Source of the DNA: Natronospira bacteriovora
Lineage (GTDB): Bacteria; Pseudomonadota; Gammaproteobacteria; Natronospirales; Natronospiraceae
Length of the DNA stretch: 64,000 bases
Assembly (NCBI RefSeq): GCF_030848495.1
Contig: NZ_JAVDDT010000002.1
Coordinates: 434,001 to 498,000, forward strand
Direction: 5' to 3'
A model generated the notes under the pieces. The model was not told the DNA's origin. It did no database searches and saw only the letters and a program-made list of their open reading frames with translations. Positions 1 through 64,000 of this stretch are shown piece after piece. Numbering within the stretch: position 1 is the stretch's first letter; each line of letters begins with the position of its first letter. The position numbers and the translations under genes were made by a program.

Positions 1-185
1 TGGGCACCACCCTGGCCGAGGCCGGGCTCAATATCGTGGATCTGCTCAATCGATCCCGGGGCGAGCTGGCCTATACCCTGATCGATGTGGATGGTGAAGT
101 GGCGCCCGATATCGCCGGGCGCATACTGGCCATTGATGGCGTCCTGAAAGTCCGAAGCATTCCGCCGGTCTCCGGGCGGGGCTGA
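1..185 (+). CDS. serA: D-3-phosphoglycerate dehydrogenase, C-terminal end (partial)
   Basis: Only the last 60 codons are in the window; the reading frame is open from the first base to TGA at 183-185. The peptide contains LNRSRGELAYTLIDVD followed by a second helix ending GVLKVRSIPP, which is the pattern of the C-terminal ACT domain of SerA. In the family this domain senses L-serine, and the enzyme makes the first committed step of serine synthesis. The gene sits 39 bases upstream of hisC in the same direction, in an amino-acid biosynthesis block. Another ACT-domain protein is possible because the catalytic part is off the window. Confidence 0.75.
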   Translation, partial: GTTLAEAGLNIVDLLNRSRGELAYTLIDVDGEVAPDIAGRILAIDGVLKVRSIPPVSGRG

Positions 186-224
186 GCCCTGCCGGGCCGG
201 CATTCCGCAACTTCTGGAGACATC

Positions 225-1355
225 ATGGCCAAGCGTTTTCTGGAGCAGGCCCTGCCGGGTGTGCAGAGCCTCAAGCCCTATGAGCCGGGCAAACCCATCA
301 GTGAACTTCAGCGAGAGCTGGGGCTGGATGACATCGTCAAGCTGGCGTCCAATGAAAACCCCCTTGGACCCAGCCCCAAGGCCCAGGCCGCCATTCGCGA
401 CGCCGTGGGCGATCTCGCCCTGTACCCGGACGGCAACGGTTTCGATCTCAAGCGTGCCCTGTGTGAGAAGCATGGCGTCGACGCCAGTCAGATCACCCTG
501 GGTACCGGCTCCGACCATATCCTCGAGCTGATTGCGCGGGTTTTCCTCGGGCCGGGCCGCAATGTGGTGTTCTCGAAGTACGCCTTTGCCATCTATGCCA
601 TCGTTTCCCAGGCCGCCGGCGCCGAGCTGCGCGTGGCATCGGCCCTGCCGGAAGACCACGCCGACATGCCCTATGGGCATGACCTGGAGGCCATGGCCGC
701 CGAGATTGACGAGAACACCCGGGTGGTGTTCATCGCCAACCCGAACAACCCCACGGGCACCTGGCTGGATCGCGCCCGCCTCGAGGCCTTCCTGAAGCGG
801 GTGCCTTCGGACTGTCTGGTGGTGCTGGATGAGGCCTATTTCGAATACGTGGAAGAAGCCGACTACCCGGATGGGCAGAGCCTGCTGGCCAGCTATCCCA
901 ACCTGCTGGTCATGCGGACCTTCTCCAAGGCCTATGGCCTGGCCGGCATCCGTGTGGGTTACGCCCTGGCCAGTGCCGAGATCACCGACCTGCTCAATCG
1001 GGTGCGACTGGCCTTCCACCCCAACAGCCTGGCCCAGGTGGCAGCCACCGCGGCCCTCGCGGATGAGGATCATATCCGTCAGTCCGTGGACATGAACCGC
1101 GAAGAGTTGGCCAAGATGCAGTCGGGCCTGCGTGAGCGGGGCTTCACCACCATTCCCTCGGTCTGCAACTTCGTCACCGTGGATACCGGACGCCCGGCCC
1201 GCGAGGTTTTTCAGGCCCTGCTCAAGCAGGGGGTCATCGTGCGGCCGGTGGACGCCTACGGTCTGCCGACCCATATCCGGGTGTCGGTTGGTCTGCCGCG
1301 CGAAAACGAGCGCTTCTTCCAGGCCTTTGACGCGGTCATGGGCGTCAGCGCCTGA
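225..1355 (+). CDS. hisC: Histidinol-phosphate aminotransferase
   Basis: A 376-residue PLP-dependent class I/II aminotransferase of the usual HisC length. It would convert imidazole acetol phosphate to histidinol phosphate in histidine synthesis, and some homologues also act on aromatic keto acids. Visible motifs are ASNENPLGPS (41-50), ANPNNPTGT (171-179), DEAYFEY (202-208) and the PLP-lysine segment RTFSKAYGLAGIRVGY (Lys235). GGAGA lies just upstream of the ATG. The gene is followed after 8 bases by aroA, an arrangement common in gammaproteobacteria where hisC travels with aromatic-acid genes. Confidence 0.93.
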   Translation: MAKRFLEQALPGVQSLKPYEPGKPISELQRELGLDDIVKLASNENPLGPSPKAQAAIRDAVGDLALYPDGNGFDLKRALCEKHGVDASQITLGTGSDHILELIARVFLGPGRNVVFSKYAFAIYAIVSQAAGAELRVASALPEDHADMPYGHDLEAMAAEIDENTRVVFIANPNNPTGTWLDRARLEAFLKRVPSDCLVVLDEAYFEYVEEADYPDGQSLLASYPNLLVMRTFSKAYGLAGIRVGYALASAEITDLLNRVRLAFHPNSLAQVAATAALADEDHIRQSVDMNREELAKMQSGLRERGFTTIPSVCNFVTVDTGRPAREVFQALLKQGVIVRPVDAYGLPTHIRVSVGLPRENERFFQAFDAVMGVSA

Positions 1356-1363
1356 GTCGCCGG

Positions 1364-2671
1364 GTGACGCGGAACTGGCAGATCGATGCCGCCCCCTTCC
1401 TGCCGGAAGGGGGCGAGCCCGTGCTCAGCGTGCCGGGGGACAAGTCCATTTCCCACCGGGCCCTGATGTTTCTGGCGGTGTCTGCCGCCGGTGGGCGCAT
1501 CGACGGTCTGCTGGAATCAGCCGATTGCCTGGCCACCCTGCAGGCCCTGCGAACCCTTGGCGCCGAGATTCGTGCCCTTGGGCACGGGGCCTATCAGGTC
1601 AGTGGCGGTGGCCTGCGCAACCCCTCCACCCCACTGGATCTGGGCAACTCGGGCACCGGTCTGAGGCTGCTGGCCGGGCTGCTGGCCGGGCAGGGCATTG
1701 CCGCCGTGCTGGATGGCGATGCCTCCCTGCGGGGCCGGCCCATGGGCCGCATCGTCACGCCCCTGCGGACCATGGGGGCGGTGATCGAGGACAGCGAGGG
1801 CTGTCCCCCCCTGCGTCTGCATGGCGGGGGGCGGCTCCAGGGTATTGATTACACCTTGCCGGTGGCCAGCGCACAGGTGAAATCGGCCATCCTGCTGGCC
1901 GGCCTCAATGCCGACGGTGACACCGTGGTGCGTGAACAGGCCCCCAGCCGTGATCACACTGAACGCATGCTGGCTGGCCTGGGCGCGGACATCGAGTTCG
2001 GCGAGGGGCGGGTTCGCCTGCGTCCAGGGGCTCTGCGCGGTGGTGACGTGGCGGTGCCGGGGGATCTTTCCTCGGCGGCCTTCTTTCTCGCGGCCGCCGC
2101 GGCCAGCCCGGGCCGGCGGCTGTGTCTGCGGGCCGTTGGCATCAATCCAAGCCGGGACGGCATCCTGCGGCTACTTCGACGCATGGGGGCGGCTATTCGC
2201 CTGGAGAACGAGCGGCTGGCGGGTGGCGAGCCCGTGGCCGATATTCATGTGCTGGGGAGCCGTCTGAGCGGCATTCAGGTGGGAGCAGAGGACGTGGCCC
2301 TGGCCATCGACGAGATTCCCGCCCTGATGATCGCGGCCACCGCCGCCCAAGGCGAGACCGTCATCCGTGGCGCCGAGGAGCTGCGGGTCAAGGAAAGCGA
2401 CCGCATCACCGCCCTGTGTGAGGGTCTGCAGGGCCTTGGCTGTGCGGTCGAAGAATGGCCGGATGGCCTGCGCCTGTCCGGGCCGCCGCGCCACGGCGCG
2501 CGGATCGACAGCCATGGTGACCATCGCATTGCCATGAGTTTCGCCCTGCTGGCCGGCCAGTTGCCGGATGGTCAATCCATTATCATCGAAGATGTCGATA
2601 ACGTGTCGACATCGTTCCCTAATTTCGTCGAAAAAGCCGATCAGATCGGTGTCAGGATCAAGGAGCTGTAA
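1364..2671 (+). CDS. aroA: 3-phosphoshikimate 1-carboxyvinyltransferase (EPSP synthase)
   Basis: This 435-residue protein joins shikimate-3-phosphate to phosphoenolpyruvate in the shikimate pathway. The signatures are SVPGDKSISHRALM (Lys27 region), LGNSGTGLRLLAG (93-105), ELRVKESDR and DHRIAMSFALLAG near the C-terminus. The start is GTG at 1364; no ATG gives the full conserved N-terminus. The stop overlaps the ATG of cmk by one base (TAATG), so the two are probably translationally coupled, as in many gammaproteobacteria. Confidence 0.95.
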   Translation: MTRNWQIDAAPFLPEGGEPVLSVPGDKSISHRALMFLAVSAAGGRIDGLLESADCLATLQALRTLGAEIRALGHGAYQVSGGGLRNPSTPLDLGNSGTGLRLLAGLLAGQGIAAVLDGDASLRGRPMGRIVTPLRTMGAVIEDSEGCPPLRLHGGGRLQGIDYTLPVASAQVKSAILLAGLNADGDTVVREQAPSRDHTERMLAGLGADIEFGEGRVRLRPGALRGGDVAVPGDLSSAAFFLAAAAASPGRRLCLRAVGINPSRDGILRLLRRMGAAIRLENERLAGGEPVADIHVLGSRLSGIQVGAEDVALAIDEIPALMIAATAAQGETVIRGAEELRVKESDRITALCEGLQGLGCAVEEWPDGLRLSGPPRHGARIDSHGDHRIAMSFALLAGQLPDGQSIIIEDVDNVSTSFPNFVEKADQIGVRIKEL

Positions 2672-3354
2672 TGGCGACCCAGACTTCCATTCCGGTCATC
2701 ACCATTGATGGTCCCAGCGGTGTCGGCAAGGGTACTACTGCCCGATTGGTGGCCGAGCGCCTGGGTTGGCACCTGCTGGACAGTGGCGCCCTGTATCGGG
2801 TTCTGGCTCATGCGGCCATGGAAAATGACGTACCCCTGGATGCCGAAGCCCACCTGGGTCAGATGGCGGAACGGCTGGGCGTGCGTTTCGAGGGCGAGAA
2901 AGTGCTGCTGGAAGGCCGTGATGTGAGCGGGCAGATTCGCACCGAGGCCTGTGGTGGCGTGGCCTCCCAGGTGGCGGCGTTGCCGGCGGTACGGGCCGGA
3001 CTGCTGCGCCTGCAGAAGGATTTCCGCCAGCCCCCCGGCCTGGTGGCCGACGGCCGGGATATGGGGACCGAGGTGTTCCCGGATGCCCAGGTCAAGGTCT
3101 TTCTCACTGCCACCCCGGCGGAAAGGGCCCGAAGACGCCATAAGCAGTTGAAGGAAAAAGGGATTGATGCTAATGTCAGCGAGCTTGAATCGGCCATTGC
3201 CGAGCGGGATCGGCGCGATGCGGAAAGAAAGGCGTCGCCGCTGAAGCCGGCCGACGATGCCGTGGAGATCGACACCACCGATAAATCCATTCCGGTGGTG
3301 CTGGATCTCGTTTTGTCATTGGTTGAAGAAAAGACGGGTCACCGGCCGGCCTGA
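2671..3354 (+). CDS. cmk: Cytidylate kinase
   Basis: A 227-residue nucleoside monophosphate kinase that phosphorylates CMP and dCMP. The P-loop GPSGVGKGTTAR lies at residues 14-25, the CMP-binding motif DGRDMGTEVFP is in the middle and the Arg-rich lid ERARRRHKQLKEKG follows. Length and position (aroA-cmk-rpsA) match the conserved gammaproteobacterial cluster. The ATG overlaps the aroA stop by one base. Confidence 0.96.
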   Translation: MATQTSIPVITIDGPSGVGKGTTARLVAERLGWHLLDSGALYRVLAHAAMENDVPLDAEAHLGQMAERLGVRFEGEKVLLEGRDVSGQIRTEACGGVASQVAALPAVRAGLLRLQKDFRQPPGLVADGRDMGTEVFPDAQVKVFLTATPAERARRRHKQLKEKGIDANVSELESAIAERDRRDAERKASPLKPADDAVEIDTTDKSIPVVLDLVLSLVEEKTGHRPA

Positions 3355-3493
3355 CCGGGTGGTGCCCTGATTCTATTCATCAACTGGACGGATCAGACAG
3401 GACGTCGGATTCGATTGCCCAAACCCGGTACGAGCGGGATGGCTCGTGGCGGAAATTGATCAGATGCCCGGAAGGGCACAGGAAGATAAACAC

Positions 3494-5170
3494 ATGTCTG
3501 AAAGTTTTGCTGAGTTGTTTGAACAGAGCATCGCCGCAGAGCAGATGCAGCCCGGTTCCATCATCCACGCCAAGGTGGTGGAGATTCGCGACGATTTCGT
3601 CATCGTCAATGCGGGCCTGAAGTCCGAAGGCGTGATTCCCGCCCACCAGTTCAAGAACGAAAACGGTGAACTGGAAGTCCAGGAAGGCGACGAAGTCGAA
3701 GTGGCCCTGGACGCCGTCGAAGACGGCTTTGGCGAGACCCGCCTTTCCCGCGAGAAGGCCAAGCGTGCCCGCACCTGGACCAAGCTTGAGGGTGCCTACG
3801 AGGCCGGCGAAATCGTGCACGGCCACCTCAGTGGCAAGGTCAAGGGCGGCTTCACCGTCGACCTGGACAACATCCGTGCCTTCCTCCCCGGTTCCCTGGT
3901 GGATGTGCGCCCCGTGCGCGATCCCACCTACCTCGAGGGCAAGGAACTCGAATTCAAGGTCATCAAGCTGGACCGTCGCCGCAACAACGTGGTGGTCTCC
4001 CGCCGTGCCGTGGTCGAGGAAGAGTACAAGGAAGAGCGCGACAAGCTGCTGGAAGAGCTGCAGGAAGGCCTGGTCTCCAAGGGTATCGTGAAGAACCTGA
4101 CGGATTACGGTGCCTTCGTGGACCTGGGCGGCATCGACGGCCTGCTGCACATTACCGACATGGCCTGGCGTCGTGTCAGCCACCCCTCCGAGGTGGTGAA
4201 TGTGGGCGACGAGATCGACGTCAAGGTGCTCAAGTTCGACCGCGAGCGCATGCGCGTTTCCCTGGGTCTCAAACAGCTCGGCGAGGATCCGTGGGTGCAG
4301 ATTGCCCATCGTTATCCGGAAGGCGCCCGTATCACCGGCAAGGTCACCAACCTGGCGGATTACGGTGCCTTCGTTGAGATCGAAGAAGGTGTTGAAGGTC
4401 TGGTCCACGTGTCCGAAATGGACTGGACCAACAAGAACATCAACCCCGGCAAGGTTGTCCAGGTGGGCGACGATGTCGAAGTCATGGTGCTGGATATCGA
4501 CGAAGAGCGTCGCCGCATCTCCCTCGGCATGAAGCAGTGCAAGCCCAACCCCTGGGACGAGTTTGCCGCCACCCACAACAAGGGCGACAAGATCTCCGGC
4601 AAGATCAAGTCCATCACGGACTTTGGTATCTTCGTCGGTCTGGAAGGTGGCATCGATGGTCTGGTGCACCTGTCCGACATCTCCTGGGATCAGTCCGGCG
4701 AAGACATCATCCGCGACTTCAAGAAGGGTGACGAAGTCGAGGCCGTGGTGCTGTCCGTGGATCCCGAGCGTGAGCGCATCTCCCTGGGTATCAAGCAGAT
4801 GGACAAGGACCCCATGGGTGCTTTCCTGGCCGATTACCCCAAGGGCAGCATGATCAAGGGCACCGTCCGCGAAGTGGACGCCAAGGGTGCCATCGTGGAT
4901 CTGCCGGAAGAGCAGGAAGGTTATCTGCGTGCTTCCGAGCTGTCTCGCGAGAAGGTCGAGGATGCCCGCAGCGTGCTCAAGGAAGGCGAAGAGATCGAGG
5001 CCCGCATTGTCGGCGTGGACCGCAAGACCCGCGTCATCAGCCTGTCCGTCAAGGCCAAGGATGAGCAGGAAGAGCGCAAGGCGGTCAAGCAGTACTCCGA
5101 CAGCAGCCAGGGCAGTGGTGGTACCACCAGCCTTGGTGACCTGCTGAAGGAACAGCTCGAGAACAAGTGA
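3494..5170 (+). CDS. rpsA: 30S ribosomal protein S1
   Basis: 558 residues, nearly the same as E. coli S1. Six S1 (OB-fold) repeats can be followed, with repeated blocks such as [38 protein letters not shown] and [21 protein letters not shown]1 binds mRNA leaders and helps start translation on weak ribosome sites. I chose the ATG at 3494 ([13 protein letters not shown]) over the in-frame ATG at 3446, because AGGAAG lies 9-14 bases ahead of it and the protein then begins like known S1. A strong terminator follows at 5199. Confidence 0.97.
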
Positions 5171-5198
5171 TCTCGGCTGAGTGAAAGTGAAGGAAGAT

Positions 5199-5223
5199 CC
5201 GCGCCCTTCGGGGCGCGGTTTTT
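5199..5223 (+). terminator. Rho-independent terminator after rpsA
   Basis: An 8-bp GC-rich stem (5199-5206 with 5211-5218) closed by a TTCG tetraloop and followed by five T. It ends the cmk-rpsA transcript before ihfB. Confidence 0.9.
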
Positions 5224-5229
5224 CCGAGC

Positions 5230-5259
5230 TTTCTTTGCCATAATCCGCATCCATATAAT
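5230..5259 (+). promoter_or_regulatory. Predicted promoter of ihfB
   Basis: A perfect TATAAT -10 element at 5254-5259 with a weak -35 (TTTCTT, 5230-5235) 18 bases upstream. It lies between the rpsA terminator and the ihfB start and would leave a leader of roughly 20 bases. Confidence 0.5.
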
Positions 5260-5285
5260 AATTCAGAGGGAGATGGGGTCAGGGC

Positions 5286-5609
5286 ATGAAGAAAATCACC
5301 AAGTCCGAGCTGATCGAGGTTCTCTCGAACCGATTGCAGCATCTGCCCGCCAAGGATGTGGAGCTGGCGGTCAAGACCATCCTGGAACAGATGAGCAATT
5401 CCCTCTCCAACGGGCGGCGAATCGAGATTCGCGGCTTTGGCAGCTTTTCCCTCCATTACCGTCCACCGCGCATGGGCCGGAACCCCAAGACCGGGGAGTC
5501 CGTGGCTCTGTCCGGAAAGCATGTTCCTCACTTCAAGCCCGGCAAGGATCTGCGTGAGCGGGTCAATGATGGCTTTCAGGAAGAGCTGGCGCGCGCCGAA
5601 GAAGCCTGA
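5286..5609 (+). CDS. ihfB: Integration host factor subunit beta
   Basis: A 107-residue DNA-bending protein of the HU/IHF family. It shows the N-terminal helix [12 protein letters not shown], the core [17 protein letters not shown] and the DNA-arm segment [16 protein letters not shown]. The order rpsA-ihfB is the classical one and separates it from ihfA, which is found at 35413. It pairs with IhfA to form IHF, which shapes promoters, origins and phage attachment sites; the tRNA-Asn integration site in this window could be one client (inference). Confidence 0.94.
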
Positions 5610-5750
5610 AGCCTGCCGGCCTGTGCTAAAGTTCGCCTCTGGAGACCCGTCCGACTGCCCATGGGCCCGCCAGCCATGTGTCAGATTTTCACTGGCCGGT
5701 GATCAGTGACGCGATGGGATCGGGGATTGAGTACCTGGAGTGAGCCTGTC

Positions 5751-6041
5751 ATGCGTTATGTTCGACTCGCCCTGCTTGTGATCTTCATGCTGGTCGCCAT
5801 TATCCTGACCTGGGTGAATACCGCTTCGGTCGAACTGCATTACCTACTCGGCAGCGTCAGCCTGCCATTGCCCATTGCCCTTTGGGCCGCCGTCGTGATC
5901 GGTGTCCTGTCGGGTTTTCTTGCTGCCTTCGGCATGGTCATGAAGATGCGCTCGGAAAATGCCCGACTGCGGCGTGCCATCCGTCTGGCGGAAACGGAAG
6001 TCAACAATCTCCGGAGCCTTCCGATCAAGGATGGACGCTGA
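5751..6041 (+). CDS. lapA: LapA-family inner membrane protein (DUF1049)
   Basis: A 96-residue protein with two predicted membrane helices (about residues 4-24 and 40-62) and a charged coiled tail ending RLAETEVNNL. The position directly before a TPR protein with a rubredoxin-like tail is that of E. coli lapA-lapB (yciS-yciM), involved in control of lipopolysaccharide synthesis. I chose the ATG at 5751 (MRYVRLALLV), preceded by GGAG, over an upstream GTG, because it places the first helix at the N-terminus. Its last 11 bases overlap lapB. Confidence 0.85.
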   Translation: MRYVRLALLVIFMLVAIILTWVNTASVELHYLLGSVSLPLPIALWAAVVIGVLSGFLAAFGMVMKMRSENARLRRAIRLAETEVNNLRSLPIKDGR

Positions 6042-7254
6042 ACTTTTCCTCATAATTCTTCTGGCTTCGCTGGCCACACTGTTGCTGGGGTGGTTGTTTG
6101 GTCGCCGTCACCGTGGTGGCGGCAATGCCGGGGCAGGCGGGACGGCCATGCGGGCGGACTATTACCGTGGCCTGAATCACCTGCTCGAGGAAGAGCCAGA
6201 CAAGGCCATCGAAGTCTTCATCCGCATGGTCGAGGTGGACAGCGATACGGTCGAAACCCATTTTGCCCTCGGCAGCCTGTTTCGGCGGCGGGGCGAGGTT
6301 GATCGCGCCATTCGTATCCACCAGAACCTGATTGCCCGCCCCAATCTGAGTCGGCATCAGCGCCACCAGGCCCTGTTTGCCCTGGCCGAGGATTACATGC
6401 GGGCCGGCCTGCTGGACCGTGCGGAAAGCCTGTTCCTGGAGTTGACCGATGTACGGGCCTACATGCAGGCGGCCCTTGGGCGTCTGGTCACCATCTATGA
6501 GCAGCAGAAGGACTGGGAGCAGGCCATTCTCATGGCGCGCAAGCTAGAGCTGGCTTCCGGGCAGCCCCAGTACGAGCGGGCGGCCCAGTATTACTGCGAA
6601 CTGGCCGAGCATCATCTAGCCGGGCGGGACCTGCGCCAGGCCCGGCGTTTTCTCAAGCGGGCGGAGATGTTTGATCGGCGCAATGTCAGGGCGGCCCTTC
6701 TGCGTGCACGACTGATGCGGGAGGAGGGGAATCCCAAGGCGGCCATTCGCGGTCTGAGGAAGGCGCTGGAAAGCGATGTGTCCCTTGCCCTGGAGTTATT
6801 GCCTACGCTGCATCGTCTATTCCAGGAGATCGGTCATCCACAGGGGTTTTCGGCAGTTCTTCAGGAGCTGCAGCGTAGTTCCGGAAATGCCGTTTCCCAG
6901 ATTGCCCTGGCGGCCATTGTGGACCCCACCATCAAGGACCCGGAGGCCGAGGCCTGTATCGCCCAGTACTTGCGCAGCGCGCCCGGATTGAAAGGGTTTA
7001 CGGATCTGGTGGAACTGCTCACCGGCGAGCCACCCGAATCCTCGGAGGCGGGCATGCGGCCCCTGCGTCATGCGCTTCAGCGTTTCCTGGAAGCCGCTCC
7101 GCGTTATCGCTGCAGTGAGTGTGGATTCACGGCGCGCCACCTGCATTGGCAGTGTCCGAGCTGCAAGAATTGGAATACAACACGCCCGCATTACGAAATT
7201 GCCCTACCCACGGTACCGCAAAATCCTACAAGCGGAATCGGCATTGACCGCTGA
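6031..7254 (+). CDS. lapB: Lipopolysaccharide assembly protein B, TPR protein
   Basis: A 407-residue protein: one N-terminal membrane helix (about 4-20), then tetratricopeptide repeats, then a rubredoxin-like zinc tail with two pairs of cysteines (YRCSECGF and QCPSCKNW). This is the exact architecture of LapB/YciM, which in E. coli guides FtsH to degrade LpxC and so balances lipopolysaccharide and phospholipid. The start at 6031 overlaps the end of lapA and gives the helix directly after the first Met. Two short hairpins lie in the gap that follows (7286-7337). Confidence 0.92.
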   Translation: MDAELFLIILLASLATLLLGWLFGRRHRGGGNAGAGGTAMRADYYRGLNHLLEEEPDKAIEVFIRMVEVDSDTVETHFALGSLFRRRGEVDRAIRIHQNLIARPNLSRHQRHQALFALAEDYMRAGLLDRAESLFLELTDVRAYMQAALGRLVTIYEQQKDWEQAILMARKLELASGQPQYERAAQYYCELAEHHLAGRDLRQARRFLKRAEMFDRRNVRAALLRARLMREEGNPKAAIRGLRKALESDVSLALELLPTLHRLFQEIGHPQGFSAVLQELQRSSGNAVSQIALAAIVDPTIKDPEAEACIAQYLRSAPGLKGFTDLVELLTGEPPESSEAGMRPLRHALQRFLEAAPRYRCSECGFTARHLHWQCPSCKNWNTTRPHYEIALPTVPQNPTSGIGIDR

Positions 7255-7285
7255 CCTCCACGATTTTTCCTGTCCATAATCACAA

Positions 7286-7337
7286 CCGTCGGGATGAGGG
7301 ACATCCCGGCGGGGGGCCAGCCAAATCGGGTTGGCTG
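7286..7337 (+). other. Two tandem hairpins between lapB and the ComEA-like gene
   Basis: The first inverted repeat pairs 7286-7296 with 7302-7312 (11 bp, 5-base loop, one G-T pair). The second pairs 7318-7324 with 7331-7337. Neither is followed by a clear T-run. They may stabilise the lapB mRNA end or work as a weak terminator. Confidence 0.4.
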
Positions 7338-7373
7338 ATTGTGAAAACGGAAAATCGTGAAAGGGGTTGAACC

Positions 7374-7643
7374 ATGAACAATCGCTTCAAGGCACTGATT
7401 GCGGCCACTCTCTTTTTCCTTGCCCACGGGCTCTTCGCCGGGCAAGCCATCAATATCAATGAGGCAAGCGCCGAAGAAATGGCCGAAGCCCTGACGGGTG
7501 TGGGCCAGGCCCGTGCGGAAGCCATTGTCGAGTTTCGTGAGGAGCACGGCCGCTTCATGAGTGCTGACGACCTGGCGCTGGTGTCCGGTGTCGGGGAAGT
7601 CACGGTGGAGCGTAATCGCGAGCGTATTCGCGTGGATGACTGA
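7374..7643 (+). CDS. ComEA-like secreted helix-hairpin-helix protein
   Basis: An 89-residue protein with a signal peptide (RFKALIAATLFFLAHGLFAG) and a mature part made of one ComEA-type domain: ININEASAEEMAEALTGVGQARAEAIVEFRE, then a second hairpin VSGVGEVTVERNRERI. In competent bacteria ComEA binds incoming DNA in the periplasm; short forms such as this are widespread and their role is often untested. A terminator follows directly, so it is probably transcribed alone. Confidence 0.8.
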   Translation: MNNRFKALIAATLFFLAHGLFAGQAININEASAEEMAEALTGVGQARAEAIVEFREEHGRFMSADDLALVSGVGEVTVERNRERIRVDD

Positions 7644-7675
7644 GACTCTCGCCGGTCAGCGGTGAGGGAGTGCGG

Positions 7676-7707
7676 AAGGGCGGGGACCTGCGGGTTTCCG
7701 CCCTTTT
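7676..7707 (+). terminator. Rho-independent terminator after the ComEA-like gene
   Basis: An 8-bp stem (7676-7683 with 7697-7704) whose 3' arm merges into a run of five T (7703-7707). It separates the ComEA-like gene from galU. Confidence 0.75.
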
Positions 7708-7828
7708 TCATGATGGCAACTTTCCTGATTGTGACGGTTTCAAGAATTCGCTGGCTTCGGCCTTTCATGGCAGCTCGGGTCGCATTAGACTGTCGCCGCA
7801 ATGCCACAGAACCGATCTGGAGATCCGC

Positions 7829-8710
7829 GTGAGCAAGAAGATTCGCAAAGCCGTGTTTCCCGTTGCAGGCCTGGGTACCCGATTTCTGCCCGCCACCAAG
7901 GCCAATCCCAAGGAAATGCTGCCTGTCGTTGACAAGCCCCTGATTCAGTACGCTGCGGAAGAGGCGGTGGAAGCCGGCGCCGAGGTGTTGATCTTCGTGA
8001 CCGGGCGCAACAAGCGGGCGATTCCCGATCATTTTGATCGTGCCTACGAGCTGGAGAATGAGCTCGCCCTGCGCCACAAGAACGAGCGCCTGGAAGCGGT
8101 CCAGAACATCGTCCCGCCGGGAGTGGATTGCGTCTACATCCGACAGGCCGAGGCTCTCGGCCTGGGTCATGCCGTGCATTGCGCCCGCAACCTGGTGGGC
8201 GACGAGCCGTTCTTCGTGGTGCTGGCCGACGACCTGGTTCACGCCAACGGGCAGGGCTGCCTGAGCCAGATGCGGGATCAGTACGAGAAACTGGGCGGCA
8301 GCATTCTGGGTGCCCAGGAAGTACCCATCGAGCATGTCTCCCGCTATGGCATCGTCGATGGCGAGCCGGAAGGCGAAAACATCCGCCGCCTGCGGGGTAT
8401 GGTGGAGAAACCGTCTCCGGACAAGGCACCCTCCAACATGGGCGTGATCGGCCGCTATGTGCTCACCCCACGAATCTTCGACCTCCTGGCCACCACCGGC
8501 CGCGGTGCCGGCGGCGAAATTCAGCTCACCGACGCCATCGACCGCTTGCTCAAGGAAGAACCGGTGTATGCCTTCAACTTCGACGGCAAGCGCTACGACT
8601 GCGGCGACAAGCTCGGCTACCTGGAAGCCAACGTGGAACTGGCTCTGGCCCACCCCGAACTGGGCGAAGGCTTCCGCGCCTACCTCAAAGACTTCCTCAA
8701 GACCCTATAA
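7829..8710 (+). CDS. galU: UTP-glucose-1-phosphate uridylyltransferase
   Basis: A 293-residue nucleotidyltransferase making UDP-glucose for surface polysaccharides. The start region carries GLGTRFLPATKANPKEMLP (nucleotide loop and catalytic Lys), followed by DDLV and the C-terminal FDGKRYDCGDKLGYLEA typical of GalU. I chose GTG at 7829 because GGAG lies 6 bases ahead and the protein then begins VSKKIRKAVFP like its homologues; an in-frame ATG at 7670 lies in the terminator region. Confidence 0.94.
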   Translation: MSKKIRKAVFPVAGLGTRFLPATKANPKEMLPVVDKPLIQYAAEEAVEAGAEVLIFVTGRNKRAIPDHFDRAYELENELALRHKNERLEAVQNIVPPGVDCVYIRQAEALGLGHAVHCARNLVGDEPFFVVLADDLVHANGQGCLSQMRDQYEKLGGSILGAQEVPIEHVSRYGIVDGEPEGENIRRLRGMVEKPSPDKAPSNMGVIGRYVLTPRIFDLLATTGRGAGGEIQLTDAIDRLLKEEPVYAFNFDGKRYDCGDKLGYLEANVELALAHPELGEGFRAYLKDFLKTL

Positions 8711-8883
8711 GAATAAAAGCGCCGCGAGATGCACGCGAAATGACTGCAAAATAATGAAGAACGAAAGACAGCGAACAGTAGCGCGATCTGATTGAGCGCG
8801 CTGATTCCGATGGATGTGAGGATTTTCGCGGCCTGAAGGTTCCTGTCAGCGTCTCGTGATCTGTCTTGCTGGACAATCGCAAT

Positions 8884-8943
8884 TTGCAATCGATATGACA
8901 GTGAACTATTTTTTATTTATCGCCGTAGGATTGCAGGCGATAA
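8884..8943 (+). promoter_or_regulatory. Predicted promoter and leader hairpin of the protease gene
   Basis: A -35 box TTGCAA (8884-8889) and a -10 box TATTTT (8907-8912) are separated by 17 bases. Downstream, an 8-bp inverted repeat (8917-8924 with 8936-8943) could form a leader hairpin or be an operator. The surrounding 260 bases after galU are AT-richer than the neighbours and hold no gene. Confidence 0.45.
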
Positions 8944-8972
8944 AGTATAAACCATGACAGAAGGAACCTGCC

Positions 8973-10371
8973 GTGAAATATCTTTTGACTCTCTCTCTCT
9001 CTCTCTCTCTCTCTATTCTTAGCTACACCTCTGAATGCCATGGAACCGCCCTGGGTGGGTACGGATGGCAGCAGGTTTGAGAACAATCGCTGGATTGTCG
9101 GGTTCAATCGACAAGACGAGTTGCCATCGCAGGCGGTTGGCGAGCTTGCCCATCAGCTCGGTCGCCAGCTGGGTTTTCAACCGTTGCTCGTTTTCGAGCA
9201 CGTCCATCGTGGATTTCTGGTGGAGTTGCCGGAGCACCCAGCCCGTTCACTTGAGCGAAATCCGAATATTCGTTCAGTGCGAAGAGATCGTGTTGTGCAT
9301 ACCCTGAGCGGAACAACGCAGCAAGAGGCGGATTGGAGCCTCGACCGGATAGATCAGCGTGATCTCCCCCTGTCCGGTTCCTATTCCTACGACTATGATG
9401 GGGCCGGCACGCGGATCTACGTGGTGGATAGTGGCGTCAGACTGACTCACGAGCGTTTTGGTGGCAGGGCCCAGCGTGTGTACGACCGTTTCGACAGTGA
9501 CTCCGATTACAGGGAAACCTGTGATACTGACTATGTGTGCTGTGTGGACGACTGCGGCAGTGTCTGTCCTATCCCATCGCCGGGGCAGGGTGATGGAGCT
9601 GCCACACCGAATTTTCACGGGACCGGGGTTGCCGGCAAGGCGGCGAGTGGTGTTCTTGGCGCTGCTCAGGGTGCGAGTATTGCGGATGTGCGGGTACTCA
9701 ATTGTCGCGGCGCCGGTATGGTCAGTGATGTGATTGATGGTTTGGCTGCTATTGCATCGCTGGAGTCTGCTGCGGGGGGAAAGTTGGCAGTGGTGAATTT
9801 GAGTATCGGATTCCCCCATACGGAAGCGGACGTAACGGATCTCGAGGAGGCGATACGGGATCTACCAAGTAATCTTCTGTTGGTGGCGGCAGCCGGGAAT
9901 AAAAATACGGATGCCGCTACGCTGGTCCCTGCCAGAATGGCCGAGGTTATTACGGTAGGCGCGAGCACCGAGAAAGATCGGCGTTATTGGGTGAGCAGTG
10001 AGGTTGGCTCCAATTACGGTGATGCGGTCGACCTGTTCGCACCGGGGCACAATGTGGAGATGCCATCATCGGAGAATGATACCGCGACCCGGGTCGACTG
10101 GGGCAGCTCCTACTCCGCCCCTTTGGTCGCCGGTGTCGCGGCGATCCATGCCCAAGCGGAAGGTGGTTTTATATCCCCCGGTGCACTTCGCCAGGTTCTC
10201 ATTAGCGAGGCTACCACTGGGCGCTTGACACATTTGTCTGGATCACCGAATCGTCTACTTTATCAGTCGCACAATACGGGAGATTCCGGTGACGACGGGT
10301 CGGGTTCCGGTGGTGGCGGATCGGGGTGTCCGTATCAGGATGAAGACGGGAACTGGATCATGTGCCCGTGA
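8973..10371 (+). CDS. Secreted subtilisin-like serine protease (S8), out of frame at a CT tract
   Basis: From the ATG at 9040 there are 443 codons with the S8 triad: Asp130 (YVVDSGV), His193 (NFHGTGVAGK) and Ser357 (WGSSYSAPLVAG), plus oxyanion Asn287. Residues 18-88 look like an I9-type propeptide; a segment with six cysteines (161-176) sits between Asp and His; the tail is Gly-rich. The ATG at 9040 has no ribosome site and no signal peptide. A GTG at 8973 with AAGGA 8 bases ahead opens a good signal peptide, but runs through 13 CT units and is then in the wrong frame, ending at 9080. With 11, 14 or 17 units it would read through Leu-Ser repeats and FLATPLNA into the protease. The protein is therefore probably periplasmic or secreted when in frame, and off as given. 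Confidence 0.8.
8989..9014 (+). repeat. (CT)13 dinucleotide tract in signal-peptide codons
   Basis: Thirteen uninterrupted CT units encode alternating Leu and Ser in the hydrophobic core of the protease signal peptide. The GTG frame (8973) is phase 0 and the protease frame is phase 1, so 13 units is out of frame; one unit more or two fewer restores it. With 12 or 15 units the frame stops at a TAG (9020-9022). Confidence 0.9.
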
Positions 10372-10385
10372 CTCTTGCGACATCC

Positions 10386-12247
10386 ATGATGAGAACGTGT
10401 CTTTCCGTTGCCGGGCTGATGGTTTGTTGGCTGCTTGTTGGCTTGCCTGTTTCGGCGGAGGCTGCCCGGGGCGAATCCCCGGGCAGCCTTGCGCCCGCCT
10501 CGGGTGTTTTACCCCCGTATGAGTCCTTTTCGCGCTTCACGGTCGCGTGTCGGCCTATTCCGATGACTATCTGTTGCTGGGTGTGCCGGATGCGAAAGAC
10601 GCCCGCGGTGTGGAAGTGGGTGGCCTGATGATCGTTGCCCCGGGCGAGGACGGGTTGTGGCAACGTCGGGAGTGGATTGATGGTCTGGACATTGTCGGCC
10701 AGAGCGGATCGCTTTTTGGCATTTCTTCAGCAGTGGAAGGGGATGGCTTCTTTGTCGGTGCGCTTTGGGAGAATAGACTCTATAGCCTAGATAATACGGG
10801 CAAGGTATATCAGTTTTATCGTGATCCTGAGACCGGGTTTGTTGAGCATCTTCGCGAGATTGCGAGACCGGAGCCTGATATCGCACAATTTGGCACTGGT
10901 CTTGCTTCCGAAAGAGATTGGCTGATTGTCGGTGCGACCCTGGGCGAGGGTACCCTGCCATCAACCCTCGGGGCGGCCTATGTCTTCCATTGGTCAGATT
11001 CGGCGAATGACTGGGTGTACCAGCAGAAACTGCTGGCCCCGGACGGCGAAGAGGGCGGACGGCAGGATGCCTTCGGCTCGACCGTGAAGCTGGCTTATCC
11101 CTGGTTGGCTGTTCATGCACGCAATGCCTGGGTGGAGGACATCGGCGAGCGCAATGGTGCCACTTACCTGTTCCGCCACGACCCCGATGCCGATGAGTGG
11201 GCCTTCTTTCAGAAAATCTCGGCCGTGCTTCCCGACGAAGGCGCGGAGGCCAGTGACACGAAGCTGATGTATTTCAATGGGGCGGATCTGCTCTTTCATT
11301 CGGGCCAACTGAACGAGGACCTCACCCGTACCACTCGTCTCGAACACTTTGTCTGGAACGAGGATGAGGTACTCTGGCAGCGTTCTGCGGTCATGCGGGG
11401 GCCGGAGCGGGAAGCGGGCAGCTGGCATACTTACGGCTGGTCGGCCATGATTCGGGACGATCGCTTGTATCTCGGATTCCCATCCGCCTTCGATGAAGCA
11501 GGCCGGCGGGGTGAGGGCGCGGTGCGTATCTACGATAGGGATCCGGGAGCGGAGAACGGCTGGCGGTTCCGGGAGGAGCTTCGGCCACCATGGTCGCAAT
11601 GGGGCACAAGACAACACGCCTTGGGTGTGGCTGTGGCGCCGGCCGGTCCGTATGGAGTTATCGTTCTGAGCGGTAACGACAGTATGTATCCAGGGCTGGG
11701 TAGCGCTGCCTATGTTTACCAGCCGGACGCGAAGCCAGTGCGTCTGTCGGTTTCGGATACCTGGACGGACCAGACGCCGGTTGCCGGTCGAACATTCAGA
11801 CATCATTGGCGTATCGAAAACAGTGGCGATAGCCGGGCCACTAATGTCTTGCTTCGGATGCAGTACGCGCCAGGCGCCCCCGACGATGTCAGCGGCGAGA
11901 ATGCCATTTGCGAGTGGAACAGCGTCCTCCAGTCCACTCTCTGCCTAATCGAGGAGGTTCCTGCGCAGGGGCATGTGACAGTGACCTTGAAAACCACTTC
12001 CCAGCGGGTGACCAACTACAGGATTGATGCGCTTTTGGTGTCTGATCAGATTGACGAAGACCCCGACGGGCGAGAGACCTCTGTGCGTTTGGATGTCGTC
12101 GAGTTTTGGGATGTCGGCGATGGTGTGGGCTGTGCCGCCAGCGGCCGCCCACCCACTGAGCTCCTGCTGTTCCTGTTTGTGACGATATGCGCTTGGCGAT
12201 ATCGTTTTGGACGCCCGGAGGATGGTACCCCAAGGGTATCAAAATGA
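10386..12247 (+). pseudogene. Secreted beta-propeller-like protein with a frame break near the N-terminus
   Basis: An ATG at 10386 opens a signal peptide (MMRTCLSVAGLMVCWLLVG, then PVSAEAA) in one frame; the body of the protein lies in another frame, open from 10523 to 12247. One extra T in the TTTT at 10527-10530 would join them into about 620 residues and give FFALHGRVSAYSDDYLLLGVPDA, an FG-GAP-like repeat start. Several further repeats of the type DRLYLGFPSA follow, then a DUF11-like domain (about 11750-12110) and a C-terminal membrane helix ELLLFLFVTICAWRYRFGR after GCAASGRPP, which resembles a sorting tail. It starts 15 bases after the protease. A GTG at 10547 could start a version without signal peptide. 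Confidence 0.6.
10460..10488 (+). other. Perfect GC-rich hairpin inside the signal-peptide region
   Basis: A perfect 12-bp inverted repeat (10460-10471 with 10477-10488) with a 5-base loop. It is not followed by a T-run, so a terminator role is uncertain. It lies between the signal-peptide codons and the frame break of the beta-propeller-like gene. Confidence 0.6.
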
Positions 12248-12285
12248 TTTTGCAACCATTTAGCCGCGCATTTTTCTTTTGATTG

Positions 12286-13464
12286 TCAGTAAATAAACCA
12301 ACCTGCGCCGGCCGCGATGATGATGAGCAGCCAGATGGGCAGGCGGCCGGTGGCCAGGGTGGTCAGGACGGCGAGGGCGATGAGGCCATCGCGCCAGTCG
12401 GCGATGCCGGCGGTGAGGACGGGGTCGTAGAAGGCAGCCGCGAGGATGCCGACGACGGCAGCATTGACCCCGGCCAGGTGGCGGCGCAGGCGCTGGTTTT
12501 CCCGCACTCGCGCCCAGAAGGGCAGTATCGCCAGCAGGATCAGCATGCCGGGCAGGAAGATGATGGTCAGGGCCAGCAGGCCGATTCCGATTCCCCCGGC
12601 GACCGTGCCGACGAAGCCGCCAAAGGCGAACAGCGGTCCGGGCAGGGCCTGGGCGGCGCCGTAGCCGGCCAGGAAGGTGTCTTCGTCCATCATGCCGGTG
12701 GCAACCGTCTCGGCATGGAGCAGGGGCAGGACCACATGCCCACCGCCGAAGACCAGGGCGCCGGCTCGGTACATGGCATCGCTGATCGTCAGCCAGGTCG
12801 CGGGCGACAGCCAGGCCATGAATGGCAGACCCATAAGCAGCGCCAGAAAGAGTCCGCCCGCCAGCAGGCCGCCTCGTCGGTGGAAGGGCAGAGCAAGGGG
12901 TGAGCCTGTCTGTACGGCAACTTTGGGTACCAGCAGGGGCGCCAGCAGGGCACCGAGAACAATCGCGCCGATCTGCCCCACAGCCGTGAGACCAAGCAGC
13001 AGCGGCAGGCCCAGGGTGGTTGCCACGGCAAGGGCCGCAATCAGCAGGCGCTGCCAGTCCGGGGTCAGGCTGCGGGCCATGCCCCAGACAGCCCAGGCAA
13101 CCACGCCCACTGCGGCGGCTTTCAGTGCCCGCACTGCCCCCTCGTAATCGCCTGGTTCAAACAGTGCCAGCCCGCTGGCCAGGGCAATCATGATGATGGC
13201 CGAGGGCAGGGTGAAGGCGAGCCAAGCCGCAAGAGCGCCTGTCAGCCCGGCCCGATGCAGGCCAATGGCGAAGCCGGCCTGGCTGCTGGCCGGCCCGGGC
13301 AGGAACTGGCACAGGGCGATCAGCTCGGCGTAGGTGTCGCTGGCCAGCCATCGGCGTCGCTCAACGAATTCTTTCTGAAAAAAGCCCAGATGGGCAATCG
13401 GACCGCCGAAGGACGTCAGCCCCAGAAGCAGGAATACCCGGAAAACCTCCCACGAAGCCCTCAT
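12286..13464 (-). CDS. chrA: Chromate transporter, CHR family (long form)
   Basis: A 392-residue membrane protein with the two homologous halves of long-chain CHR transporters. The N-terminal half has LTSFGGPIAHLGFFQKEFVE and CQFLPGPASSQAGFAIG; the second half repeats the theme with GGGHVVLPLLHAE and GYGAAQALPGPLFAFGGFVG. Family members export chromate, usually by exchange or proton coupling; the substrate here is inferred. The ATG at 13464 follows the stop of the upstream DCC-family gene by two bases, so the two form an operon. Confidence 0.9.
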   Translation of the reverse strand: MRASWEVFRVFLLLGLTSFGGPIAHLGFFQKEFVERRRWLASDTYAELIALCQFLPGPASSQAGFAIGLHRAGLTGALAAWLAFTLPSAIIMIALASGLALFEPGDYEGAVRALKAAAVGVVAWAVWGMARSLTPDWQRLLIAALAVATTLGLPLLLGLTAVGQIGAIVLGALLAPLLVPKVAVQTGSPLALPFHRRGGLLAGGLFLALLMGLPFMAWLSPATWLTISDAMYRAGALVFGGGHVVLPLLHAETVATGMMDEDTFLAGYGAAQALPGPLFAFGGFVGTVAGGIGIGLLALTIIFLPGMLILLAILPFWARVRENQRLRRHLAGVNAAVVGILAAAFYDPVLTAGIADWRDGLIALAVLTTLATGRLPIWLLIIIAAGAGWFIY

Positions 13465-13466
13465 TC

Positions 13467-13856
13467 TCAATCACTGCCCTTGTCGGTTCTAATGGGTGGC
13501 ACCCGGAGCAGGGTGAGCAGCAGCCGCCGCCCGACACGCAGCAGGGGGTAGCTCATGGCGCTGCGCCGCTCACTGGCATTCAGTGTCCGGAACAGGCGAA
13601 AGAACAGGCCGGAGGGCTCACTGAGCAAGGCCAGCATGCGGGCGCCACGGGCACCGTAATGCAGTTCGCCGTCAGTGATGACGGCGAAGCCTTCATCGAG
13701 ATCCAGTCCGCGCAGATCCAGCCCCTGAATGTCATCCAGCGGAGCCGTGCGTGCATCGATGGCGTCGAGTTGAGCGCCACGCTGTCTGAGCCGGCTGGCC
13801 GCGACCAGTCGCCGGCAGATGGGACAGCGGCCGTCATAGACGATGCTTACCTTCAT
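13467..13856 (-). CDS. DCC-family thiol-disulfide oxidoreductase-like protein (DUF393)
   Basis: A 129-residue protein beginning VSIVYDGRCPICRRLVAASR, the CxxC-containing signature of the DCC (DUF393) family, with the later RARG-like segment GARGARMLALLSE. Members have a thioredoxin-like fold and are presumed redox proteins; no substrate is known to me. It precedes chrA in an operon, which may hint at a role with an oxyanion or redox stress, but this is only context. Confidence 0.8.
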   Translation of the reverse strand: MKVSIVYDGRCPICRRLVAASRLRQRGAQLDAIDARTAPLDDIQGLDLRGLDLDEGFAVITDGELHYGARGARMLALLSEPSGLFFRLFRTLNASERRSAMSYPLLRVGRRLLLTLLRVPPIRTDKGSD

Positions 13857-13940
13857 GCTCGGGCCTTGCGCGCGTGGATGGGCCGCACATCATGCTATGA
13901 CGAGCCAGGCCGGGCAAGTTGCCGGGAAGGGCTGGGAGGC

Positions 13941-13976
13941 AAAAGAAAAGGGCCAGTCCACATGGAACTGGCCCTT
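13941..13976 (-). terminator. Original tRNA-Asn terminator, now beyond attL
   Basis: A 10-bp stem (13948-13957 with 13967-13976) followed on the minus strand by TTTTCTTTT. Before the island inserted it would have lain directly downstream of the tRNA-Asn gene. It is now 8.2 kb away from it. Confidence 0.7.
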
Positions 13977-13982
13977 CTCGAA

Positions 13983-14033
13983 TCTGGCTCCCCGGGACGG
14001 GCTCGAACCGCCGACCTAGTGATTAACAGTCAC
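13983..14033 (-). repeat. attL: 51-bp duplicate of the tRNA-Asn 3' end
   Basis: Identical over 51 bases to 22219-22269, which is the 3' part of the intact tRNA-Asn from the anticodon stem-loop to CCA. The flanks differ at once on both sides. This is the left direct repeat made by site-specific integration; the fragment itself is not a working tRNA. Confidence 0.93.
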
Positions 14034-14170
14034 GGAAGGCGACATTTCTGGACGCTTCAAATCACTAGGCGACCATTACAGTCAACCCCCAAAACCCTTG
14101 ACAGGCAGGGCTCCCCGGCTTACCGTTAATTCAGGACATTTCCATTAGGTGCACAGCTTGTCGGCTCCAG

Positions 14171-14196
14171 TGTGCACCCAGTTGTGCACCCAATTC
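14171..14196 (+). repeat. Integrase arm-type repeats, left end
   Basis: Two direct copies of TGTGCACCCA (14171-14180 and 14183-14192) start 12 bases apart and are followed by ATT. The same pair with the same spacing occurs at the right end (22142-22167). This spacing is typical of arm-type sites bound by the N-terminal domain of tyrosine integrases. Confidence 0.75.
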
Positions 14197-14284
14197 CTAG
14201 TGATGGGGAATGATTTAGGACGGTTTCGGGCCGTTTCTGGGTGCACAGAGGCACCGTTGGGTGCGCACGCGAGGAGAATCGGGC

Positions 14285-15691
14285 ATGGCCAGAAAAGGCA
14301 TTTCAGCGAAAAAGCTGGACAACCTGGAGGGTAAGCGCCGAGATTCGGCAACCCGCCTATGGGATGGGGACGGCTCCGGGTTTGGGGTGAAGGTGTCTGC
14401 TGCCGGGCGGCTGTCGTTCTTCCAGTTCTACTACGCTCCCGAAGGGACTACGGACAAGGACGGCAATGATATCTCCGGCAAACGCCGATTCCTCACACTG
14501 GGCACCTATCCGGCCATGACGCTAGGCGAGGCCCGCACAGCGGCGCTTAAGCAGCGCAAGCTAGTAGATCAGGGGGTAGACCCGCAGGAGCACGCCAGAG
14601 AGCAGCGAGAACAGGCCAGACGGGAGAACCGGAAGCGGGCCGAGCGGGGCACCCTTGCAGGCGTGGCGGCGCTCTACATGCGCCACATGCGCTCACGCGC
14701 GCGCTCACGGGAATATATAGACGCGGTGCGGCGTGGCTGGCATCGCGATGTGTTCCCGGTGGTTTCCAGAGAGACAAAGGCCGCCGAGGTGACGGCAGAG
14801 GATATTCAGTTGATCCTGCACCGCCCCCTGAGCCGGAATGCTGAGCATACCGCTAGAGTGCTCCGGGCGAATCTTCACAAGGCGTTCAAGCTGGCGATTC
14901 AGGCCGACCATGACCCCCGCAACCTTGGGAATCCGATCAAGTTCAAGGTGACTCACAATCCCGTGGCTGATGTGCCGTTGGAGGTCCATGTGACACCGGG
15001 GGATAGGGAACTGTCATTCGACGAAATTGGGCGAGTCTGGCGCGAGGTGGATCGTGCGACTCCCTACCCAAGTGATGCCCTGCTGATTCGTCTGCTATTG
15101 GCATTGGGCGGCCAGCATGTTCGCGAGGTGCGCGAGGCCGACTGGGCGGAGTTCGACTTGGCTGGGCGACAATGGCTGATGAAGGCTGCAAGGCATAAGA
15201 ACCGAACCCGTGACCATCTTGTGCCCCTGAATCATTGCGCATTGGAAGTACTGGATGAACTGCGCATCCTTACCGGCGGGCGGGGCTATCTGTTTCCTCA
15301 AGTCCGAAGGCTCGAAAAGCCAATGCGGGCAGAGCGTCCGGGGGTGATCGTCCGGGCGCTGCTGGATGATATGGAAAAGCGTGGTGAGCCTATGGACAAG
15401 TTCACCGCTGCTGACTTCCGCCGAACCTGCAAAACCCGTATGCACGAGATTGGCATCCCAAAGACCACCACAAATCAGATTCACAATCACGACTTCGGTG
15501 GTGTAAGTGCGAAGCACTATGACCGCTATGACTATTGGGCCGAGAAACAACGGGCCATGACAGCATGGGATATTGCCTTGCGGGCTGCTATTAAAGGCAA
15601 GTCGATCTCCACGGCGGCCTGTCGGCGGGCGCTGCAGTGGACAGAGGCGGGCAGCGAAATTGAGCCTATCAGCATGGAGGGCCGGGCATGA
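14285..15691 (+). CDS. Tyrosine recombinase (DUF4102-type integrase), box I Arg replaced
   Basis: A 468-residue integrase: N-terminal arm-binding DUF4102-like domain (ARKGISAKKLDNLEGKRRD, ending near SLGEARTAAL), core-binding domain around 120-235 and a catalytic domain from about 245. The C-terminal part has the subfamily signature NHDFGGVSAKHYDRYDYW, with Tyr412 as the likely nucleophile and Arg379 in FRRT. The box I segment reads GGQHVREV, so His278 stands where the first catalytic Arg (R-x-x-E) is expected; the codon CAT is one transition from CGT. The ATG at 14285 has GAGGAG 9 bases ahead. It lies next to attL and its stop overlaps the next gene by ATGA. Confidence 0.9.
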   Translation: MARKGISAKKLDNLEGKRRDSATRLWDGDGSGFGVKVSAAGRLSFFQFYYAPEGTTDKDGNDISGKRRFLTLGTYPAMTLGEARTAALKQRKLVDQGVDPQEHAREQREQARRENRKRAERGTLAGVAALYMRHMRSRARSREYIDAVRRGWHRDVFPVVSRETKAAEVTAEDIQLILHRPLSRNAEHTARVLRANLHKAFKLAIQADHDPRNLGNPIKFKVTHNPVADVPLEVHVTPGDRELSFDEIGRVWREVDRATPYPSDALLIRLLLALGGQHVREVREADWAEFDLAGRQWLMKAARHKNRTRDHLVPLNHCALEVLDELRILTGGRGYLFPQVRRLEKPMRAERPGVIVRALLDDMEKRGEPMDKFTAADFRRTCKTRMHEIGIPKTTTNQIHNHDFGGVSAKHYDRYDYWAEKQRAMTAWDIALRAAIKGKSISTAACRRALQWTEAGSEIEPISMEGRA

Positions 15692-16098
15692 GCGAAACCC
15701 AAGTTAAACGCTACTTGCGGGCAGCTTATAAGGCCGACCCAGATACTTTCAGTAGATTGGTGCGTGAATACCTTGAGCATGGTGAAGAAGTATTTGATGC
15801 CCCAAAGCCAGGCACAAATGCCGGACGGAAAAAGCAGATAGGCCTTGATAACTATGCGCTGCTATATGTCCGTGTCTCTAATTTGCGCGCAAGGGGCCTA
15901 TCGGAAACGGCAGCCCTGAAAGAAATTGCGGAGCGTAAGGACTATTGGGCGAATCACGAAAGTGGATTTTCCACAACTATCGAGTCAGCGAGCACTGCTC
16001 GGAAGCATTTCAAGCATGCTGAAAAGATGTATAACGATGACCCGCTATTTCGTGAATGGGTTGAATTTCTGGTGTGGGCCTATAAGGCGATTACCTAA
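15688..16098 (+). CDS. Satellite protein of unknown function
   Basis: I do not recognise this 136-residue protein. It is soluble, mostly helical by composition, with a basic N-terminus (VKRYLRAAYKADPDTF) and an aromatic C-terminal helix (EWVEFLVWAYKAIT). It overlaps the integrase stop by four bases and has GAGG ahead, so it is co-translated with int. A role in integration or regulation is possible from position only. Confidence 0.6.
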   Translation: MSETQVKRYLRAAYKADPDTFSRLVREYLEHGEEVFDAPKPGTNAGRKKQIGLDNYALLYVRVSNLRARGLSETAALKEIAERKDYWANHESGFSTTIESASTARKHFKHAEKMYNDDPLFREWVEFLVWAYKAIT

Positions 16099-16138
16099 TA
16101 CCGTTTTGGTATTCATGGCATAGGATTGCGGCTCATAT

Positions 16139-16174
16139 ATTGCACTCGGGTTCACAACAAACCGAAGGTGCAAT
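16139..16174 (+). promoter_or_regulatory. Inverted repeat covering the AlpA-gene ribosome site
   Basis: The ends ATTGCAC (16139-16145) and GTGCAAT (16168-16174) are complementary, as are GGGTT (about 16148-16152) and AAACC further in. The last base is directly before the ATG of the AlpA-like gene, and the 3' arm contains its AAGG ribosome site. It could be an RNA switch over the start, an operator for AlpA itself, or both. Confidence 0.5.
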
Positions 16175-16399
16175 ATGGAAAGATTAGAAAAGGAGGAAAG
16201 CCCGAGCCGCCTTTGCCGCAAGGCCGAAGTAATTGCCCGAACTGGGCTATCCGACACATCCATTTGGCGGCGTGAGAAAGAAGGCCGCTTCCCGCCGAGA
16301 ATCCGCTTGGGTGCCCGTTGCACCGTATGGCGCGCCTGTGACCTAGAGCAATGGCTTGCAGATCCTGCTGGCTATCAGCGGGAGGTGGCCGATGTGTAG
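16175..16399 (+). CDS. AlpA-family DNA-binding regulator
   Basis: A 74-residue helix-turn-helix protein. The HTH is CRKAEVIARTGLSDTSIWRRE, followed by the wing and FPPRIRLGARCTVWRACDLEQWLAD, which is the AlpA/excisionase-like pattern. In satellites such as PICIs and P4-like elements AlpA proteins activate excision and replication genes, and that is the likely role here. The start is enclosed in an inverted repeat. The next gene begins inside its last eight bases. Confidence 0.82.
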   Translation: MERLEKEESPSRLCRKAEVIARTGLSDTSIWRREKEGRFPPRIRLGARCTVWRACDLEQWLADPAGYQREVADV

Positions 16400-16715
16400 T
16401 CAATATCCTCCCGCAAACCAGCTTCGCGAAAACCCTCGACAATCCCTGGACCTTAACTACTGGCGTGAACTGGCCGCAAAGCACGGCCACCGTATGCCCC
16501 GCAGCGACACAAAGGGATGGCCCGCCCGCAAGCTGATGCGGCGATATGGAGTCACTCTGGCAGAGTTCCGAGCCGTCCACGGCTGTACCCCCACGAAATG
16601 GCGTGAATTAAACCCCAATTGGAGCCTAACTGGGTTTGCGGGCCTGCTCCTGGAGATCGTTGAAAATCGGTCTGAGAACCGGGGGCTTGAGTCGGAAGGG
16701 GCCGAAAAGTGGTGA
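16392..16715 (+). CDS. Small satellite protein of unknown function
   Basis: 107 residues from the ATG at 16392, preceded by GGAGG. The middle part (LNYWRELAAKHGHRMPRSD, then KLMRRYGVTLAEFRAVHG) looks like a small helical DNA-binding-type fold but matches nothing I can name. It overlaps the AlpA-like gene by 8 bases and sits before the replication-like gene. Confidence 0.55.
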   Translation: MCSQYPPANQLRENPRQSLDLNYWRELAAKHGHRMPRSDTKGWPARKLMRRYGVTLAEFRAVHGCTPTKWRELNPNWSLTGFAGLLLEIVENRSENRGLESEGAEKW

Positions 16716-16735
16716 CAAACAAGGAAAAGGGGACG

Positions 16736-16897
16736 ATGCAGCCGCCAAGCACACACCGTCCCCCGATTGACTCCCAACGAAAGGACATCACTGCCGATGG
16801 TAGCAACCGCGTCTGTGCCTGGCTAGTAGCTCTGAGCGTTCGAGGTTGGCTCCCCCTCAGTATCGGCTGGTGGGCCGAAAGGGGGCGTAATGGCTAA
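16736..16897 (+). CDS. Very small satellite protein
   Basis: 53 residues from the ATG at 16736, with AAGG 7 bases ahead; an in-frame GTG at 16709 is an alternative start. The second half (CAWLVALSVRGWLPLSIGWW) is hydrophobic and Trp-rich and may form one membrane or hairpin helix. It overlaps the next gene by 8 bases. I cannot assign a function and it may be a regulatory or coupling ORF. Confidence 0.4.
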   Translation: MQPPSTHRPPIDSQRKDITADGSNRVCAWLVALSVRGWLPLSIGWWAERGRNG

Positions 16898-17711
16898 GCC
16901 GAGGAAGGTCAAAAAGCACTGTCGGGTTTATCAATACGAGGCAGACAGCGCGGCGTTCCGTTCGCTTTCACCAGAAGCGGTTTCGCTGCTGGTGCAGATG
17001 CGTTTGCTCTATAACGGAAAGGGAAACCGTGTGTTCATGAGTGTGAGAGAAATACAGCGGCGGGTCAATGTGGGCCGATACAAGGCCGAGAAAGCGCGTG
17101 ATGAATTACTAGGCACGGGATTCATTCGCCTGCTTTCACAGGGGTCATTCAGCCGAAAAGCCCAACATGCTTCCGAGTATGCGCTGACCAATGAGGATCT
17201 GGATGACGGAACGCCAGCGCCAAAGGACTACATGCACTGGAAGCCGGGTCCAGGGGGCAGCGAACTGTCAGCATTGGGAAAAAACGCGGTGCTGGTGAGC
17301 GACACCGACGGTGCTTGTGAGCAACGCCGAGGGGCAGTTTCCGAACCTGCAATAAGGGCTGTCGGTGCTGGTGAGCAACACCGGGAAGGAGGATTTGTTC
17401 AATGTCTCGGTGTTGGTGGCAAACACACAGCTAAGTTACCAGAGGGAGTTGGTAGGGAGAGAGGGAAGATAATCAAAACAGGCGGACGAGTTGACTGCAA
17501 ATGTGGCGGCGGCGCGTACCCAAATTGCGAGAAAACTGACGGTATGACGCTGCATTTCCACCAGTGTGGATCATGTGAGCGCGTAGACCGTTTTGTCTTG
17601 GAGAAAGGTGGCGCATACATCGCCAAGGATCGAGAAGCGCAACAGATATACCTGGAAGCAATGAAGGCAAAGGCTTTTAGGCAGGTGATGGTGACGAATG
17701 CTCAAAGGTGA
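16890..17711 (+). CDS. Replication-initiator-like protein with winged helix and Cys-rich tail
   Basis: 273 residues. Residues 20-110 read as a winged helix: VSLLVQMRLLYNGKGNRVFM, then SVREIQRRVNVGRYKAEKA with TGFIRLLSQGSFSRKAQHAS, similar in plan to phage replication initiators (O or DnaD type). A low-complexity middle part (about 130-185) coincides with four 19-bp DNA iterons. The C-terminal part has a cysteine cluster (CKCGGGAYPNC, then HFHQCGSC) that may bind zinc. The family is not certain. The arrangement, initiator domain first and iterons inside the gene, is that of lambda O and its origin. Confidence 0.55.
   Translation: MAKPRKVKKHCRVYQYEADSAAFRSLSPEAVSLLVQMRLLYNGKGNRVFMSVREIQRRVNVGRYKAEKARDELLGTGFIRLLSQGSFSRKAQHASEYALTNEDLDDGTPAPKDYMHWKPGPGGSELSALGKNAVLVSDTDGACEQRRGAVSEPAIRAVGAGEQHREGGFVQCLGVGGKHTAKLPEGVGRERGKIIKTGGRVDCKCGGGAYPNCEKTDGMTLHFHQCGSCERVDRFVLEKGGAYIAKDREAQQIYLEAMKAKAFRQVMVTNAQR
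17288..17427 (+). repeat. Four 19-bp iterons inside the replication-like gene: candidate origin
   Basis: The consensus GGTGCTGGTGAGCAACACC occurs at 17288-17306, 17310-17328, 17364-17382 and, more diverged, 17409-17427. Start-to-start distances are 22, 54 and 45 bases. Copy 1 is read in one frame (AVLVSDT) and copies 2-4 in another (GACEQR, GAGEQH, GVGGKH), so the DNA word, not the peptide, is what is repeated. Each copy has GGTG and CACC-like ends. An A-rich stretch follows near 17465-17480. Confidence 0.7.
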
Positions 17712-17810
17712 AAGATTGGCGCTGTTCTCGGGAGGGGCGTCTTGTGTTTGTCACCGTGGACGACAGGAACGGAGAGGGATCCTTTGTAGAAAATTAATTG
17801 AGGAAATGCT

Positions 17811-18131
17811 TTGAAAAAATTGCCGCCCGAAAATCTGAGCCCGGAAGCTGCCGATTGGTGGAGTCGGCTGGTGACGGAATATGCCCTGGATGATGACGCG
17901 GGCCGCCTGCTGCTGCAAGTGGCCCTGGAGGCCTTCGACCGGATGCGGGATGCCCAGGCGACCATCAAGCGGGACGGGGAAACAGTCCTGGACCGATTCG
18001 GGCAGCCCAAGGCCCATCCTTTGTTGCCGACCGAGCGGGATAGCCGAGGGCAGATGTTGGCTGCTTTGAAGCAATTGAACCTGGACCTTGAGCCCCTGAG
18101 GGACGGTCCAGGCAGACCGCCGGAGGTTTAA
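17811..18131 (+). CDS. Phage terminase small subunit, P27 family
   Basis: 106 residues of the P27-type small terminase pattern: LSPEAADWWSRLVTEYALDD at the start, a helical core with LLQVALEAFDRMRDAQATI, the typical DRFGQPKAHPLLPTERDSR and a helical tail LAALKQLNLDLEPL. Small terminases choose the DNA to be packaged. TTG at 17811 is the start, with GAGGA 6 bases ahead. No large terminase follows, so in the satellite view it would send the element's DNA to a helper's motor. Confidence 0.85.
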   Translation: MKKLPPENLSPEAADWWSRLVTEYALDDDAGRLLLQVALEAFDRMRDAQATIKRDGETVLDRFGQPKAHPLLPTERDSRGQMLAALKQLNLDLEPLRDGPGRPPEV

Positions 18132-18133
18132 CC

Positions 18134-18427
18134 ATGCCGACTGTTCGCAAACGCAGATCCCGCCGGAGGCAGCACGGCTGCCCAGCGGAGTTGGTGGACA
18201 CATTCTCAGTGGGTGGGGGCATGGCCACCTACTCGGATGAGTGGCTGCGCCAGCAATGGAACCGCTACGGGCCCGCGTTCAAGGCCTGGTGGCATCAACA
18301 CCACGGGGCGGATGATCCGCCTTTTATTGAAATCATCCTGGGTCCGCCAGAGGACAGCCAGGATGGCCAGCAGAGGAGCACGAACGATGGAAATGCAGAA
18401 GATTCTGAAGAAGATGTTTGGCGGTAA
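18134..18427 (+). CDS. Small satellite protein of unknown function
   Basis: 97 residues, starting two bases after the small terminase stop and preceded by GGAGG. It has a very basic N-terminus (RKRRSRRRQHGC), a Trp-rich centre (WLRQQWNRYGPAFKAWW) and an acidic tail. I do not recognise the family. Its place between small terminase and prohead protease suggests a packaging or capsid role, by position only. Confidence 0.6.
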   Translation: MPTVRKRRSRRRQHGCPAELVDTFSVGGGMATYSDEWLRQQWNRYGPAFKAWWHQHHGADDPPFIEIILGPPEDSQDGQQRSTNDGNAEDSEEDVWR

Positions 18428-18992
18428 CGGTTTGACGGTGGCCGAAGCCCAGTCCCTGAAGGACCAGAGCCGCCGCAGACTGGCTGAAATAGATAACCGG
18501 CTGGAGACCCTAACGAGGAAGGAGCGCCCGCATACGGTCCGCTATGGCACGCCTGAGGCTCTGTTGAAGCTGGACCAGGAGGCACAGAGGCTTAAAGCCG
18601 AATCCGAACAGGTCAGGGCCCGGCAATCGGAAGTCCGACTGGCCCTGAGAGAGGCTGAAGGGGTAGAGGCTGTGGCGGGAGCAAAGGAGTTCAAGCGGGG
18701 TATCGCAGATGCGGTAGCGGCTGCCGAGAGCTTGGAGCGTCAAGCGGCTGCAGCCAGGGAAGAAGTTTGCCAGAAGATCACGAAACTAAGCCAACTGCGC
18801 CGCAAAGCGGCAGAAATTAATCAGCCGGTGAGCAAACTGGACCTTCCTTTGGACTTGGCAAGGCGTGCTGCGGTTATTGCGAAGCGCGATAGGGTAGACC
18901 AGGTACGCCTTGTACGGTCACTGGCTCCCAGCAGTAGAAAGGTGACGCCACCGTCTGAGCAGAAAGGTGAAATCATACGGGAGGAAACATGA
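18387..18992 (+). CDS. Coiled-coil satellite protein
   Basis: 201 residues from the ATG at 18387 (GAGG ahead), overlapping the previous gene by 41 bases. Residues 20-150 are rich in heptads of Leu, Ala, Glu and Arg (RRRLAEIDNRLETLTRKER; LKLDQEAQRLKAESEQVRA), so a long coiled coil is likely. Function unknown; a scaffold-like or capsid-interacting role would fit the neighbours but is not shown. Confidence 0.65.
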   Translation: MEMQKILKKMFGGNGLTVAEAQSLKDQSRRRLAEIDNRLETLTRKERPHTVRYGTPEALLKLDQEAQRLKAESEQVRARQSEVRLALREAEGVEAVAGAKEFKRGIADAVAAAESLERQAAAAREEVCQKITKLSQLRRKAAEINQPVSKLDLPLDLARRAAVIAKRDRVDQVRLVRSLAPSSRKVTPPSEQKGEIIREET

Positions 18993-19225
18993 GAGCCGTC
19001 GAGCGTGCGGAGATCGGTCGCCGCCCACAGCAAACGGCTGATGATGAGCAGTTCCGGGGCATAGCCCGGCATCCCTTGGCGCGGCGGTGGCTTTTGCGTC
19101 GCTATCGGGAGGCCACCCGATTGGTGGCGACTGCCGAAAATACCCGAACCCGTGAGCGCTGGACATTGGAAGTCCGGCGTTTACAAGCGGAAATGTCCCG
19201 GTTGGGCATGGAGGAGAAGCGATGA
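18989..19225 (+). CDS. Small basic satellite protein
   Basis: 78 residues linked to both neighbours by ATGA overlaps. It is rich in Arg and Glu with HPLARRWLLRRYREATRLVA and a helical tail RRLQAEMSRLGMEEK. I cannot name the family. The tight coupling between the coiled-coil protein and the protease suggests that the three products are made together. Confidence 0.6.
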   Translation: MRAVERAEIGRRPQQTADDEQFRGIARHPLARRWLLRRYREATRLVATAENTRTRERWTLEVRRLQAEMSRLGMEEKR

Positions 19226-19746
19226 AGATTCAGGGCTATGCCGCCGTGTTTAACTCGCTGTCCGCCGACCTTGGCGGGTTCCGTGAGCAGATCATGCCGG
19301 GAGCGTTCACCAGAACACTTACGGGCGGTACTGAAGTGCTGGCGTTTCACCACCACGACTATTCGCAGGTATTGGGCAGAACCGGGAACGGGAGCCTTCA
19401 CCTATCCGAAAACAGTCGCGGGCTGCATTTCACGCTGGAACTGCCTGATACGACATTGGGGCGGGATACCTACGCCCTGGTTAACCGCCGCGACTTAGGG
19501 GCAATGTCGTTCGGTTTTGCGGTGCCGAACTCTAAGGGGGAATCGTGGAAGGAGACTGACAAGGGGCTTATCAGGAGCCTTCACGCTGTAAACCTGCTGG
19601 AGATATCCACCACTTCTATACCGGCATATCCGGCGACAGTGGTAAAGGGTGCATTGGCACCAAAAACTAATCATGCCCGTAGTCTGCGCCGCAGGATGAA
19701 GGCAAGGCAATTGGATTCGATTGCGGCACACTTGCAGGCGGCCTGA
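19222..19746 (+). CDS. HK97-family prohead protease
   Basis: 174 residues beginning IQGYAAVFNSLSADLGGFRE, then the family signature IMPGAFTRTL, FHHHDYSQVLGRTGNG with the conserved His near residue 50, and GAMSFGFAVP with the Ser region. Such proteases (U35/S78) cut the delta domain or scaffold during capsid maturation. The length is normal and the ends are intact. It is odd that no major capsid, portal or scaffold gene is present in the element. It ends the plus-strand operon. Confidence 0.88.
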   Translation: MKIQGYAAVFNSLSADLGGFREQIMPGAFTRTLTGGTEVLAFHHHDYSQVLGRTGNGSLHLSENSRGLHFTLELPDTTLGRDTYALVNRRDLGAMSFGFAVPNSKGESWKETDKGLIRSLHAVNLLEISTTSIPAYPATVVKGALAPKTNHARSLRRRMKARQLDSIAAHLQAA

Positions 19747-19830
19747 ATCGGGCTAGGCGGATAACCGCCTGAGTCACCCGCGCGGCACGGGGCCCAAATG
19801 CCGCATAGCCCATCAATGGTTTAGAAATAA

Positions 19831-20076
19831 TTATTTATCGTTGCGGAGAGACCACCAATTAAATATCGCTCCAAGCGCACACGACGGGATAATGTTTATA
19901 AAAGCTGAAATCAGAAAGATAGGAAACCAAGCAGAGTCAGGGGAGTTGGAGTCAATTATTAACCATGAAAAGAAAATATATGTGAATGGAAAAGATATAA
20001 AATAACTCCATTTCATCGCTCTAGACTCAATTTCCGCCTTCCTTTGGGTGTCTGTTGCTTTGTCTCTGATCTTCAT
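19831..20076 (-). CDS. Small membrane protein in the cargo operon
   Basis: 81 residues with two likely membrane helices (about 25-43, SYFISFPFTYIFFSWLII, and 50-72) after a charged N-terminus. Base composition is AT-rich compared with the rest of the window. The ribosome site is weak. It lies 70 bases after the SH3-domain gene in the same direction, so it may be the third gene of that operon. Unrecognised family. Confidence 0.45.
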   Translation of the reverse strand: MKIRDKATDTQRKAEIESRAMKWSYFISFPFTYIFFSWLIIDSNSPDSAWFPIFLISAFINIIPSCALGAIFNWWSLRNDK

Positions 20077-20146
20077 GACCGCATTCAGGACGGAAAAGCT
20101 GGAGTGATGTGGGGTGAAAAACTAAAGGTATCGGGAATCACTGGGA

Positions 20147-21070
20147 TTAACCGTCAATTAGAGTTATGTGTTCAACCGAGACCCAGCCGGATTGGTTCTT
20201 ATTTCTCAGGTAATTGAAGTACTCGACATTAGCCCATCCGCCATTCATGTCTAACAACCTAAGTTTTCTGTTGGGGGGCAACACTTCTATTACATTATGT
20301 TCCGTGCTGGGGCCGGATCGGAGGTTAAGCCTGGTCGAGGTTACATAGAAAACTTCGTTTTTTTCTTCTGATAGCATTGATTTATATTGAGCGCTAATCG
20401 ATCTTTCCAATTGCTCCACTGCAGATATTATTTCAGCCTGTGCTTCCTCGTGATTCTGCTTCGCGCTGTAATCCATTATCAGTGTAAATATAATCATCAG
20501 CCAAAATTCCCTGCTCAATGGTCCGGTTGGAGCTGATCTGAACTCTTCGGAGACATATTCCGTTATCTTTCTCGGGTCTTCGCTTCTTTCCTCCATTTCA
20601 GTTTGTAAGCGAATCAAGTGGTCGTATGATTCGGAAAATGCCAAGGGGCCATAAGTTGATGAAAGACGATCAGCCATTTCGGCAATCACGCGCATCGCGG
20701 GAGAGTCTTCTAGGCCGTAGAGCGCCTTTAGACTTCCAGCTTCTTGTATTTTCTCAATGAACCGGAAAGCAGGAGAGTTTTCCAGCGAGTGAGAATCCAT
20801 TGCCTCAGACGCCTTCTCGGCTTGCCTGGCTAGTTGCATTTCTGGGAGGTTATTAAGTTCTTGAAGGTTATTGTAAAAGTCAGAGCGTATAAGTCTATCA
20901 ACAGCTTTCTGTACTCGCGTGAAGTGTGGGTCTGTGTTTATGGTGTCAAGCTTTTCAATGGAGTTAATGGATTTGAAAATGGACTTATATGATTTCATGG
21001 CCGGCGAGTTTTCAAGAGCTTTTAGTGCTCTCAGTAAGTTTTTTGGGAGTTTTCCGCCTGCGTCAGTCAT
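20147..21070 (-). CDS. Membrane-anchored SH3b-domain protein with LExSPA repeats
   Basis: 307 residues with an unfamiliar plan. The N-terminal 180 residues are helical and contain three copies of a short motif: LENSPAM (19-25), LENSPAF (96-102) and LEDSPAM (120-126). A single membrane helix follows (about 186-203, EFWLMIIFTLIMDY), then a short coiled segment and a bacterial SH3 domain (241-303, FYVTSTRLNLRSGPSTEHNV; GGWANVEYF). I cannot name a family for the first part. It overlaps the upstream gene by 8 bases (ATGACTGA), so both are translated together. AT-rich, near attR: likely cargo. Confidence 0.7.
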   Translation of the reverse strand: MTDAGGKLPKNLLRALKALENSPAMKSYKSIFKSINSIEKLDTINTDPHFTRVQKAVDRLIRSDFYNNLQELNNLPEMQLARQAEKASEAMDSHSLENSPAFRFIEKIQEAGSLKALYGLEDSPAMRVIAEMADRLSSTYGPLAFSESYDHLIRLQTEMEERSEDPRKITEYVSEEFRSAPTGPLSREFWLMIIFTLIMDYSAKQNHEEAQAEIISAVEQLERSISAQYKSMLSEEKNEVFYVTSTRLNLRSGPSTEHNVIEVLPPNRKLRLLDMNGGWANVEYFNYLRNKNQSGWVSVEHITLIDG

Positions 21071-21425
21071 TGCTATTCAACTTCTTGTTTTGGAGCACGA
21101 CAGGGATATTGAACCGTACTCTTGTCAGAGAGCTGTTTTCGCTCGACGATTGCCCGGAACCACCAAGTGAAATCAACCCAGACGCCACATTGATTCCAGC
21201 TTTAGAATCCTTTCCTTCCGTTATTGAAAGTGAAACATCGAAATCGATTAAGGTGGCAATCTGGCCGTTCATGGCTGGGAAAAAGAATCCACCGTCCTTA
21301 TTTGCAGCCGTCCCGGCGATGGCCGGATTGATAATAGAATCGCTTTTTTCCGCAGCTTGCTTTGCATCTGATACGCCATCAACGATTTGTGTGAGGGTTT
21401 CGGTAATAAATTCCTTCAATTCCAT
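21063..21425 (-). CDS. Small cargo protein, first gene of the minus-strand operon
   Basis: 120 residues from the ATG at 21425 with GGAG 7 bases ahead; longer in-frame starts lack a ribosome site. The N-terminus LKEFITETLTQIVDGVSDAK is a helix seen, as I recall, in uncharacterised bacterial proteins; the second half alternates beta strands (LIDFDVSLSITEG and LTRVRFNIPVVLQ) with a Gly-Ser loop. Function unknown. Coupling to the membrane SH3 protein suggests a two-component module. Confidence 0.65.
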   Translation of the reverse strand: MELKEFITETLTQIVDGVSDAKQAAEKSDSIINPAIAGTAANKDGGFFFPAMNGQIATLIDFDVSLSITEGKDSKAGINVASGLISLGGSGQSSSENSSLTRVRFNIPVVLQNKKLNSND

Positions 21426-21646
21426 TTGGCGTCTCCGTTTGGTATAAACCTGTGAACTCCGACAAGCATAGCTAATGATCAGGAATTTTGTAGGAAGTGT
21501 TGGTTTGGATTTTGCTGCTGACCACCAGATGAGAGCAGTAGCCGCCCTGAGGCACCGGAACAATGTTCATTGTCGCTGGCAGGTTTTCGCGTGGTGACGG
21601 TTTTTATACTTCGCTGGCGTGATTGAGTTATTTGGGAGAATTCTGT

Positions 21647-21955
21647 ATGGCAGTTGTTGGTAAGAGAAGGATAGCGATTGAGGCAATTGCGGCAGATTGC
21701 ATGCCCGATGCGTGGTGTATTACGGGTAGTGACGAAGGCGGGGGCGGTATCCATTTAAGACTCGAGCGGCAGGGTGATTGTCAGCCCTACTGGGTTCAGT
21801 TTCCAAAGGAGACGCTTGACGATTCCCTGTTTCACGACGACGGGTCAGTGTTGAGCGAGAGGGGCCGCGAATGGCTTACGGTTTTTTTCCGCGATCGGCT
21901 TGAAGAGTTGCCGGAAGGCGATGAGCGTATCTTTTTGTCGGCCGATATTGAGTGA
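21647..21955 (+). CDS. Orphan satellite protein next to attR
   Basis: 102 residues from the ATG at 21647, preceded by GGGAG. It reads as a small alpha/beta protein (RRIAIEAIAADCMPDAWCIT; YWVQFPKETLDDSLF) with an acidic tail. No family recognised. It is divergent from the cargo operon; the 221-base gap between them would hold both promoters. Confidence 0.5.
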   Translation: MAVVGKRRIAIEAIAADCMPDAWCITGSDEGGGGIHLRLERQGDCQPYWVQFPKETLDDSLFHDDGSVLSERGREWLTVFFRDRLEELPEGDERIFLSADIE

Positions 21956-22141
21956 TCCCACCTGAGCCCCGCTTTAGCAACCTTGGCTGCGTCGGTTGGC
22001 ATCGGTAGGAGAGGGCATTCTATTAGTTGCCGGGCTGGTATTCGGTAGGCTTCGACCGACATGCCTTGTCGGGCATTTTCGGCAGTCCCTGTCAGTGTTT
22101 CTTGGATGCTAAATCGTGGCAGCTCTACTGGCTTGAGCCGA

Positions 22142-22167
22142 TGTGCACCCAGCTGTGCACCCAATTT
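22142..22167 (+). repeat. Integrase arm-type repeats, right end
   Basis: TGTGCACCCA at 22142-22151 and 22154-22163, again 12 bases apart and followed by ATT. Over 26 bases it differs from the left-end pair (14171-14196) at one position only. It lies about 50 bases inside attR. Confidence 0.75.
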
Positions 22168-22177
22168 CAGATCAGCA

Positions 22178-22212
22178 ACAAAAAAGGGGTTAGGCGAATC
22201 GCCTAACCCCTT
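22178..22212 (-). terminator. Island-borne terminator for tRNA-Asn
   Basis: A perfect 12-bp stem (22184-22195 with 22201-22212) and a 5-base loop, with a T-run on both sides, so it can stop transcription in both directions. It gives the tRNA-Asn gene a new terminator in place of the one displaced to 13941. Confidence 0.85.
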
Positions 22213-22218
22213 GCTTTT

Positions 22219-22269
22219 TCTGGCTCCCCGGGACGGGCTCGAACCGCCGACCTAGTGATTAACAGTCAC
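22219..22269 (-). repeat. attR: 51-bp repeat within tRNA-Asn
   Basis: The right copy of the 51-bp direct repeat. It supplies the 3' half of the tRNA, so the gene stays intact after integration, as is usual for tRNA-targeting integrases. Confidence 0.93.
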
Positions 22270-22296
22270 CCGCTCTACCAACTGAGCTACCGGGGA
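22221..22296 (-). tRNA. tRNA-Asn (GTT)
   Basis: 76 bases with the acceptor stem TCCCCGG/CCGGGGA, the D-loop AGCTCAGTTGGTAGAGC, anticodon loop CTGTTAA (anticodon GTT) and T-loop GGTTCGAGCC, ending in encoded CCA. It is the integration target of the island. A promoter with TTGACG and TAAGAT spaced by 17 bases lies upstream (22327-22355). Confidence 0.95.
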
Positions 22297-22326
22297 ATGG
22301 TGGGTCTCGCCTGAAGCGAGGGCGCT

Positions 22327-22355
22327 ATCTTATTCGGCCAGGCCCTGATCGTCAA
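22327..22355 (-). promoter_or_regulatory. Promoter of tRNA-Asn
   Basis: On the minus strand, TTGACG (22355-22350) and TAAGAT (22332-22327) are 17 bases apart. The GC-rich discriminator that follows is typical of stringently controlled stable-RNA promoters. Confidence 0.6.
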
Positions 22356-22379
22356 CCGTCAGGGCCCGGCGATTTGTAT

Positions 22380-23567
<1,188 letters not shown>

Positions 23568-23738
23568 GAACCCCTTGCCTTGTTATTCTGTCGAATGAAG
23601 CCGCTGATTCGGCGGGTGACCCCGACCGAAGCGTTCAGCTGGCGAGAAAGCCCCCATTTTACCGGAGCGGCCGCCTTCTCACCAATCGGACGCTCAGGCC
23701 CGCCTGTGAGCGCAAATGGATCAATCAGAGGTTCCTCA

Positions 23739-25757
<2,019 letters not shown>

Positions 25758-25783
25758 AGCGATACGCCGGGTGTGTTTTTTCT

Positions 25784-25860
25784 CGTTGTCGTTGTCGTTG
25801 TCGTAATCGGCATTTACTCTTCAGTTAAAATCTCGACAACGACAACGACAACGACAACGA
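25784..25860. repeat. Inverted hexanucleotide tandem repeats after uvrB
   Basis: The left arm holds 3.3 units of CGTTGT (25784-25803) and the right arm 4.5 units of CGACAA (25834-25860), which is the reverse complement. They can form a perfect 20-bp stem with a 30-base loop. The right arm lies 30 bases before the next gene. Confidence 0.85.
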
Positions 25861-25890
25861 TCATCAGCATTGCGGTGAGGGGGGAAGTAA

Positions 25891-27399
25891 ATGACAACAA
25901 CCAGGGCCAGCGGCACACTCAAGGCCGACAAGCACGAGCTGGCGGTTCAGCTGCGGGCCGGTAACGGCCTGATCACCATCGAAACCCGGGACGAACCCCG
26001 GGCCGAGCAGCTGTTTCATCATGTGCTGCGGGAAGTCATCCGCCCCCTGTTTCGCTGGACGGCGGCGGCCGGTCTGGAACGGCTGGACATGGATGTGCCG
26101 GCACCCCCGGATACGGATTCGCCGGAGAAGGTCCTGCGCCATATTCGCGATCGTCACAGCCAGGGCATTTTTCTCCTGCTGGACTTCCATCCCTACCTGG
26201 ATAATCCCGTGCACCAGCGACTGCTGCGGGAGATCGCCCGCGGCGCGACACCCGACAGTCCCAATGTGGTGCTGATCAGTCCTCGCCTGGAACTGCCGTC
26301 CGAACTGCGTTCCCTGGCCACCCCCTTCGATCTCTCCCTGCCCAATGACGATGAACTGGAATACATGGTGCGGGAAGAGGCCCAGGCCTGGACGGATCAT
26401 AATCAGGGCCGAAAGGTGCGGGCCAGCCGCAAGGCACTGAACTTGCTGGTGGCGAATCTGCGCGGCCTGCCCATGAAGGATGCCCGCCGCCTGGCGCGCA
26501 ATGCCATCTGGAATGACGGTGCCCTGACCGAGAACGATCTGCCCGGTGTCATGGAGGCCAAGTTCCGCATGCTCGACCCCGGCGGGGTGCTGAGCTTCGA
26601 GATGGAGACCGAGCGTTTCGTCAACGTGGCTGGCCTGAATCGCCTGAAGGACTGGCTGCGTCAGCGCGCCCCGGTCTTTGCCAGTGGTGAGCCGCCACCG
26701 GGTCTGGATATTCCCCGTGGCATTCTGCTGCTGGGGGTGCAGGGCTGTGGCAAATCCCTGGCGGCCCGTGCGGTGGCTGGTGTTTTCGGCGTGCCCCTGC
26801 TGCGCCTGGATGGCGGTGCGCTGTATAACAAGTACCACGGGGAGAGCGAGCGCAATCTGCGTGAGTCCCTCAAGAGCGCCGAGTTGATGGCGCCCTGCGT
26901 CCTCTGGATGGATGAGATCGAGAAGGGCATGTCCGTCTCCGACACCGATGGCGGCACCTCCCAGCGCATTCTGGGCAGCTTCCTGACCTGGATGGCCGAA
27001 CGTGACAAGCCGGTATTTCTGGTGGCCACGGCCAACGACATCGAGAAGCTGCCGCCCGAGATGGTGCGTCAGGGCCGTTTTGATGAGATTTTCTTCGTCG
27101 ATCTGCCGAATCGGGACATCCGCCGGGCCATCATCGGTATTCACCTGCAGCGGCGCGAGCTCGATCCACGGGATTTCGACCTGGAGGCCCTGGCCGAGGC
27201 CAGCGAGGGCTATTCCGGGGCCGAGCTGGAGCAGGCCGTGGTCTCGGCTTGTTATGCCGCCCACGCGGCGGGACGCCCGCCGGACACCGAGGCCGTACGC
27301 ACCGCCATCGGCAATACCCGCCCGCTGTCCGTGGTGCGCCGGGAGAGCATTGAGGCCCTGCGTCGCTGGGCATCGGAACGAACCGTGCCGGCGGACTGA
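25891..27399 (+). CDS. Ycf46-like AAA ATPase
   Basis: 502 residues. The N-terminal half (1-240) is a non-AAA domain with FLLLDFHPYLDNPVHQRLLRE, as in Ycf46-type proteins. The AAA module has Walker A GVQGCGKS (282-289), pore-loop region LYNKYHGESERNLRESL, Walker B VLWMDEIEKG (337-346) and GRFDEIFFVDLP. The cyanobacterial homologue affects carbon use; the bacterial role is not settled. A hexamer-repeat hairpin lies just upstream and a membrane protein gene follows after 17 bases. Confidence 0.85.
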   Translation: MTTTRASGTLKADKHELAVQLRAGNGLITIETRDEPRAEQLFHHVLREVIRPLFRWTAAAGLERLDMDVPAPPDTDSPEKVLRHIRDRHSQGIFLLLDFHPYLDNPVHQRLLREIARGATPDSPNVVLISPRLELPSELRSLATPFDLSLPNDDELEYMVREEAQAWTDHNQGRKVRASRKALNLLVANLRGLPMKDARRLARNAIWNDGALTENDLPGVMEAKFRMLDPGGVLSFEMETERFVNVAGLNRLKDWLRQRAPVFASGEPPPGLDIPRGILLLGVQGCGKSLAARAVAGVFGVPLLRLDGGALYNKYHGESERNLRESLKSAELMAPCVLWMDEIEKGMSVSDTDGGTSQRILGSFLTWMAERDKPVFLVATANDIEKLPPEMVRQGRFDEIFFVDLPNRDIRRAIIGIHLQRRELDPRDFDLEALAEASEGYSGAELEQAVVSACYAAHAAGRPPDTEAVRTAIGNTRPLSVVRRESIEALRRWASERTVPAD

Positions 27400-27416
27400 G
27401 CGGGAAAGGGGGCAAG

Positions 27417-28106
27417 ATGGTGTGGCGATTGAACTTGGGGGCGATCAGCCGTCCCACTCTGTTGAACGGTCTGGCTCGTGCGCTTGCTGCTGTTGTCGGC
27501 ATGTCGTTCTTCACCATCGGGACGTTCTATCTCGCCATTCTCCTGATCGGTGGCTTATGGGAAGGTTTCGGACGTGGCAGCTTCACGGCCTGGTTCTTTC
27601 TGATGCTGCTTTATGTTTATGGCACCGCTTTTCTGGCTTTCCATGTCGCCTGCCGGCCGGGTCTCGTCCGAGGGCTGCTGCTGACGATACTGGTGCTGCC
27701 AGCCGTCGGCTCTTTCGTCCAGGTGGCCGGCACCGGTGGTGAATTGACCGCTGCCGTCGATACCTTTGCCGATAACCAGGATCCAGAGGCCGTGGCGGAA
27801 GCCGAAGCCCTGTTGCTGAAACATCAGCGCCGTGCCGGGAACCCGCCGCATGTTCAGCAGCTGCTCTTCCATCTCCAGAATGCCGACAGCGACCGACAAC
27901 GTATTCGCTTGGTGCGTCTGCTGGCTCGGCTGACCCATCAGCATGAGCCCTCGCTCGAGTTGCTTCGTCGCCTGCGGGAAGAAACCCGCGGTGATCCGGA
28001 GCGCGCCGAGCTCCATGAAACGGTGGAGGAGGCGATCAAGGCCATTCGGCCGCCAGCACCCGCGTCGCCTGAAGGTGGGGCTGCTGATACCGCCGGTGCG
28101 GGCTGA
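27417..28106 (+). CDS. Membrane protein of unknown function
   Basis: 229 residues with three likely membrane helices in the first 110 (FTIGTFYLAILLIGGLW, FFLMLLYVYGTAFLAFHV, GLLLTILVLPAVGSFVQV), then a soluble helical part (120-205) rich in Leu and Arg that may be repeat-like, and a Pro-Ala tail. No family recognised. The short spacing to the AAA ATPase suggests co-transcription. Confidence 0.7.
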   Translation: MVWRLNLGAISRPTLLNGLARALAAVVGMSFFTIGTFYLAILLIGGLWEGFGRGSFTAWFFLMLLYVYGTAFLAFHVACRPGLVRGLLLTILVLPAVGSFVQVAGTGGELTAAVDTFADNQDPEAVAEAEALLLKHQRRAGNPPHVQQLLFHLQNADSDRQRIRLVRLLARLTHQHEPSLELLRRLREETRGDPERAELHETVEEAIKAIRPPAPASPEGGAADTAGAG

Positions 28107-28127
28107 TGCGGAAAAGCAGGGTATTTG

Positions 28128-28155
28128 TTGACAGGGCGGGGCGAGGCGGTAAAAT
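28128..28155 (+). promoter_or_regulatory. Strong promoter of tRNA-Val
   Basis: A consensus TTGACA (28128-28133) and TAAAAT (28150-28155) with a 16-base GC-rich spacer. It ends 20 bases before the tRNA. Confidence 0.8.
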
Positions 28156-28175
28156 ACGCGGCCTGCAAGCACTTT

Positions 28176-28252
28176 AGTCGCGTAGCTCAGCTGGTTAGAG
28201 CACCACCTTGACATGGTGGGGGTCGGTGGTTCGAGTCCACTCGCGACTACCA
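28176..28252 (+). tRNA. tRNA-Val (GAC)
   Basis: 77 bases with acceptor stem AGTCGCG/CGCGACT, D-loop AGCTCAGCTGGTTAGAGC, anticodon stem-loop CCACCTTGACATGGTGG (anticodon GAC), T-loop GGTTCGAGTCC and encoded CCA. Its last 23 bases are repeated 176 bases downstream. Confidence 0.95.
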
Positions 28253-28428
28253 ATTTTCAGGACTGATGCTTAGGCGTTGGTTCCAGTAGCGCGGTGGCAA
28301 CCGCGGGGACTCTCACCACCGACGATGTCGGTGGTTGTTCGGCCCGTCCGTGGGCCTCACCCTTCGGGCTCCCTGCGGTCGCGAAATTTCGCTCCGGGCG
28401 AAATTTTCGAGTCCACTCGCGACTACCA
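28230..28428 (+). repeat. Duplicated tRNA-Val 3' end flanking a 153-bp insert
   Basis: The 23 bases at 28230-28252 are repeated exactly at 28406-28428. The DNA between them codes for nothing clear but contains a 7-bp hairpin (CACCGAC/GTCGGTG, about 28319-28335) resembling a tRNA anticodon arm. It looks like the scar of a small element or a deleted island that used the tRNA-Val 3' end as attachment site; duplication by slippage is an alternative. Confidence 0.7.
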
Positions 28429-28440
28429 GTTTTTCGGGAA

Positions 28441-28473
28441 AGCATCGTCGGCGCCCGCCACGATGCTTTTTCT
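28441..28473 (+). terminator. Rho-independent terminator after tRNA-Val / before thrS
   Basis: An 8-bp stem (28441-28448 with 28460-28467), an 11-base loop and a T-rich tail. It probably ends the tRNA-Val transcript. As it lies 50 bases before thrS it could also attenuate thrS. Confidence 0.8.
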
Positions 28474-28523
28474 TTATCCATGTGGCCCCTCGTACAGGCC
28501 ACCACTGAAGAAAGGAAGGCCCA

Positions 28524-30446
28524 ATGCCCGTCATTACCCTCCCCGATGGTTCCCGTCGTGAATTCGATCAGCCGGTCAGCATCCTGGATGTGGCAGCCGA
28601 TATCGGCCCCGGTCTGGCCAAGGCCACTCTGGCCGGCAAGGTCAACGGTGAGCTGAAGGACGCCTGTGACCTGATCCGCGAGGATGCCGAACTGCAGATC
28701 ATCACCCCGCGTGACGAGGAAGGTCTGGAGATCATCCGCCATTCCTGCGCCCACATGCTGGGTCAGGCGGTGAAGCAGCTGTATCCCGAGGCGAAGATGG
28801 CCATCGGCCCGGTCATCGAGGACGGCTTCTACTACGACATCCGTTTCGACCAGGGCTTTACCCCGGATGATCTGGAGAAGATCGAGGCTCGCATGAAGGC
28901 GCTGATCGATCAGGAATACGACGTGATCAAGAAGGTCACGCCCCGGGAGGAAGTGCTGCGGATCTTCCGCGAGCGCGGGGAGGACTACAAGGTGGCCCTG
29001 GTGGAGGACATGCCCGAGGTCCAGGAGATGGCCCTTTACCATCACCAGGAATACATCGACATGTGTCGCGGGCCCCATGTGCCCAATACCCGCTTCTGCA
29101 AGGCCTTCAAGCTGACCAAGCTGGCCGGCGCCTATTGGCGCGGTGATGCCGCCAACGAGATGCTGCAGCGGGTCTATGGCACCGCCTGGGCCGACAAGAA
29201 AGGGCTCAAGCAATACCTCAAGCGCCTGGAGCAAGCCAAGAAGCGCGATCATCGCCGCTTCGGCAAGCTGTTCGATCTCTTCCATACCCAGGAAGAGGCC
29301 CCGGGCATGATCTTCTGGCATGACAATGGCTGGCGGATCTACACCGAGATTCAGGACTATTTGCGTGCCAAGCTGCGCCGTGCGAATTACACCGAGGTGC
29401 ACACGCCGGAAATCATTGATCGCAGCCTGTGGGAGAAGTCCGGTCACTGGGAGAAGTTCCGCGACGACATGTTCGTGACCGGTTCGGAAGAGCGGGAATT
29501 CGCCATCAAGCCCATGAACTGCCCGGCCCATGTGCAGATCTACAACCATGGTCTGCGCAGTTACCGTGATCTGCCCCTGCGCATGGCGGAGTTCGGCTCC
29601 TGCCACCGCAATGAGCCTTCCGGCACCCTGCACGGCCTGATGCGGGTGCGCAATTTCGTCCAGGATGACGCGCATATTTTCTGCACCGAGGCCCAGGTGC
29701 AGTCCGAAGTGTCCGATTTCATCGACCTGCTGTACGAGGTCTATGCGGACTTCGGATTCACCGACGTGCAGGTGGCACTGTCCACCCGGCCCGCCAAGCG
29801 GGTGGGTTCCGATGCCGTCTGGGATGAGGCGGAAAAGGCGCTGGAAGCGGCCCTGAACGAGAAGGGCCTGGACTGGCGCCTGCAGCCGGGGGAGGGCGCC
29901 TTCTACGGCCCGAAGATCGAATTCTCCCTGCGCGACTGCCTCGGCCGGGTCTGGCAGCTGGGCACCATGCAGCTGGATTTCTCCATGCCGGAGCGCCTTG
30001 GTGCCCAGTATGTGGCGGAAGATGGCGAGAAAAAGACTCCCGTCATGCTGCACCGGGCGATTCTCGGCTCCCTGGAGCGCTTCATCGGCATTCTGATTGA
30101 GGAATACGCCGGAAACCTGCCCACCTGGCTGGCTCCCACCCAGGTCGTGGTGCTGAATATCACCGATCGGCAGGCCGAATACGCGGAAAAAATCGCCGAA
30201 ACCCTGCAGAATCAGGGTTTTCGGGTCGAGTCGGACTTGAGAAACGAGAAGATCGGCTTTAAAATCCGCGAACACACCATCCAAAGAGTGCCCTGGCTCG
30301 TCGTGGTCGGGGATCGCGAGATGGAAACAGACCAGGTAGCCGTGCGGACCCGGACGGGTGAGGATCTCGGCAGCATGAGCCGGGAAGCCTTCGCCGAAAC
30401 GCTCCGGGAGGATATCGCACGGCTCGGTCGTCGTTTGGAGGATTGA
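28524..30446 (+). CDS. thrS: Threonine-tRNA ligase
   Basis: 640 residues in the usual order: TGS domain (1-62), editing domain with [19 protein letters not shown] (72-90) and the catalytic class II core with motif 2 ([19 protein letters not shown]), zinc ligands in [11 protein letters not shown], and a C-terminal anticodon-binding domain. AAAGGAAGG precedes the ATG. It is the first gene of the classical thrS-infC-rpmI-rplT operon. Confidence 0.97.
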
Positions 30447-30449
30447 AAT

Positions 30450-30965
30450 ATCGCTGCGAAGAACAGGACCCGCCGGAACAAGGACATTCGAGCACCGCAA
30501 GTCCGGCTGATCGATCAGGAAGGCGAACAGATGGGGATCGTGCCCCTTGAGCAGGCCCTGGAGTCTGCGCAGGAAGCGGGCATGGATCTGGTGGAAGTCT
30601 CCCCCAACGCCGAACCGCCGGTCTGCCGCATCATGGACTACGGCAAGTTTGTCTTTGAACAGAAGAAAAAACAGGCCGGTCAGAAAAAGCAGAAGCAGAT
30701 TCAGGTCAAGGAAGTGAAGTTCCGCCCGAACACCGATGACAATGATTATCGGATCAAGCTTCGGAATGCGACACGCTTCCTTGAGGAAGGAAACAAGGTC
30801 AAGGTGACCCTGCGCTTCCGCGGTCGCGAGATGCTCCATCAGGACATCGGGCGCGACCTGCTCAAACGCGTGGAGGAAGACCTGAAGGAACTGGCCGCCG
30901 TCGAGCAGTTTCCCAAGCTCGAGGGCCGGCAGATGATCATGGTGATGGGGCCGAGAAAGAAATAA
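30450..30965 (+). CDS. infC: Translation initiation factor IF-3, predicted AUC start
   Basis: 171 residues. The N-terminal domain with [21 protein letters not shown], the linker rich in Lys ([14 protein letters not shown]) and the C-terminal domain ending MVMGPRKK are all present. The first ATG (30531) would remove 27 residues of the conserved N-terminal domain. The frame reaches back to ATC at 30450, placed 8 bases after GGAGG and 3 bases after the thrS stop. Non-AUG starts (AUU, AUC, AUA) are normal for infC and let IF-3 repress its own synthesis. Confidence 0.9.
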
Positions 30966-31117
30966 GGCCCCATGGCAGTGAAAAACCCGCTCAGGGAAGG
31001 GTGGGGCAAGCAAAAAGCGGGGAGCGCGGCCATGTGGCCCGACTCCTTCGTCCCTGGTGACTAACGCCCGGCAGCCGGAAAGGCCGGGGACCAGGAATAA
31101 ATGAAACGGAGCAGACA

Positions 31118-31318
31118 ATGCCTAAGATCAAGACCCATCGGGGCGCTGCCAAGCGCTTCCGCAAGACGGGCAGTGGGAAGATCAAGCGTAATCAGTCCCA
31201 TCGCCGCCATATCCTCACCAAGAAGAGCACCAAGCGTAAGCGTCAGCTGCGCGACGCGGCGTATATTCACGCCAGCGACGTCGGCCTGATTACCCGCATG
31301 CTGCCCTACAAGAAGTAA
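31118..31318 (+). CDS. rpmI: 50S ribosomal protein L35
   Basis: 66 residues, [20 protein letters not shown] at the start and the basic [15 protein letters not shown] segment, as in all L35 proteins. The 152-base gap from infC contains a short hairpin and is the region where, in E. coli, L20 binds to repress rpmI and rplT; I cannot show the pseudoknot here. Confidence 0.97.
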
Positions 31319-31330
31319 GGAGGACCAAAG

Positions 31331-31687
31331 ATGCCAAGAGTGAAACGTGGTGTAACCGCTCGTGCGCGGCACAATAAGGTCCTCAAGGAAGCCAAGGGCT
31401 ATTACGGTGCGCGACGCAAGACGTTCAAGACGGCCCGCCAGGCTGTCATCAAGGCCGGCCAGTACGCCTACCGCGACCGCCGGGTGCGCAAGCGCGAGTT
31501 CCGCGCTCTGTGGATCACCCGCATCAACGCCGCGGCTCGCGAAAACGGCTTGTCCTACAGCCGTCTGATCAACGGCCTCAAGCAGGCCGGGATCGAACTG
31601 GACCGCAAGGTGCTGGCCGACATGGCCGTGCACGACAAGGCCGGCTTTGCCGCCATTGCCGAACAGGCAAAAGCGCAACTCGGCTGA
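31331..31687 (+). CDS. rplT: 50S ribosomal protein L20
   Basis: 118 residues, [20 protein letters not shown] at the start and the conserved [20 protein letters not shown], then the globular domain with LIERANAA-like [23 protein letters not shown] precedes the ATG, 12 bases after rpmI. Confidence 0.97.
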
Positions 31688-31729
31688 ACAGCTCTCGGTC
31701 AAGGTTGAAAAACCTGATCAGACCTGACT

Positions 31730-31769
31730 GGAGGGGAAAGGCCACCATACCTTTCCCCTCCTTTTGTTT
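31730..31769 (+). terminator. Strong terminator after rplT
   Basis: A perfect 12-bp stem (31730-31741 with 31750-31761), an 8-base loop and a TTTTGTTT tail. It separates rplT from pheS; no Phe-rich leader peptide is seen, so I do not call it an attenuator. Confidence 0.9.
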
Positions 31770-31806
31770 CCGGGGCGGTGGTTTTCAGTCACCGCGCCAT
31801 CAATGA

Positions 31807-32850
<1,044 letters not shown>

Positions 32851-32860
32851 GGTAGTGATA

Positions 32861-33002
32861 GCCACAGATGGACACAGATAAACACAGATGATTTGAGCGT
32901 TGAATTCAGCGGCGGTGCATTTGGCGCGGCAATGCGGCTCTCAAAAGCCGTGACGAACGACACCACCCAAAAAATCTGTGTTCATCTGTGTTCATCTGTG
33001 GC
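32861..33002. mobile_element. MITE-like element between pheS and pheT
   Basis: A 142-base unit whose 29-base ends are inverted repeats with two mismatches (32861-32889 and 32974-33002). Each end is built of ACACAGAT-type steps (CCACAGATG, GACACAGAT, AACACAGAT). There is no transposase. The repeat word CCACAGATGAACACAGAT is one I recall seeing scattered between genes in many environmental bacteria, where it produces spurious peptides with ICVHLW. Confidence 0.8.
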
Positions 33003-33037
33003 CAATTATTTTTAGTGAAGCTTTTCGGGAGCATGCG

Positions 33038-35407
33038 ATGCGTGTCAGTGAGAACTGGCTGAAAGAGTGGGTGGATCATGGCCTGGACACCCAGGCCCTG
33101 GCGGATCGCCTGACGATGGCGGGGCTGGAAGTGGACGCCATCGAGCCGGCGGCCGGGGAGTTCAGTAATGTGGTGGTGGGCCATGTCACCGCCGTCGAGC
33201 CGCATCCGGATGCCGACAAGCTGCGGGTCTGTCAGGTCGAGGACGGCAGCGGTGAGACTCACACCGTGGTCTGTGGCGCGCCCAATGTTCACCAGGGCAT
33301 GCGCGCACCCTTTGCCCGGATCGGCGCCGTGCTCCCGGGTGGCATGAAAATCAAGAAGGCCAGGCTGCGCGGTGTGGAGTCCCGCGGTATGCTGTGCTCC
33401 GCCAGTGAGCTGGGTCTGTCCGAGGATGCCGCCGGCCTGATGGCCCTGGCGGCTGATGCGCCGGTGGGTGAAGACCTGCACGCCTACCTCGGCCTGGATG
33501 ACCGCATCATCGAAATCGATCTCACCCCCAATCGCGCGGACTGTCTAAGCATGGCCGGGATCGCCCGGGAAGTGGGGGCCCTGACCGGGGCGCCGGTGTC
33601 GTTCCCGACGATTGCCGAGACCCCGGACGGTGGGGCGCCACAGGTGGCCGTTTCGGTGGAATCCGCCGAGGACTGTCCGTCCTATGTGGGCCGGGTCATC
33701 ACCGGCATTGATACCACGGCCACCACACCGGTCTGGCTGAGTGAGCGACTGCGCCGCGCGGGCATTCGACCTATCAACCCGGTCGTGGATGTGACCAACT
33801 ACGTCATGCTCGAGCTGGGCCAGCCCATGCACGGCTTTCGACTGGATGCCATTAGCGGTGACGTCCGGGTGCGGCGGGCCCGGGCCGGTGAATCCATCAC
33901 CCTCCTGGATGGGCGCCAGGTCGAGCTGGATGAAGAGATTCTCGTCATTGCCGATGACAACGGCCCCATCGCCATGGCCGGTGTCATGGGCGGCGAGGGC
34001 ACGGCCGTAGAGGGTGAGACCGAGGCGGTCTTCCTGGAGAGCGCCTGCTTCGCGCCCACGGTCATTGCCGGCCGGGCACGACGATTCGGTCTGCACACGG
34101 ATGCCTCCCATCGTTTCGAGCGTGGCGTTGATCCCGCCCTGCAGGCGCGGGCCCTTGACCGGGCAGCGGCCCTGATCCTCGAGATTGCCGGCGGCGACGC
34201 GGGCCCGGTCACCCGGCTCATGCCCGAGACGACAGCCGCAGGCACGATTCGCCTGCGCCGGGATCGCCTGCATGCGGTGCTGGGTTTCGAGTTGCCCCGG
34301 GAGGATGTCACCGGGATGCTGGAGCGGCTGGGAATGGCCGTCACGGTCGAAGACGACGGCTGGCAGGCGGTGGTCCCGAGCTTCCGCTACGACCTGGCCA
34401 TAGAGGAAGACCTGATCGAGGAGGTGGCCCGCATTTTCGGCTACGACCGGATTCCCGTGGAGCGCATGCCGGCCGAACTCAGGCCGGGTGATGTCTCCGA
34501 GGCCCGGGTCAGCGAAAGCCGCCTGCGGGCGCTGATGGTGGAACGGGGCTACCAGGAGGCGGTGACCTACAGCTTTGTGCCGCGGGCGGTGGATCGTGTG
34601 CTGTCAGGAGGGCTGGAAGGACAGCGCCTGGTCAATCCCATCTCCCAGGACCTGGAAACCATGCGCACCACCCTCTGGTCCGGTCTGGTGGCGACCCTCC
34701 AGCACAACGCCAATCGCCAGCAGAATCGCATCCGTCTTTTTGAGACGGGCTTGAGGTTTATCCCGCAAGGTGATGAAATAAAACAGGAAAAGTGGGTTTC
34801 CGGTCTGGTGTGGGGCAATGCCGAGCCCGAGCAGTGGGATGGCAGAACCCGGCCGGCCGACTTCTTTGACGTCAAGGCGGATGTGGAAGCGCTGCTGCAG
34901 ATCAGCGGGCCGCGTGTCCTTGCATTCCAGGCTGACAGCCATCCCGCCCTGCACCCGGGCCAGAGCGCCCGGGTGTCCCTGGAGGGGGCGGATATCGGCT
35001 GGCTGGGCCGGATGCATCCGGCTGTGGCCGATGAACTGGATGTGCCGGAAGGCGCCTATCTGTTCGAGCTGGCCCTGGCTCCCATCTGTCAGGGCAGTGT
35101 GCCTGCCTACCGTGCCGTGTCGCGTTTTCCCGCCGTCCGCCGTGACCTGGCCTTCATCGTGGATCAGGCGCTGCCCAGCGCGGATCTCATCGCCGCCGCC
35201 CGGGAAGCGGCCGGTGACGTTCTCAAGGAAGCCCGGATTTTCGACGTCTATCAGGGCAAAGGCGTAGATTCCGGACGAAAAAGTATCGCTTTAGGCTTGA
35301 TTCTACAGGATTCTTCACGCACTCTTAAGGATCAGGACGCGGACGCGGTGGTTGCGGCTGTACGCAACAGCCTCGAAGTCCGTTGTGGAGCCACAGTGAG
35401 AGATTAA
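33038..35407 (+). CDS. pheT: Phenylalanine-tRNA ligase beta subunit
   Basis: 789 residues with the N-terminal tRNA-binding domain ([21 protein letters not shown], about 40-60), the B3/B4 editing region, B5, the inactive class II core and the C-terminal FDX-ACB domain ([19 protein letters not shown]). The start is the ATG at 33038 ([10 protein letters not shown]), just outside the repeat element; an in-frame ATG inside the element adds 20 residues not found in the family. Confidence 0.96.
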
Positions 35408-35412
35408 GAAAA

Positions 35413-35712
35413 ATGGCACTCACGAAGGCGGAACTTGCAGAAGCGCTGTTCGATGAATTGGGACTGAACAAGCGCGAAGCCAAGGAACTGGTGGATCTCT
35501 TTTTCGAGGAGATCAAGGGAGCACTCGCCGAGGGCACCCAGGTCAAGCTGTCCGGATTCGGTAATTTCGATCTTCGGGACAAGAATCAGCGGCCTGGGCG
35601 CAATCCGAAAACCGGGGAAGAAATTCCCATTTCAGCGAGGCGCGTCGTTACCTTCCGCCCGGGACAGAAGCTGAAGACAAGAGTCGAGGCCTATGCTGGA
35701 ACCAGGGAATAA
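35413..35712 (+). CDS. ihfA: Integration host factor subunit alpha
   Basis: 99 residues: [20 protein letters not shown], then [20 protein letters not shown] and [20 protein letters not shown], the IhfA pattern. It directly follows pheT as in most gammaproteobacteria. The start at 35413 gives the family N-terminus; the next gene begins inside its last 20 bases. Confidence 0.96.
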
Positions 35713-36049
35713 CGATGAATTGCCGGTCATCCCGGGAAAACGCTACTTCACCATCGGCGAGGTCAGCGATCTCTGTGGAGTGAAACCGCACGTGCTGCGT
35801 TACTGGGAACAGGAGTTCCCGCAGCTCAAGCCCGTCAAGCGCCGCGGAAACCGCCGATATTACCAGCGCCATGACGTGCTGGTGATTCGCCAGATCCGCA
35901 GTCTGCTGTATGACCAGGGCTTCACCATTGGTGGTGCCCGGCAGCAGCTGTCCGGCGAGAACGCCAAGCAGGATGTCAGCCAGAGTCAGCAGATCATCAA
36001 GCAGATCCGCACCGAGCTGGAAGACATTCTGCACACCCTGCGCCACTGA
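35693..36049 (+). CDS. MerR-family regulator downstream of ihfA
   Basis: 118 residues. The HTH and wing [28 protein letters not shown] with [17 protein letters not shown] are typical of MerR proteins, followed by a short coiled coil ([17 protein letters not shown]) and no cysteine-based effector domain. This gene is a constant neighbour of ihfA in Pseudomonas and relatives; its targets are not known to me. Confidence 0.88.
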
Positions 36050-36149
36050 CCGTCGACTTTCCGCCACTCAGCCGGCCGTCAGGGTTTCCCAACGGAGCGA
36101 TTTCCAGTATCATTCCGCCCTCGCTCGGGTGACCGGGCAACCGCTTTTT

Positions 36150-36226
36150 CGGGGTGTAGCGCAGCCTGGTAGCGCACCTGCATGGGGTGCAGGTGGTCGG
36201 AGGTTCAAATCCTCTCACCCCGACCA
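36150..36226 (+). tRNA. tRNA-Pro (GGG)
   Basis: 77 bases with acceptor stem CGGGGTG/CACCCCG, D-arm AGCGCAGCCTGGTAGCGC, anticodon stem CCTGC/GCAGG closing the loop ATGGGGT (anticodon GGG), T-loop GGTTCAAATCC and CCA. It is close to E. coli proL and occupies the usual place after ihfA-merR. Confidence 0.95.
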
Positions 36227-36234
36227 ATTTCAAG

Positions 36235-36267
36235 AACCCGTCGAGTAACCTCGGCGGGTTTTTTTTG
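36235..36267 (+). terminator. Terminator after tRNA-Pro
   Basis: AACCCG (36235-36240) pairs with CGGGTT (36255-36260), extended inwards by TCGAG/CTCGG with small mismatches, and is followed by a run of T. Confidence 0.8.
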
Positions 36268-36436
36268 TTCTGGTGGCCCTAGACGGGAGGATTTGAACCT
36301 ACGGTTCACTTCCCTGCTTCGGCATCCTGCCTCCGCGACGGAAAGCCCGGTTGGGCCTTGATGCTGGCAGGGCTGTCTTGTCTTGGTCTTTGCCTGCAGG
36401 CAGGCTGGCCCTTTGGTGGAGTGAGGAGGGCGGTTC

Positions 36437-37105
36437 ATGTCCCGCAATGATCAAGGCGTGTCGCTGAAAGCTCTGGTGTGGCTTGTCACGGGCCTGGTGG
36501 CCGGGCTTTGGCTGTTGCACGGGCTTTTGTTGCTGTCGGGTGTGGACGCGTCTATCCTCGGTGTTCGCCCAAGGGTGGCGAGCGGCTTGTTGGGGGTACT
36601 CACGGCGCCGCTGATACACGCTTCCTGGCTGCACCTTTTTTCCAACACCCTGCCTTTGCTGGTGCTGGGGACGGCCATGTTTCATGGTTTTCCAGGGGCG
36701 GCGCGACGGGCCTTGCCCCTGATCTGGATTGGCTCCGGCCTGCTGGTGTGGTTGCTGGCGCGTGAGGGGGTGCATGCGGGTGCCAGCGGGATTGCCTTCG
36801 GCATGATGTTTTTCGTCTTCACGGCGGGGCTGTTGCGACGGGATCGGGCCTCGGTGGCACTGGTGTTGCTGGTGTTCTTTCTGCACGGATCCATGGTCTG
36901 GGGTGTCTTGCCCCAGGCGCCGGGGGTGAGCTGGGAGAGTCACCTGGCGGGTGCCGTCGTGGGGGTGGTGAGTGGCGTCTGGTTTCGGCGCCGGGATCCC
37001 TTGCCCACGCCGGCGGTGTTTGATAACTCCGACCTGCCGGATGAGCCTTTCTCCGGTGAAGAGGCCTCGTCGGATAGCGGTGAGGATGACACCGGTCGGC
37101 TCTGA
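36437..37105 (+). CDS. Rhomboid-family intramembrane serine protease
   Basis: 222 residues with six likely membrane helices. The catalytic Ser117 lies in HAGASGIAFG and His169 in SWESHLAGAVVG; the structural motif HASWLHLFSNTLPLLVLG (61-78) is also present. Rhomboids cut membrane helices in the bilayer. The tail after residue 188 is acidic and probably cytoplasmic. A LexA box and the radical SAM gene follow. Confidence 0.9.
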   Translation: MSRNDQGVSLKALVWLVTGLVAGLWLLHGLLLLSGVDASILGVRPRVASGLLGVLTAPLIHASWLHLFSNTLPLLVLGTAMFHGFPGAARRALPLIWIGSGLLVWLLAREGVHAGASGIAFGMMFFVFTAGLLRRDRASVALVLLVFFLHGSMVWGVLPQAPGVSWESHLAGAVVGVVSGVWFRRRDPLPTPAVFDNSDLPDEPFSGEEASSDSGEDDTGRL

Positions 37106-37162
37106 TCCGGTGGCGGGTGAACGGCCCGGTTCTGCCTGCTTGTCCGCCGGGCCCTGGTCGGA

Positions 37163-37182
37163 TACTGTATAAATAAACAGCA
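37163..37182 (+). promoter_or_regulatory. LexA (SOS) box before the radical SAM gene
   Basis: TACTGTATAAATAAACAGCA fits the gammaproteobacterial LexA consensus with both half-sites CTGT and ACAG and eight AT bases between them. It ends 13 bases before the ATG at 37196. Confidence 0.85.
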
Positions 37183-37195
37183 TCCGAGGTTGATC

Positions 37196-38263
37196 ATGTC
37201 CCAGCAGGCAGGGCACAAAGGGCGGGGAGCTGCCAGCAGTCCACCGCCACGTTACCGGGCGCAACATCACGAGCGGGTGGACGACGGCTGGTGGCAGGAG
37301 GCCGAGTCGGCACCGGCGACGGTGGTTGCGCCGGATCCCGCGCGCTCGGTGATCAGCTACAACCAGTCCCCGGATGTGCCCTTCGATCGCACCATCAATC
37401 CCTATCGTGGCTGCGAGCACGGCTGCATCTACTGTTTCGCGCGGCCCAGCCACGCCTGGCTGGATCTGTCACCGGGGCTGGATTTCGAGACCCGCCTGTT
37501 TGCCAAGCTGGATGCGCCCGCCCTGCTTGAAAAGGCGTTGCGCCATCCACGCTATCGCTGCGACACCGTGGTGCTGGGGGCGAATACGGACTGCTACCAG
37601 CCCATCGAGAAGCAGTATGGCCTCACCCGGCGGCTGCTGGCGGTGCTGTATGACTACCGGCATCCAGTCTCCATTCTGACCAAGAGCGCCCTGGTTCTGC
37701 GTGACCTGGACATTCTCGGCGATATGGCGCGTGAGGGGCTGGTGAATGTGATGGTGAGTGTCACCACGCTTGATCAGGATCTGAAACGTCGCCTGGAGCC
37801 GAGAACACCTTCCGGTCAGCGACGACTGCGCACGGTGGCGGACCTGGCCGAGGCCGGCATTCCTACGGGCGTTTTGATGGCGCCGGTGATTCCGGCGCTG
37901 AATGATCATGAAATCGAGACCATCGTGCAGGCATCGGCCGAGGCCGGTGCCCGAAGCGTGGAAACGGTCTTGCTGCGATTGCCGCTGGAGCTTGCCGATC
38001 TGTTCAGGGAGTGGTTGGCGGTGCACTACCCCGAACGGGCGGGCCGGGTGATGTCGCTGCTCAGGGAAGCCCGCGGTGGCCGGGATAATGACAGTCGTTT
38101 TGGTTACCGCATGCGCGGGCAGGGCGCCTATGAGGACCTGATTTCCCATCGCCTGAAACTGGCACGAAAGCGCTTTGGGCTGGAAGGACGGGGTCAGCTG
38201 GGCCTGGACAAGGGCAAGTTTCGCTTGCCGGTGAAATCCGGGGATCAGCTGGGTCTCTTCTGA
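37196..38263 (+). CDS. PA0069-family radical SAM protein, SOS-controlled
   Basis: 355 residues. The iron-sulphur motif CEHGCIYC (Cys73, 77, 80) follows NPYRGCEH, and the chain has the TIM-barrel features of the spore photoproduct lyase-like/PA0069 group (VSILTKSALVLRDLDIL). Its reaction is not known to me. I chose ATG 37196, with GAGG 7 bases ahead, over TTG 37190. The LexA box immediately upstream predicts induction by DNA damage; I recall that the Pseudomonas PA0069 gene belongs to the LexA regulon. Confidence 0.88.
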   Translation: MSQQAGHKGRGAASSPPPRYRAQHHERVDDGWWQEAESAPATVVAPDPARSVISYNQSPDVPFDRTINPYRGCEHGCIYCFARPSHAWLDLSPGLDFETRLFAKLDAPALLEKALRHPRYRCDTVVLGANTDCYQPIEKQYGLTRRLLAVLYDYRHPVSILTKSALVLRDLDILGDMAREGLVNVMVSVTTLDQDLKRRLEPRTPSGQRRLRTVADLAEAGIPTGVLMAPVIPALNDHEIETIVQASAEAGARSVETVLLRLPLELADLFREWLAVHYPERAGRVMSLLREARGGRDNDSRFGYRMRGQGAYEDLISHRLKLARKRFGLEGRGQLGLDKGKFRLPVKSGDQLGLF

Positions 38264-38282
38264 ACGGGGCTGGGGTCGGGGC

Positions 38283-39482
38283 TCAGGCCCAGAGTCGTTC
38301 CAGATTCTCGAATCCCCATTTCGCGGGGTCTTCTCGCTGTTTGATGCTTTCCTGGGTGCCGGGGAGGGCAAGGTCCAGGGCTTTCGGGGGCAGGTGGGTG
38401 CCTGCGCTGGTGGAATAGAAGACCACCACCCGGGGTGACAGCAACTGTTCCCGGTTCTGCTCGGTGACCACGGCCAGGCGGCCGGAGCCGAGGCGGACCA
38501 GGGAGCCGGTCGGATAAATGCCCAGTGCCTTGACGAAATGCTGAAACAGCGTCTCGTCCAGGTGGCCGTCGGTCCACTTGGCCATGCGGCTGATGGCCGT
38601 GGCCGGATCCCAACCCTGCTTGTAGGGTCGATTCGAGGTCACCGCATCATAGACGTCGCAGATGGCCCCCATGCGGGCGTAGCGTGATATCTGCTCGTCT
38701 TTCAGTCCATCGGGGTAGCCGGTGCCATCGATCTTTTCATGGTGATGGCGGACAACATCGAGTACCACCTCGGTGGCTTCGCCGCCTTCGATGAGGGCCT
38801 GGTGGCCCCGGTCCGGATGTGCCTTGATGGCTTCAAATTCCCGCTCGGTCAGTCGGCCGGGCTTGTTGAGTATCTCGCCCGGAACGAAGACCTTGCCCAC
38901 GTCGTGCAGCAGGCCCGCCAGGCCGGCTTCTCGCACCTGATCCTCATTGAGCCCCATTTCCCGAGCCAGCGTCACCATCAGGGCACAAACGGCGACCGAG
39001 TGCATATAGGTGTATTCATCGGCCGTCTTGATGCGGGCCAGCCCGACAAGGGCTGACGGGTTGCGCAGCATGGAGTCCGAGATTTCCTCCACCAGCGGTG
39101 CCATGCGATCGGTGGATATGGCCTTTCCCAGTCGGGCGTCCTGAAACATGTCGACCACGGCTTCCTTGCCTTTGGCCACAATCCGGCTGGCCTGGCGCAA
39201 TTCCTGGCTCAGGGAAACGGGTTCATGACGGTATGGGCTGGCCGGCAGAGAGGAAAGCGGTTTTTCCGGGGGCAGGTCCCTGTCCCGGGTGGTTTCCGGT
39301 GACTTGCCTTTCCTTGTGTCGATGACAACTTCCAGAATGCCGGCATCGATGACCTTGCTTACCTGTTCTTCGTTCTCGATCAGGAAGCGGGTGCGCCAGA
39401 AGGGGTGCTGCATCCAGTCCCCGCAGAGTTCTTCCAGAAACATGCCCGGCTCGAGCTGGGTGCTGGCGATACGTTTTCGCAT
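38283..39482 (-). CDS. HD-GYP domain protein, probable cyclic-di-GMP phosphodiesterase
   Basis: 399 residues: an N-terminal DUF3391-type domain (1-110, IASTQLEPGMFLEELCGDW) and an HD-GYP domain with HDVGK (193-197), IKAHPDRGH and HHHEKIDGTGYPDGL (246-260). HD-GYP enzymes hydrolyse cyclic di-GMP. The start at 39482 (MRKRIASTQL) has AGGAGG upstream; a longer frame to 39626 lacks one. It converges with the radical SAM gene. Confidence 0.9.
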   Translation of the reverse strand: MRKRIASTQLEPGMFLEELCGDWMQHPFWRTRFLIENEEQVSKVIDAGILEVVIDTRKGKSPETTRDRDLPPEKPLSSLPASPYRHEPVSLSQELRQASRIVAKGKEAVVDMFQDARLGKAISTDRMAPLVEEISDSMLRNPSALVGLARIKTADEYTYMHSVAVCALMVTLAREMGLNEDQVREAGLAGLLHDVGKVFVPGEILNKPGRLTEREFEAIKAHPDRGHQALIEGGEATEVVLDVVRHHHEKIDGTGYPDGLKDEQISRYARMGAICDVYDAVTSNRPYKQGWDPATAISRMAKWTDGHLDETLFQHFVKALGIYPTGSLVRLGSGRLAVVTEQNREQLLSPRVVVFYSTSAGTHLPPKALDLALPGTQESIKQREDPAKWGFENLERLWA

Positions 39483-39703
39483 GTTCCCTATGCGCCTCCT
39501 TCGGGATGGAATGAGCCAGGCGTGGCTGCACCATTCTAGTGATTCTGCGAACCGGCTGACAGTTCCCGGATGACCATTTGTCACCAATCTGCCAGCGGTC
39601 ATCCGTCCGCCCCAGGATCCCTTCACGAAGTGTCCCCGTGACTTGGCAGATTCCTTCTGAAAGCGCAGAATGCAGTGTCATTCTGTACGAGGGGGAGGGC
39701 AGA

Positions 39704-40231
39704 GTGGATTCTGCTGTGCAATTCCAGAACGAACCCGTGGATCCGGCAGCATTGCCGGATTTCTCCGAGGTTGAGCTCCATTCCGTCGAAGCGGCATTCC
39801 GGACTTACCAGATGCTCAGCAACCTGCTTTGGGGGCTTCTCATTGGTGTGGGGGTTTCACTTGCCTTCTGGTTGTTCTGGGGATTTCGGGCCATGGAGTG
39901 GGGGCAGTGGCTGGGCCTGATTATCCTGATTGGCTTGCAGTTCCACGCGGTGCTTGATCCGCGTTACCGTGGCTGGGCGCTCAGGGATCACGATCTGATT
40001 GCCCGGGAAGGAGTGATCTGGCGCGGTACGGTGGTGCTGCCCATCGCGCGCATTCAGCATGTAGAGACGGCCAGTGGCCCCCTGGAGCGCTTGTTCGGCC
40101 TGATGCGGCTGCAATGCTACAGTGCGGGCGGCATGACCGCCGATGTGGTCGTGCACGGACTGAAACCGGAGACGGCGCTGCGCATTCGCAGCCATCTGCT
40201 CCAGCACATCGGAGACGCCCCCCGTGGCTGA
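39704..40231 (+). CDS. PH-domain membrane protein, YdbS-like
   Basis: 175 residues from the GTG at 39704 (GGGGGAGGGC ahead). It has two membrane helices (LLWGLLIGVGVSLAFWLFW and LGLIILIGLQFHAVL) and a bPH2/DUF304 domain with WALRDHDLIAREGVIWRGTVVLPIARIQHVE in two parts. YdbS and YdbT-type genes usually occur as a pair, as here: the next gene overlaps by 8 bases. Confidence 0.82.
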   Translation: MDSAVQFQNEPVDPAALPDFSEVELHSVEAAFRTYQMLSNLLWGLLIGVGVSLAFWLFWGFRAMEWGQWLGLIILIGLQFHAVLDPRYRGWALRDHDLIAREGVIWRGTVVLPIARIQHVETASGPLERLFGLMRLQCYSAGGMTADVVVHGLKPETALRIRSHLLQHIGDAPRG

Positions 40232-41759
40232 CGGGCAGGACCGCTGGCAGACCCTGTCGGCCTGGGCGGTCATGCCCATTGCCATCCGCACCTTCACGGG
40301 CACTCTTCGCCAGTACCTGCCGGCACTGGTGGGCGTAAGTGCCGGCATTGCCGTGATCGAGGGGCTTGGGCTGAGAGACCTGTTGCTGCTTGGCGGGGGT
40401 CTCTTGCTGGCCATCCTCCTCTATACCCTTGTCTGGCGAAGACGTTTTCGCTTTCGTGTTGAAAGCAGCGGTATGCGTGTGCGCCAGGGCATATTCCAGC
40501 GTCGTGAGCTGCGGGTGCAGTGGAGCCGGGTTCGTAACGTGGATATTCGCCAACCATTCTATCTGCGGCCACTTCGCCTGGTCGGGCTGGTGGTGGAAAC
40601 CGTCGGTGCCGGCGGTGAAGAACTGGTGGTGGATGCCATTCAGTATCAGGCGGCCGAGGCGATTCGGGAGAAGGCGGGGCTGAGTCGAGGTCAGGCCTCG
40701 GACGATGAGGGGCAGGAGGAAGGGCAGGGCCACGCCCCGGCCGGGGATCTGCTGCATCAGCCTTCCAATGGCGCCCTGTTTGTACACGGTCTCGTCAGTG
40801 GTCAGTTGTGGCTGGTTCTGGCAGCAATGGGGGGGATATTCGGAACCTTCAATCGGCCGATCATGAATGCCCTGGAAGATCGCTGGGAAAGAATCACGGC
40901 AGCAATGGATCTGGATCCGGACGGTTGGTTCGTCGCCAGTGCCATTGTCGGTGGCTTATCGCTTGTCATGTTGCTTTTTGTGCTGTCGGGACTCATTTCC
41001 ATGATCCGCTTTCACGGCTTCGAGTTGCGCCGTGAGGGCGGGCAGCTGCGCGCACGACACGGCCTGCTTGAAACCAGGGAGCGCTCGCTGGAAGGGCGAA
41101 AGCTGCATGCCATTACGCTGATACAGTCACCGCTTGCCCTGTGGTTCGGGCGTTGCCACCTGATCGGGCATCAGGCCAGCAGCGCCTGGGATGCCAGCGG
41201 ATCGTCGTCCGAGCTGTCCGATGGAAAGATTGTCATTCCCGGCCTTAGCCTGGATGGTGGGCGGGCGATTCTGGCGGCCCTGGATCCGGGCTATGCGACA
41301 AGGCCGCAGTGGCATGGTGTCGACGATCAGTTCCGTTCTTTCTGGTTCCAGCGCGTCTGGCTGCTCTTTCTTGCCGTGGTGGCCGTGTTGGTCTGGCTCG
41401 GCCTGGCCGAGCCTCCAGCTGCGGCCATGGCCCTCGTGTTCGCTCTGCTTGTGTTGCCATTCCTCCTCCACTGGCTGGTTCACCGGCGTTGGAGGAAATG
41501 GGGCTGGGCGGAACAGAGCGATTGTTTCTTCATACAAAGCGGATTATTTGGTTACAAGCTGGAGATCTTCAATATTCGGCGCATTCAGCAATTGAGGCTG
41601 CAGGACTCCCCCTTCAAACGCCGGCACGGTCTGGTGGATCTGGCGGTCTTTCTGGCTGACGGGCCGCGGACCATTCCATTCCGGCCACTGGCCTCCGCGA
41701 GTACCCAGGCCAACCGAATCCTGTATCGACTGGAGTCGTCGCCGGATCAGCTGCTCTGA
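40224..41759 (+). CDS. PH-domain membrane protein, YdbT-like
   Basis: 511 residues with three bPH2 domains alternating with membrane helix pairs: [20 protein letters not shown] (first), [20 protein letters not shown] (second) and [20 protein letters not shown] (third). This is the YdbT plan; the cellular role is unclear, though a link to membrane or peptide resistance has been proposed in Firmicutes. It starts with GTG, overlaps its YdbS-like partner and its end overlaps the convergent chemoreceptor by 13 bases. Confidence 0.82.
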
Positions 41760-43840
41760 GCATTGCTCCCGGCATCAATCCGGAAGGCGGAAGCCAGGCG
41801 GCTCAGGCGCCCCAGGATTTCATCCACGCTTTCAACGGTGGTGGCAGAATCGCGCGCGGATGCACTGGTGCTCTGTGAAATATCGGCAATATTGCCAATT
41901 CTCCGGTTCATGTCGGTGGCGACCTGGGATTGCTGCCGGGCCGCAGCCGCCACTTCATTGCTCATGTCCCTTATGGATGCCACCGAATGCACGATGGCTT
42001 CCAATGCCCGGTCGGCGCTGTCGACACCGTCTTCGGAGTCAGTCGGGTCGCCGGCCATGGCCCGCAGGGCCAGCGCACTGTGTTCGCGGAACTGGCCCAG
42101 CAGTTTCTGCACGTCGGCCGTGGCCTCCCGTGTCCGATTGGCGAGGCGGCGCACCTCATCGGCAACCACCGCGAACCCACGACCATGTTCCTTGGCCCGT
42201 GCGGCTTCCACACTGGCATTGAGTGACAGCATGTTGGTCTGGGAGGCGATCTCGCTGATGGTGTCCAGCACTTTCGTGATATTGGCGGTCTCGTCATTCA
42301 GGCGTTGAATCACCGTGACGGCTTCGCCAACCACCGTTCGGCCTCGTCGGGCCGTTTGATCCGCTTCATTGGCCGCATCGGCCGCGGTAGCGGTGTGGTC
42401 GGCCACATGATCTACCGCTGTCGCCATCTGGTTCATGGCGGCGGCCAGCTGATCAATATCACGATCCTGGTTCTCGGCGCCTTTCTCCACGAACCGCGAT
42501 GAGGCCAGGAGTTGACTCATTTCCCGGGTGGCGTCGTTGGCCGAGGTCACGATGTCCTGGATCAGCGTTGCAAATCGGGCCTGGAAGTAATTGAAGGTTC
42601 TCGCCAGTTCATCCAGTTCCTGACCACCACCCCCGGTGGCCCTGACAGTCAGGTCATGGTCGGTGGCCGCTTTGCTCATGGTGCCGGCGAGGGAAGCGAT
42701 TCGCCGCCCGATGGTCTCGACGGTCAGCAGGGCCAGCACGCTGAGTGTCAACCCGGCGAGCAACATGGCGATGACGGTCCAGATGGACCAGAGGCCATCG
42801 GCGTACAGATCACGGGCCCGACTCGCTGCATCGTCACTGATGGCATCGATCATTTCCTCGATGGCACCCATTGTTGCGGATGATTCCCGAAGCAGGGCGG
42901 CGAGATCTGAATCGGCCTCACCGGGGTCTGCTTGCGCCAGCAGTACCTGGGTTGCCGGCGTGGTGTTCACCGTCAGTCGCTGCTCAAGATTCCCCATGGC
43001 GTCCTGGATGGACGAGCGAATGGCTTCGCGATCATCCGGCAGAAGGAACAGCGCCATGGAGTTGAATGTGCCGGCCCGGCGCCGGGTGTCGGCGGCATCC
43101 AGGCCAGCAATGAGATGAAGCGCGTCGCGGATTTCCCGCTGTGCGCTGACTCCCTGGGCCGAGAGCGCCTGGCGCATCGAACTCGGCAGCTGGCCGGCGG
43201 ATCGTTGCCCTGCCATGGCGTAACGGATGACGGCCCGTTCCCGGCTGCCCAGCTCGGCGGCACGCCAGAGCTTCTGCTTGATGGCGGCGTTGTTGAGGGA
43301 AACCGAGCTCTCGCCGCTGGTCGCCGCTGACAGGTAAAGACGCAGGCGGGACTGGGCTTCGATCAGATCGGTCATTGCCTGAAACCACTGCCCCGTGTCG
43401 ATGGAACGGTTGCGGTCCAGTTGCCGACGTAATGCGTCGACCCGGCGGTGCTGTTCTTCCACTGCATCGATGGCTTGTCCGATTCGGACATCGGCCCGGC
43501 TGCGTAGGGTGAGGGCGCGACTCAGATGCAGGCTCTTCTCCAGCGCGGAATTCCCCCGATCACGGCTGGCCGCAGAGTCCGTGTTGCCGCGCTCACCGGC
43601 GAGCCGGGCCAGAACCTGCTCTCGCTCCTCCGCCTGGGACAGGCTGGCCGCAATGGAGGCATCAATGGCTGAATTGGCCAGTGAAAGCGTCTGGCCCTGT
43701 GCACGCTGGGGGAGGTAGATCATGAGTGCCTGCCAGATCACCATGGCGATCAACAGGGATGCCAGTAATCCCACCGAAAGGCGCAGCTTCCAGCGAACAC
43801 TCATCTGGGTGGCGACGCTCTGGCGCATTGATGACTCCAT
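41747..43840 (-). CDS. Methyl-accepting chemotaxis protein
   Basis: 697 residues. Membrane helix 1 is at about 20-42 ([20 protein letters not shown]), a 280-residue helical periplasmic part follows, then helix 2 ([19 protein letters not shown]), a HAMP domain and the signalling domain with the tip region [20 protein letters not shown] and [13 protein letters not shown]. The ligand is unknown; the sensing domain is long and all-helical. It is alone, with no che genes nearby. Confidence 0.92.
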
Positions 43841-44117
43841 TCGAAATTCAGGTGACGGGGCGGATTTGGCGGTTGAGCGAGATCCTTTCCCTGCTTAACG
43901 GCGGGTACGGCGCGAGGTTGAGCTGCCGCCTGGCTGCGGCCCCCGGATTATTGTGCGTTCACTGGGGACATGTCGGCTTGACGCAGGTCAAACCAGTGTC
44001 AAGAGCACAGTGGATTCTACCTGGCACGTTGCCTATCTCGCCTGGTGCCGGCATGGGAGAACGATGGCAACTGCGTTATGATCGGGGCCCATTCAGAAAC
44101 CGGAGGTCCGCCACCTC

Positions 44118-45482
44118 ATGTTTGTTGATTCAGGTTCCCGTGCATGCCCGATCATCCCGCTTGATGGCAGTGGATTGACCCGCTGGCTGGCCTCCGCGGA
44201 GGCGGCCCATTCCCGCTGGGTTGGCGCCCATGATTTTCAGGGCAAGGCCGGTGAGTATGTGGTGATTCCTGGGACTGACGGCCAGCCCGAGATGATCCTT
44301 CTGGGTGTGGAGAATGGTGAGCGGCTGTGGTCACTGGCCGGATTGCCGGACGTATTGCCCGCGGGGGATTACCGGCTGGATGCCGATTGGCCGGATGCGG
44401 AACGGATTCGTGCCAGTCTTGGCTGGGGACTGGCCTGCCATCGCTTTGATCAATACAAGGAAATGAAGACTCCGAAGGCCAGCCTGGTGCTGCCCGAGGC
44501 GATTCGGGACGAGGTTGAAGTGCTGCTGGAAGCCAGTACCCATGTCCGGGATCTGGTCAATACCCCGGCCATTGACCTTGGCCCCGCTGAGCTGGCGGCG
44601 ACGGCCCAGGAGATTGCCGGACGCTTCGGTGCCGAATTCCGACTCTATCAGGGGGCCGAGCTTGAGGAGCAGTTTCCGGCTGTTCATGTCGTCGGTCAGG
44701 CGGCCAGCCGGCCTCCCTGTCTGGCCTGTTTCCAGTGGGGCGAGCCGAACGATCCACCGCTTGCCCTGGTGGGCAAGGGCGTCGTGTTCGATTCGGGTGG
44801 CCTGAATATCAAGCCCGGGGCCGGCATGGTTCTCATGAAGAAGGACATGGGCGGCGCTGCCCATGTGCTCGGTCTGGCCGAGATCATCATGGCACTGGGG
44901 CTGAAGGTCAATTTGCGGGTCTACATCCCGGCCGTGGAGAATGCCATTGCCGGCAACGCCTATCGTCCATCGGATATCATCCGGACCCGTAACGGAACGA
45001 CGGTGGAAATTGGCAATACGGACGCGGAAGGGCGGGTGATTCTCTCGGATGCCCTCACGCTGGCCTGCGAGGAGGGCGCCGAGCGGGTAATCGACTTTGC
45101 CACTCTCACCGGGGCGGCGCGGATCGCCCTGGGTGAAGACCTGCCGCCGCTGTACGGGCGTGATGCAATCTCCGCACGGGGCATTCAGGATCTGTCCTTT
45201 GCCGTGGAGGACCCCCTCTGGCACATGCCGCTCTACCGGCCCTACAAGCGCCAGATCCAGCCGGCATTGGCCGATCTTTCAAATACCGGAACCACTCCTC
45301 AGGGCGGAAGTCTTACGGCCGCCCTGTTTCTCGATCATTTCGTGGATGAGAAGGTGGATTGGTATCACCTGGATGTCTACGCCTGGAATCTGGGTGATCG
45401 TCCGGGGCGACCGGCTGGCGGTGAGGCTCAGGGTGTTCGGGCCATGTGGTATTGGCTGAAAGAACAGTACGGGGTGAAGTAG
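44118..45482 (+). CDS. M17 leucyl aminopeptidase family protein
   Basis: 454 residues with a short N-terminal domain and the M17 catalytic part: VGKGVVFDSGGLNIKPG (Lys220, Asp225), MKKDMGGAAHVLG and the signature NTDAEGR (300-306), all metal ligands present. It would remove N-terminal residues from peptides in the cytoplasm, with two metal ions. The N-terminal domain is shorter than in PepA, which speaks for a plain aminopeptidase without the DNA-binding role. The 277 bases upstream, shared with the divergent chemoreceptor, show no strong promoter. Confidence 0.9.
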   Translation: MFVDSGSRACPIIPLDGSGLTRWLASAEAAHSRWVGAHDFQGKAGEYVVIPGTDGQPEMILLGVENGERLWSLAGLPDVLPAGDYRLDADWPDAERIRASLGWGLACHRFDQYKEMKTPKASLVLPEAIRDEVEVLLEASTHVRDLVNTPAIDLGPAELAATAQEIAGRFGAEFRLYQGAELEEQFPAVHVVGQAASRPPCLACFQWGEPNDPPLALVGKGVVFDSGGLNIKPGAGMVLMKKDMGGAAHVLGLAEIIMALGLKVNLRVYIPAVENAIAGNAYRPSDIIRTRNGTTVEIGNTDAEGRVILSDALTLACEEGAERVIDFATLTGAARIALGEDLPPLYGRDAISARGIQDLSFAVEDPLWHMPLYRPYKRQIQPALADLSNTGTTPQGGSLTAALFLDHFVDEKVDWYHLDVYAWNLGDRPGRPAGGEAQGVRAMWYWLKEQYGVK

Positions 45483-45715
45483 GTTTACGGCGAATGGTGG
45501 GCAAGCGCATGATTGGGAAGGATTATTTCAATCCTGCTTCAGAACGGTCATGAATTTGCCACAAAACGCTTGCGCATGGCGGGAAGCTTGGGTACCGTTG
45601 CGCCCCAAGTTCGGCCTCGCTCTGCGTCCGCCCGAGGCGGTTCGCATCGCCGAGTCGATTCCAGTCCGTCAGACATGACTCAACGGCGCCCGGTCGCCGG
45701 CTCTGGTGTTGATTT

Positions 45716-46921
45716 ATGGCTCAATCCGAACCCTCGCGGGCACCACGTCCGCCCGCGTTGACTCGATTTGCCCCAGTCCCCGAGGTTCCTGGCTGGCTGC
45801 GTGGCATCTACGCCGGGCTTTGCCTCTATCTCTTCCTGTCAGCGCTGAACATCATGGGTACCGGTCTGGGTACCTTTGGCGGGGAAAGTGATTGGCTGAC
45901 CCGGGCATTCGCCTACGGCGAGAACCCCTTCATCGCGCTCATGGGGGCGGTGATTGTCACGGCTCTGGTGCAGAGCTCGTCCTTTACCACGGCGCTGATC
46001 GTGACCCTGGTGGCGACGGGGGAAATGACCCTGGGCACGGCGGTCTTCGCCATCATGGGGGCCAATATCGGCACCTCCGTGACGGCGGTGATCGTGGCAT
46101 TGGCCAACCTGAGGATTCGTCGCAACTTCCGGCGTTCCTTCACGGCCGCTCTGATTCACGACCTCTTCAATCTCCTGACGGTGGCGGTCCTCTTCCCCCT
46201 GGAATGGCTTTCCGGTGCCCTGCACGAAAGCGGAAGAGGGGTTCTGACGCGTGCGGCGAACAGCATTGCGGACCTGATCGGCATGCAGGAGGTGGCCAAC
46301 CCCTCCAGTCCGGTGAAGGTCATCACCCGACCCATGGTCAACCTCTTTGAATGGGTGGCGGGCCTGTTCACGCCCACGACCACGGCCGAAGGCCTGGTGA
46401 TGGCTGCCATGGGCCTGATCCTGATGTTCATCGCCCTGGTGTTCATGGTCAAGAATCTGCGTGGGGCAGTGCTGCGTCACATGGACGGGCTGTTCCGCAC
46501 CTATTTTTTCCGGACGGACATCCGCGCTTACGGTGTCGGCGCCTTCTCCACGGTGGCTGTCCAGTCCAGCACCATTACCACCAGCCTCATGGTGCCCCTG
46601 GCCGGCGCCGGGGTGGTGCCGATGAAGCGGTTGCTGCCATTCATGATGGGTTCCAATCTCGGAACCACGGTAACCAGCGTGCTGGCGGCCACGGCCAATC
46701 CCGTGTCGGCGGCGGTAACGGTCGCACTGGTCCATGTCCTGTTCAACCTGGTTGGAACGGCGATCTGGTATCCGTTGCGGGCCATCCCGATGCGGATTGC
46801 CAACTGGTACGGCCGCCTGGCGAGTAATTCGCCACGCTATGCATTCTTTTTCCTCTTCCTGATATTCTTGATCATTCCAGTGGTCGGAATCGCTATCACG
46901 GAAGTCATCATTCACCTGTAA
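45716..46921 (+). CDS. Na+/phosphate symporter (NptA/PNaS family)
   Basis: 401 residues, two inverted halves with the QSSS-type motifs of the PNaS family: ALVQSSSFTTALIVTL and VAVQSSTITTSLMVPL, plus GANIGTSVTAVIVAL and GSNLGTTVTSVLAAT. It would take up phosphate with sodium, which fits a marine or saline cell. The gene for a PhoU-like protein follows after 51 bases. The 233 bases before it hold nothing I can name. Confidence 0.9.
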   Translation: MAQSEPSRAPRPPALTRFAPVPEVPGWLRGIYAGLCLYLFLSALNIMGTGLGTFGGESDWLTRAFAYGENPFIALMGAVIVTALVQSSSFTTALIVTLVATGEMTLGTAVFAIMGANIGTSVTAVIVALANLRIRRNFRRSFTAALIHDLFNLLTVAVLFPLEWLSGALHESGRGVLTRAANSIADLIGMQEVANPSSPVKVITRPMVNLFEWVAGLFTPTTTAEGLVMAAMGLILMFIALVFMVKNLRGAVLRHMDGLFRTYFFRTDIRAYGVGAFSTVAVQSSTITTSLMVPLAGAGVVPMKRLLPFMMGSNLGTTVTSVLAATANPVSAAVTVALVHVLFNLVGTAIWYPLRAIPMRIANWYGRLASNSPRYAFFFLFLIFLIIPVVGIAITEVIIHL

Positions 46922-46972
46922 GGGCAGGGTGACCGCACCGCTATACGGTGTGGAATCTGGCGGGAGAGCGAG

Positions 46973-47656
46973 ATGTTCAGACAGATTTTCAGCGCATTGG
47001 CATCGGAGAAGAATTCGGTGGACAAGGCCTTCGCTGATCTCAGCGAGATGCTGGATCATGGGGCCTGGATGTTCCAGCGCGCGAATGAGGTGTTGCACAG
47101 TGAGGTGCCGGCCGAGGAAGTGCATGATGCCATTTATCGGCGTGACCGTGCCATCAATGAACTGGAGCGGTCGATTCGCCGCAAGGTGCTTCGCTATCTG
47201 ACGGTCAATCCCGGTTATGACGTGGCTGTCTGCCTGGCCCTGATGAGTGTCGCCAAGGATGCGGAACGAATCGGGGATTACTGTAAGAATGTTTTCGAGG
47301 TCGGGCAGTTTTACACGCGTGGATTTCATGTGCCGCGGTATCACGAGCCCCTGGATAAGGTTTCGGCCGACATCAACGAGATCTTCAATATGGTCTCAAA
47401 GGCCTGTCGGGCCTCGGATGAGGATTTGGCTCAGCAGGCCATCGAATTGTCCAGACAGGCCCGTGGCATTTGTGATGGCGTGATCCAGGATCTCTTCAAG
47501 GAAGAAGAGGCTGTGGAAATGCATGAAGCCGTGGCCTATTCACTGTTGGCGCGCCACTACAAGCGGGTCATTGCTCACTTGTCGAATATCGCCACTGCCT
47601 TGCTGGGGCAGCTGGAGGATCTGGATTTCTTTGCCGATGATGACGAGGACGACTGA
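46973..47656 (+). CDS. PhoU-like protein
   Basis: 227 residues, all helical, with the two PhoU-type bundles (VCLALMSVAKDAERIGDYCK and AVAYSLLARHYKRVIAHLSN) carrying the conserved E/D-x-x-x-D metal-binding pattern in AERIGDY. The tail is acidic. As a partner of a Na/Pi symporter it likely controls phosphate uptake. A two-way terminator follows at 47688. Confidence 0.88.
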   Translation: MFRQIFSALASEKNSVDKAFADLSEMLDHGAWMFQRANEVLHSEVPAEEVHDAIYRRDRAINELERSIRRKVLRYLTVNPGYDVAVCLALMSVAKDAERIGDYCKNVFEVGQFYTRGFHVPRYHEPLDKVSADINEIFNMVSKACRASDEDLAQQAIELSRQARGICDGVIQDLFKEEEAVEMHEAVAYSLLARHYKRVIAHLSNIATALLGQLEDLDFFADDDEDD

Positions 47657-47687
47657 TCCCCGTATTCCAGGATGATGGCGCTTGCAT

Positions 47688-47722
47688 GAAAAAAGCCGGA
47701 CCCAATGGGCCCGGCTTTTTTC
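47688..47722. terminator. Bidirectional terminator between PhoU-like gene and lipoprotein gene
   Basis: An A-rich run and AAGCCGG pair with CCGGCTT and a T-run. Both strands end in T, which suits the two convergent genes on each side. Confidence 0.85.
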
Positions 47723-47740
47723 TGTCGCCGAGGGTGGTGG

Positions 47741-48298
47741 TCAGAAGCCTTCCAGTTCGGAGACACTGTCACCCGAGAAGGTGACGACCTGGCGGGCAAA
47801 ACGGTTTCGCCAGTAGGTCCAGGTGTTCTGGTCGAGACTGGGGGTCTGGTGTGCCGGCGGATAGCCACGCGCCATCACCACCGCGTCACGGCTCATGCCT
47901 TCTTTGGGCTCACCCTTCTCGATGGCTTCCCGAGTGGCGGCATCGAAGCGGTTGAGATTGACGCGGCTGTCGGAAAAATAGCGGTCGTAGATGCCTTCGA
48001 TGTCCAGGTTGGTGTAACCGGGTACGTTCACAATGCGTACATTGCGATTGATGTCCGGTACGTTGATGACGATGGCGTCACGGTTGGAATCAAGAATCTC
48101 GACCCGCGTGTTGACGGGGATCTGGTAGCCGACGCGGTAGTTGGTGGCCAGGTGCTGATTACCGTCGGCCCATATGGTTATCTGGGTATAGACCGTCTTG
48201 CCTTCATGATGCTGGATCGGGCTTCCTCCCGCACAGGCACTCAGCAGAAGAACCAGGGCGGTAAGGGCAAACAGTGGTTTGAAGCTGCCAAATCGCAT
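47741..48298 (-). CDS. Lipoprotein of unknown function
   Basis: 185 residues with a type II signal peptide and lipobox LLLSAC (Cys at about 21). The mature part is beta-rich with repeated Val-Asn blocks (VRIVNVPGYTNLDIEGIYDR) and ends YWRNRFARQVVTFSGDSVSE, which recalls the SmpA/OmlA-like C-terminal theme. No exact family is named. AAGGAGG lies at the right distance before the ATG at 48298. Confidence 0.75.
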   Translation of the reverse strand: MRFGSFKPLFALTALVLLLSACAGGSPIQHHEGKTVYTQITIWADGNQHLATNYRVGYQIPVNTRVEILDSNRDAIVINVPDINRNVRIVNVPGYTNLDIEGIYDRYFSDSRVNLNRFDAATREAIEKGEPKEGMSRDAVVMARGYPPAHQTPSLDQNTWTYWRNRFARQVVTFSGDSVSELEGF

Positions 48299-48459
48299 GA
48301 AATACCTCCTTTTTTGACCCCTTGGGCGAGTGGCCACCCGTCTCTGGTGGCGGCTGGCTTGCTATTGTCATTGCGACAGGCCGATATTACCTGAGGACGC
48401 GGGGGGTTCAAGCACCCATTTGGGGGGTGCCCCATCGGATGCCAGGAGTTTTACGGAGC

Positions 48460-49359
48460 ATGGCCTATCTCTTGCTTGTGACCCTTCTGTGGGCTTTTTC
48501 CTTCAGTCTGATCGATGTCTACCTGGCTGGCGCGGTGGACAGCGATTTTGCCGTACTCAGCCGCGTGCTGCTTGGCGGGCTGGTTTTCCTGCCATTGCTG
48601 CGAATTCGGGGCCTTCCGACCGGGCTGATTGCCGGCATGATGGCCGTGGGGGGGCTGCAATTCGGACTGACCTACCTCTGCCTCTATCGCTCCTTTGCCT
48701 ACCTGACCGTCCCCGAAGTGCTGCTCTTCACGGTGGCGACGCCTCTCTATGTGACACTGATCGATGATGGTCTGCGGCGGCGTTTCGCGCCCGTGGCCCT
48801 GCTGGCGGCGGTCATCGCCGTCATCGGGGCCGGGCTGATTCGTTACGACGGTCTCAGTGAGTCATTCTGGACAGGGTTTCTGCTGATTCAGGCCGCCAAT
48901 CTCGGTTTTGCCGCCGGACAGGTGGGGTATCGCCATCTGATGCGCCATTACCCGATGGATGTGCCGCCCTGGCGGTTCTTTTTCTTTTTCTTCGCCGGCG
49001 CCATGCTGGTCTCCGGGCCCAGCTTCTGGTGGTTTGGTGATGTCGGCCGATTGCCCGAGACGTTCACGCAATGGGGCGTGATTGCCTGGCTGGGCCTGGC
49101 CGCGTCGGGCGCGGGTCTGTATTTCTGGAATCGCGGGGCCTGCCTCGTGGATGCGGGGACGCTGGCGGTCATGAACAACCTCCTTGTGCCGGCGGGTCTG
49201 CTGGTGAATCTGCTCATCTGGAACCGGGAGGCGGATCTGCTACGGCTGGCCATCGGGGGTGGAATCATCGTGTTCTCCCTCTGGCTCAACGCCCGCTACT
49301 CCCGTCATGCGGTGATTCACTGGCGAGGAAAAGAGCAGAAAGGGATCGAAGCGGCATGA
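48460..49359 (+). CDS. DMT-superfamily transporter (EamA-like)
   Basis: 299 residues with ten hydrophobic helices in two EamA-type repeats (LLWAFSFSLIDVYLAGAVDS at the start and LAASGAGLYFWNRGACLVDA late). The substrate is unknown; family members export amino acids or metabolites. The ATG at 48460 was chosen over upstream in-frame starts as it places the first helix correctly, with GGAG nearby. A 42-residue membrane protein gene overlaps its stop. Confidence 0.82.
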   Translation: MAYLLLVTLLWAFSFSLIDVYLAGAVDSDFAVLSRVLLGGLVFLPLLRIRGLPTGLIAGMMAVGGLQFGLTYLCLYRSFAYLTVPEVLLFTVATPLYVTLIDDGLRRRFAPVALLAAVIAVIGAGLIRYDGLSESFWTGFLLIQAANLGFAAGQVGYRHLMRHYPMDVPPWRFFFFFFAGAMLVSGPSFWWFGDVGRLPETFTQWGVIAWLGLAASGAGLYFWNRGACLVDAGTLAVMNNLLVPAGLLVNLLIWNREADLLRLAIGGGIIVFSLWLNARYSRHAVIHWRGKEQKGIEAA

Positions 49360-49484
49360 TCGGCTTGCTGTCGGATATCTTGAGTATTCTGGCTTCATGG
49401 GCCGGAATGGGCGTGCTGCTTTTGCTGGCGGTGGGTCTCAAGATCTGGCAGATCATGCGTGAGTACCGCAGGCGTCGGCGCTGA
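49356..49484 (+). CDS. Small 42-residue membrane protein
   Basis: The ATG lies inside the last codons of the transporter (ATGA overlap). The product has one long hydrophobic helix (WAGMGVLLLLAVGLKIWQIM) and a tail of five arginines. The coupling suggests a small partner of the transporter, but no homologue is known to me. Confidence 0.5.
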   Translation: MIGLLSDILSILASWAGMGVLLLLAVGLKIWQIMREYRRRRR

Positions 49485-49489
49485 AAGTG

Positions 49490-50515
49490 TCATGCCCCTG
49501 GCTCGGACTCCACCTGAAAACGGGTTCGCCCAATCATCTGTCCCGAACGGGTCTTGACCCTGACTTCCCACTGACCTTCGGGCCGTTGCGGGAAGTTTTC
49601 CTTGCGCGTCCACGCACGGTAGCCGGCTTCACGCCCGCCGGTGATCTCCAACGGAATCACGTCATAGGTCTGGCCGTCATGGATCCAGTGGTGATAGATG
49701 GTCTCTCTTAGACCCCGGGGCGCGCGAACCGCGGTATAGGCATAAATGCCGCCATTTTGCAGAAGGTCTGCCGGGATGCGATCCACGCCGTTGCCCGCGG
49801 AACGTTGGTCTCTGTCCACGTCCTCTGTAATCACTACGCTGGTCAACCAGAGTGTGGCCGGGGGCACCATCACCCGCCCAAGCCAGGCACCACCCGCCAA
49901 TGCCACGGTCAGTCCGGTCAGGCCAGCCGCCCAGGCAAGGCCACCGACCGGGATGACGCGGCACAGGGAGGGAAAGGCGAAGGCAACGGCGAGCCCGGTG
50001 GCAATCAGATAGGTCTGCAGGGTGTCGAGCTGGAAGATGACCGGGAGGGCGGCCAGCAGAAGAGCGAACAGGGCAAGGGAGTGGTAGGCGAGGTACATCC
50101 ATCGACGACGCGCCAGCCAGCCGTTGTAGAGCGGATCGACGATGGAGATCAGTGCCGCCAGTGCGATCAAGACAGAGAACAGCAACTGGGGGCTTTCCCA
50201 GGAGGTGGTGATGAACAGGAAGGGGAGAATGAAGAAAAAGCTTTCCTGATGAACGATCTGGGTCGTGAAACGCAGAAGTGGTGGCGGCAGATCCAGTCTG
50301 AACAGCGTGTGCAGCAGGCGCCGGATGGGATGCTCCAGCAGCAGCCAGGCCCAGCTGGCCAGCATGAACAGCGCAATCAGGGCGGCCATTTCTTCCTGGC
50401 GTTCCACCAGCAGAAAGCTGGCCAGGCCGGACGCAAAACCCACTGCGGCGAAGAAGAGGGGGTGGCGGCGAATGTGAACCCCTAGCCGCAGCAGTCTGCC
50501 TTTCACGGTTGCCAT
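49490..50515 (-). CDS. Membrane protein with DUF5924/DUF2914-like architecture
   Basis: 341 residues: about six membrane helices in the first 215 residues, then a soluble domain (ITEDVDRDQRSAGN; GIYAYTAVRAPRGLRETIYH) that matches the DUF2914 pattern ending GQWEVRVKTRSGQMIGRTRF. DUF5924 proteins have this architecture. The function is unknown. It converges with the small membrane protein gene. Confidence 0.75.
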   Translation of the reverse strand: MATVKGRLLRLGVHIRRHPLFFAAVGFASGLASFLLVERQEEMAALIALFMLASWAWLLLEHPIRRLLHTLFRLDLPPPLLRFTTQIVHQESFFFILPFLFITTSWESPQLLFSVLIALAALISIVDPLYNGWLARRRWMYLAYHSLALFALLLAALPVIFQLDTLQTYLIATGLAVAFAFPSLCRVIPVGGLAWAAGLTGLTVALAGGAWLGRVMVPPATLWLTSVVITEDVDRDQRSAGNGVDRIPADLLQNGGIYAYTAVRAPRGLRETIYHHWIHDGQTYDVIPLEITGGREAGYRAWTRKENFPQRPEGQWEVRVKTRSGQMIGRTRFQVESEPGA

Positions 50516-50631
50516 CGATGCCGAGCCCCTGATTCCACCCCCCGGTGAAACGGGATGATCCCTTGCCTGAAGGTTGACCGTGTGGCGCCGGTCGAGTTCA
50601 GCTTCTCAGTCACAGCTTCCCCGGTTCGGCA

Positions 50632-52059
50632 TCAGGTCCAGCCCTTGGGGAATCGGATGTTGAAGCAATAGACCTTGGGCTCGGTCATTTCATTGAGGAC
50701 ATAGCCCACGCCTTCGCGACCGATGCCGGAGCCCTTGACGCCGCCAAAGGGTGCTGCATCCAGCCGGTAGTCGCTGCTGTCATTGATCATGACACCACCA
50801 CACTCCAGGGCATCCGCTACCCGGAAGGCCGTGTCCACATCACGTGTGAAGACCCCGGCATGCAGGCCGTAATCCACGGAATTGGCGATCTCGATCGCTT
50901 CATCTTCGCTGGCAAAGGCATGCAGGCTGGTGACGGGGCCGAAAATCTCATCCTTGACCATGGGATGGTTCGCCGGGACGGCCTCCAGTACCGTGGGTGC
51001 GTAGTAATTTCCATCGCGCTGGCCACCCGTCAGCAGGCGAGCTCCGTCACGCATGGCATTCTCGACTGATTGTTCGACCCGTTCGGCGGCCGCCTTGTCG
51101 ATCAACGGACCCATGTCCATGTCTTCGGAATACTTGTCGCCATAGCGAACCCGGGTCATGGCCGCCACGAACTGGTCCCGAGCCGTCTCATAGATGGACT
51201 CATGCAGAAGCAGTCGTTGTACATGCAGGCAGTTCTGGCCAGCCGCCGCAATGGCGCCACCCACCACGGCCGGGATGGCCTGCTCCAGATCCGCATCATC
51301 CATGATGATGGTGGGGGAGTTGCTTCCAAGTTCCATGCCGAACTTCTTCAGACCGGCACGCTGCATGATCTTCTCGCCAGTGCTTCGGCCACCCGTGAAG
51401 GAGATCATCCGTACCCGCTCATCCACGGCCAGGGCATCCCCGGCATCATGCCCGTAGCCAGTCACAACCTGGAAAATGCCGTTCTCGATGCCCGCAGCTT
51501 CGAAGGCTTCCAGCAGCTTCAGGGCCGATAGCGGGGTTGCCTCATGCGGTTTGACAATGACGGTATTGCCCCCCGCAATGGCCGGGCCAACCTTGTGCGC
51601 CACCAGATTCAGCGGGTCATTGAAGGGCGTGATGGCGCCAATCAGTCCCACGGGAATGCGGCGGGAATACCCGAAGCGGTTCTCGCTGCCCGGGCGTTGG
51701 TCGAAGGCAATGGTGTTACCCACGATGCGCCGGGTCTCCTCCGCGGAAAGCCGCAGGGTCATGACGGCCCGGGCAACTTCGGCGCGGGCCTCATTGATGG
51801 TCTTTACCCCTTCTCGCGCCAGAGTGTCGGCAAACTCGGCGCGGTGCCGGTCCACGTAATCGGAAGCGTCATAAAGAACGCGCATGCGCTCGTGGACCGG
51901 CATGCGCCGGGCCCGGTCGCGCGCCGCATCCGCCCGGTCAATGGCCTTGCGCATGCCGGCCGCATCGTGACGGGGGACTTCGGCTACGAGGCTGTCATCC
52001 TGCGGGTCGAGCACGGAGATATGGGTATCACCTTGTCGTGTTGAGGTTTTCGCCGTCAT
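50632..52059 (-). CDS. NAD(P)-dependent aldehyde dehydrogenase
   Basis: 475 residues of the ALDH superfamily. It shows PVGLIGAITPFNDPLNLVAH, the cofactor loop FTGGRSTGEKI, the general base in MELGSNSP, the catalytic Cys in GQNCLHVQR and GPVTSLHAFASEDEAIEIAN. It belongs near the lactaldehyde/phosphonoacetaldehyde/sulfoacetaldehyde group, but the substrate cannot be told. I chose ATG 52059 with GGGAG ahead over 52095. It is divergent from fabB. Confidence 0.85.
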   Translation of the reverse strand: MTAKTSTRQGDTHISVLDPQDDSLVAEVPRHDAAGMRKAIDRADAARDRARRMPVHERMRVLYDASDYVDRHRAEFADTLAREGVKTINEARAEVARAVMTLRLSAEETRRIVGNTIAFDQRPGSENRFGYSRRIPVGLIGAITPFNDPLNLVAHKVGPAIAGGNTVIVKPHEATPLSALKLLEAFEAAGIENGIFQVVTGYGHDAGDALAVDERVRMISFTGGRSTGEKIMQRAGLKKFGMELGSNSPTIIMDDADLEQAIPAVVGGAIAAAGQNCLHVQRLLLHESIYETARDQFVAAMTRVRYGDKYSEDMDMGPLIDKAAAERVEQSVENAMRDGARLLTGGQRDGNYYAPTVLEAVPANHPMVKDEIFGPVTSLHAFASEDEAIEIANSVDYGLHAGVFTRDVDTAFRVADALECGGVMINDSSDYRLDAAPFGGVKGSGIGREGVGYVLNEMTEPKVYCFNIRFPKGWT

Positions 52060-52225
52060 TTTCTTCTCCCGCTGATTATGCGCACTGAGGTTCAACTTGG
52101 CGCATGGACGGGGTGTTCGTCAAACCGGACCGAACGGTCGCTTGAAATACGGGCGGTAGCGGTTGTCGGCAGCCATGATTTGGTAAGATGGCGGCTTTAC
52201 TCAATCGATCATAAGGAAGACCGCT

Positions 52226-53443
52226 GTGCGTAGAGTCGTTGTCACCGGAATGGGCATCGTTTCCTGCCTGGGTAATGATCCGGAAACCGTCGTGGATTCC
52301 CTCAGGAATGGCCGGTCAGGCATTCGCTTCAATGAGGAATATGAACGACTGGGTCTTCGCAGTCGGGTTTCCGCGCGGCCAGATATCGATCTCGAAGCCC
52401 GCGTGCCGCGCAAGCCCATGCGCTTCATGGGCGACGCGGCCGCTTATGCCTACGTGGCCATGGAGGAGGCAGCCCGGGGTGCCGGCCTCGACCCGGAGGC
52501 ATTGTCGGATCCCAGGATCGGTCTGATCACCGGCTCCGGCGGGGGGTCTGTGTCCTGGTTGGTCAAGGCAGCGGACATCCTGCGTGAGAAGGGTATCCGG
52601 CGGGTCGGCAGCTTTACCGTGCCGAAGGCCATGAGCAGCACAACCTCTGCCTGTCTGGCCACGGCGTTCGGCATCAAGGGCATCAATTACTCCATCTCTT
52701 CGGCCTGTGCCACCAGTGCCCATTGCATTGGCAATGCCATGGAGCAGATTCAGCTTGGCAAGCAGGATGTGGTGTTCGCCGGTGGGGGTGAGGACGAACA
52801 CTGGACCATGACCATGATGTTCGATGGCATGGGTGCCTTGTCGTCGAAATACAATGACACGCCTGAAAAGGCCTCAAGGCCTTACGACCGGGATCGTGAC
52901 GGCTTCGTCATTGCCGGTGGTGGCGGCATGCTGGTGCTGGAAGATCTGGAACACGCCCAGGCCCGCAATGCCCCGATCCTCGCGGAACTGGTCGGTTACG
53001 GGGCGACGTCGGATGGTGCCGACATGGTGGCTCCCAGCGGTGAAGGCGCAGTCCGCTGCATGCGGCAGGCCATGGAATCGCTCGATGGTGGCATTGACTA
53101 TGTCAATGCCCATGGCACCAGTACCCCCAAGGGCGACATCACGGAACTGGAAGCCATGAATGCGGTGTTCGGAGAAGACATGCCGCCCGTTGCATCCACC
53201 AAATCCCTCACAGGGCATTCCCTGGGTGCCGCTGGTGTCCATGAAGCCATCTTTTCCCTGCTCATGATGCAGGAGGGGTTCATCGCCGCTTCGGCCAACA
53301 TCGAAAATCTGGATCCGTCGGCCGAAGGGAAGGGGGTGGTGACCCAGCGCCGGGATTCGGTGCAGCTGAACCGGGTCATGTCGAACAGTTTCGGTTTCGG
53401 CGGCACCAACGCGACGCTTGTGTTCCAGCGCTACACCGGCTGA
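52226..53443 (+). CDS. fabB: Beta-ketoacyl-ACP synthase I
   Basis: 405 residues of the KAS I/II fold with the Cys-His-His triad: Cys161 in SSACATSAH, His in [11 protein letters not shown] and His in [12 protein letters not shown]. The [18 protein letters not shown] and [14 protein letters not shown] blocks match FabB more than FabF. It makes unsaturated-fatty-acid elongation possible in gammaproteobacteria; the usual partner fabA is not adjacent. GTG start with AAGGAAG ahead. Confidence 0.92.
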
Positions 53444-53500
53444 ACCGCTCGCCGGCTGCTATGCTGAATGGCGTGTCCGGCCCGTCGGGAGGTGGTGGCC

Positions 53501-54031
53501 ATGGAGCGTCAGTTTCATTCCGTCACAATACAGTTGGCGAAAGGCGATATTACGCGCCAGCCGGATCTTGATGCGGTCATCAATGCCGCCAATGCCGGGT
53601 TGATGCCGGGCGGCGGGGTGGCCGGTGCCATTCACCGGGCCGCGGGGGCGGAACTGGAAGCAGCCTGCCGCCCGCTTGCCCCGATCGATCCGGGGTCGGC
53701 GGTCATTACCCCTGCGTTTTCATTGCCCAATCGGCATGTGATTCATTGCCTGGGGCCGGTCTACGGCGTGGATGAGCCCTCGGATCGTCTGCTGACCCGA
53801 TGTTACGAACGGGCACTCGATCTGGCGGAGGAAGCGAAACTGGGTAGCCTGGGATTCCCGGCGATTTCCACCGGCGCCTTCGCGTACCCAAAGCGCGATG
53901 CTGCCGCCATTGCGCTGCATGTCATGGTTCAGCGGGCTCCCAGCCTATCCGCGGTTCGTCTCATTCGCTTCGTTCTTTTTTCCGACGATGATCTGACCAT
54001 CCATCGCGAGATTCTTGCTGAGCTCGGCTGA
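53501..54031 (+). CDS. Macro-domain protein (ADP-ribose or O-acetyl-ADP-ribose hydrolase-like)
   Basis: 176 residues with the macro-domain signature: LAKGDITRQPDLDAVINAAN, GLMPGGGVAGAIHRAAG and PAISTGAFAYPKRDAA. This is the MacroD/YmdB type, which removes ADP-ribose from proteins or acetyl from O-acetyl-ADP-ribose. GGAGG precedes the ATG at 53501. It lies 57 bases after fabB and 9 bases before a cardiolipin synthase gene. Confidence 0.9.
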   Translation: MERQFHSVTIQLAKGDITRQPDLDAVINAANAGLMPGGGVAGAIHRAAGAELEAACRPLAPIDPGSAVITPAFSLPNRHVIHCLGPVYGVDEPSDRLLTRCYERALDLAEEAKLGSLGFPAISTGAFAYPKRDAAAIALHVMVQRAPSLSAVRLIRFVLFSDDDLTIHREILAELG

Positions 54032-54040
54032 GGGGGGAAG

Positions 54041-55492
54041 GTGGAGTTTCTGCAATCGGCTCTGGCGGCGTGGGGTACGCCCGCCCTGGCTCTGGCAACC
54101 CTGGCGCTGGCCGCCGTAGTGTCTGGGCATGCCATTCTCAACAAGAGCGATACCCGCGCGGCAGTGGCCTGGGTGGGCGTGATCTGGCTGGCACCCGTGG
54201 TGGGTTCGATTTTGTATCTGCTTCTGGGCGTCAACCGCATTCAGCGCCGGGCGACACTCCTGCGTCATGGAATGGAACGCGTGCAGGGTGAGCAGGATCT
54301 GGCTGCATTTGCACCCGGGTCCCTGGATCGCTTCGTCCCGGCCGCCCTCCAGCCCCTGTCCCGTCTCTCCAATCGCGTGGCCCGACAGCCCCTCCTCGGA
54401 GGCAACCGCCTGGGGGTGCTGAGAAACGGAGATGAGGCCTACCCAGCCATGCTCGCTTCGATCGAGTCGGCCAGCACCAGCATTTCCCTGAGCACCTATA
54501 TCTTCAATAACGACTCGGTCGGAAAGCAGTTTGCCGAGGCGCTGGGCCGGGCCAGGGATCGCGGCGTCGATATCCGCGTGCTGGTGGACGCAGTGGGCTT
54601 GCGCTACACCCTGCCGACCATTGAGGGTGTGTTGCGTCGCCGTGGTATACCACATTCGCGCTTTCTGCCGCCCCGGCTACCGTGGAATCTGCCGTTCATG
54701 AACCTTCGGAACCACCGCAAGCTGATGGTCGTGGACGGTCGCCAAGGCTATGTCGGGGGTATGAACATTGCGGAGGGTAATTGCCTGCAACGCCATCCCA
54801 GACACCCGATTCAGGATTTGCATTTCTCGGTTGAGGGGCCGGTGGTCTCAGAGCTTCAGGCGGTTTTCGCCGAGGACTGGGCCTTCAGTGCCGGTGAGGC
54901 CCTGCGCGGAGCACGCTGGTTTCCTCCGCCCGAACGACCAGGCGCGTCATTGGCAAGGGTGATCGCTGATGGCCCGGACGAACGCTACGATACGCTGCGC
55001 CAGGTCATGAGTGGCGCCATTGCCGTTGCCAAGTCCCGGGTTCGTGTCATGACGCCCTATTTTCTTCCCGATGCCACCCTCAGGGACGCATTGTGTACAG
55101 CGGCTCTGAGAGGCGTGGAAGTGGACATCATCCTGCCTGCCAGAAACAATCTGCCCATTGTTGCCTGGGCCTGCGAGCCCCAGCTTGGCTCCCTTCTCCG
55201 CTGGGGTGTGCGTATCTGGTATTCGCCACCGCCTTTCGATCATTCAAAGTTGCTGACGGTGGATGATGCCTGGGCCCTGGTGGGCTCGGCCAATTGGGAC
55301 CCACGCAGCCTCTCGCTGAATTTCGAGTGCAATGTGGAGTGCTATGACGAATGGCTGCTGAGGGATCTCAATCAGGGCTTCGACAGCCGACTGGCGACCT
55401 GCCACGAGATTACCAGCGGCATGTTGTCCGCTCGCTCTCTGCCCGTTCGTCTGCGCAACGGTGTAGCCCGTCTGTTTACGCCTTACCTGTAA
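54041..55492 (+). CDS. Cardiolipin synthase (phospholipase D type)
   Basis: 483 residues: two N-terminal membrane helices (ALALATLALAAVVSGHAIL; WVGVIWLAPVVGSILYLLL) and two HKD motifs (His225 in NHRKLMVVDG and His401 in DHSKLLTVDD). It joins two phosphatidylglycerols into cardiolipin in the inner membrane. The length and helices match ClsA. GTG start with GGGGAAG ahead. Confidence 0.92.
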   Translation: MEFLQSALAAWGTPALALATLALAAVVSGHAILNKSDTRAAVAWVGVIWLAPVVGSILYLLLGVNRIQRRATLLRHGMERVQGEQDLAAFAPGSLDRFVPAALQPLSRLSNRVARQPLLGGNRLGVLRNGDEAYPAMLASIESASTSISLSTYIFNNDSVGKQFAEALGRARDRGVDIRVLVDAVGLRYTLPTIEGVLRRRGIPHSRFLPPRLPWNLPFMNLRNHRKLMVVDGRQGYVGGMNIAEGNCLQRHPRHPIQDLHFSVEGPVVSELQAVFAEDWAFSAGEALRGARWFPPPERPGASLARVIADGPDERYDTLRQVMSGAIAVAKSRVRVMTPYFLPDATLRDALCTAALRGVEVDIILPARNNLPIVAWACEPQLGSLLRWGVRIWYSPPPFDHSKLLTVDDAWALVGSANWDPRSLSLNFECNVECYDEWLLRDLNQGFDSRLATCHEITSGMLSARSLPVRLRNGVARLFTPYL

Positions 55493-55549
55493 GGCGATTG
55501 CGTGCATGCTGGGCTTGATCCGAGGCTCCTGTTAAGAGGTGTCCTGTGA

Positions 55550-56080
55550 ATGATCACGATTGACAGCCTTCCGCTGCCGGGCATGCCTGGCGTGCTGGGG
55601 CTTTCCCGCTGTCCCGGCACCCGGCCCGGTAATCCGCTGCGGCGTCACGCGCAGCTGGAAGAAGAACTTCGGTCAATTGCGGAGTGGGGTGCCCTGGGCG
55701 TGTTGACACTCAATGAAGCTTCGGAACTGCGTTGGCTGGGCCTGGAGGGCCTGGGTCCAGCCGTGGAACGGGCGGGAATGCAATGGTGGCATTGCCCGAT
55801 CGGGGATTTTCAGGCGCCGGGACAGGCCTTTGAGCAGGCCTGGCGACAATCGGAACCCGAGGTGACGTACATCCTCGGTTCGGGGGGGCGGATTCTGGTT
55901 CACTGTCTTGCCGGGCTCGGGCGGACTGGCACGGTGGCGGGCCGTCTGCTCATGGAGCAGGGCCTGAGTGCAGCCGCAGCCATCGCACGTGTCCGGCAGG
56001 CACGGCCTGGCGCCATTCAGAGCGATGCGCAGCGGCGTTACCTGGAACTGCAGGTCTGGTCGGAGGCAGGGCGTCGATAA
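55550..56080 (+). CDS. Dual-specificity protein phosphatase-like protein
   Basis: 176 residues. The active-site loop is HCLAGLGRTGTVAG (Cys119, Arg125), and the general-acid loop HCPIGDFQAP (Asp86) is in place, as in the CDKN3-like cyclin-type group of small phosphatases. Bacterial members are rarely studied; the substrate is unknown. It stands 57 bases after the cardiolipin synthase gene. Confidence 0.85.
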   Translation: MITIDSLPLPGMPGVLGLSRCPGTRPGNPLRRHAQLEEELRSIAEWGALGVLTLNEASELRWLGLEGLGPAVERAGMQWWHCPIGDFQAPGQAFEQAWRQSEPEVTYILGSGGRILVHCLAGLGRTGTVAGRLLMEQGLSAAAAIARVRQARPGAIQSDAQRRYLELQVWSEAGRR

Positions 56081-56206
56081 TCGTTCGATTTCGTTGGAAC
56101 CTGCGCTGCCCGGTCTGGTCACAGGCGTGGGTGTCGTTGAATCCTGACGTCTCTTCGAAAATTCAAATAAATGACCTCTTCAACGCCGATAAGGATTTCC
56201 AGAGGA

Positions 56207-57397
56207 ATGAAGAACATCAAGGCAGTTGTACTCGGTGGCCTTGCCGCTGCCATCGCTCTGGTCTGGTGGTTTGGTGGTGGGCCGGATGGCCAGCGCGGAG
56301 CCCCCGATGGTTTCCAGCGGGGGGGGCAGGCCGTGGCCGTCGAGACCGCCCCCGTTGAGTTTCGGGACATCCAGGACGTGGCGAATTACACGGGTACCCT
56401 TCTGCCCGAGAGTCAATTCATGCTTGCCTCCAAGGTCAGCGGCCGCGTCCGTCAGCTGACGGTGGATATCGGCGACACGGTCGAGCGTGGCCAGGTCATC
56501 GCGCGACTGGACGATGAGGAGTTCGAACAGGAGGTGGCCGAAGCGCAGGCGGCGCTGGATGTAGCGCGGGCTCAGTTCGAGGACGCCCAGGCGCGACGGG
56601 ATGTTCGCGAGCGTGAATACCGGCGTCTCGAGGAGTTGCGCCAGCAGGGCCTTGCATCCGAGTCGGAGTACGATGTGGGGCAATCCGAGTTCGAGGCCGC
56701 CCGATCCAATGTTGAAGTCAATCGTGCCCAGGTGGCTCAGCGTCTTGCTGCCCTGCGCGCCGCCGAATTGCGACGGTCCTATGCCACGGTTCGTGCCGAA
56801 TGGAATGGAGGGGGTGAGCAGACACGCGTGGTCGGAGAGCGTTTCATCGACGAAGGATCGAACGTTTCCGCCAATGAAGCGATTGTCTCCGTTCTAGGAA
56901 CCGGTGCCCTGCGTGGCGTCACATTTGTTACCGACCGAGATTTTGCTCGCCTGAGCGTTGGCCAATCCGTGGCGATTCGCAGTGATGCCTGGCCCGGTGA
57001 GGTGTTTCCCGGAACCGTGGCCCGTATTGCCCCCCAGCTGCGCGAGGATACCCGCCAGGCCCGCGTGGAGCTGCATGTGCCCAATGACGATGGTCGCCTC
57101 GGTCCCGGCTTCTTCGTCAGGCTCGAGATTGCCGTCGAGACCATCGAGGATGCCAGGGTGGTACCACTGGATGCGCTGACACGCCATGCCGGTCAGCGTG
57201 GCGTATTCCTGATTGAAACGCAGGATGGTGAAAGGGGTGAAGAGGGGCGGGTCGCCCGATTCGTTCCAGTGACCGTCGGTGTCAGGACACCGGAGTACGC
57301 CCAGATCCTCTCGCCGGCAATCGAAGGCGATGTGGTGACGCTGGGCCAGCACCGCCTGGGAGATGGAACGCCCGTGCGCATTCCGGAATCCGGTTGA
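56207..57397 (+). CDS. RND efflux periplasmic adaptor subunit
   Basis: 396 residues: one N-terminal anchor helix (AVVLGGLAAAIALVWWFGG), then a lipoyl-like part (SKVSGRVRQLTVDIGDTVERG), a coiled-coil hairpin (about 105-190) and beta-barrel domains (FVTDRDFARLSVGQSVAIRS). This is the MFP family (HlyD/AcrA type). It links the inner membrane pump encoded next to an outer membrane channel that is not in this window. ATG 56207 was chosen over 56171 because it gives the anchor at the N-terminus. Confidence 0.93.
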   Translation: MKNIKAVVLGGLAAAIALVWWFGGGPDGQRGAPDGFQRGGQAVAVETAPVEFRDIQDVANYTGTLLPESQFMLASKVSGRVRQLTVDIGDTVERGQVIARLDDEEFEQEVAEAQAALDVARAQFEDAQARRDVREREYRRLEELRQQGLASESEYDVGQSEFEAARSNVEVNRAQVAQRLAALRAAELRRSYATVRAEWNGGGEQTRVVGERFIDEGSNVSANEAIVSVLGTGALRGVTFVTDRDFARLSVGQSVAIRSDAWPGEVFPGTVARIAPQLREDTRQARVELHVPNDDGRLGPGFFVRLEIAVETIEDARVVPLDALTRHAGQRGVFLIETQDGERGEEGRVARFVPVTVGVRTPEYAQILSPAIEGDVVTLGQHRLGDGTPVRIPESG

Positions 57398-57473
57398 TCC
57401 AACCACTGAACCTTCGCCCGATCACGGTTGAATTCTCTCAAGATCGTGGCGGTGACAGGAGCACATTCCAGAA

Positions 57474-60400
57474 ATGAAGATTGCGAAGCTGACGGTCAAT
57501 CGTCCTGTGTTTACCACGATGATGGCCCTGATCGCCGTCCTGGTCGGGCTGTTCAGCCTGAGCCGTCTTCCCATCGATCTGATGCCGGATGTGACCTATC
57601 CGACTTTGACTGTGGCAACCTCCTACGAGAATGCCAGCCCCGAAGAGGTCGAGGAGACGATTACACGGCGCGTGGAAGAAGCCGTGGCCACGGTGGCCGG
57701 TATCGAGGAGCTGACGTCGGTATCGTCGGAAGGCAGCAGCAACGTGCGGGTGACCTTCCAGTGGGGCGTGGATCTGGATGTGGCCGCAAACGACATCCGC
57801 GATCGCCTGGATCAGATCGTCAATGCTCTGCCGGACGAGGCCGATCGGCCACGATTGCGCAAGTTTGACCCGGCCAGTTTTCCCATCCTCATCTACGGGG
57901 TATCCAGCGACCTGGACCCGATCGCTCTGCGTAGTCTGATTGACGAAGAGTTGAGTTACCGGATCGAGCGCATACCGGGCGTGGCTTCCCTGGATATCTG
58001 GGGTGGCTTGAGTCGACAGATTCAGATCCGCGTGGATCCCGAACGTCTGCAGGCACTTGATCTGCCCCTGGATCAGATACGTGGCGCCCTGCGAGAAGCC
58101 AACATTACCGTTCCGGCCGGCGAGGTTGAGCGCGGTCGGCTGGATGTGGCCGTGAGGACGCCCGGCAAATTCCAGAGTCTGGAAGAAATCGAGCGCCTGG
58201 TGGTGGCTCGACGGGATGGCGGGCCCGTTCGCCTCGGTCAGATTGCCGAGGTGGCCGACAGCCATGAGCGCATTACCCGTATCATTCGCATCAATGAACA
58301 CCCTGGTGTGCGAATTGCGGTTCGCAAACAGGCCGGCAGCAATACGGTTGATGTAGCCGAACGGGTCAATGCGGAGATGCGTCGCATTGCCCGGGATTAT
58401 CCACAAATCGGTCTGGTTCCGGTGATCGATCAGTCGGAATACATTCAGAACTCCATCGACAATCTGACCACGACCATTCTCTACGGCGGGATTCTGGCGG
58501 TACTGGTACTGCTGGCCTTCCTGCGCAGCATCCGCGGTACGCTGGTGGTTGCCGTGGCGATTCCCACATCGCTGATCGCCACCTTTGCCCTGATCTTCTT
58601 CGGCGGGTTCACCCTCAATCTCATGACCCTTGGCGGCCTGGCCCTCGGGGTCGGCCTGATGGTGGATAACGCCATTGTGGTTTTGGAGAACATATCCCGG
58701 GTTCGAAAGGAGGAAGCGGACAATCGCACCGAGGCGGCGATCGAAGGCACGTCACAGGTGGGGCCGGCCATCATTGCCAGCACGGTGACCACCCTGGTGA
58801 TCTTTGCGCCACTGGTGTTCGCCCAGGGGATATCCGGGGAAATGTTCAGTCAGTTGGCCTATACCGTTGGTTTTGCGCTCATCTGTTCGCTTCTGGTGGC
58901 CTTGACGGTCGTTCCGATGCTGGCCTCCAGAATCCTGAAGGATGAAGGACAGGCCCTGACGGGAGGGCCACATCCCTTCAAGCGCCTGGCGCAGGTCTTG
59001 GGCCGTGGTTTCGACAGACTGGAGGAGCGCTATCGCTCCCTGTTGCAGATGGCCCTGCTGAATCGTGGCATGACATTGGCGGTCACCGCCCTCATTCTGC
59101 TGCTGGCGCTGACCCTGGTTCCCCGGATCGGTGCGGAGTTCATGCCCGCGGCGGATGAAAGTGAAGTCCGTGTCAGCGTGGAGATGGCCCCGGGCACTCG
59201 TCTGGAGTTGCTGGACGAGGTGATGCGAAAGGTGGAAGACATTGTCATCCCGGCCGTGCCGGAAACGGAGTCCAGCTACACGCGAATGGGCTCTTCCGGC
59301 TGGCGCGGCAGTGGTCATACCGGACAGCTTCGATTGAATCTCGTCGGAGTGCGGGAGCGTGACCGCAGCAGTGACCAGATTGCCGCCGACCTTCGGCCGC
59401 TGTTACAGGACATCCCGGGTGCAACCATCCGCACACGTGCCGGTCAGGGCCTGTTTCTTCTTCGCATGGGCACCGGGGGCGGCGATGGCGAACCCCTCGA
59501 GATTGAAATTCGCGGTTTCGAACTGGATCGCCTCCAGTCCCTCGCCGACGATATCAATGAACGGGTTCGGGACGTGGAGGGCATCACGGACACCCGCCTG
59601 AGCCGGGAAGAAGGGATCCCGCAAGAGTTGATGGTCATCAATCGGACCCGGGCGGCCGATCTGGGAGTCTCGGTGGAGCGTGCCGCCAGGACGCTGGAGG
59701 CCGCCATCGGTGGTGTCAGGGCAGGCCAGTTCAGTGAACAGGGGCGCGAATACGACATGCTGCTCCGCATGCGGGATTCCGAACGGCTGACCCAGCCGCA
59801 GATTCTCAATCTGACGGTTCCCAATGATCAGGGGCAGCAGATCGCCTTGCGCAACATCATCGACATTACCGAGGGCATCGGGCCACAGCAGATCGATCGC
59901 AAGAACCAGCAGCGCCTGAGCGTGATCTACGCAAACATCAGCGGGCGTGACCTGGGCTCGGTGGCGGCCGACATCCAGTCGCTCCTGCGGGATATACCGA
60001 TGCCGGAGGGCTATGAAGCCTTCGTGAGCGGTGAGTTTGAAGATCAGCAGGAAGCATTCTCGGAACTGGGTCTGGCCATGATCATGGCAATCATTCTGGT
60101 CTACATGGTGCTCGCCTCCCTTTACGAGTCCCTTCGTGACCCGCTGATTGTCATGTTCACCGTGCCCCTGGCCATCATCGGGGTGAGCTTCATGCTCTTC
60201 CTCACCGGAACGACGTTCAATATGCAGTCAATGATTGGCATGATCATGCTGGTCGGGATCGTGGTGAATAACTCCATTCTGATTGTCGATCAGACGGCGC
60301 GTCTGCAACGTTGGGATGGTTTGCGCCTGGAAGCGGCGATCGTGGAAGCCGGCCGCCGTCGCCTGAGACCCGTGCTGATGACCACCCTGACCACCACGTT

Positions 60401-60587
60401 TGCCATGTTGCCCCTGGCTCTGGGTGTGGGGGAGGGCGCCGAACAGCAGGCACCCATGGCGAGGGCGGTCATTGGCGGGCTGCTCTCCGCCAGCCTGTTG
60501 ACCCTGCTGGTCATCCCGGTGCTCTACAGCCTGTTTCACCGCAAGGACGACGAGAAGCTGATGAGCGAAGCGGTTTCACCGTCCTGA
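57474..60587 (+). CDS. RND efflux pump inner membrane permease
   Basis: 1037 residues with the twelve-helix, duplicated AcrB-type plan: N-terminus IAKLTVNRPVFTTMMALIAV, LPIDLMPDVTYPTLTV, the helix-4 proton-relay region LALGVGLMVDNAIVVLENI and helix 10 MIGMIMLVGIVVNNSILI. It belongs to the HAE1 group; drugs, solvents or detergents are likely substrates, not determinable here. It follows its adaptor by 76 bases. A 13-bp hairpin after it (60604-60633) may end the transcript. Confidence 0.94.
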   Translation: MKIAKLTVNRPVFTTMMALIAVLVGLFSLSRLPIDLMPDVTYPTLTVATSYENASPEEVEETITRRVEEAVATVAGIEELTSVSSEGSSNVRVTFQWGVDLDVAANDIRDRLDQIVNALPDEADRPRLRKFDPASFPILIYGVSSDLDPIALRSLIDEELSYRIERIPGVASLDIWGGLSRQIQIRVDPERLQALDLPLDQIRGALREANITVPAGEVERGRLDVAVRTPGKFQSLEEIERLVVARRDGGPVRLGQIAEVADSHERITRIIRINEHPGVRIAVRKQAGSNTVDVAERVNAEMRRIARDYPQIGLVPVIDQSEYIQNSIDNLTTTILYGGILAVLVLLAFLRSIRGTLVVAVAIPTSLIATFALIFFGGFTLNLMTLGGLALGVGLMVDNAIVVLENISRVRKEEADNRTEAAIEGTSQVGPAIIASTVTTLVIFAPLVFAQGISGEMFSQLAYTVGFALICSLLVALTVVPMLASRILKDEGQALTGGPHPFKRLAQVLGRGFDRLEERYRSLLQMALLNRGMTLAVTALILLLALTLVPRIGAEFMPAADESEVRVSVEMAPGTRLELLDEVMRKVEDIVIPAVPETESSYTRMGSSGWRGSGHTGQLRLNLVGVRERDRSSDQIAADLRPLLQDIPGATIRTRAGQGLFLLRMGTGGGDGEPLEIEIRGFELDRLQSLADDINERVRDVEGITDTRLSREEGIPQELMVINRTRAADLGVSVERAARTLEAAIGGVRAGQFSEQGREYDMLLRMRDSERLTQPQILNLTVPNDQGQQIALRNIIDITEGIGPQQIDRKNQQRLSVIYANISGRDLGSVAADIQSLLRDIPMPEGYEAFVSGEFEDQQEAFSELGLAMIMAIILVYMVLASLYESLRDPLIVMFTVPLAIIGVSFMLFLTGTTFNMQSMIGMIMLVGIVVNNSILIVDQTARLQRWDGLRLEAAIVEAGRRRLRPVLMTTLTTTFAMLPLALGVGEGAEQQAPMARAVIGGLLSASLLTLLVIPVLYSLFHRKDDEKLMSEAVSPS

Positions 60588-60603
60588 TCACCCGTCGAAA
60601 CTC

Positions 60604-60633
60604 CGACGGCCGGCAAGCCCTTGCCGGTCGTCG
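60604..60633 (+). other. Hairpin after the RND operon
   Basis: Thirteen pairs (60604-60616 with 60621-60633, one G-T) and a four-base loop. There is no T-run, so it may be a Rho-dependent end or mRNA stabiliser instead of a full terminator. Confidence 0.55.
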
Positions 60634-60682
60634 CTTCCGCGCGATCCCGCAAGTCACCGTAATTCAAGGAATTATCTTTCCA

Positions 60683-60706
60683 GGCATGTGATTTGCATGT
60701 GATGCC
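60683..60706 (+). promoter_or_regulatory. Possible operator before the GGDEF gene
   Basis: Two direct copies of GCATGTGAT (60684-60692 and 60695-60703) 11 bases apart, framed by GGCAT and ATGCC. One helical turn of spacing suggests a dimeric regulator site 27 bases before the GGDEF start. The factor is unknown. Confidence 0.35.
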
Positions 60707-60731
60707 TCACGATCTGTTTCGGTGAGGACCC

Positions 60732-61556
60732 ATGCAGAATTCTCCATTTGACCATTCAGTGTCTTGCTTGCTCGGCCCGTTGCTGCGGGCGGAGACCCCC
60801 GCGGAAGCGGTCGCGGCCCTGCACAGGCCGGGGCCCTGTGATCGATCCACTGATCATGCGTCGGCGATCACCGGTGTTGAGCTGGATGCCGGTGACGCCG
60901 GGCGATGGAGCCGGGGCGAGTGGGGTACACCACTCCTGGATGGCGATCTGGTACACGATGGACAACGGCTTGGACGTCTCCGGGTGTTCGGGAAGGAATG
61001 CTACCCGTGCGGGGAAGCCCTGGCCGTCGCCGCGCCATTGGTAATTGCGGCAATCAGCCGCATTCTCGCCCTGCATGTGGCCGAGCAGAGGGCCTTTCTT
61101 GATGGGCTCACCGGCTGCCTGAATCGCAGCGGGCTGGATCACTTCCTGGATGTCGAGCTGCAGCGGGCGGAACGCAGCCGCCAGCCGCTTTCCGTGATTC
61201 TTCTGGACGTGGACAATCTCAAGCGTGTCAACGATGAGTGTGGCCATGCAATTGGTGACAGGATGCTCACGGTTCTTGCGGGAATCCTCAATGACCGATT
61301 GCGCGGTGTGGATCGCGTTGCGCGACTCGGTGGTGACGAGTTTGTGGTCATCCTGCCAGACACCAATGCTTCAGGCGCAGAGACCGTCCGGGCCAAGATC
61401 GAAGATGGCCTGAATCGGGCGGCCATGGCACCTGGCGTCAGCATGGGGGTGTCGGAATATCGGCCAGGCGACAACCGGGGCCAGTTGCTGGATCGCGCCG
61501 ATCAGGCCATGTATCGCTGCAAGGCGGCCCGCAAGAAGCAGCCTCATGTGGCCTAG
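60732..61556 (+). CDS. Diguanylate cyclase (GGDEF protein)
   Basis: 274 residues: an N-terminal part of about 115 residues that may be a degenerate GAF-like sensor with several cysteines (Cys36, 90, 93), and a GGDEF domain with LDGLTGCLNRSGL, LDVDNLKRVND and the active site GGDEF (200-204). The product-inhibition I-site RxxD is present as RGVD (191-194), five residues before it. It would make cyclic di-GMP. No membrane helix is seen, so it is cytoplasmic. Confidence 0.92.
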   Translation: MQNSPFDHSVSCLLGPLLRAETPAEAVAALHRPGPCDRSTDHASAITGVELDAGDAGRWSRGEWGTPLLDGDLVHDGQRLGRLRVFGKECYPCGEALAVAAPLVIAAISRILALHVAEQRAFLDGLTGCLNRSGLDHFLDVELQRAERSRQPLSVILLDVDNLKRVNDECGHAIGDRMLTVLAGILNDRLRGVDRVARLGGDEFVVILPDTNASGAETVRAKIEDGLNRAAMAPGVSMGVSEYRPGDNRGQLLDRADQAMYRCKAARKKQPHVA

Positions 61557-61599
61557 TGGTTCACCGACGCGGCTTACGGTGAGTGGGGATTCTGAGGCG

Positions 61600-62799
61600 C
61601 TAGAACAGGGTGCGGTGCTGCTGCTGCCAGTGTACGGCAGCAAGATAGTGTTGCCTGACCTGTTCGGCCGTGAGCTGGGGCAGATGGAGGCCGCTGGGAT
61701 CAGCCTCTTCGTAGCCCAGTACGGCCGTCAGCACCTGGCCGGCAGGGCCACTTCGATGCAGCAGCGCCTCCTTGATTTCATCGGCCAGTGGCAAGCGCTG
61801 GAGTATTTCCTCCATGGGGCGGTCGAGCATGGCATCCAGGCCGGAAAACAGGCCGGCGATGAAGCAGGCATCTGCTTCATCGGGAAACATGTCCTTTGCG
61901 AGGAGATCGGCCATCTTAGCCCGAATCAGAAGCAGATTGACGAGTTCATCCGGCTTGTCGGAGATGTTGCAGAGAGAGACGATCGAGCCCCAGCGTCTGA
62001 GTTCCTTCATGCCCAGCATCATGATGGCCTGGCGCAGGGCACGAATCTCGAAGGCCCGGCGATAGAAAGCCGAATTGATATAGCGCAGGAGTTTGTAACT
62101 CAGGGAAAGGTCACGGCCAATGACCGTTTCCATGTCGGCGATGTCGGCCTTGGGGTCATGCATCTTGGCCAGCAATTCCATGATGGCGAGACGTTCGGTG
62201 GGAATCGCCGTGGTTGCAGAGATATCCGGTCGGCTCAGGAAGAACCCTTGAAAGTAATCGCAGCCGAGGGAGCGGCAACGTTCCAGTTGGCCGTAGTCCT
62301 CGATTTTCTCGGCAAGAATCTTGACGTCGAATTGCCGCAGGCGGTCAATCAGATTCTGGGCATCGGGCGAATTCAGGGTCGACATTTCCAGCTTGACGAT
62401 GTCGGCCATGTGCAGCAGGGGATCGCTGTCCGGCGTGTAATGAAAGTCATCAAGTGCAATGGTGTAGCCATCGGCTTTCAATCGTTCGACGGCGGCGATC
62501 AATTCATCATCGATGCGGATGTCTTCCAGAATTTCGATGACCGTCTGCCGGGTGGGCAGGGGGAGGGGGCTGGTTTCAACCAGAAATCGCCGAGTGAGAT
62601 TGATGAATGCCGTTGCCTCTCCAACCAGATCATCGAGGCCAAACACCGTGAATGTATTCATGATGACTTCGGATGTTGCCGAATCGCCATCACCGATGTT
62701 GGCGGCATTGCTTACGCCGGATCGAAAAAGCAGTTCATAGCCATACAGGGAAAGATCACGGCGGAATATCGGCTGGCGGGCAACGAAAACGTTTTCCAT
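61600..62799 (-). CDS. EAL/HDOD signalling protein (YuxH/CdgJ-like)
   Basis: 399 residues: N-terminal EAL-type domain (1-205) beginning VFVARQPIFRRDLSLYGYEL and a HDOD domain (about 205-380). The EAL motif reads ELL (in YGYELLFR), and several metal ligands are missing, so it is likely a non-catalytic cyclic-di-GMP or protein-binding module as in the CdgJ group. The ATG at 62799 has GGAG 8 bases ahead; a longer frame to 62970 is less likely. It converges with the GGDEF gene. Confidence 0.88.
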   Translation of the reverse strand: MENVFVARQPIFRRDLSLYGYELLFRSGVSNAANIGDGDSATSEVIMNTFTVFGLDDLVGEATAFINLTRRFLVETSPLPLPTRQTVIEILEDIRIDDELIAAVERLKADGYTIALDDFHYTPDSDPLLHMADIVKLEMSTLNSPDAQNLIDRLRQFDVKILAEKIEDYGQLERCRSLGCDYFQGFFLSRPDISATTAIPTERLAIMELLAKMHDPKADIADMETVIGRDLSLSYKLLRYINSAFYRRAFEIRALRQAIMMLGMKELRRWGSIVSLCNISDKPDELVNLLLIRAKMADLLAKDMFPDEADACFIAGLFSGLDAMLDRPMEEILQRLPLADEIKEALLHRSGPAGQVLTAVLGYEEADPSGLHLPQLTAEQVRQHYLAAVHWQQQHRTLF

Positions 62800-63040
62800 C
62801 CACAGGACTCCATGTGTTCGCTTGGTGACCGCGTTGTGCTGCAGCGACCCGGGGATTCCATTCCTGAGACCATTGCAGGCCTGCCGGTTCCCCAGTATAT
62901 GCGCAGAGGCGAAAATATGCAGCCGGCAGTCATTGCCAGGGCGTTTCATTAAATGGGACGGTGTTACCAAAAGCGCCAGGCTTTACAGCGTTAAAGCCTG
63001 GCGTGATCATGGGTTCAGCCGGATTGGAGGAGTGAGGGGC

Positions 63041-63310
63041 ATGTTTGAGATCAGTAATTTCTATGAACAACTGGTTCAGGATTACCTCTGGAAACGCATG
63101 GAGTCGCGCATGGAGCGCCCGGCGCACGGTTTTGTCGAGGATGTGGCCTGTGTGGCGCTGAACCAGCTTCCGCCCAGATATGTCAGAAACACGGTGGATC
63201 TCGGTAGTCATCTGAGTGAGGAAGAGTTCGCGCGGATGGAAGATGCCGTGGAAAAAGCCGTGGATGTCGCCATTGAGCGGGTCACGAGTCGGCCGAGGAA
63301 TCGTGATTGA
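63041..63310 (+). CDS. ComFB-like small protein, possible cyclic-dinucleotide receptor
   Basis: 89 residues. FYEQLVQDYLWKRMESRMER is followed by VACVALNQLPPRYVRNTVD, the ComFB core motif, and a helical end with MEDAVEKAVDVAIERV. ComFB-family proteins have recently been reported to bind cyclic dinucleotides; I infer the same from the neighbours, which make or sense cyclic di-GMP. GAGGGG precedes the ATG. Confidence 0.8.
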   Translation: MFEISNFYEQLVQDYLWKRMESRMERPAHGFVEDVACVALNQLPPRYVRNTVDLGSHLSEEEFARMEDAVEKAVDVAIERVTSRPRNRD

Positions 63311-63501
63311 ATCAGGTTTGCAGGGTCGCGCGAGCGCTTGCCGGCGCTGGAGGGCTGTATTGCGTGGCCCTATCCTTCTATGATGGTGCCTGGTATGCGG
63401 GTGTGAGTCTGTCGGGCCTGCCATGAGCGGAGCGTTGATGGCGTACCCGTGACGGGTGGTTGTTGGGGATCCGTCGTTTCCCGCCAGTGGGAGTCAGAGT
63501 T

Positions 63502-64000
63502 TTGCGAGATTGCCTACATTTTGATGGTCAGGTCCGTGTGGCGTTGCTTGCGCTGGCTCTTCTTGCCCTTCCCACCCTGGTGTCCGCAGGTCCGGCTCCG
63601 GAGTTCGCCCGCTTTGAGCAGCTGACCATCGAGGATGGCCTGCACCAGAATACAGTGGGAAGTCTGCTCCAGGATCGCCGAGGCTTCATCTGGATCGGTA
63701 CGGAAGCCGGCCTTCATCGCTACGACGGCCAGGGTTTTCGCCTGTTCCGTCACGAACCGGGCAATCCGGCATCCCTCGCGGACAACTTTGCGATATCACT
63801 GGCCGAAGGCGCGGACGGGGCCATCTGGGTGGGCACCATGACGGGTGGCATTCACCGGCTCGATCCGGATTCGGGCCGTGTCGAACGGATACCCGTCAAG
63901 GCCTCGGAACCGGATCTTCATGGTCTGATCTGGGATCTGATGGCTCAGCCGGATGGAACGGTCTGGGCCACCAGTCAGGACGGCGTTCTGGTGCGTGAGC
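63502..64000 (+). CDS. Sensor with regulator-propeller repeats, N-terminal part (partial)
   Basis: The gene runs off the window; 166 codons are visible. A signal peptide (VALLALALLALPTLVSA) is followed by FEQLTIEDGLHQNTVGSLLQ and two-component-regulator propeller repeats (GFIWIGTEAGLHRYDGQGFR; GAIWVGTMTGGIHRLDPDSG). Such periplasmic propellers are usually joined to a membrane helix and a histidine kinase or GGDEF output. TTG at 63502 has GGGAG 8 bases ahead; GTG at 63487 is an alternative. The output domain is unknown. Confidence 0.85.
   Translation, partial: MRDCLHFDGQVRVALLALALLALPTLVSAGPAPEFARFEQLTIEDGLHQNTVGSLLQDRRGFIWIGTEAGLHRYDGQGFRLFRHEPGNPASLADNFAISLAEGADGAIWVGTMTGGIHRLDPDSGRVERIPVKASEPDLHGLIWDLMAQPDGTVWATSQDGVLVRE

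Follow-up and report, generated by a model that had tools for sequence, protein, structure and literature searches.

Can an exported protease be produced from a gene whose start codon and signal peptide, as sequenced, are out of frame with the catalytic domain? The question is raised by a gene in Natronospira bacteriovora, located within a stretch of 64,000 nucleotides of contig NZ_JAVDDT010000002.1 that was analyzed as a whole and is here called the window. A sequence-only reading had proposed that a CT repeat in the signal peptide of this gene switches an exported protease on and off. We have examined the tract, its reading frames and the related genes in the same genome (3.0 Mb, 15 contigs) and in other genomes.

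The window protease and its CT tract

The open reading frame at positions 9040-10371 on the forward strand encodes an S8 subtilase that resembles proteinase K and aqualysin, with a propeptide region, the catalytic residues and a C-terminal CPYxxEDGxWxxCP motif. The frame was matched to Peptidase_S8 (PF00082) in Pfam with an E-value of 9e-27, and the catalytic residues D130, H193 and S357 as well as the oxyanion residue N287 were invariant in an alignment of five sequences. The best match in the PDB to the profile of these five sequences was aqualysin-1 (E 6e-80), and 1s2n was matched with E 2e-73. The Inhibitor I9 propeptide was identified at 1e-5 to 1e-6 in three of the homologs described below (paralog B and the homologs in G001 and Aliidiomarina); no such match was reported in the window copy, although it aligns over the I9 region.

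Upstream of the protease, a GTG codon at position 8973 is preceded by a putative ribosome-binding region (AGAAGGAACCTGCC, positions 8959-8972, read directly; the sequence 5' of the GTG is GAAGGAACCTGCC). The CT tract begins 16 bases past the start of this codon, covers positions 8989-9014 on the forward strand and encodes the hydrophobic core of the signal peptide (Tandem Repeats Finder: CT x 13.0, 100% match, 26 bases). Translation from GTG 8973 gives a product of 35 amino acids, MKYLLTLSLSLSLSILSYTSECHGTALGGYGWQQV, which consists of an n-region, a Leu-Ser core and out-of-frame residues and ends at the stop at 9080 (positions 8973-9080). The start codon, the 13 units in the signal-peptide core and the early end of the frame were thus recovered as the sequence-only reading had described them. 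Its frame arithmetic, according to which 11, 14 or 17 units would lead into the protease, also proved exact, and in silico variation of the unit number added 8 to these lengths; all other lengths from 9 to 18 units resulted in early stops. The joined product contains LSLFLATPLNAMEPPW and amounts to 462-468 amino acids at the in-frame lengths, following the pattern MKYLLT(LS)nLFLATPLNA-MEPPW... in the ON frame. The proposed signal-peptide end FLATPLNA, with a plausible signal peptidase site, was read directly in the protease frame at positions 9016-9039 (forward strand).

In the protease frame, a TGA codon at positions 8986-8988 lies immediately 5' of the tract. Because this codon closes the frame, starts located further upstream cannot reach the protease as sequenced. 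Past the TGA, the only conventional starts near the beginning of the protease frame are ATG 9040 and GTG 9055, with no Shine-Dalgarno sequence visible at either and no signal peptide. With the frame closed by the TGA and the remaining starts unfit, ordinary translation yields no export-competent protease as sequenced. The window copy, hereafter also copy A, was sequenced in the OFF state.

Tract-bearing paralogs within the genome

A protein search placed the two paralogs most similar to the window protease (identities of 50% and 49%) directly 3' of the other two CT tracts in the genome; this search was independent of the search for tracts, and both pointed to the same loci. Paralog B (locus L011, ATG 6155) has a (CT)11 tract at C2:28171-28192. 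As sequenced it reads MRKLLISLSLSLSDSQPVCLG followed by a stop, and at 12 units it would read MRKLLISLSLSLSLIASPFASAEAA...; by a scripted frame count it is OFF at 11 units and ON at 9, 12 or 15. Paralog C, on the minus strand (locus L042, ATG 2843), has a (CT)7 tract (eight TC) at C5 near 112307-112322 and would read MKRIILLLSLSLSGPLQASEG... at 8 units; its body holds one in-frame TGA besides the tract. The start codons of B and C are preceded by AAGGAG, and all three genes have an AAGGA or AAGGAG motif upstream, together with a signal peptide led by lysine/arginine.

The tract lengths of A, B and C are 13, 11 and 7 units, and all three genes are OFF; in each case exactly one more unit would give an ON length. 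If lengths were random, all three genes would be OFF with a probability of 8/27 and would share the same OFF frame with a probability of 2/27, so the shared pattern is only mildly unusual; loss of a single unit from an ON ancestor would also place them in the same OFF frame. The bodies of the window copy and of paralog B, about 440 codons, are otherwise unbroken and the catalytic residues are intact. Comparisons among the three bodies gave dN values of 0.36-0.52 against saturated or near-saturated dS, which indicates selection at the protein level since duplication, over most of the time that the proteins have existed. Similar inverted sequences also border paralogs B and C (GTCACTGAAAAAGGGGTGACAGG-like on the upstream side, CCTGTCCCCCTTTTTC-like on the downstream side; L011:6105-6140 and 7630-7650, L042 about 2900-2870 and 1500-1475 on the minus strand); they may be a REP-like or mobile repeat that played a part in spreading the two genes.

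Runs of at least six TC units occur at exactly three sites genome-wide, all of them in the S8 signal peptides of A, B and C. From the dinucleotide frequencies of the window, a tract of (CT)13 or longer is expected about 4e-10 times per 3.0 Mb, and the dinucleotide-based expectation for (CT)7 or longer is 0.011 per genome. Any (CT)9 was found in 4 of 369 genomes sampled across the class, with no clear signal-peptide context for the tracts of the other genomes that have one, within the extent of their contigs. A Pfam search identified 15 S8 genes in the genome, with split matches counted once. Twelve of these serve as an internal control: each has a secretion-type N-terminal sequence in frame, none (0/12) has a long tract there, and the longest run at their coding starts is a run of seven G. 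All three tract-bearing S8 genes are thus out of frame, as compared to none of the 12 that are tract-free.

Codon usage bears on why such tracts are present in the signal peptides. TCT accounts for 5.5% of the serine codons and CTC for 19% of the leucine codons in the genome, and a core made up solely of CTC and TCT would arise by codon choice with a probability of about 7e-10 for A and 1e-8 for B. Since TCT is scarce among serine codons, a need for these amino acids does not explain the exclusive use of CTC and TCT, and the codon figures indicate that it is the DNA repeat that is kept, not the amino acids.

Subtilases are abundant in this genome: about 3 Mb contain 15 S8 genes, three of which stand in tandem (L164, L172 and L174; G000:C3:44312-48545). 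Other repeats were also observed. Between genes, arrays of the hexamers (TCGTTG)n and (CGACAA)n, inverted relative to each other, and similar TCGTAA/CGATTA runs beside runs of G or C recur at L011:5836-5960, at positions 25783-25860 of the window and at L127, L136 and L145; together they look like a dispersed hairpin repeat.

Homologs and partner genes in related bacteria

We scanned the named genomes with a query based on the alignment. In G001, a metagenome-assembled genome of the same genus (Natronospira sp. CSSed10_283R1), a homolog with 45% identity (C99; L043:1852-3252) has neither a tract nor a recognizable signal peptide, and its protease body and partner gene are intact, which suggests that the whole signal region has been lost. 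Among named genomes outside the genus, Aliidiomarina sp. B3213 (locus L069) gave the best match, a homolog with 36% identity, the same C-terminal motif (CPYxDExxxWVMC) and a downstream partner of the same type. This homolog starts with MKHQWKYLLALTIIGAIFT followed by a tract of ten C residues, A(C)10T, in the signal peptide, at the same place as the CT tract. The gene is OFF at 10 residues and would be ON at 8 or 11, giving ...TPPPYSHAETYEEAF. G001 also contains a more distantly related S8 gene (C70) whose signal peptide ends in a (G)10 tract; it is OFF with these ten residues and would be ON with 9 or 12. Unlike the CT genes, which are one unit short, its tract is one unit too long. In related proteases, the same functional site is thus occupied by three kinds of putatively slippery tracts (CT, C and G).

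The remaining homologs that were fetched had no such tract at the start, and the CT-tract clade did not turn up elsewhere in the sampled class. A search for relatives of Aliidiomarina led to a 61%-identical SecD at best; no homolog was recovered at 1e-80 from 397 genomes of the family to which this SecD match belongs, and the S8 matches in plasmid records were just 34-36% identical among the matches listed. Shorter tracts in the genus were considered as candidate switches and rejected. The other runs of five TC units were all in unrelated contexts, located upstream of an apparent rpsL gene (L049, L053), upstream of an apparent tRNA gene (L052) or within open frames (L048, L050). Poly-G/C runs of at least nine bases, considered as a wider set of switches, were mostly intergenic or within long in-frame open reading frames among the fetched loci, the exception being the S8 gene in G001. 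Another S8 gene in G001 (L045; G001:C67:37457-38583) is frameshifted mid-gene into two overlapping frames.

Downstream of the window protease, at positions 10388-12247 on the forward strand, is a gene for an FG-GAP/DUF11 protein with a C-terminal hydrophobic anchor. A one-base frameshift near position 10530 splits it, and the two resulting frames, 10362-10628 and 10547-12247, overlap. Intact partners are located behind paralog B and behind the homologs in G001 and Aliidiomarina, and the partner of paralog C is intact across the fetched stretch. The pair recurs at each of these loci (partners at L011:7617-9458, L042:1-1473, L043:20-1897 and L069:6272-8155), and the partners that could be read to their end have a hydrophobic C-terminal anchor followed by Arg. 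Their C-termini are weakly similar to JDVT-CTERM sorting signals; the one in G001 gave an E-value of 0.0076, which is below the cut-off. Each partner is located close behind its protease, and in Aliidiomarina the stop and start codons overlap. Given this proximity, early termination in the OFF state could lower the expression of the partner by polarity.

Probable phase variation, its alternatives and known systems

From the gene sequences, we consider it likely that A, B and C are simple-sequence contingency loci, in which slippage at the CT tract of the signal peptide switches an S8 protease, and the Natronospira cell probably turns these proteases on and off at random, much as surface proteins are switched in certain pathogens. 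Slipped-strand mispairing would add or remove two bases per event. One in three lengths would place the start codon, the secretion signal and the protease in a single frame and yield an exported protease; in the other two length classes, translation would stop after a short peptide. Because CTC (Leu) and TCT (Ser) codons alternate along a CT repeat, any length that is in frame leaves the core hydrophobic, and this explains why a CT tract can be accommodated at this very place. With three paralogous genes of this kind, several combinations of expressed proteases are conceivable in a population.

This reading builds on features that were directly observed: the tract with its reading frames, the existence of the paralogs, the restriction of long tracts to these signal peptides and, in a homolog, a tract of another kind at the corresponding site. 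Phase variation is supported by the confinement of the other long CT tracts to the signal peptides of two paralogs, by the out-of-frame (C)10 tract in the nearest homolog outside the genus and by the 12 other S8 genes, which are in frame and have no long tract. These same observations favor the on/off switching suggested by the sequence-only reading, and from them we infer a change of length in living cells, export and an adaptive role, which may be bet-hedging over costly secreted enzymes or over an exposed surface. Among the tract-bearing genes in the assemblies, with one assembly per genome, no ON allele was found. MutS is present in the genome, so slippage would not be raised through a lack of mutS.

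Alternatively, the genes were formerly phase-variable and are now decaying, with the tracts as relics and the OFF state made permanent after selection was lost, the 12 other S8 genes remaining. That three of three tract genes are OFF and that the G001 homolog lacks a signal peptide would agree with such a loss, and the nonsense codon in paralog C together with the frameshifted partner of the window copy make partial decay the main rival; part of the protease set may be decaying. However, the bodies of the window copy and paralog B have remained open, the tracts of 13 and 11 units are perfect where interruptions would be expected in idle tracts, and true contingency genes also show nonsense alleles, as exemplified by the meningococcal ausI (PMC5472700). 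We therefore regard decay of the switches as unlikely. A wrong repeat number due to sequencing or assembly error, with genes that are in reality in frame and constitutive, is very unlikely. Repeats are error-prone, and a systematic loss would leave A, B and C one unit short, as they are; yet tracts of 14-26 bp are well inside any read length, the error would have to hit three loci as well as the C and G tracts in other genomes while sparing 12 S8 starts, and the gene with the G tract is one unit too long, not short. Even a wrong count would leave it unexplained why the tracts occur exclusively at these sites.

The displacement of A, B and C into the same frame relative to the protease (chance 2 in 27) could also point to programmed slippage, that is, transcriptional polymerase slippage or ribosomal frameshifting on the CT tract that would restore the frame in a constant share of the products and give constant low expression. 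We find this highly improbable, since the C-tract gene in Aliidiomarina needs the opposite shift and the S8 gene in the second Natronospira genome has a G tract; CT repeats are not known as an established frameshift site. Barely credible is an intracellular protease translated from ATG 9040, for which the upstream frame would be irrelevant. This codon does head the S8 frame, but the sequence ahead of it (TACACCTCTGAATGCC) contains no Shine-Dalgarno sequence, the first listed start of paralog B lies about 35 codons within the body, and all three tract genes have ribosome-binding motifs and signal peptides further upstream.

Returning to phase variation, its adaptive side can be related to the habitat. 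Members of the genus Natronospira have been isolated from soda lakes on keratin, and one member was obtained from an enrichment with Staphylococcus cells (PMC7691419). Such a protein-feeding origin fits bet-hedging over costly secreted enzymes, and pressures from phages or at the surface are equally possible. We put forward, as a tentative and more doubtful extension, that a free-living, protein-feeding soda-lake bacterium may randomize its set of secreted proteases (up to eight combinations) by independent dinucleotide tracts, such that a clonal population would always contain producers and non-producers of a shared enzyme, with CT, C and G tracts recruited independently to one and the same site in related proteases. 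Here contingency loci would have been selected by social or prey-related pressures, not by host immunity. Simple-sequence contingency loci have been studied almost entirely in host-adapted pathogens, where the usual explanation is immune escape. A small family of secreted proteases with such switches in a protein-feeding soda-lake bacterium, together with a homolog in another genus that relies on a different tract, would make it possible to test without a host what phase variation is worth, because the cost of a secreted enzyme, cheating or phage exposure could be measured in plain culture.

The closest known switch is that of oipA (hopH) in Helicobacter pylori, whose signal peptide is encoded in part by a CT repeat that alters the frame through slipped-strand mispairing (PMC10564699). 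The type of switch, a CT dinucleotide repeat in the signal peptide, is the same, but oipA encodes the outer-membrane adhesin of a pathogen, whereas the Natronospira genes are three paralogous copies of an S8 protease; the body of the window protein is an S8 protease without homology to the Hop outer-membrane proteins. NalP of Neisseria meningitidis is, like the window protein, an exported subtilase with a tract in the coding region, and it is phase-variable through slipped-strand mispairing at a poly-C tract (PMC5472700). NalP is however a lipidated autotransporter with a beta-barrel, while the only Pfam match in the window protein is PF00082, with no autotransporter beta-barrel (PF03797) and no cysteine after the signal peptide in the ON frame, and its CT tract is located in the signal peptide. 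The window gene and the NalP-type enzymes thus have only the broad S8 family in common. In their catalytic domains, the Natronospira proteases resemble aqualysin-1 and the Vibrio-type extracellular subtilisin-like proteinase, from which the CPYxxEDGxWxxCP tail and the FG-GAP partner gene distinguish this small group. The proteinase K-like extracellular subtilases are not known to be phase-variable. A 2025 review of phase variation uses the term "free-living" once and includes no protease or dinucleotide case (PMC11868660), and no title among the open-licence papers that we searched for phase variation, an extracellular protease and a dinucleotide repeat describes such a case, which is weak evidence of absence. 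The proposed switch is of a known kind, but the organism and the target are both unusual.

Follow-up and report, generated by a model that had tools for sequence, protein, structure and literature searches.

An ~8.2 kb island (13983-22269; Table 1) lies within the 64,000-nt window of Natronospira bacteriovora DNA analysed here (the whole stretch, positions 434,001 to 498,000 of contig NZ_JAVDDT010000002.1). It looks like a PICI-like phage satellite whose partial head kit is of a mix-and-match kind, rather than a visibly decayed prophage. The extent proposed in a preliminary description proved correct, and Pfam, PHROGs and TIGR matches confirmed its integrase, AlpA-type regulator, small terminase subunit (TerS) and HK97-type prohead protease. 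Judged from its sequence, the island is very probably a satellite, and the overall explanation towards which we lean is a PICI-like satellite whose kit would act on helper packaging and proheads.

Table 1 Features of the island (positions are those of the window).
Feature	Position	Strand	Size, evidence and remarks
attL	13983..14033	.	51-bp copy of tRNA-Asn 3′ part; identical to 22219-22269
Integrase, tyrosine recombinase	14261..15691	+	476 aa; PF13356 4.4e-16, PF00589 4.9e-8
ORF2	15688..16098	+	136 aa; ATGA overlap with int; no family over cut-off
AlpA-type excision/activation regulator	16175..16399	+	PF05930 6.3e-14, phrog_2790
ORF4, no assigned function	16356..16715	+	≤119 aa (later start possible); phrog_21723 4.8e-8
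62-codon ORF	16709..16897	+	within 160-bp element (16728-16887) common to second island
Replication initiator-like protein	16890..17711	+	273 aa; N-terminal winged helix (HTH_36-like), Cys-rich C-terminal part
Iteron-like repeats, origin candidate	17287..17383	.	three, 21 nt (CGGTG...CACCG); inside initiator gene
Small terminase subunit TerS, P27 type	17811..18131	+	106 aa; TTG start; PF05119, phrog_83, TIGR01558; modest support
ORF6b, no assigned function	18134..18427	+	97 aa; begins directly after TerS stop; no Pfam family
ORF7, scaffold candidate	18387..18992	+	201 aa; long helical (coiled-coil-like); AlphaFold2 single-sequence model
ORF8, no assigned function	18989..19225	+	78 aa; ATGA overlap at both ends; no family over cut-off
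HK97-type prohead (head maturation) serine protease	19222..19746	+	174 aa; PF04586 1.8e-45, phrog_80 8.4e-43
Hydrophobic ORF, cargo	19831..20076	-	81 aa; no Pfam or PADLOC family
SH3_3-domain protein, cargo	20147..21070	-	307 aa; domain at C-terminus, PF08239 1.6e-10; GC 44%
Cargo, no assigned function	21063..21563	-	166 aa or shorter; no Pfam/PADLOC/NCBIfam family
Cargo, no assigned function	21623..21955	+	110 aa; no Pfam/PADLOC/NCBIfam family
55-bp right-end element	21961..22015	.	common to second island, 84% nt, E 1.3e-10; candidate helper-recognised or packaging site
attR	22219..22269	.	inside intact tRNA-Asn 22221-22296 (-)

Integration site and ends

The island is bounded by a 51-bp direct repeat with identical copies at both ends; the right-hand one forms the 3′ part of tRNA-Asn. 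Across 20 shuffled flank pairs the longest match was at most 11 bp, and a chance origin of the repeat was rejected. The tRNA-Asn site is empty in two congeners (G001 and G002), where the tRNA (78/78 bp) and a chromate-transporter gene lie ~120 bp or less apart, and the hairpin sequence that flanks attL on its left borders the tRNA directly, on the same side, in the G001 empty site. Because the attL copy has kept all 51 bp unchanged and the congeners are empty, the island seems to have inserted recently and was probably at or close to its present size when it moved. An Rfam scan of the island matched only the tRNA, and comparison of the island DNA with phages gave no useful match.

Replication module and its relatives

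The initiator-like gene, whose HTH_36 match lies under the Pfam cut-off, and the iteron-like repeats inside it are predicted to give the island its own replication gene and origin; an origin had been proposed earlier, and the three repeats support it as a candidate. No primase family was detected in the island by Pfam or PHROGs. For the ORF4 family, a search of 144 relatives matched this genome alone.

The nearest kin of this replication module are likewise islands at tRNA genes, and their sets of virion genes are incomplete. The initiator shares 53-55% identity over ~120 aa with proteins encoded on other islands, with no match among 50,697 phage records and one weak match among 72,556 plasmids; initiator and ORF7 queries of viral contigs gave nothing useful. 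Islands L183, L184 and, more distantly, L243 share with this island an integrase, AlpA, a related initiator with repeats and a partial virion gene set, and L183 and L243 also have tRNA attachment sites. The head genes themselves differ: L183 (genome G282; identical 49-bp att repeat) has the capsid half only, L184 (G137) has as virion gene a TerS of another family than the island TerS, and L243 (G686; tRNA-Met att core of 22 bp) has protease and capsid, with no portal or TerL seen. The initiator-gene repeats occupy the matching place in L183 and L184, and lie at or just past the end of the gene in L185 and L186.

The TerS-to-protease operon

TerS, ORF6b, ORF7, ORF8 and the protease follow one another in a tight operon, and ATGA start/stop overlaps join int to ORF2, ORF7 to ORF8 and ORF8 to the protease gene. 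Support for the TerS assignment is modest, from PF05119 (8.8e-6, over the Pfam cut-off), phrog_83 (2.1e-10) and TIGR01558 (3.8e-9, under the model cut-off). The protease is also over the cut-off of TIGR01543 and retains His45 and Ser96, both invariant columns in a 10-row alignment.

No close homologues of the island genes were found; TerS, ORF7 and ORF8 had no match in phages, and the three small proteins between TerS and protease, already described as unassigned, are all orphans. The AlphaFold2 model of ORF7 (pLDDT 77.9; helices 18-53 and 56-179), built from one sequence, says little on function, and a fold search gave no significant match (best E 0.052). Among 398 genomes of the phylum, ORF7 had four weak matches outside its own genome (E ~5e-4), all inside open frames of 850-1013 aa. 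Homology to a coil gene beside the protease of genome G012 was unconvincing (BLASTP E 0.015 over 41 aa).

Missing head genes and origin of the kit

The reported lack of portal, capsid, TerL and tail genes was borne out. With HMMs made for this analysis, HK97-type capsid, portal and TerL were sought in each of the 317 six-frame segments that the island yields; the best E was 0.8, and these genes are present neither intact nor as remnants. The scan ruled out any leftover capsid sequence downstream of the protease or in the interval from TerS to the protease. Tail families were absent from the island ORFs scanned, and a complete prophage was rejected, the island being without head, tail or lysis module. 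A helper prophage in the same genome (97% complete) was likewise rejected: its single PF04586 copy is the island protease, and neither a PF05065 capsid nor a PF03354 TerL was found there, so the helper is probably an infecting phage. Matches to phrog_2 fell in two places of the genome, one being the second island described below, the other (28.6 bits) surrounded by genes that read as helicase/nuclease-like.

The island might instead descend from a capsid-forming PICI (cf-PICI) or prophage by streamlining or decay, with TerS and protease left over once capsid, portal and TerL were lost; we regard this as possible, though rather unlikely. The relatives of the protease (≤55% identity; many loci cf-PICI-like) favour such a descent. 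Among the nearest 80 genome loci, 79 have a capsid or portal beside the protease (78 capsid; one portal, at a contig edge), as do all of the nearest 80 viral loci (70 capsid; the other 10 portal plus TerL), and this setting in complete head modules makes loss from a cf-PICI-like ancestor possible. The one genome locus with neither, L085, coincides with L005 of G012 (same order); it is capsid-less, but has tail genes and ends at the contig end. The island protease is 40-45% identical to those of cf-PICI-like loci L007, L009, L011 and L012 (10-row alignment) and sits on a long branch (1.07) in a tree of 85 sequences; in addition, P27 TerS is the type of L011 and L012, and a distant initiator relative lies inside the cf-like element L017.

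Decay is opposed by the state of the island itself, where the remaining genes overlap by ATGA and no stop, frameshift or remnant was seen, and by the identical attL and empty congener sites, which suggest recent movement near this size. A simple deletion would also not turn the cf order capsid-protease-portal-...-TerS-TerL into the order TerS-x-y-z-protease seen here. An island closely related to this one but with the full head genes, which had been named as the sign of a decayed prophage, was not found. Nor did the TerS-to-protease block recur: among the loci and genomes examined, this genome alone has a capsid-less island with both genes, and the literature covered, mostly outside subscription journals, describes no satellite with TerS and prohead protease without capsid. 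Of the original satellite reading there stands a discrete, precisely inserted, satellite-like element with TerS and protease and no other recognised head genes, while the combination of the two is unique among the loci examined.

Comparison with known satellites

In known satellites the helper is redirected by way of packaging choice (TerS, Rpp, cos sites), by way of the size of the capsid (Sid, CpmB, Ccm, TcaP) or with a whole capsid of the satellite's own. The island has the integrase and AlpA-type regulator that mark Gram-negative PICIs. In the accessible text of PMC6092414, PICIs of the EcCICFT073 and PmCI172 type also share cargo with it and have an own replication gene with origin, for which the initiator-like gene and its repeats are the island's candidates; some have TerS and some a lone capsid homologue. 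In this island, a protease replaces the capsid homologue, the initiator is of winged-helix/iteron rather than Pri-Rep type, and the size is only 8.2 kb. A unique, specific attachment site is a further PICI feature, and the tRNA-Asn site with its 51-bp repeat may be of that kind. Induction, packaging and transfer by a helper, coupled with interference, also characterise PICIs and are predicted for the island. Carrying a prohead protease, it is here termed PICI-like rather than a PICI. Absence of virion genes is not a strict feature of PICIs, because members with a lone capsid homologue are published (SaPIbov5 Ccm, EcCICFT073, PmCI172; accessible text of PMC6092414 and PMC6893505); the contrast previously drawn with PICIs carrying the full head module was for this reason too strong.

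The cf-PICIs (PMC10690885, in its accessible parts; loci L007, L009, L011 and L012) share a protease of the same family, P27-type TerS, AlpA and integrase; the island has their head maturation protease and TerS, but is without capsid, portal, connectors, HNH and TerL. PICMIs, as far as the accessible text of PMC10803314 describes them, are also very small and share int with an ATGA-overlapping gene ('iolg', whose position is that of ORF2), alpA, a small gene and a replication gene. They differ in fis-adjacent integration, where this island uses tRNA-Asn, and in a DUF3987/DUF5906 primase, which it lacks, whereas the island has TerS and protease. General family scans found no P4-like Sid, Psu or Delta and no alpha primase among the island ORFs covered.

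Proposed action on a helper phage

In the satellite reading, a helper phage, probably an infecting one, would switch on AlpA; the island would excise, then replicate from its iterons, and its TerS would steer helper TerL onto island DNA. ORF7 and the protease would do their work within the proheads of the helper. There ORF7, resembling a scaffold, would govern size or entry, and the protease would either remove ORF7 as its cognate enzyme or stand in as maturation enzyme, with the outcome that island-bearing heads mature and helper heads are disturbed. These steps differ in strength: TerS probably redirects packaging, the protease has about an even chance of acting on helper heads, and a scaffold role for ORF7, suggested by its model, is doubtful. 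Precedents in the accessible literature are satellite TerS, the scaffolds CpmB and TcaP, and the capsid homologue Ccm (PMC6893505, PMC10945586, PMC6092414).

From its gene content, the island probably redirects helper head assembly, and does so at a step that is missing from descriptions of satellites so far. If true, a satellite with only a selector and a maturation protease adds proteolytic maturation to the known hijack steps. It also suggests that satellites may take up head genes singly, giving intermediates between plain and capsid-forming PICIs, and such one-by-one uptake bears on the origin of the latter.

Low-GC cargo lies downstream of the protease, and interference or defence genes are common in satellites, at least in the accessible text of PMC6092414 and PMC10803314. 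Lacking its normal substrate in the island, the protease might serve as a weapon against phages or competitors rather than as a particle-building part: premature cleavage of capsid delta domains or scaffolds would make the heads of competing phages fail. We consider this improbable: the gene sits in an operon-like block with TerS, apart from the cargo, and PADLOC on nine island ORFs (protease left out) identified no family, only weak coiled-coil matches.

A second island in the same genome

A second satellite-like island (~G000:C2:285948-295144) encodes TerL (phrog_2 1.6e-22), an AlpA-like protein and a primase, with no prohead protease. The integrases of the two islands are 31% identical over 78 aa and their AlpAs are also barely alike; despite this, two elements are common to both, one of 160 bp (74% nt, E 3.6e-24; 55% aa) and one of 55 bp. 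As RNA, the 160-bp element has no better predicted fold than shuffled sequences (z 1.03), and its mismatches are spread 13/18/20 over the codon positions, so that the coding status of the 62-codon ORF is unsure.

A PF03354-type TerL is usual beside P27 TerS. Very unlikely, despite the shared elements and the TerL, is co-operation, in which this island (TerS, protease) and the second (TerL, AlpA-like, primase) answer the same helper or complement each other: the second-island TerL is not of PF03354 type, capsid and portal would still be missing, and the core of each shared element, searched as a pattern, is absent from all viral contigs.

The broadest form of the satellite reading, itself unlikely, would be a class of satellites whose point of attack on the helper is capsid maturation. 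Its members would bring TerS, a scaffold-like coil and a cognate protease and rely on the helper for shell, portal, motor and tail; proheads with the kit would then mature and package satellite DNA. Head genes would be carried piecemeal in a wider winged-helix/iteron group, with two co-resident satellites holding different pieces (TerS and protease; TerL) and common cis elements.

Structure and insertion site of the island

The island spans 13983 to 22269 of the window, with an identical 51-bp direct repeat at both ends, and encodes a small terminase subunit (TerS) and a prohead protease, as correctly read in the preliminary description. Its claim that capsid and large terminase (TerL) genes are lacking also held: nothing better than E = 0.8 was obtained from the island's 317 six-frame segments with our own HMMs for HK97-type capsid, portal and TerL genes (trained on phage loci and loci like capsid-forming PICIs, cf-PICIs), while types other than HK97 were ruled out only by scanning the ORFs with Pfam and PHROGs. 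ATGA overlaps join int/ORF2, ORF7/ORF8 and ORF8/protease. For ORF7, the start listed first (18213) probably lies too far upstream; the ATG at 18387 is preceded by GAGGAG. The cargo block is low in G+C (44% at 20–21 kb of the window); 19831–21955 encodes an SH3_3 protein and small proteins without a family, possibly defence or toxin cargo, and no PADLOC family was found there.

Features of the island, the second island and loci with related initiators
Sequence	Feature	Position	Strand	Remarks
Window	int	14261-15691		
Window	ORF2	15688-16098		ATGA overlap with int
Window	AlpA	16175-16399		
Window	ORF4	16356-16715		phrog_21723
Window	62-codon ORF	16709-16897		
Window	Initiator-like protein	16890-17711		
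Window	TerS	17811-18131		
Window	ORF6b	18134-18427		
Window	ORF7	18387-18992		start ATG 18387
Window	ORF8	18989-19225		
Window	Protease	19222-19746		
Window	Cargo ORF	19831-20076	minus	
Window	Cargo ORF	20147-21070	minus	SH3_3
Window	Cargo ORF	21063-21563	minus	
Window	Cargo ORF	21623-21955	plus	
Window	tRNA-Asn	22221-22296	minus	intact; contains right repeat copy
Window; L247	160-bp common element	16728-16887; 5694-5853		before replication gene; 74%
Window; L247	55-bp common element	21961-22015; 12256-12310		near right end; 84%
L247	Second island	about 3449-12645 (G000:C2:285948-295144)		about 9.2 kb; at tRNA-Val
L183 (G282)	tRNA-Pro island	3898-14473		10.5 kb; 49-bp identical att repeat
L184 (G137)	TerS of phrog_57			near contig end
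L227	TerS of phrog_51			
L228	DNA-ejection protein			
L231 (G513)	Capsid C-terminal part, tape measure	3775-8300		9.9 kb contig
L243 (G686)	tRNA-Met island	about 3672-12483		8.8 kb; int, AlpA, ParB-like, initiator, prohead protease, major capsid protein
L244 (G747)	Tape measure, capsid-like gene	8933-10990		

The window corresponds to G000:C2:434001-498000 of the host genome (G000; 3.0 Mb, 15 contigs, 97.3% complete). In two congeners (G001 and G002) tRNA-Asn is intact and identical to that of the window (78/78 bp), with a chromate-transporter gene ~120 bp or less away and no island between; in G001 the short hairpin that flanks the window's attL on its left lies directly left of the tRNA. The repeat within tRNA-Asn and these empty sites indicate a site-specific insertion that appears recent in the Natronospira bacteriovora lineage.

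The protease and its relatives

HK97-type proteases have their target, a scaffold or delta domain, within the prohead. Alignment A1 over one genome per species gave 394 relatives. In the best 80 of these, our HMMs identified a capsid gene in 78 loci, in the order capsid-protease-portal in 71/80 and portal-protease-capsid in 6/80. One locus (L031) has a portal and starts at a contig edge, and another (L085) has neither capsid nor portal. L085, from a genome of the host's order (G012), reads AlpA-like, primase, protease, coil, tail protein, tape measure, contig end; L005 1-7684 is the same place, with a prohead protease and no capsid. Among the matches listed from IMG/VR, the best 80 included 70 with a capsid and 10 with portal and TerL. 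Best identities to the window protease were ~50–55%. Searched with this single sequence, 144 near genomes gave only G012 besides the host (E 1e-8). At E 1e-12 over 369 class genomes, G370 was the only one besides the host to give a match, located on a contig of 5.1 kb. In an 85-row tree its end branch is long (1.07) and is placed, with 90/80 support, next to a mixture of phage-type proteases and cf-PICI-like ones of enterobacterial and betaproteobacterial origin, suggesting no more than a common pool.

Proposed function

Published satellites carry TerS, a scaffold, a lone capsid homologue or a whole head module including protease, and the available portions of these papers describe none with protease but without capsid (PMC10803314, PMC6092414, PMC11389934, PMC10945586, PMC6893505, PMC10690885, PMC12324425). 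The most probable reading of the island is a satellite that carries part of a head kit, a PICI-like element of a form new to such elements. Induction would proceed through AlpA and excision through Int, the pattern given for PICIs and PICMIs (a class of very small satellites) in excerpts of PMC6092414 and PMC10803314, and TerS would choose the DNA, as in published satellites. A hijack of the helper at capsid maturation is plausible. Excerpts of PMC6893505 give the prohead as the site of HK97-type proteases and scaffold or delta domain as their substrate. ORF7 and the protease may form a scaffold-protease pair acting on the helper's shell, the simplest reading using all parts, because the protease gene closes a tightly packed block that also encodes this 201-aa helical protein. 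The main functional rival is a protease acting as a stand-alone poison of foreign heads; the main non-functional one is that it is a leftover.

Replication module and related islands

The first ~120 residues of the 273-aa winged-helix initiator-like protein share 53–55% identity with proteins encoded in two further genomes of this class. Matches were found in four non-own genomes of the class (369 searched, own included) and, by profile search of a phylum sample (398, own included), in 23 non-own genomes; none of 50,697 phage records matched, and 72,556 plasmids gave a single weak match. Three 21-nt repeats (CGGTG...CACCG; 17287–17383) lie within the initiator gene. Repeats of similar palindromic make-up occupy the matching position in L183 and L184, short direct repeats lie at the end of the gene or just after it in L185 and L186, and the clearest repeat in L243 (23-nt) is within the gene; this placement fits a putative iteron origin.

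Initiator-family loci (n=24; four from the class search, 20/23 from the phylum search) include two with TerL and capsid (L230, L239) and seven with a partial virion gene set (L183, L184, L227, L228, L231, L243, L244), so that incomplete sets are recurrent around this replication module, 'partial' being less sure for L184 and L231 because both are near contig ends. In L183 only one virion gene is recognised, corresponding to the capsid half of the protease-capsid fusion family phrog_4523; the initiator frame of this island is broken before the Cys-rich part. The L243 island, with a repeat at tRNA-Met (exact core 22-bp) and no portal or terminase seen, is another partial head kit. The gene adjoining the L244 tape measure weakly matches two families without an assigned function, which the L231 capsid also matches. 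In both L231 and L244 a tape-measure gene stands beside a capsid-like gene, and other tail genes were not noticed. The remaining 15/24 loci gave no virion gene by HMM; PHROGs (67/99 ORFs within 6 kb; among matches listed, 25/57 families) gave at least one TerS-type match in these 15, member not identified.

A second island in the host genome

The only PF04586 gene of the host genome is the island's protease; no PF05065 capsid or PF03354 TerL was found, and phrog_2 identified a TerL at C2:291844-292971. This TerL lies in a second, satellite-like island (L247; int, AlpA-like, 62-codon ORF, primase, sigma-like, TerL, coil), which has no recognised capsid, portal or protease. The integrases and AlpAs of the two islands are barely alike, the AlpA-like call being a 28-aa BLASTP match to the AlpA of the window. 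Two elements common to both islands are candidate helper- or host-recognised sites; a search of viral contigs for their core patterns gave no match. That the right-end element is read by a common helper or host factor is a guess, made because dissimilar integrases would require different arm sites. The 62-codon ORFs of the two islands are 55% identical.
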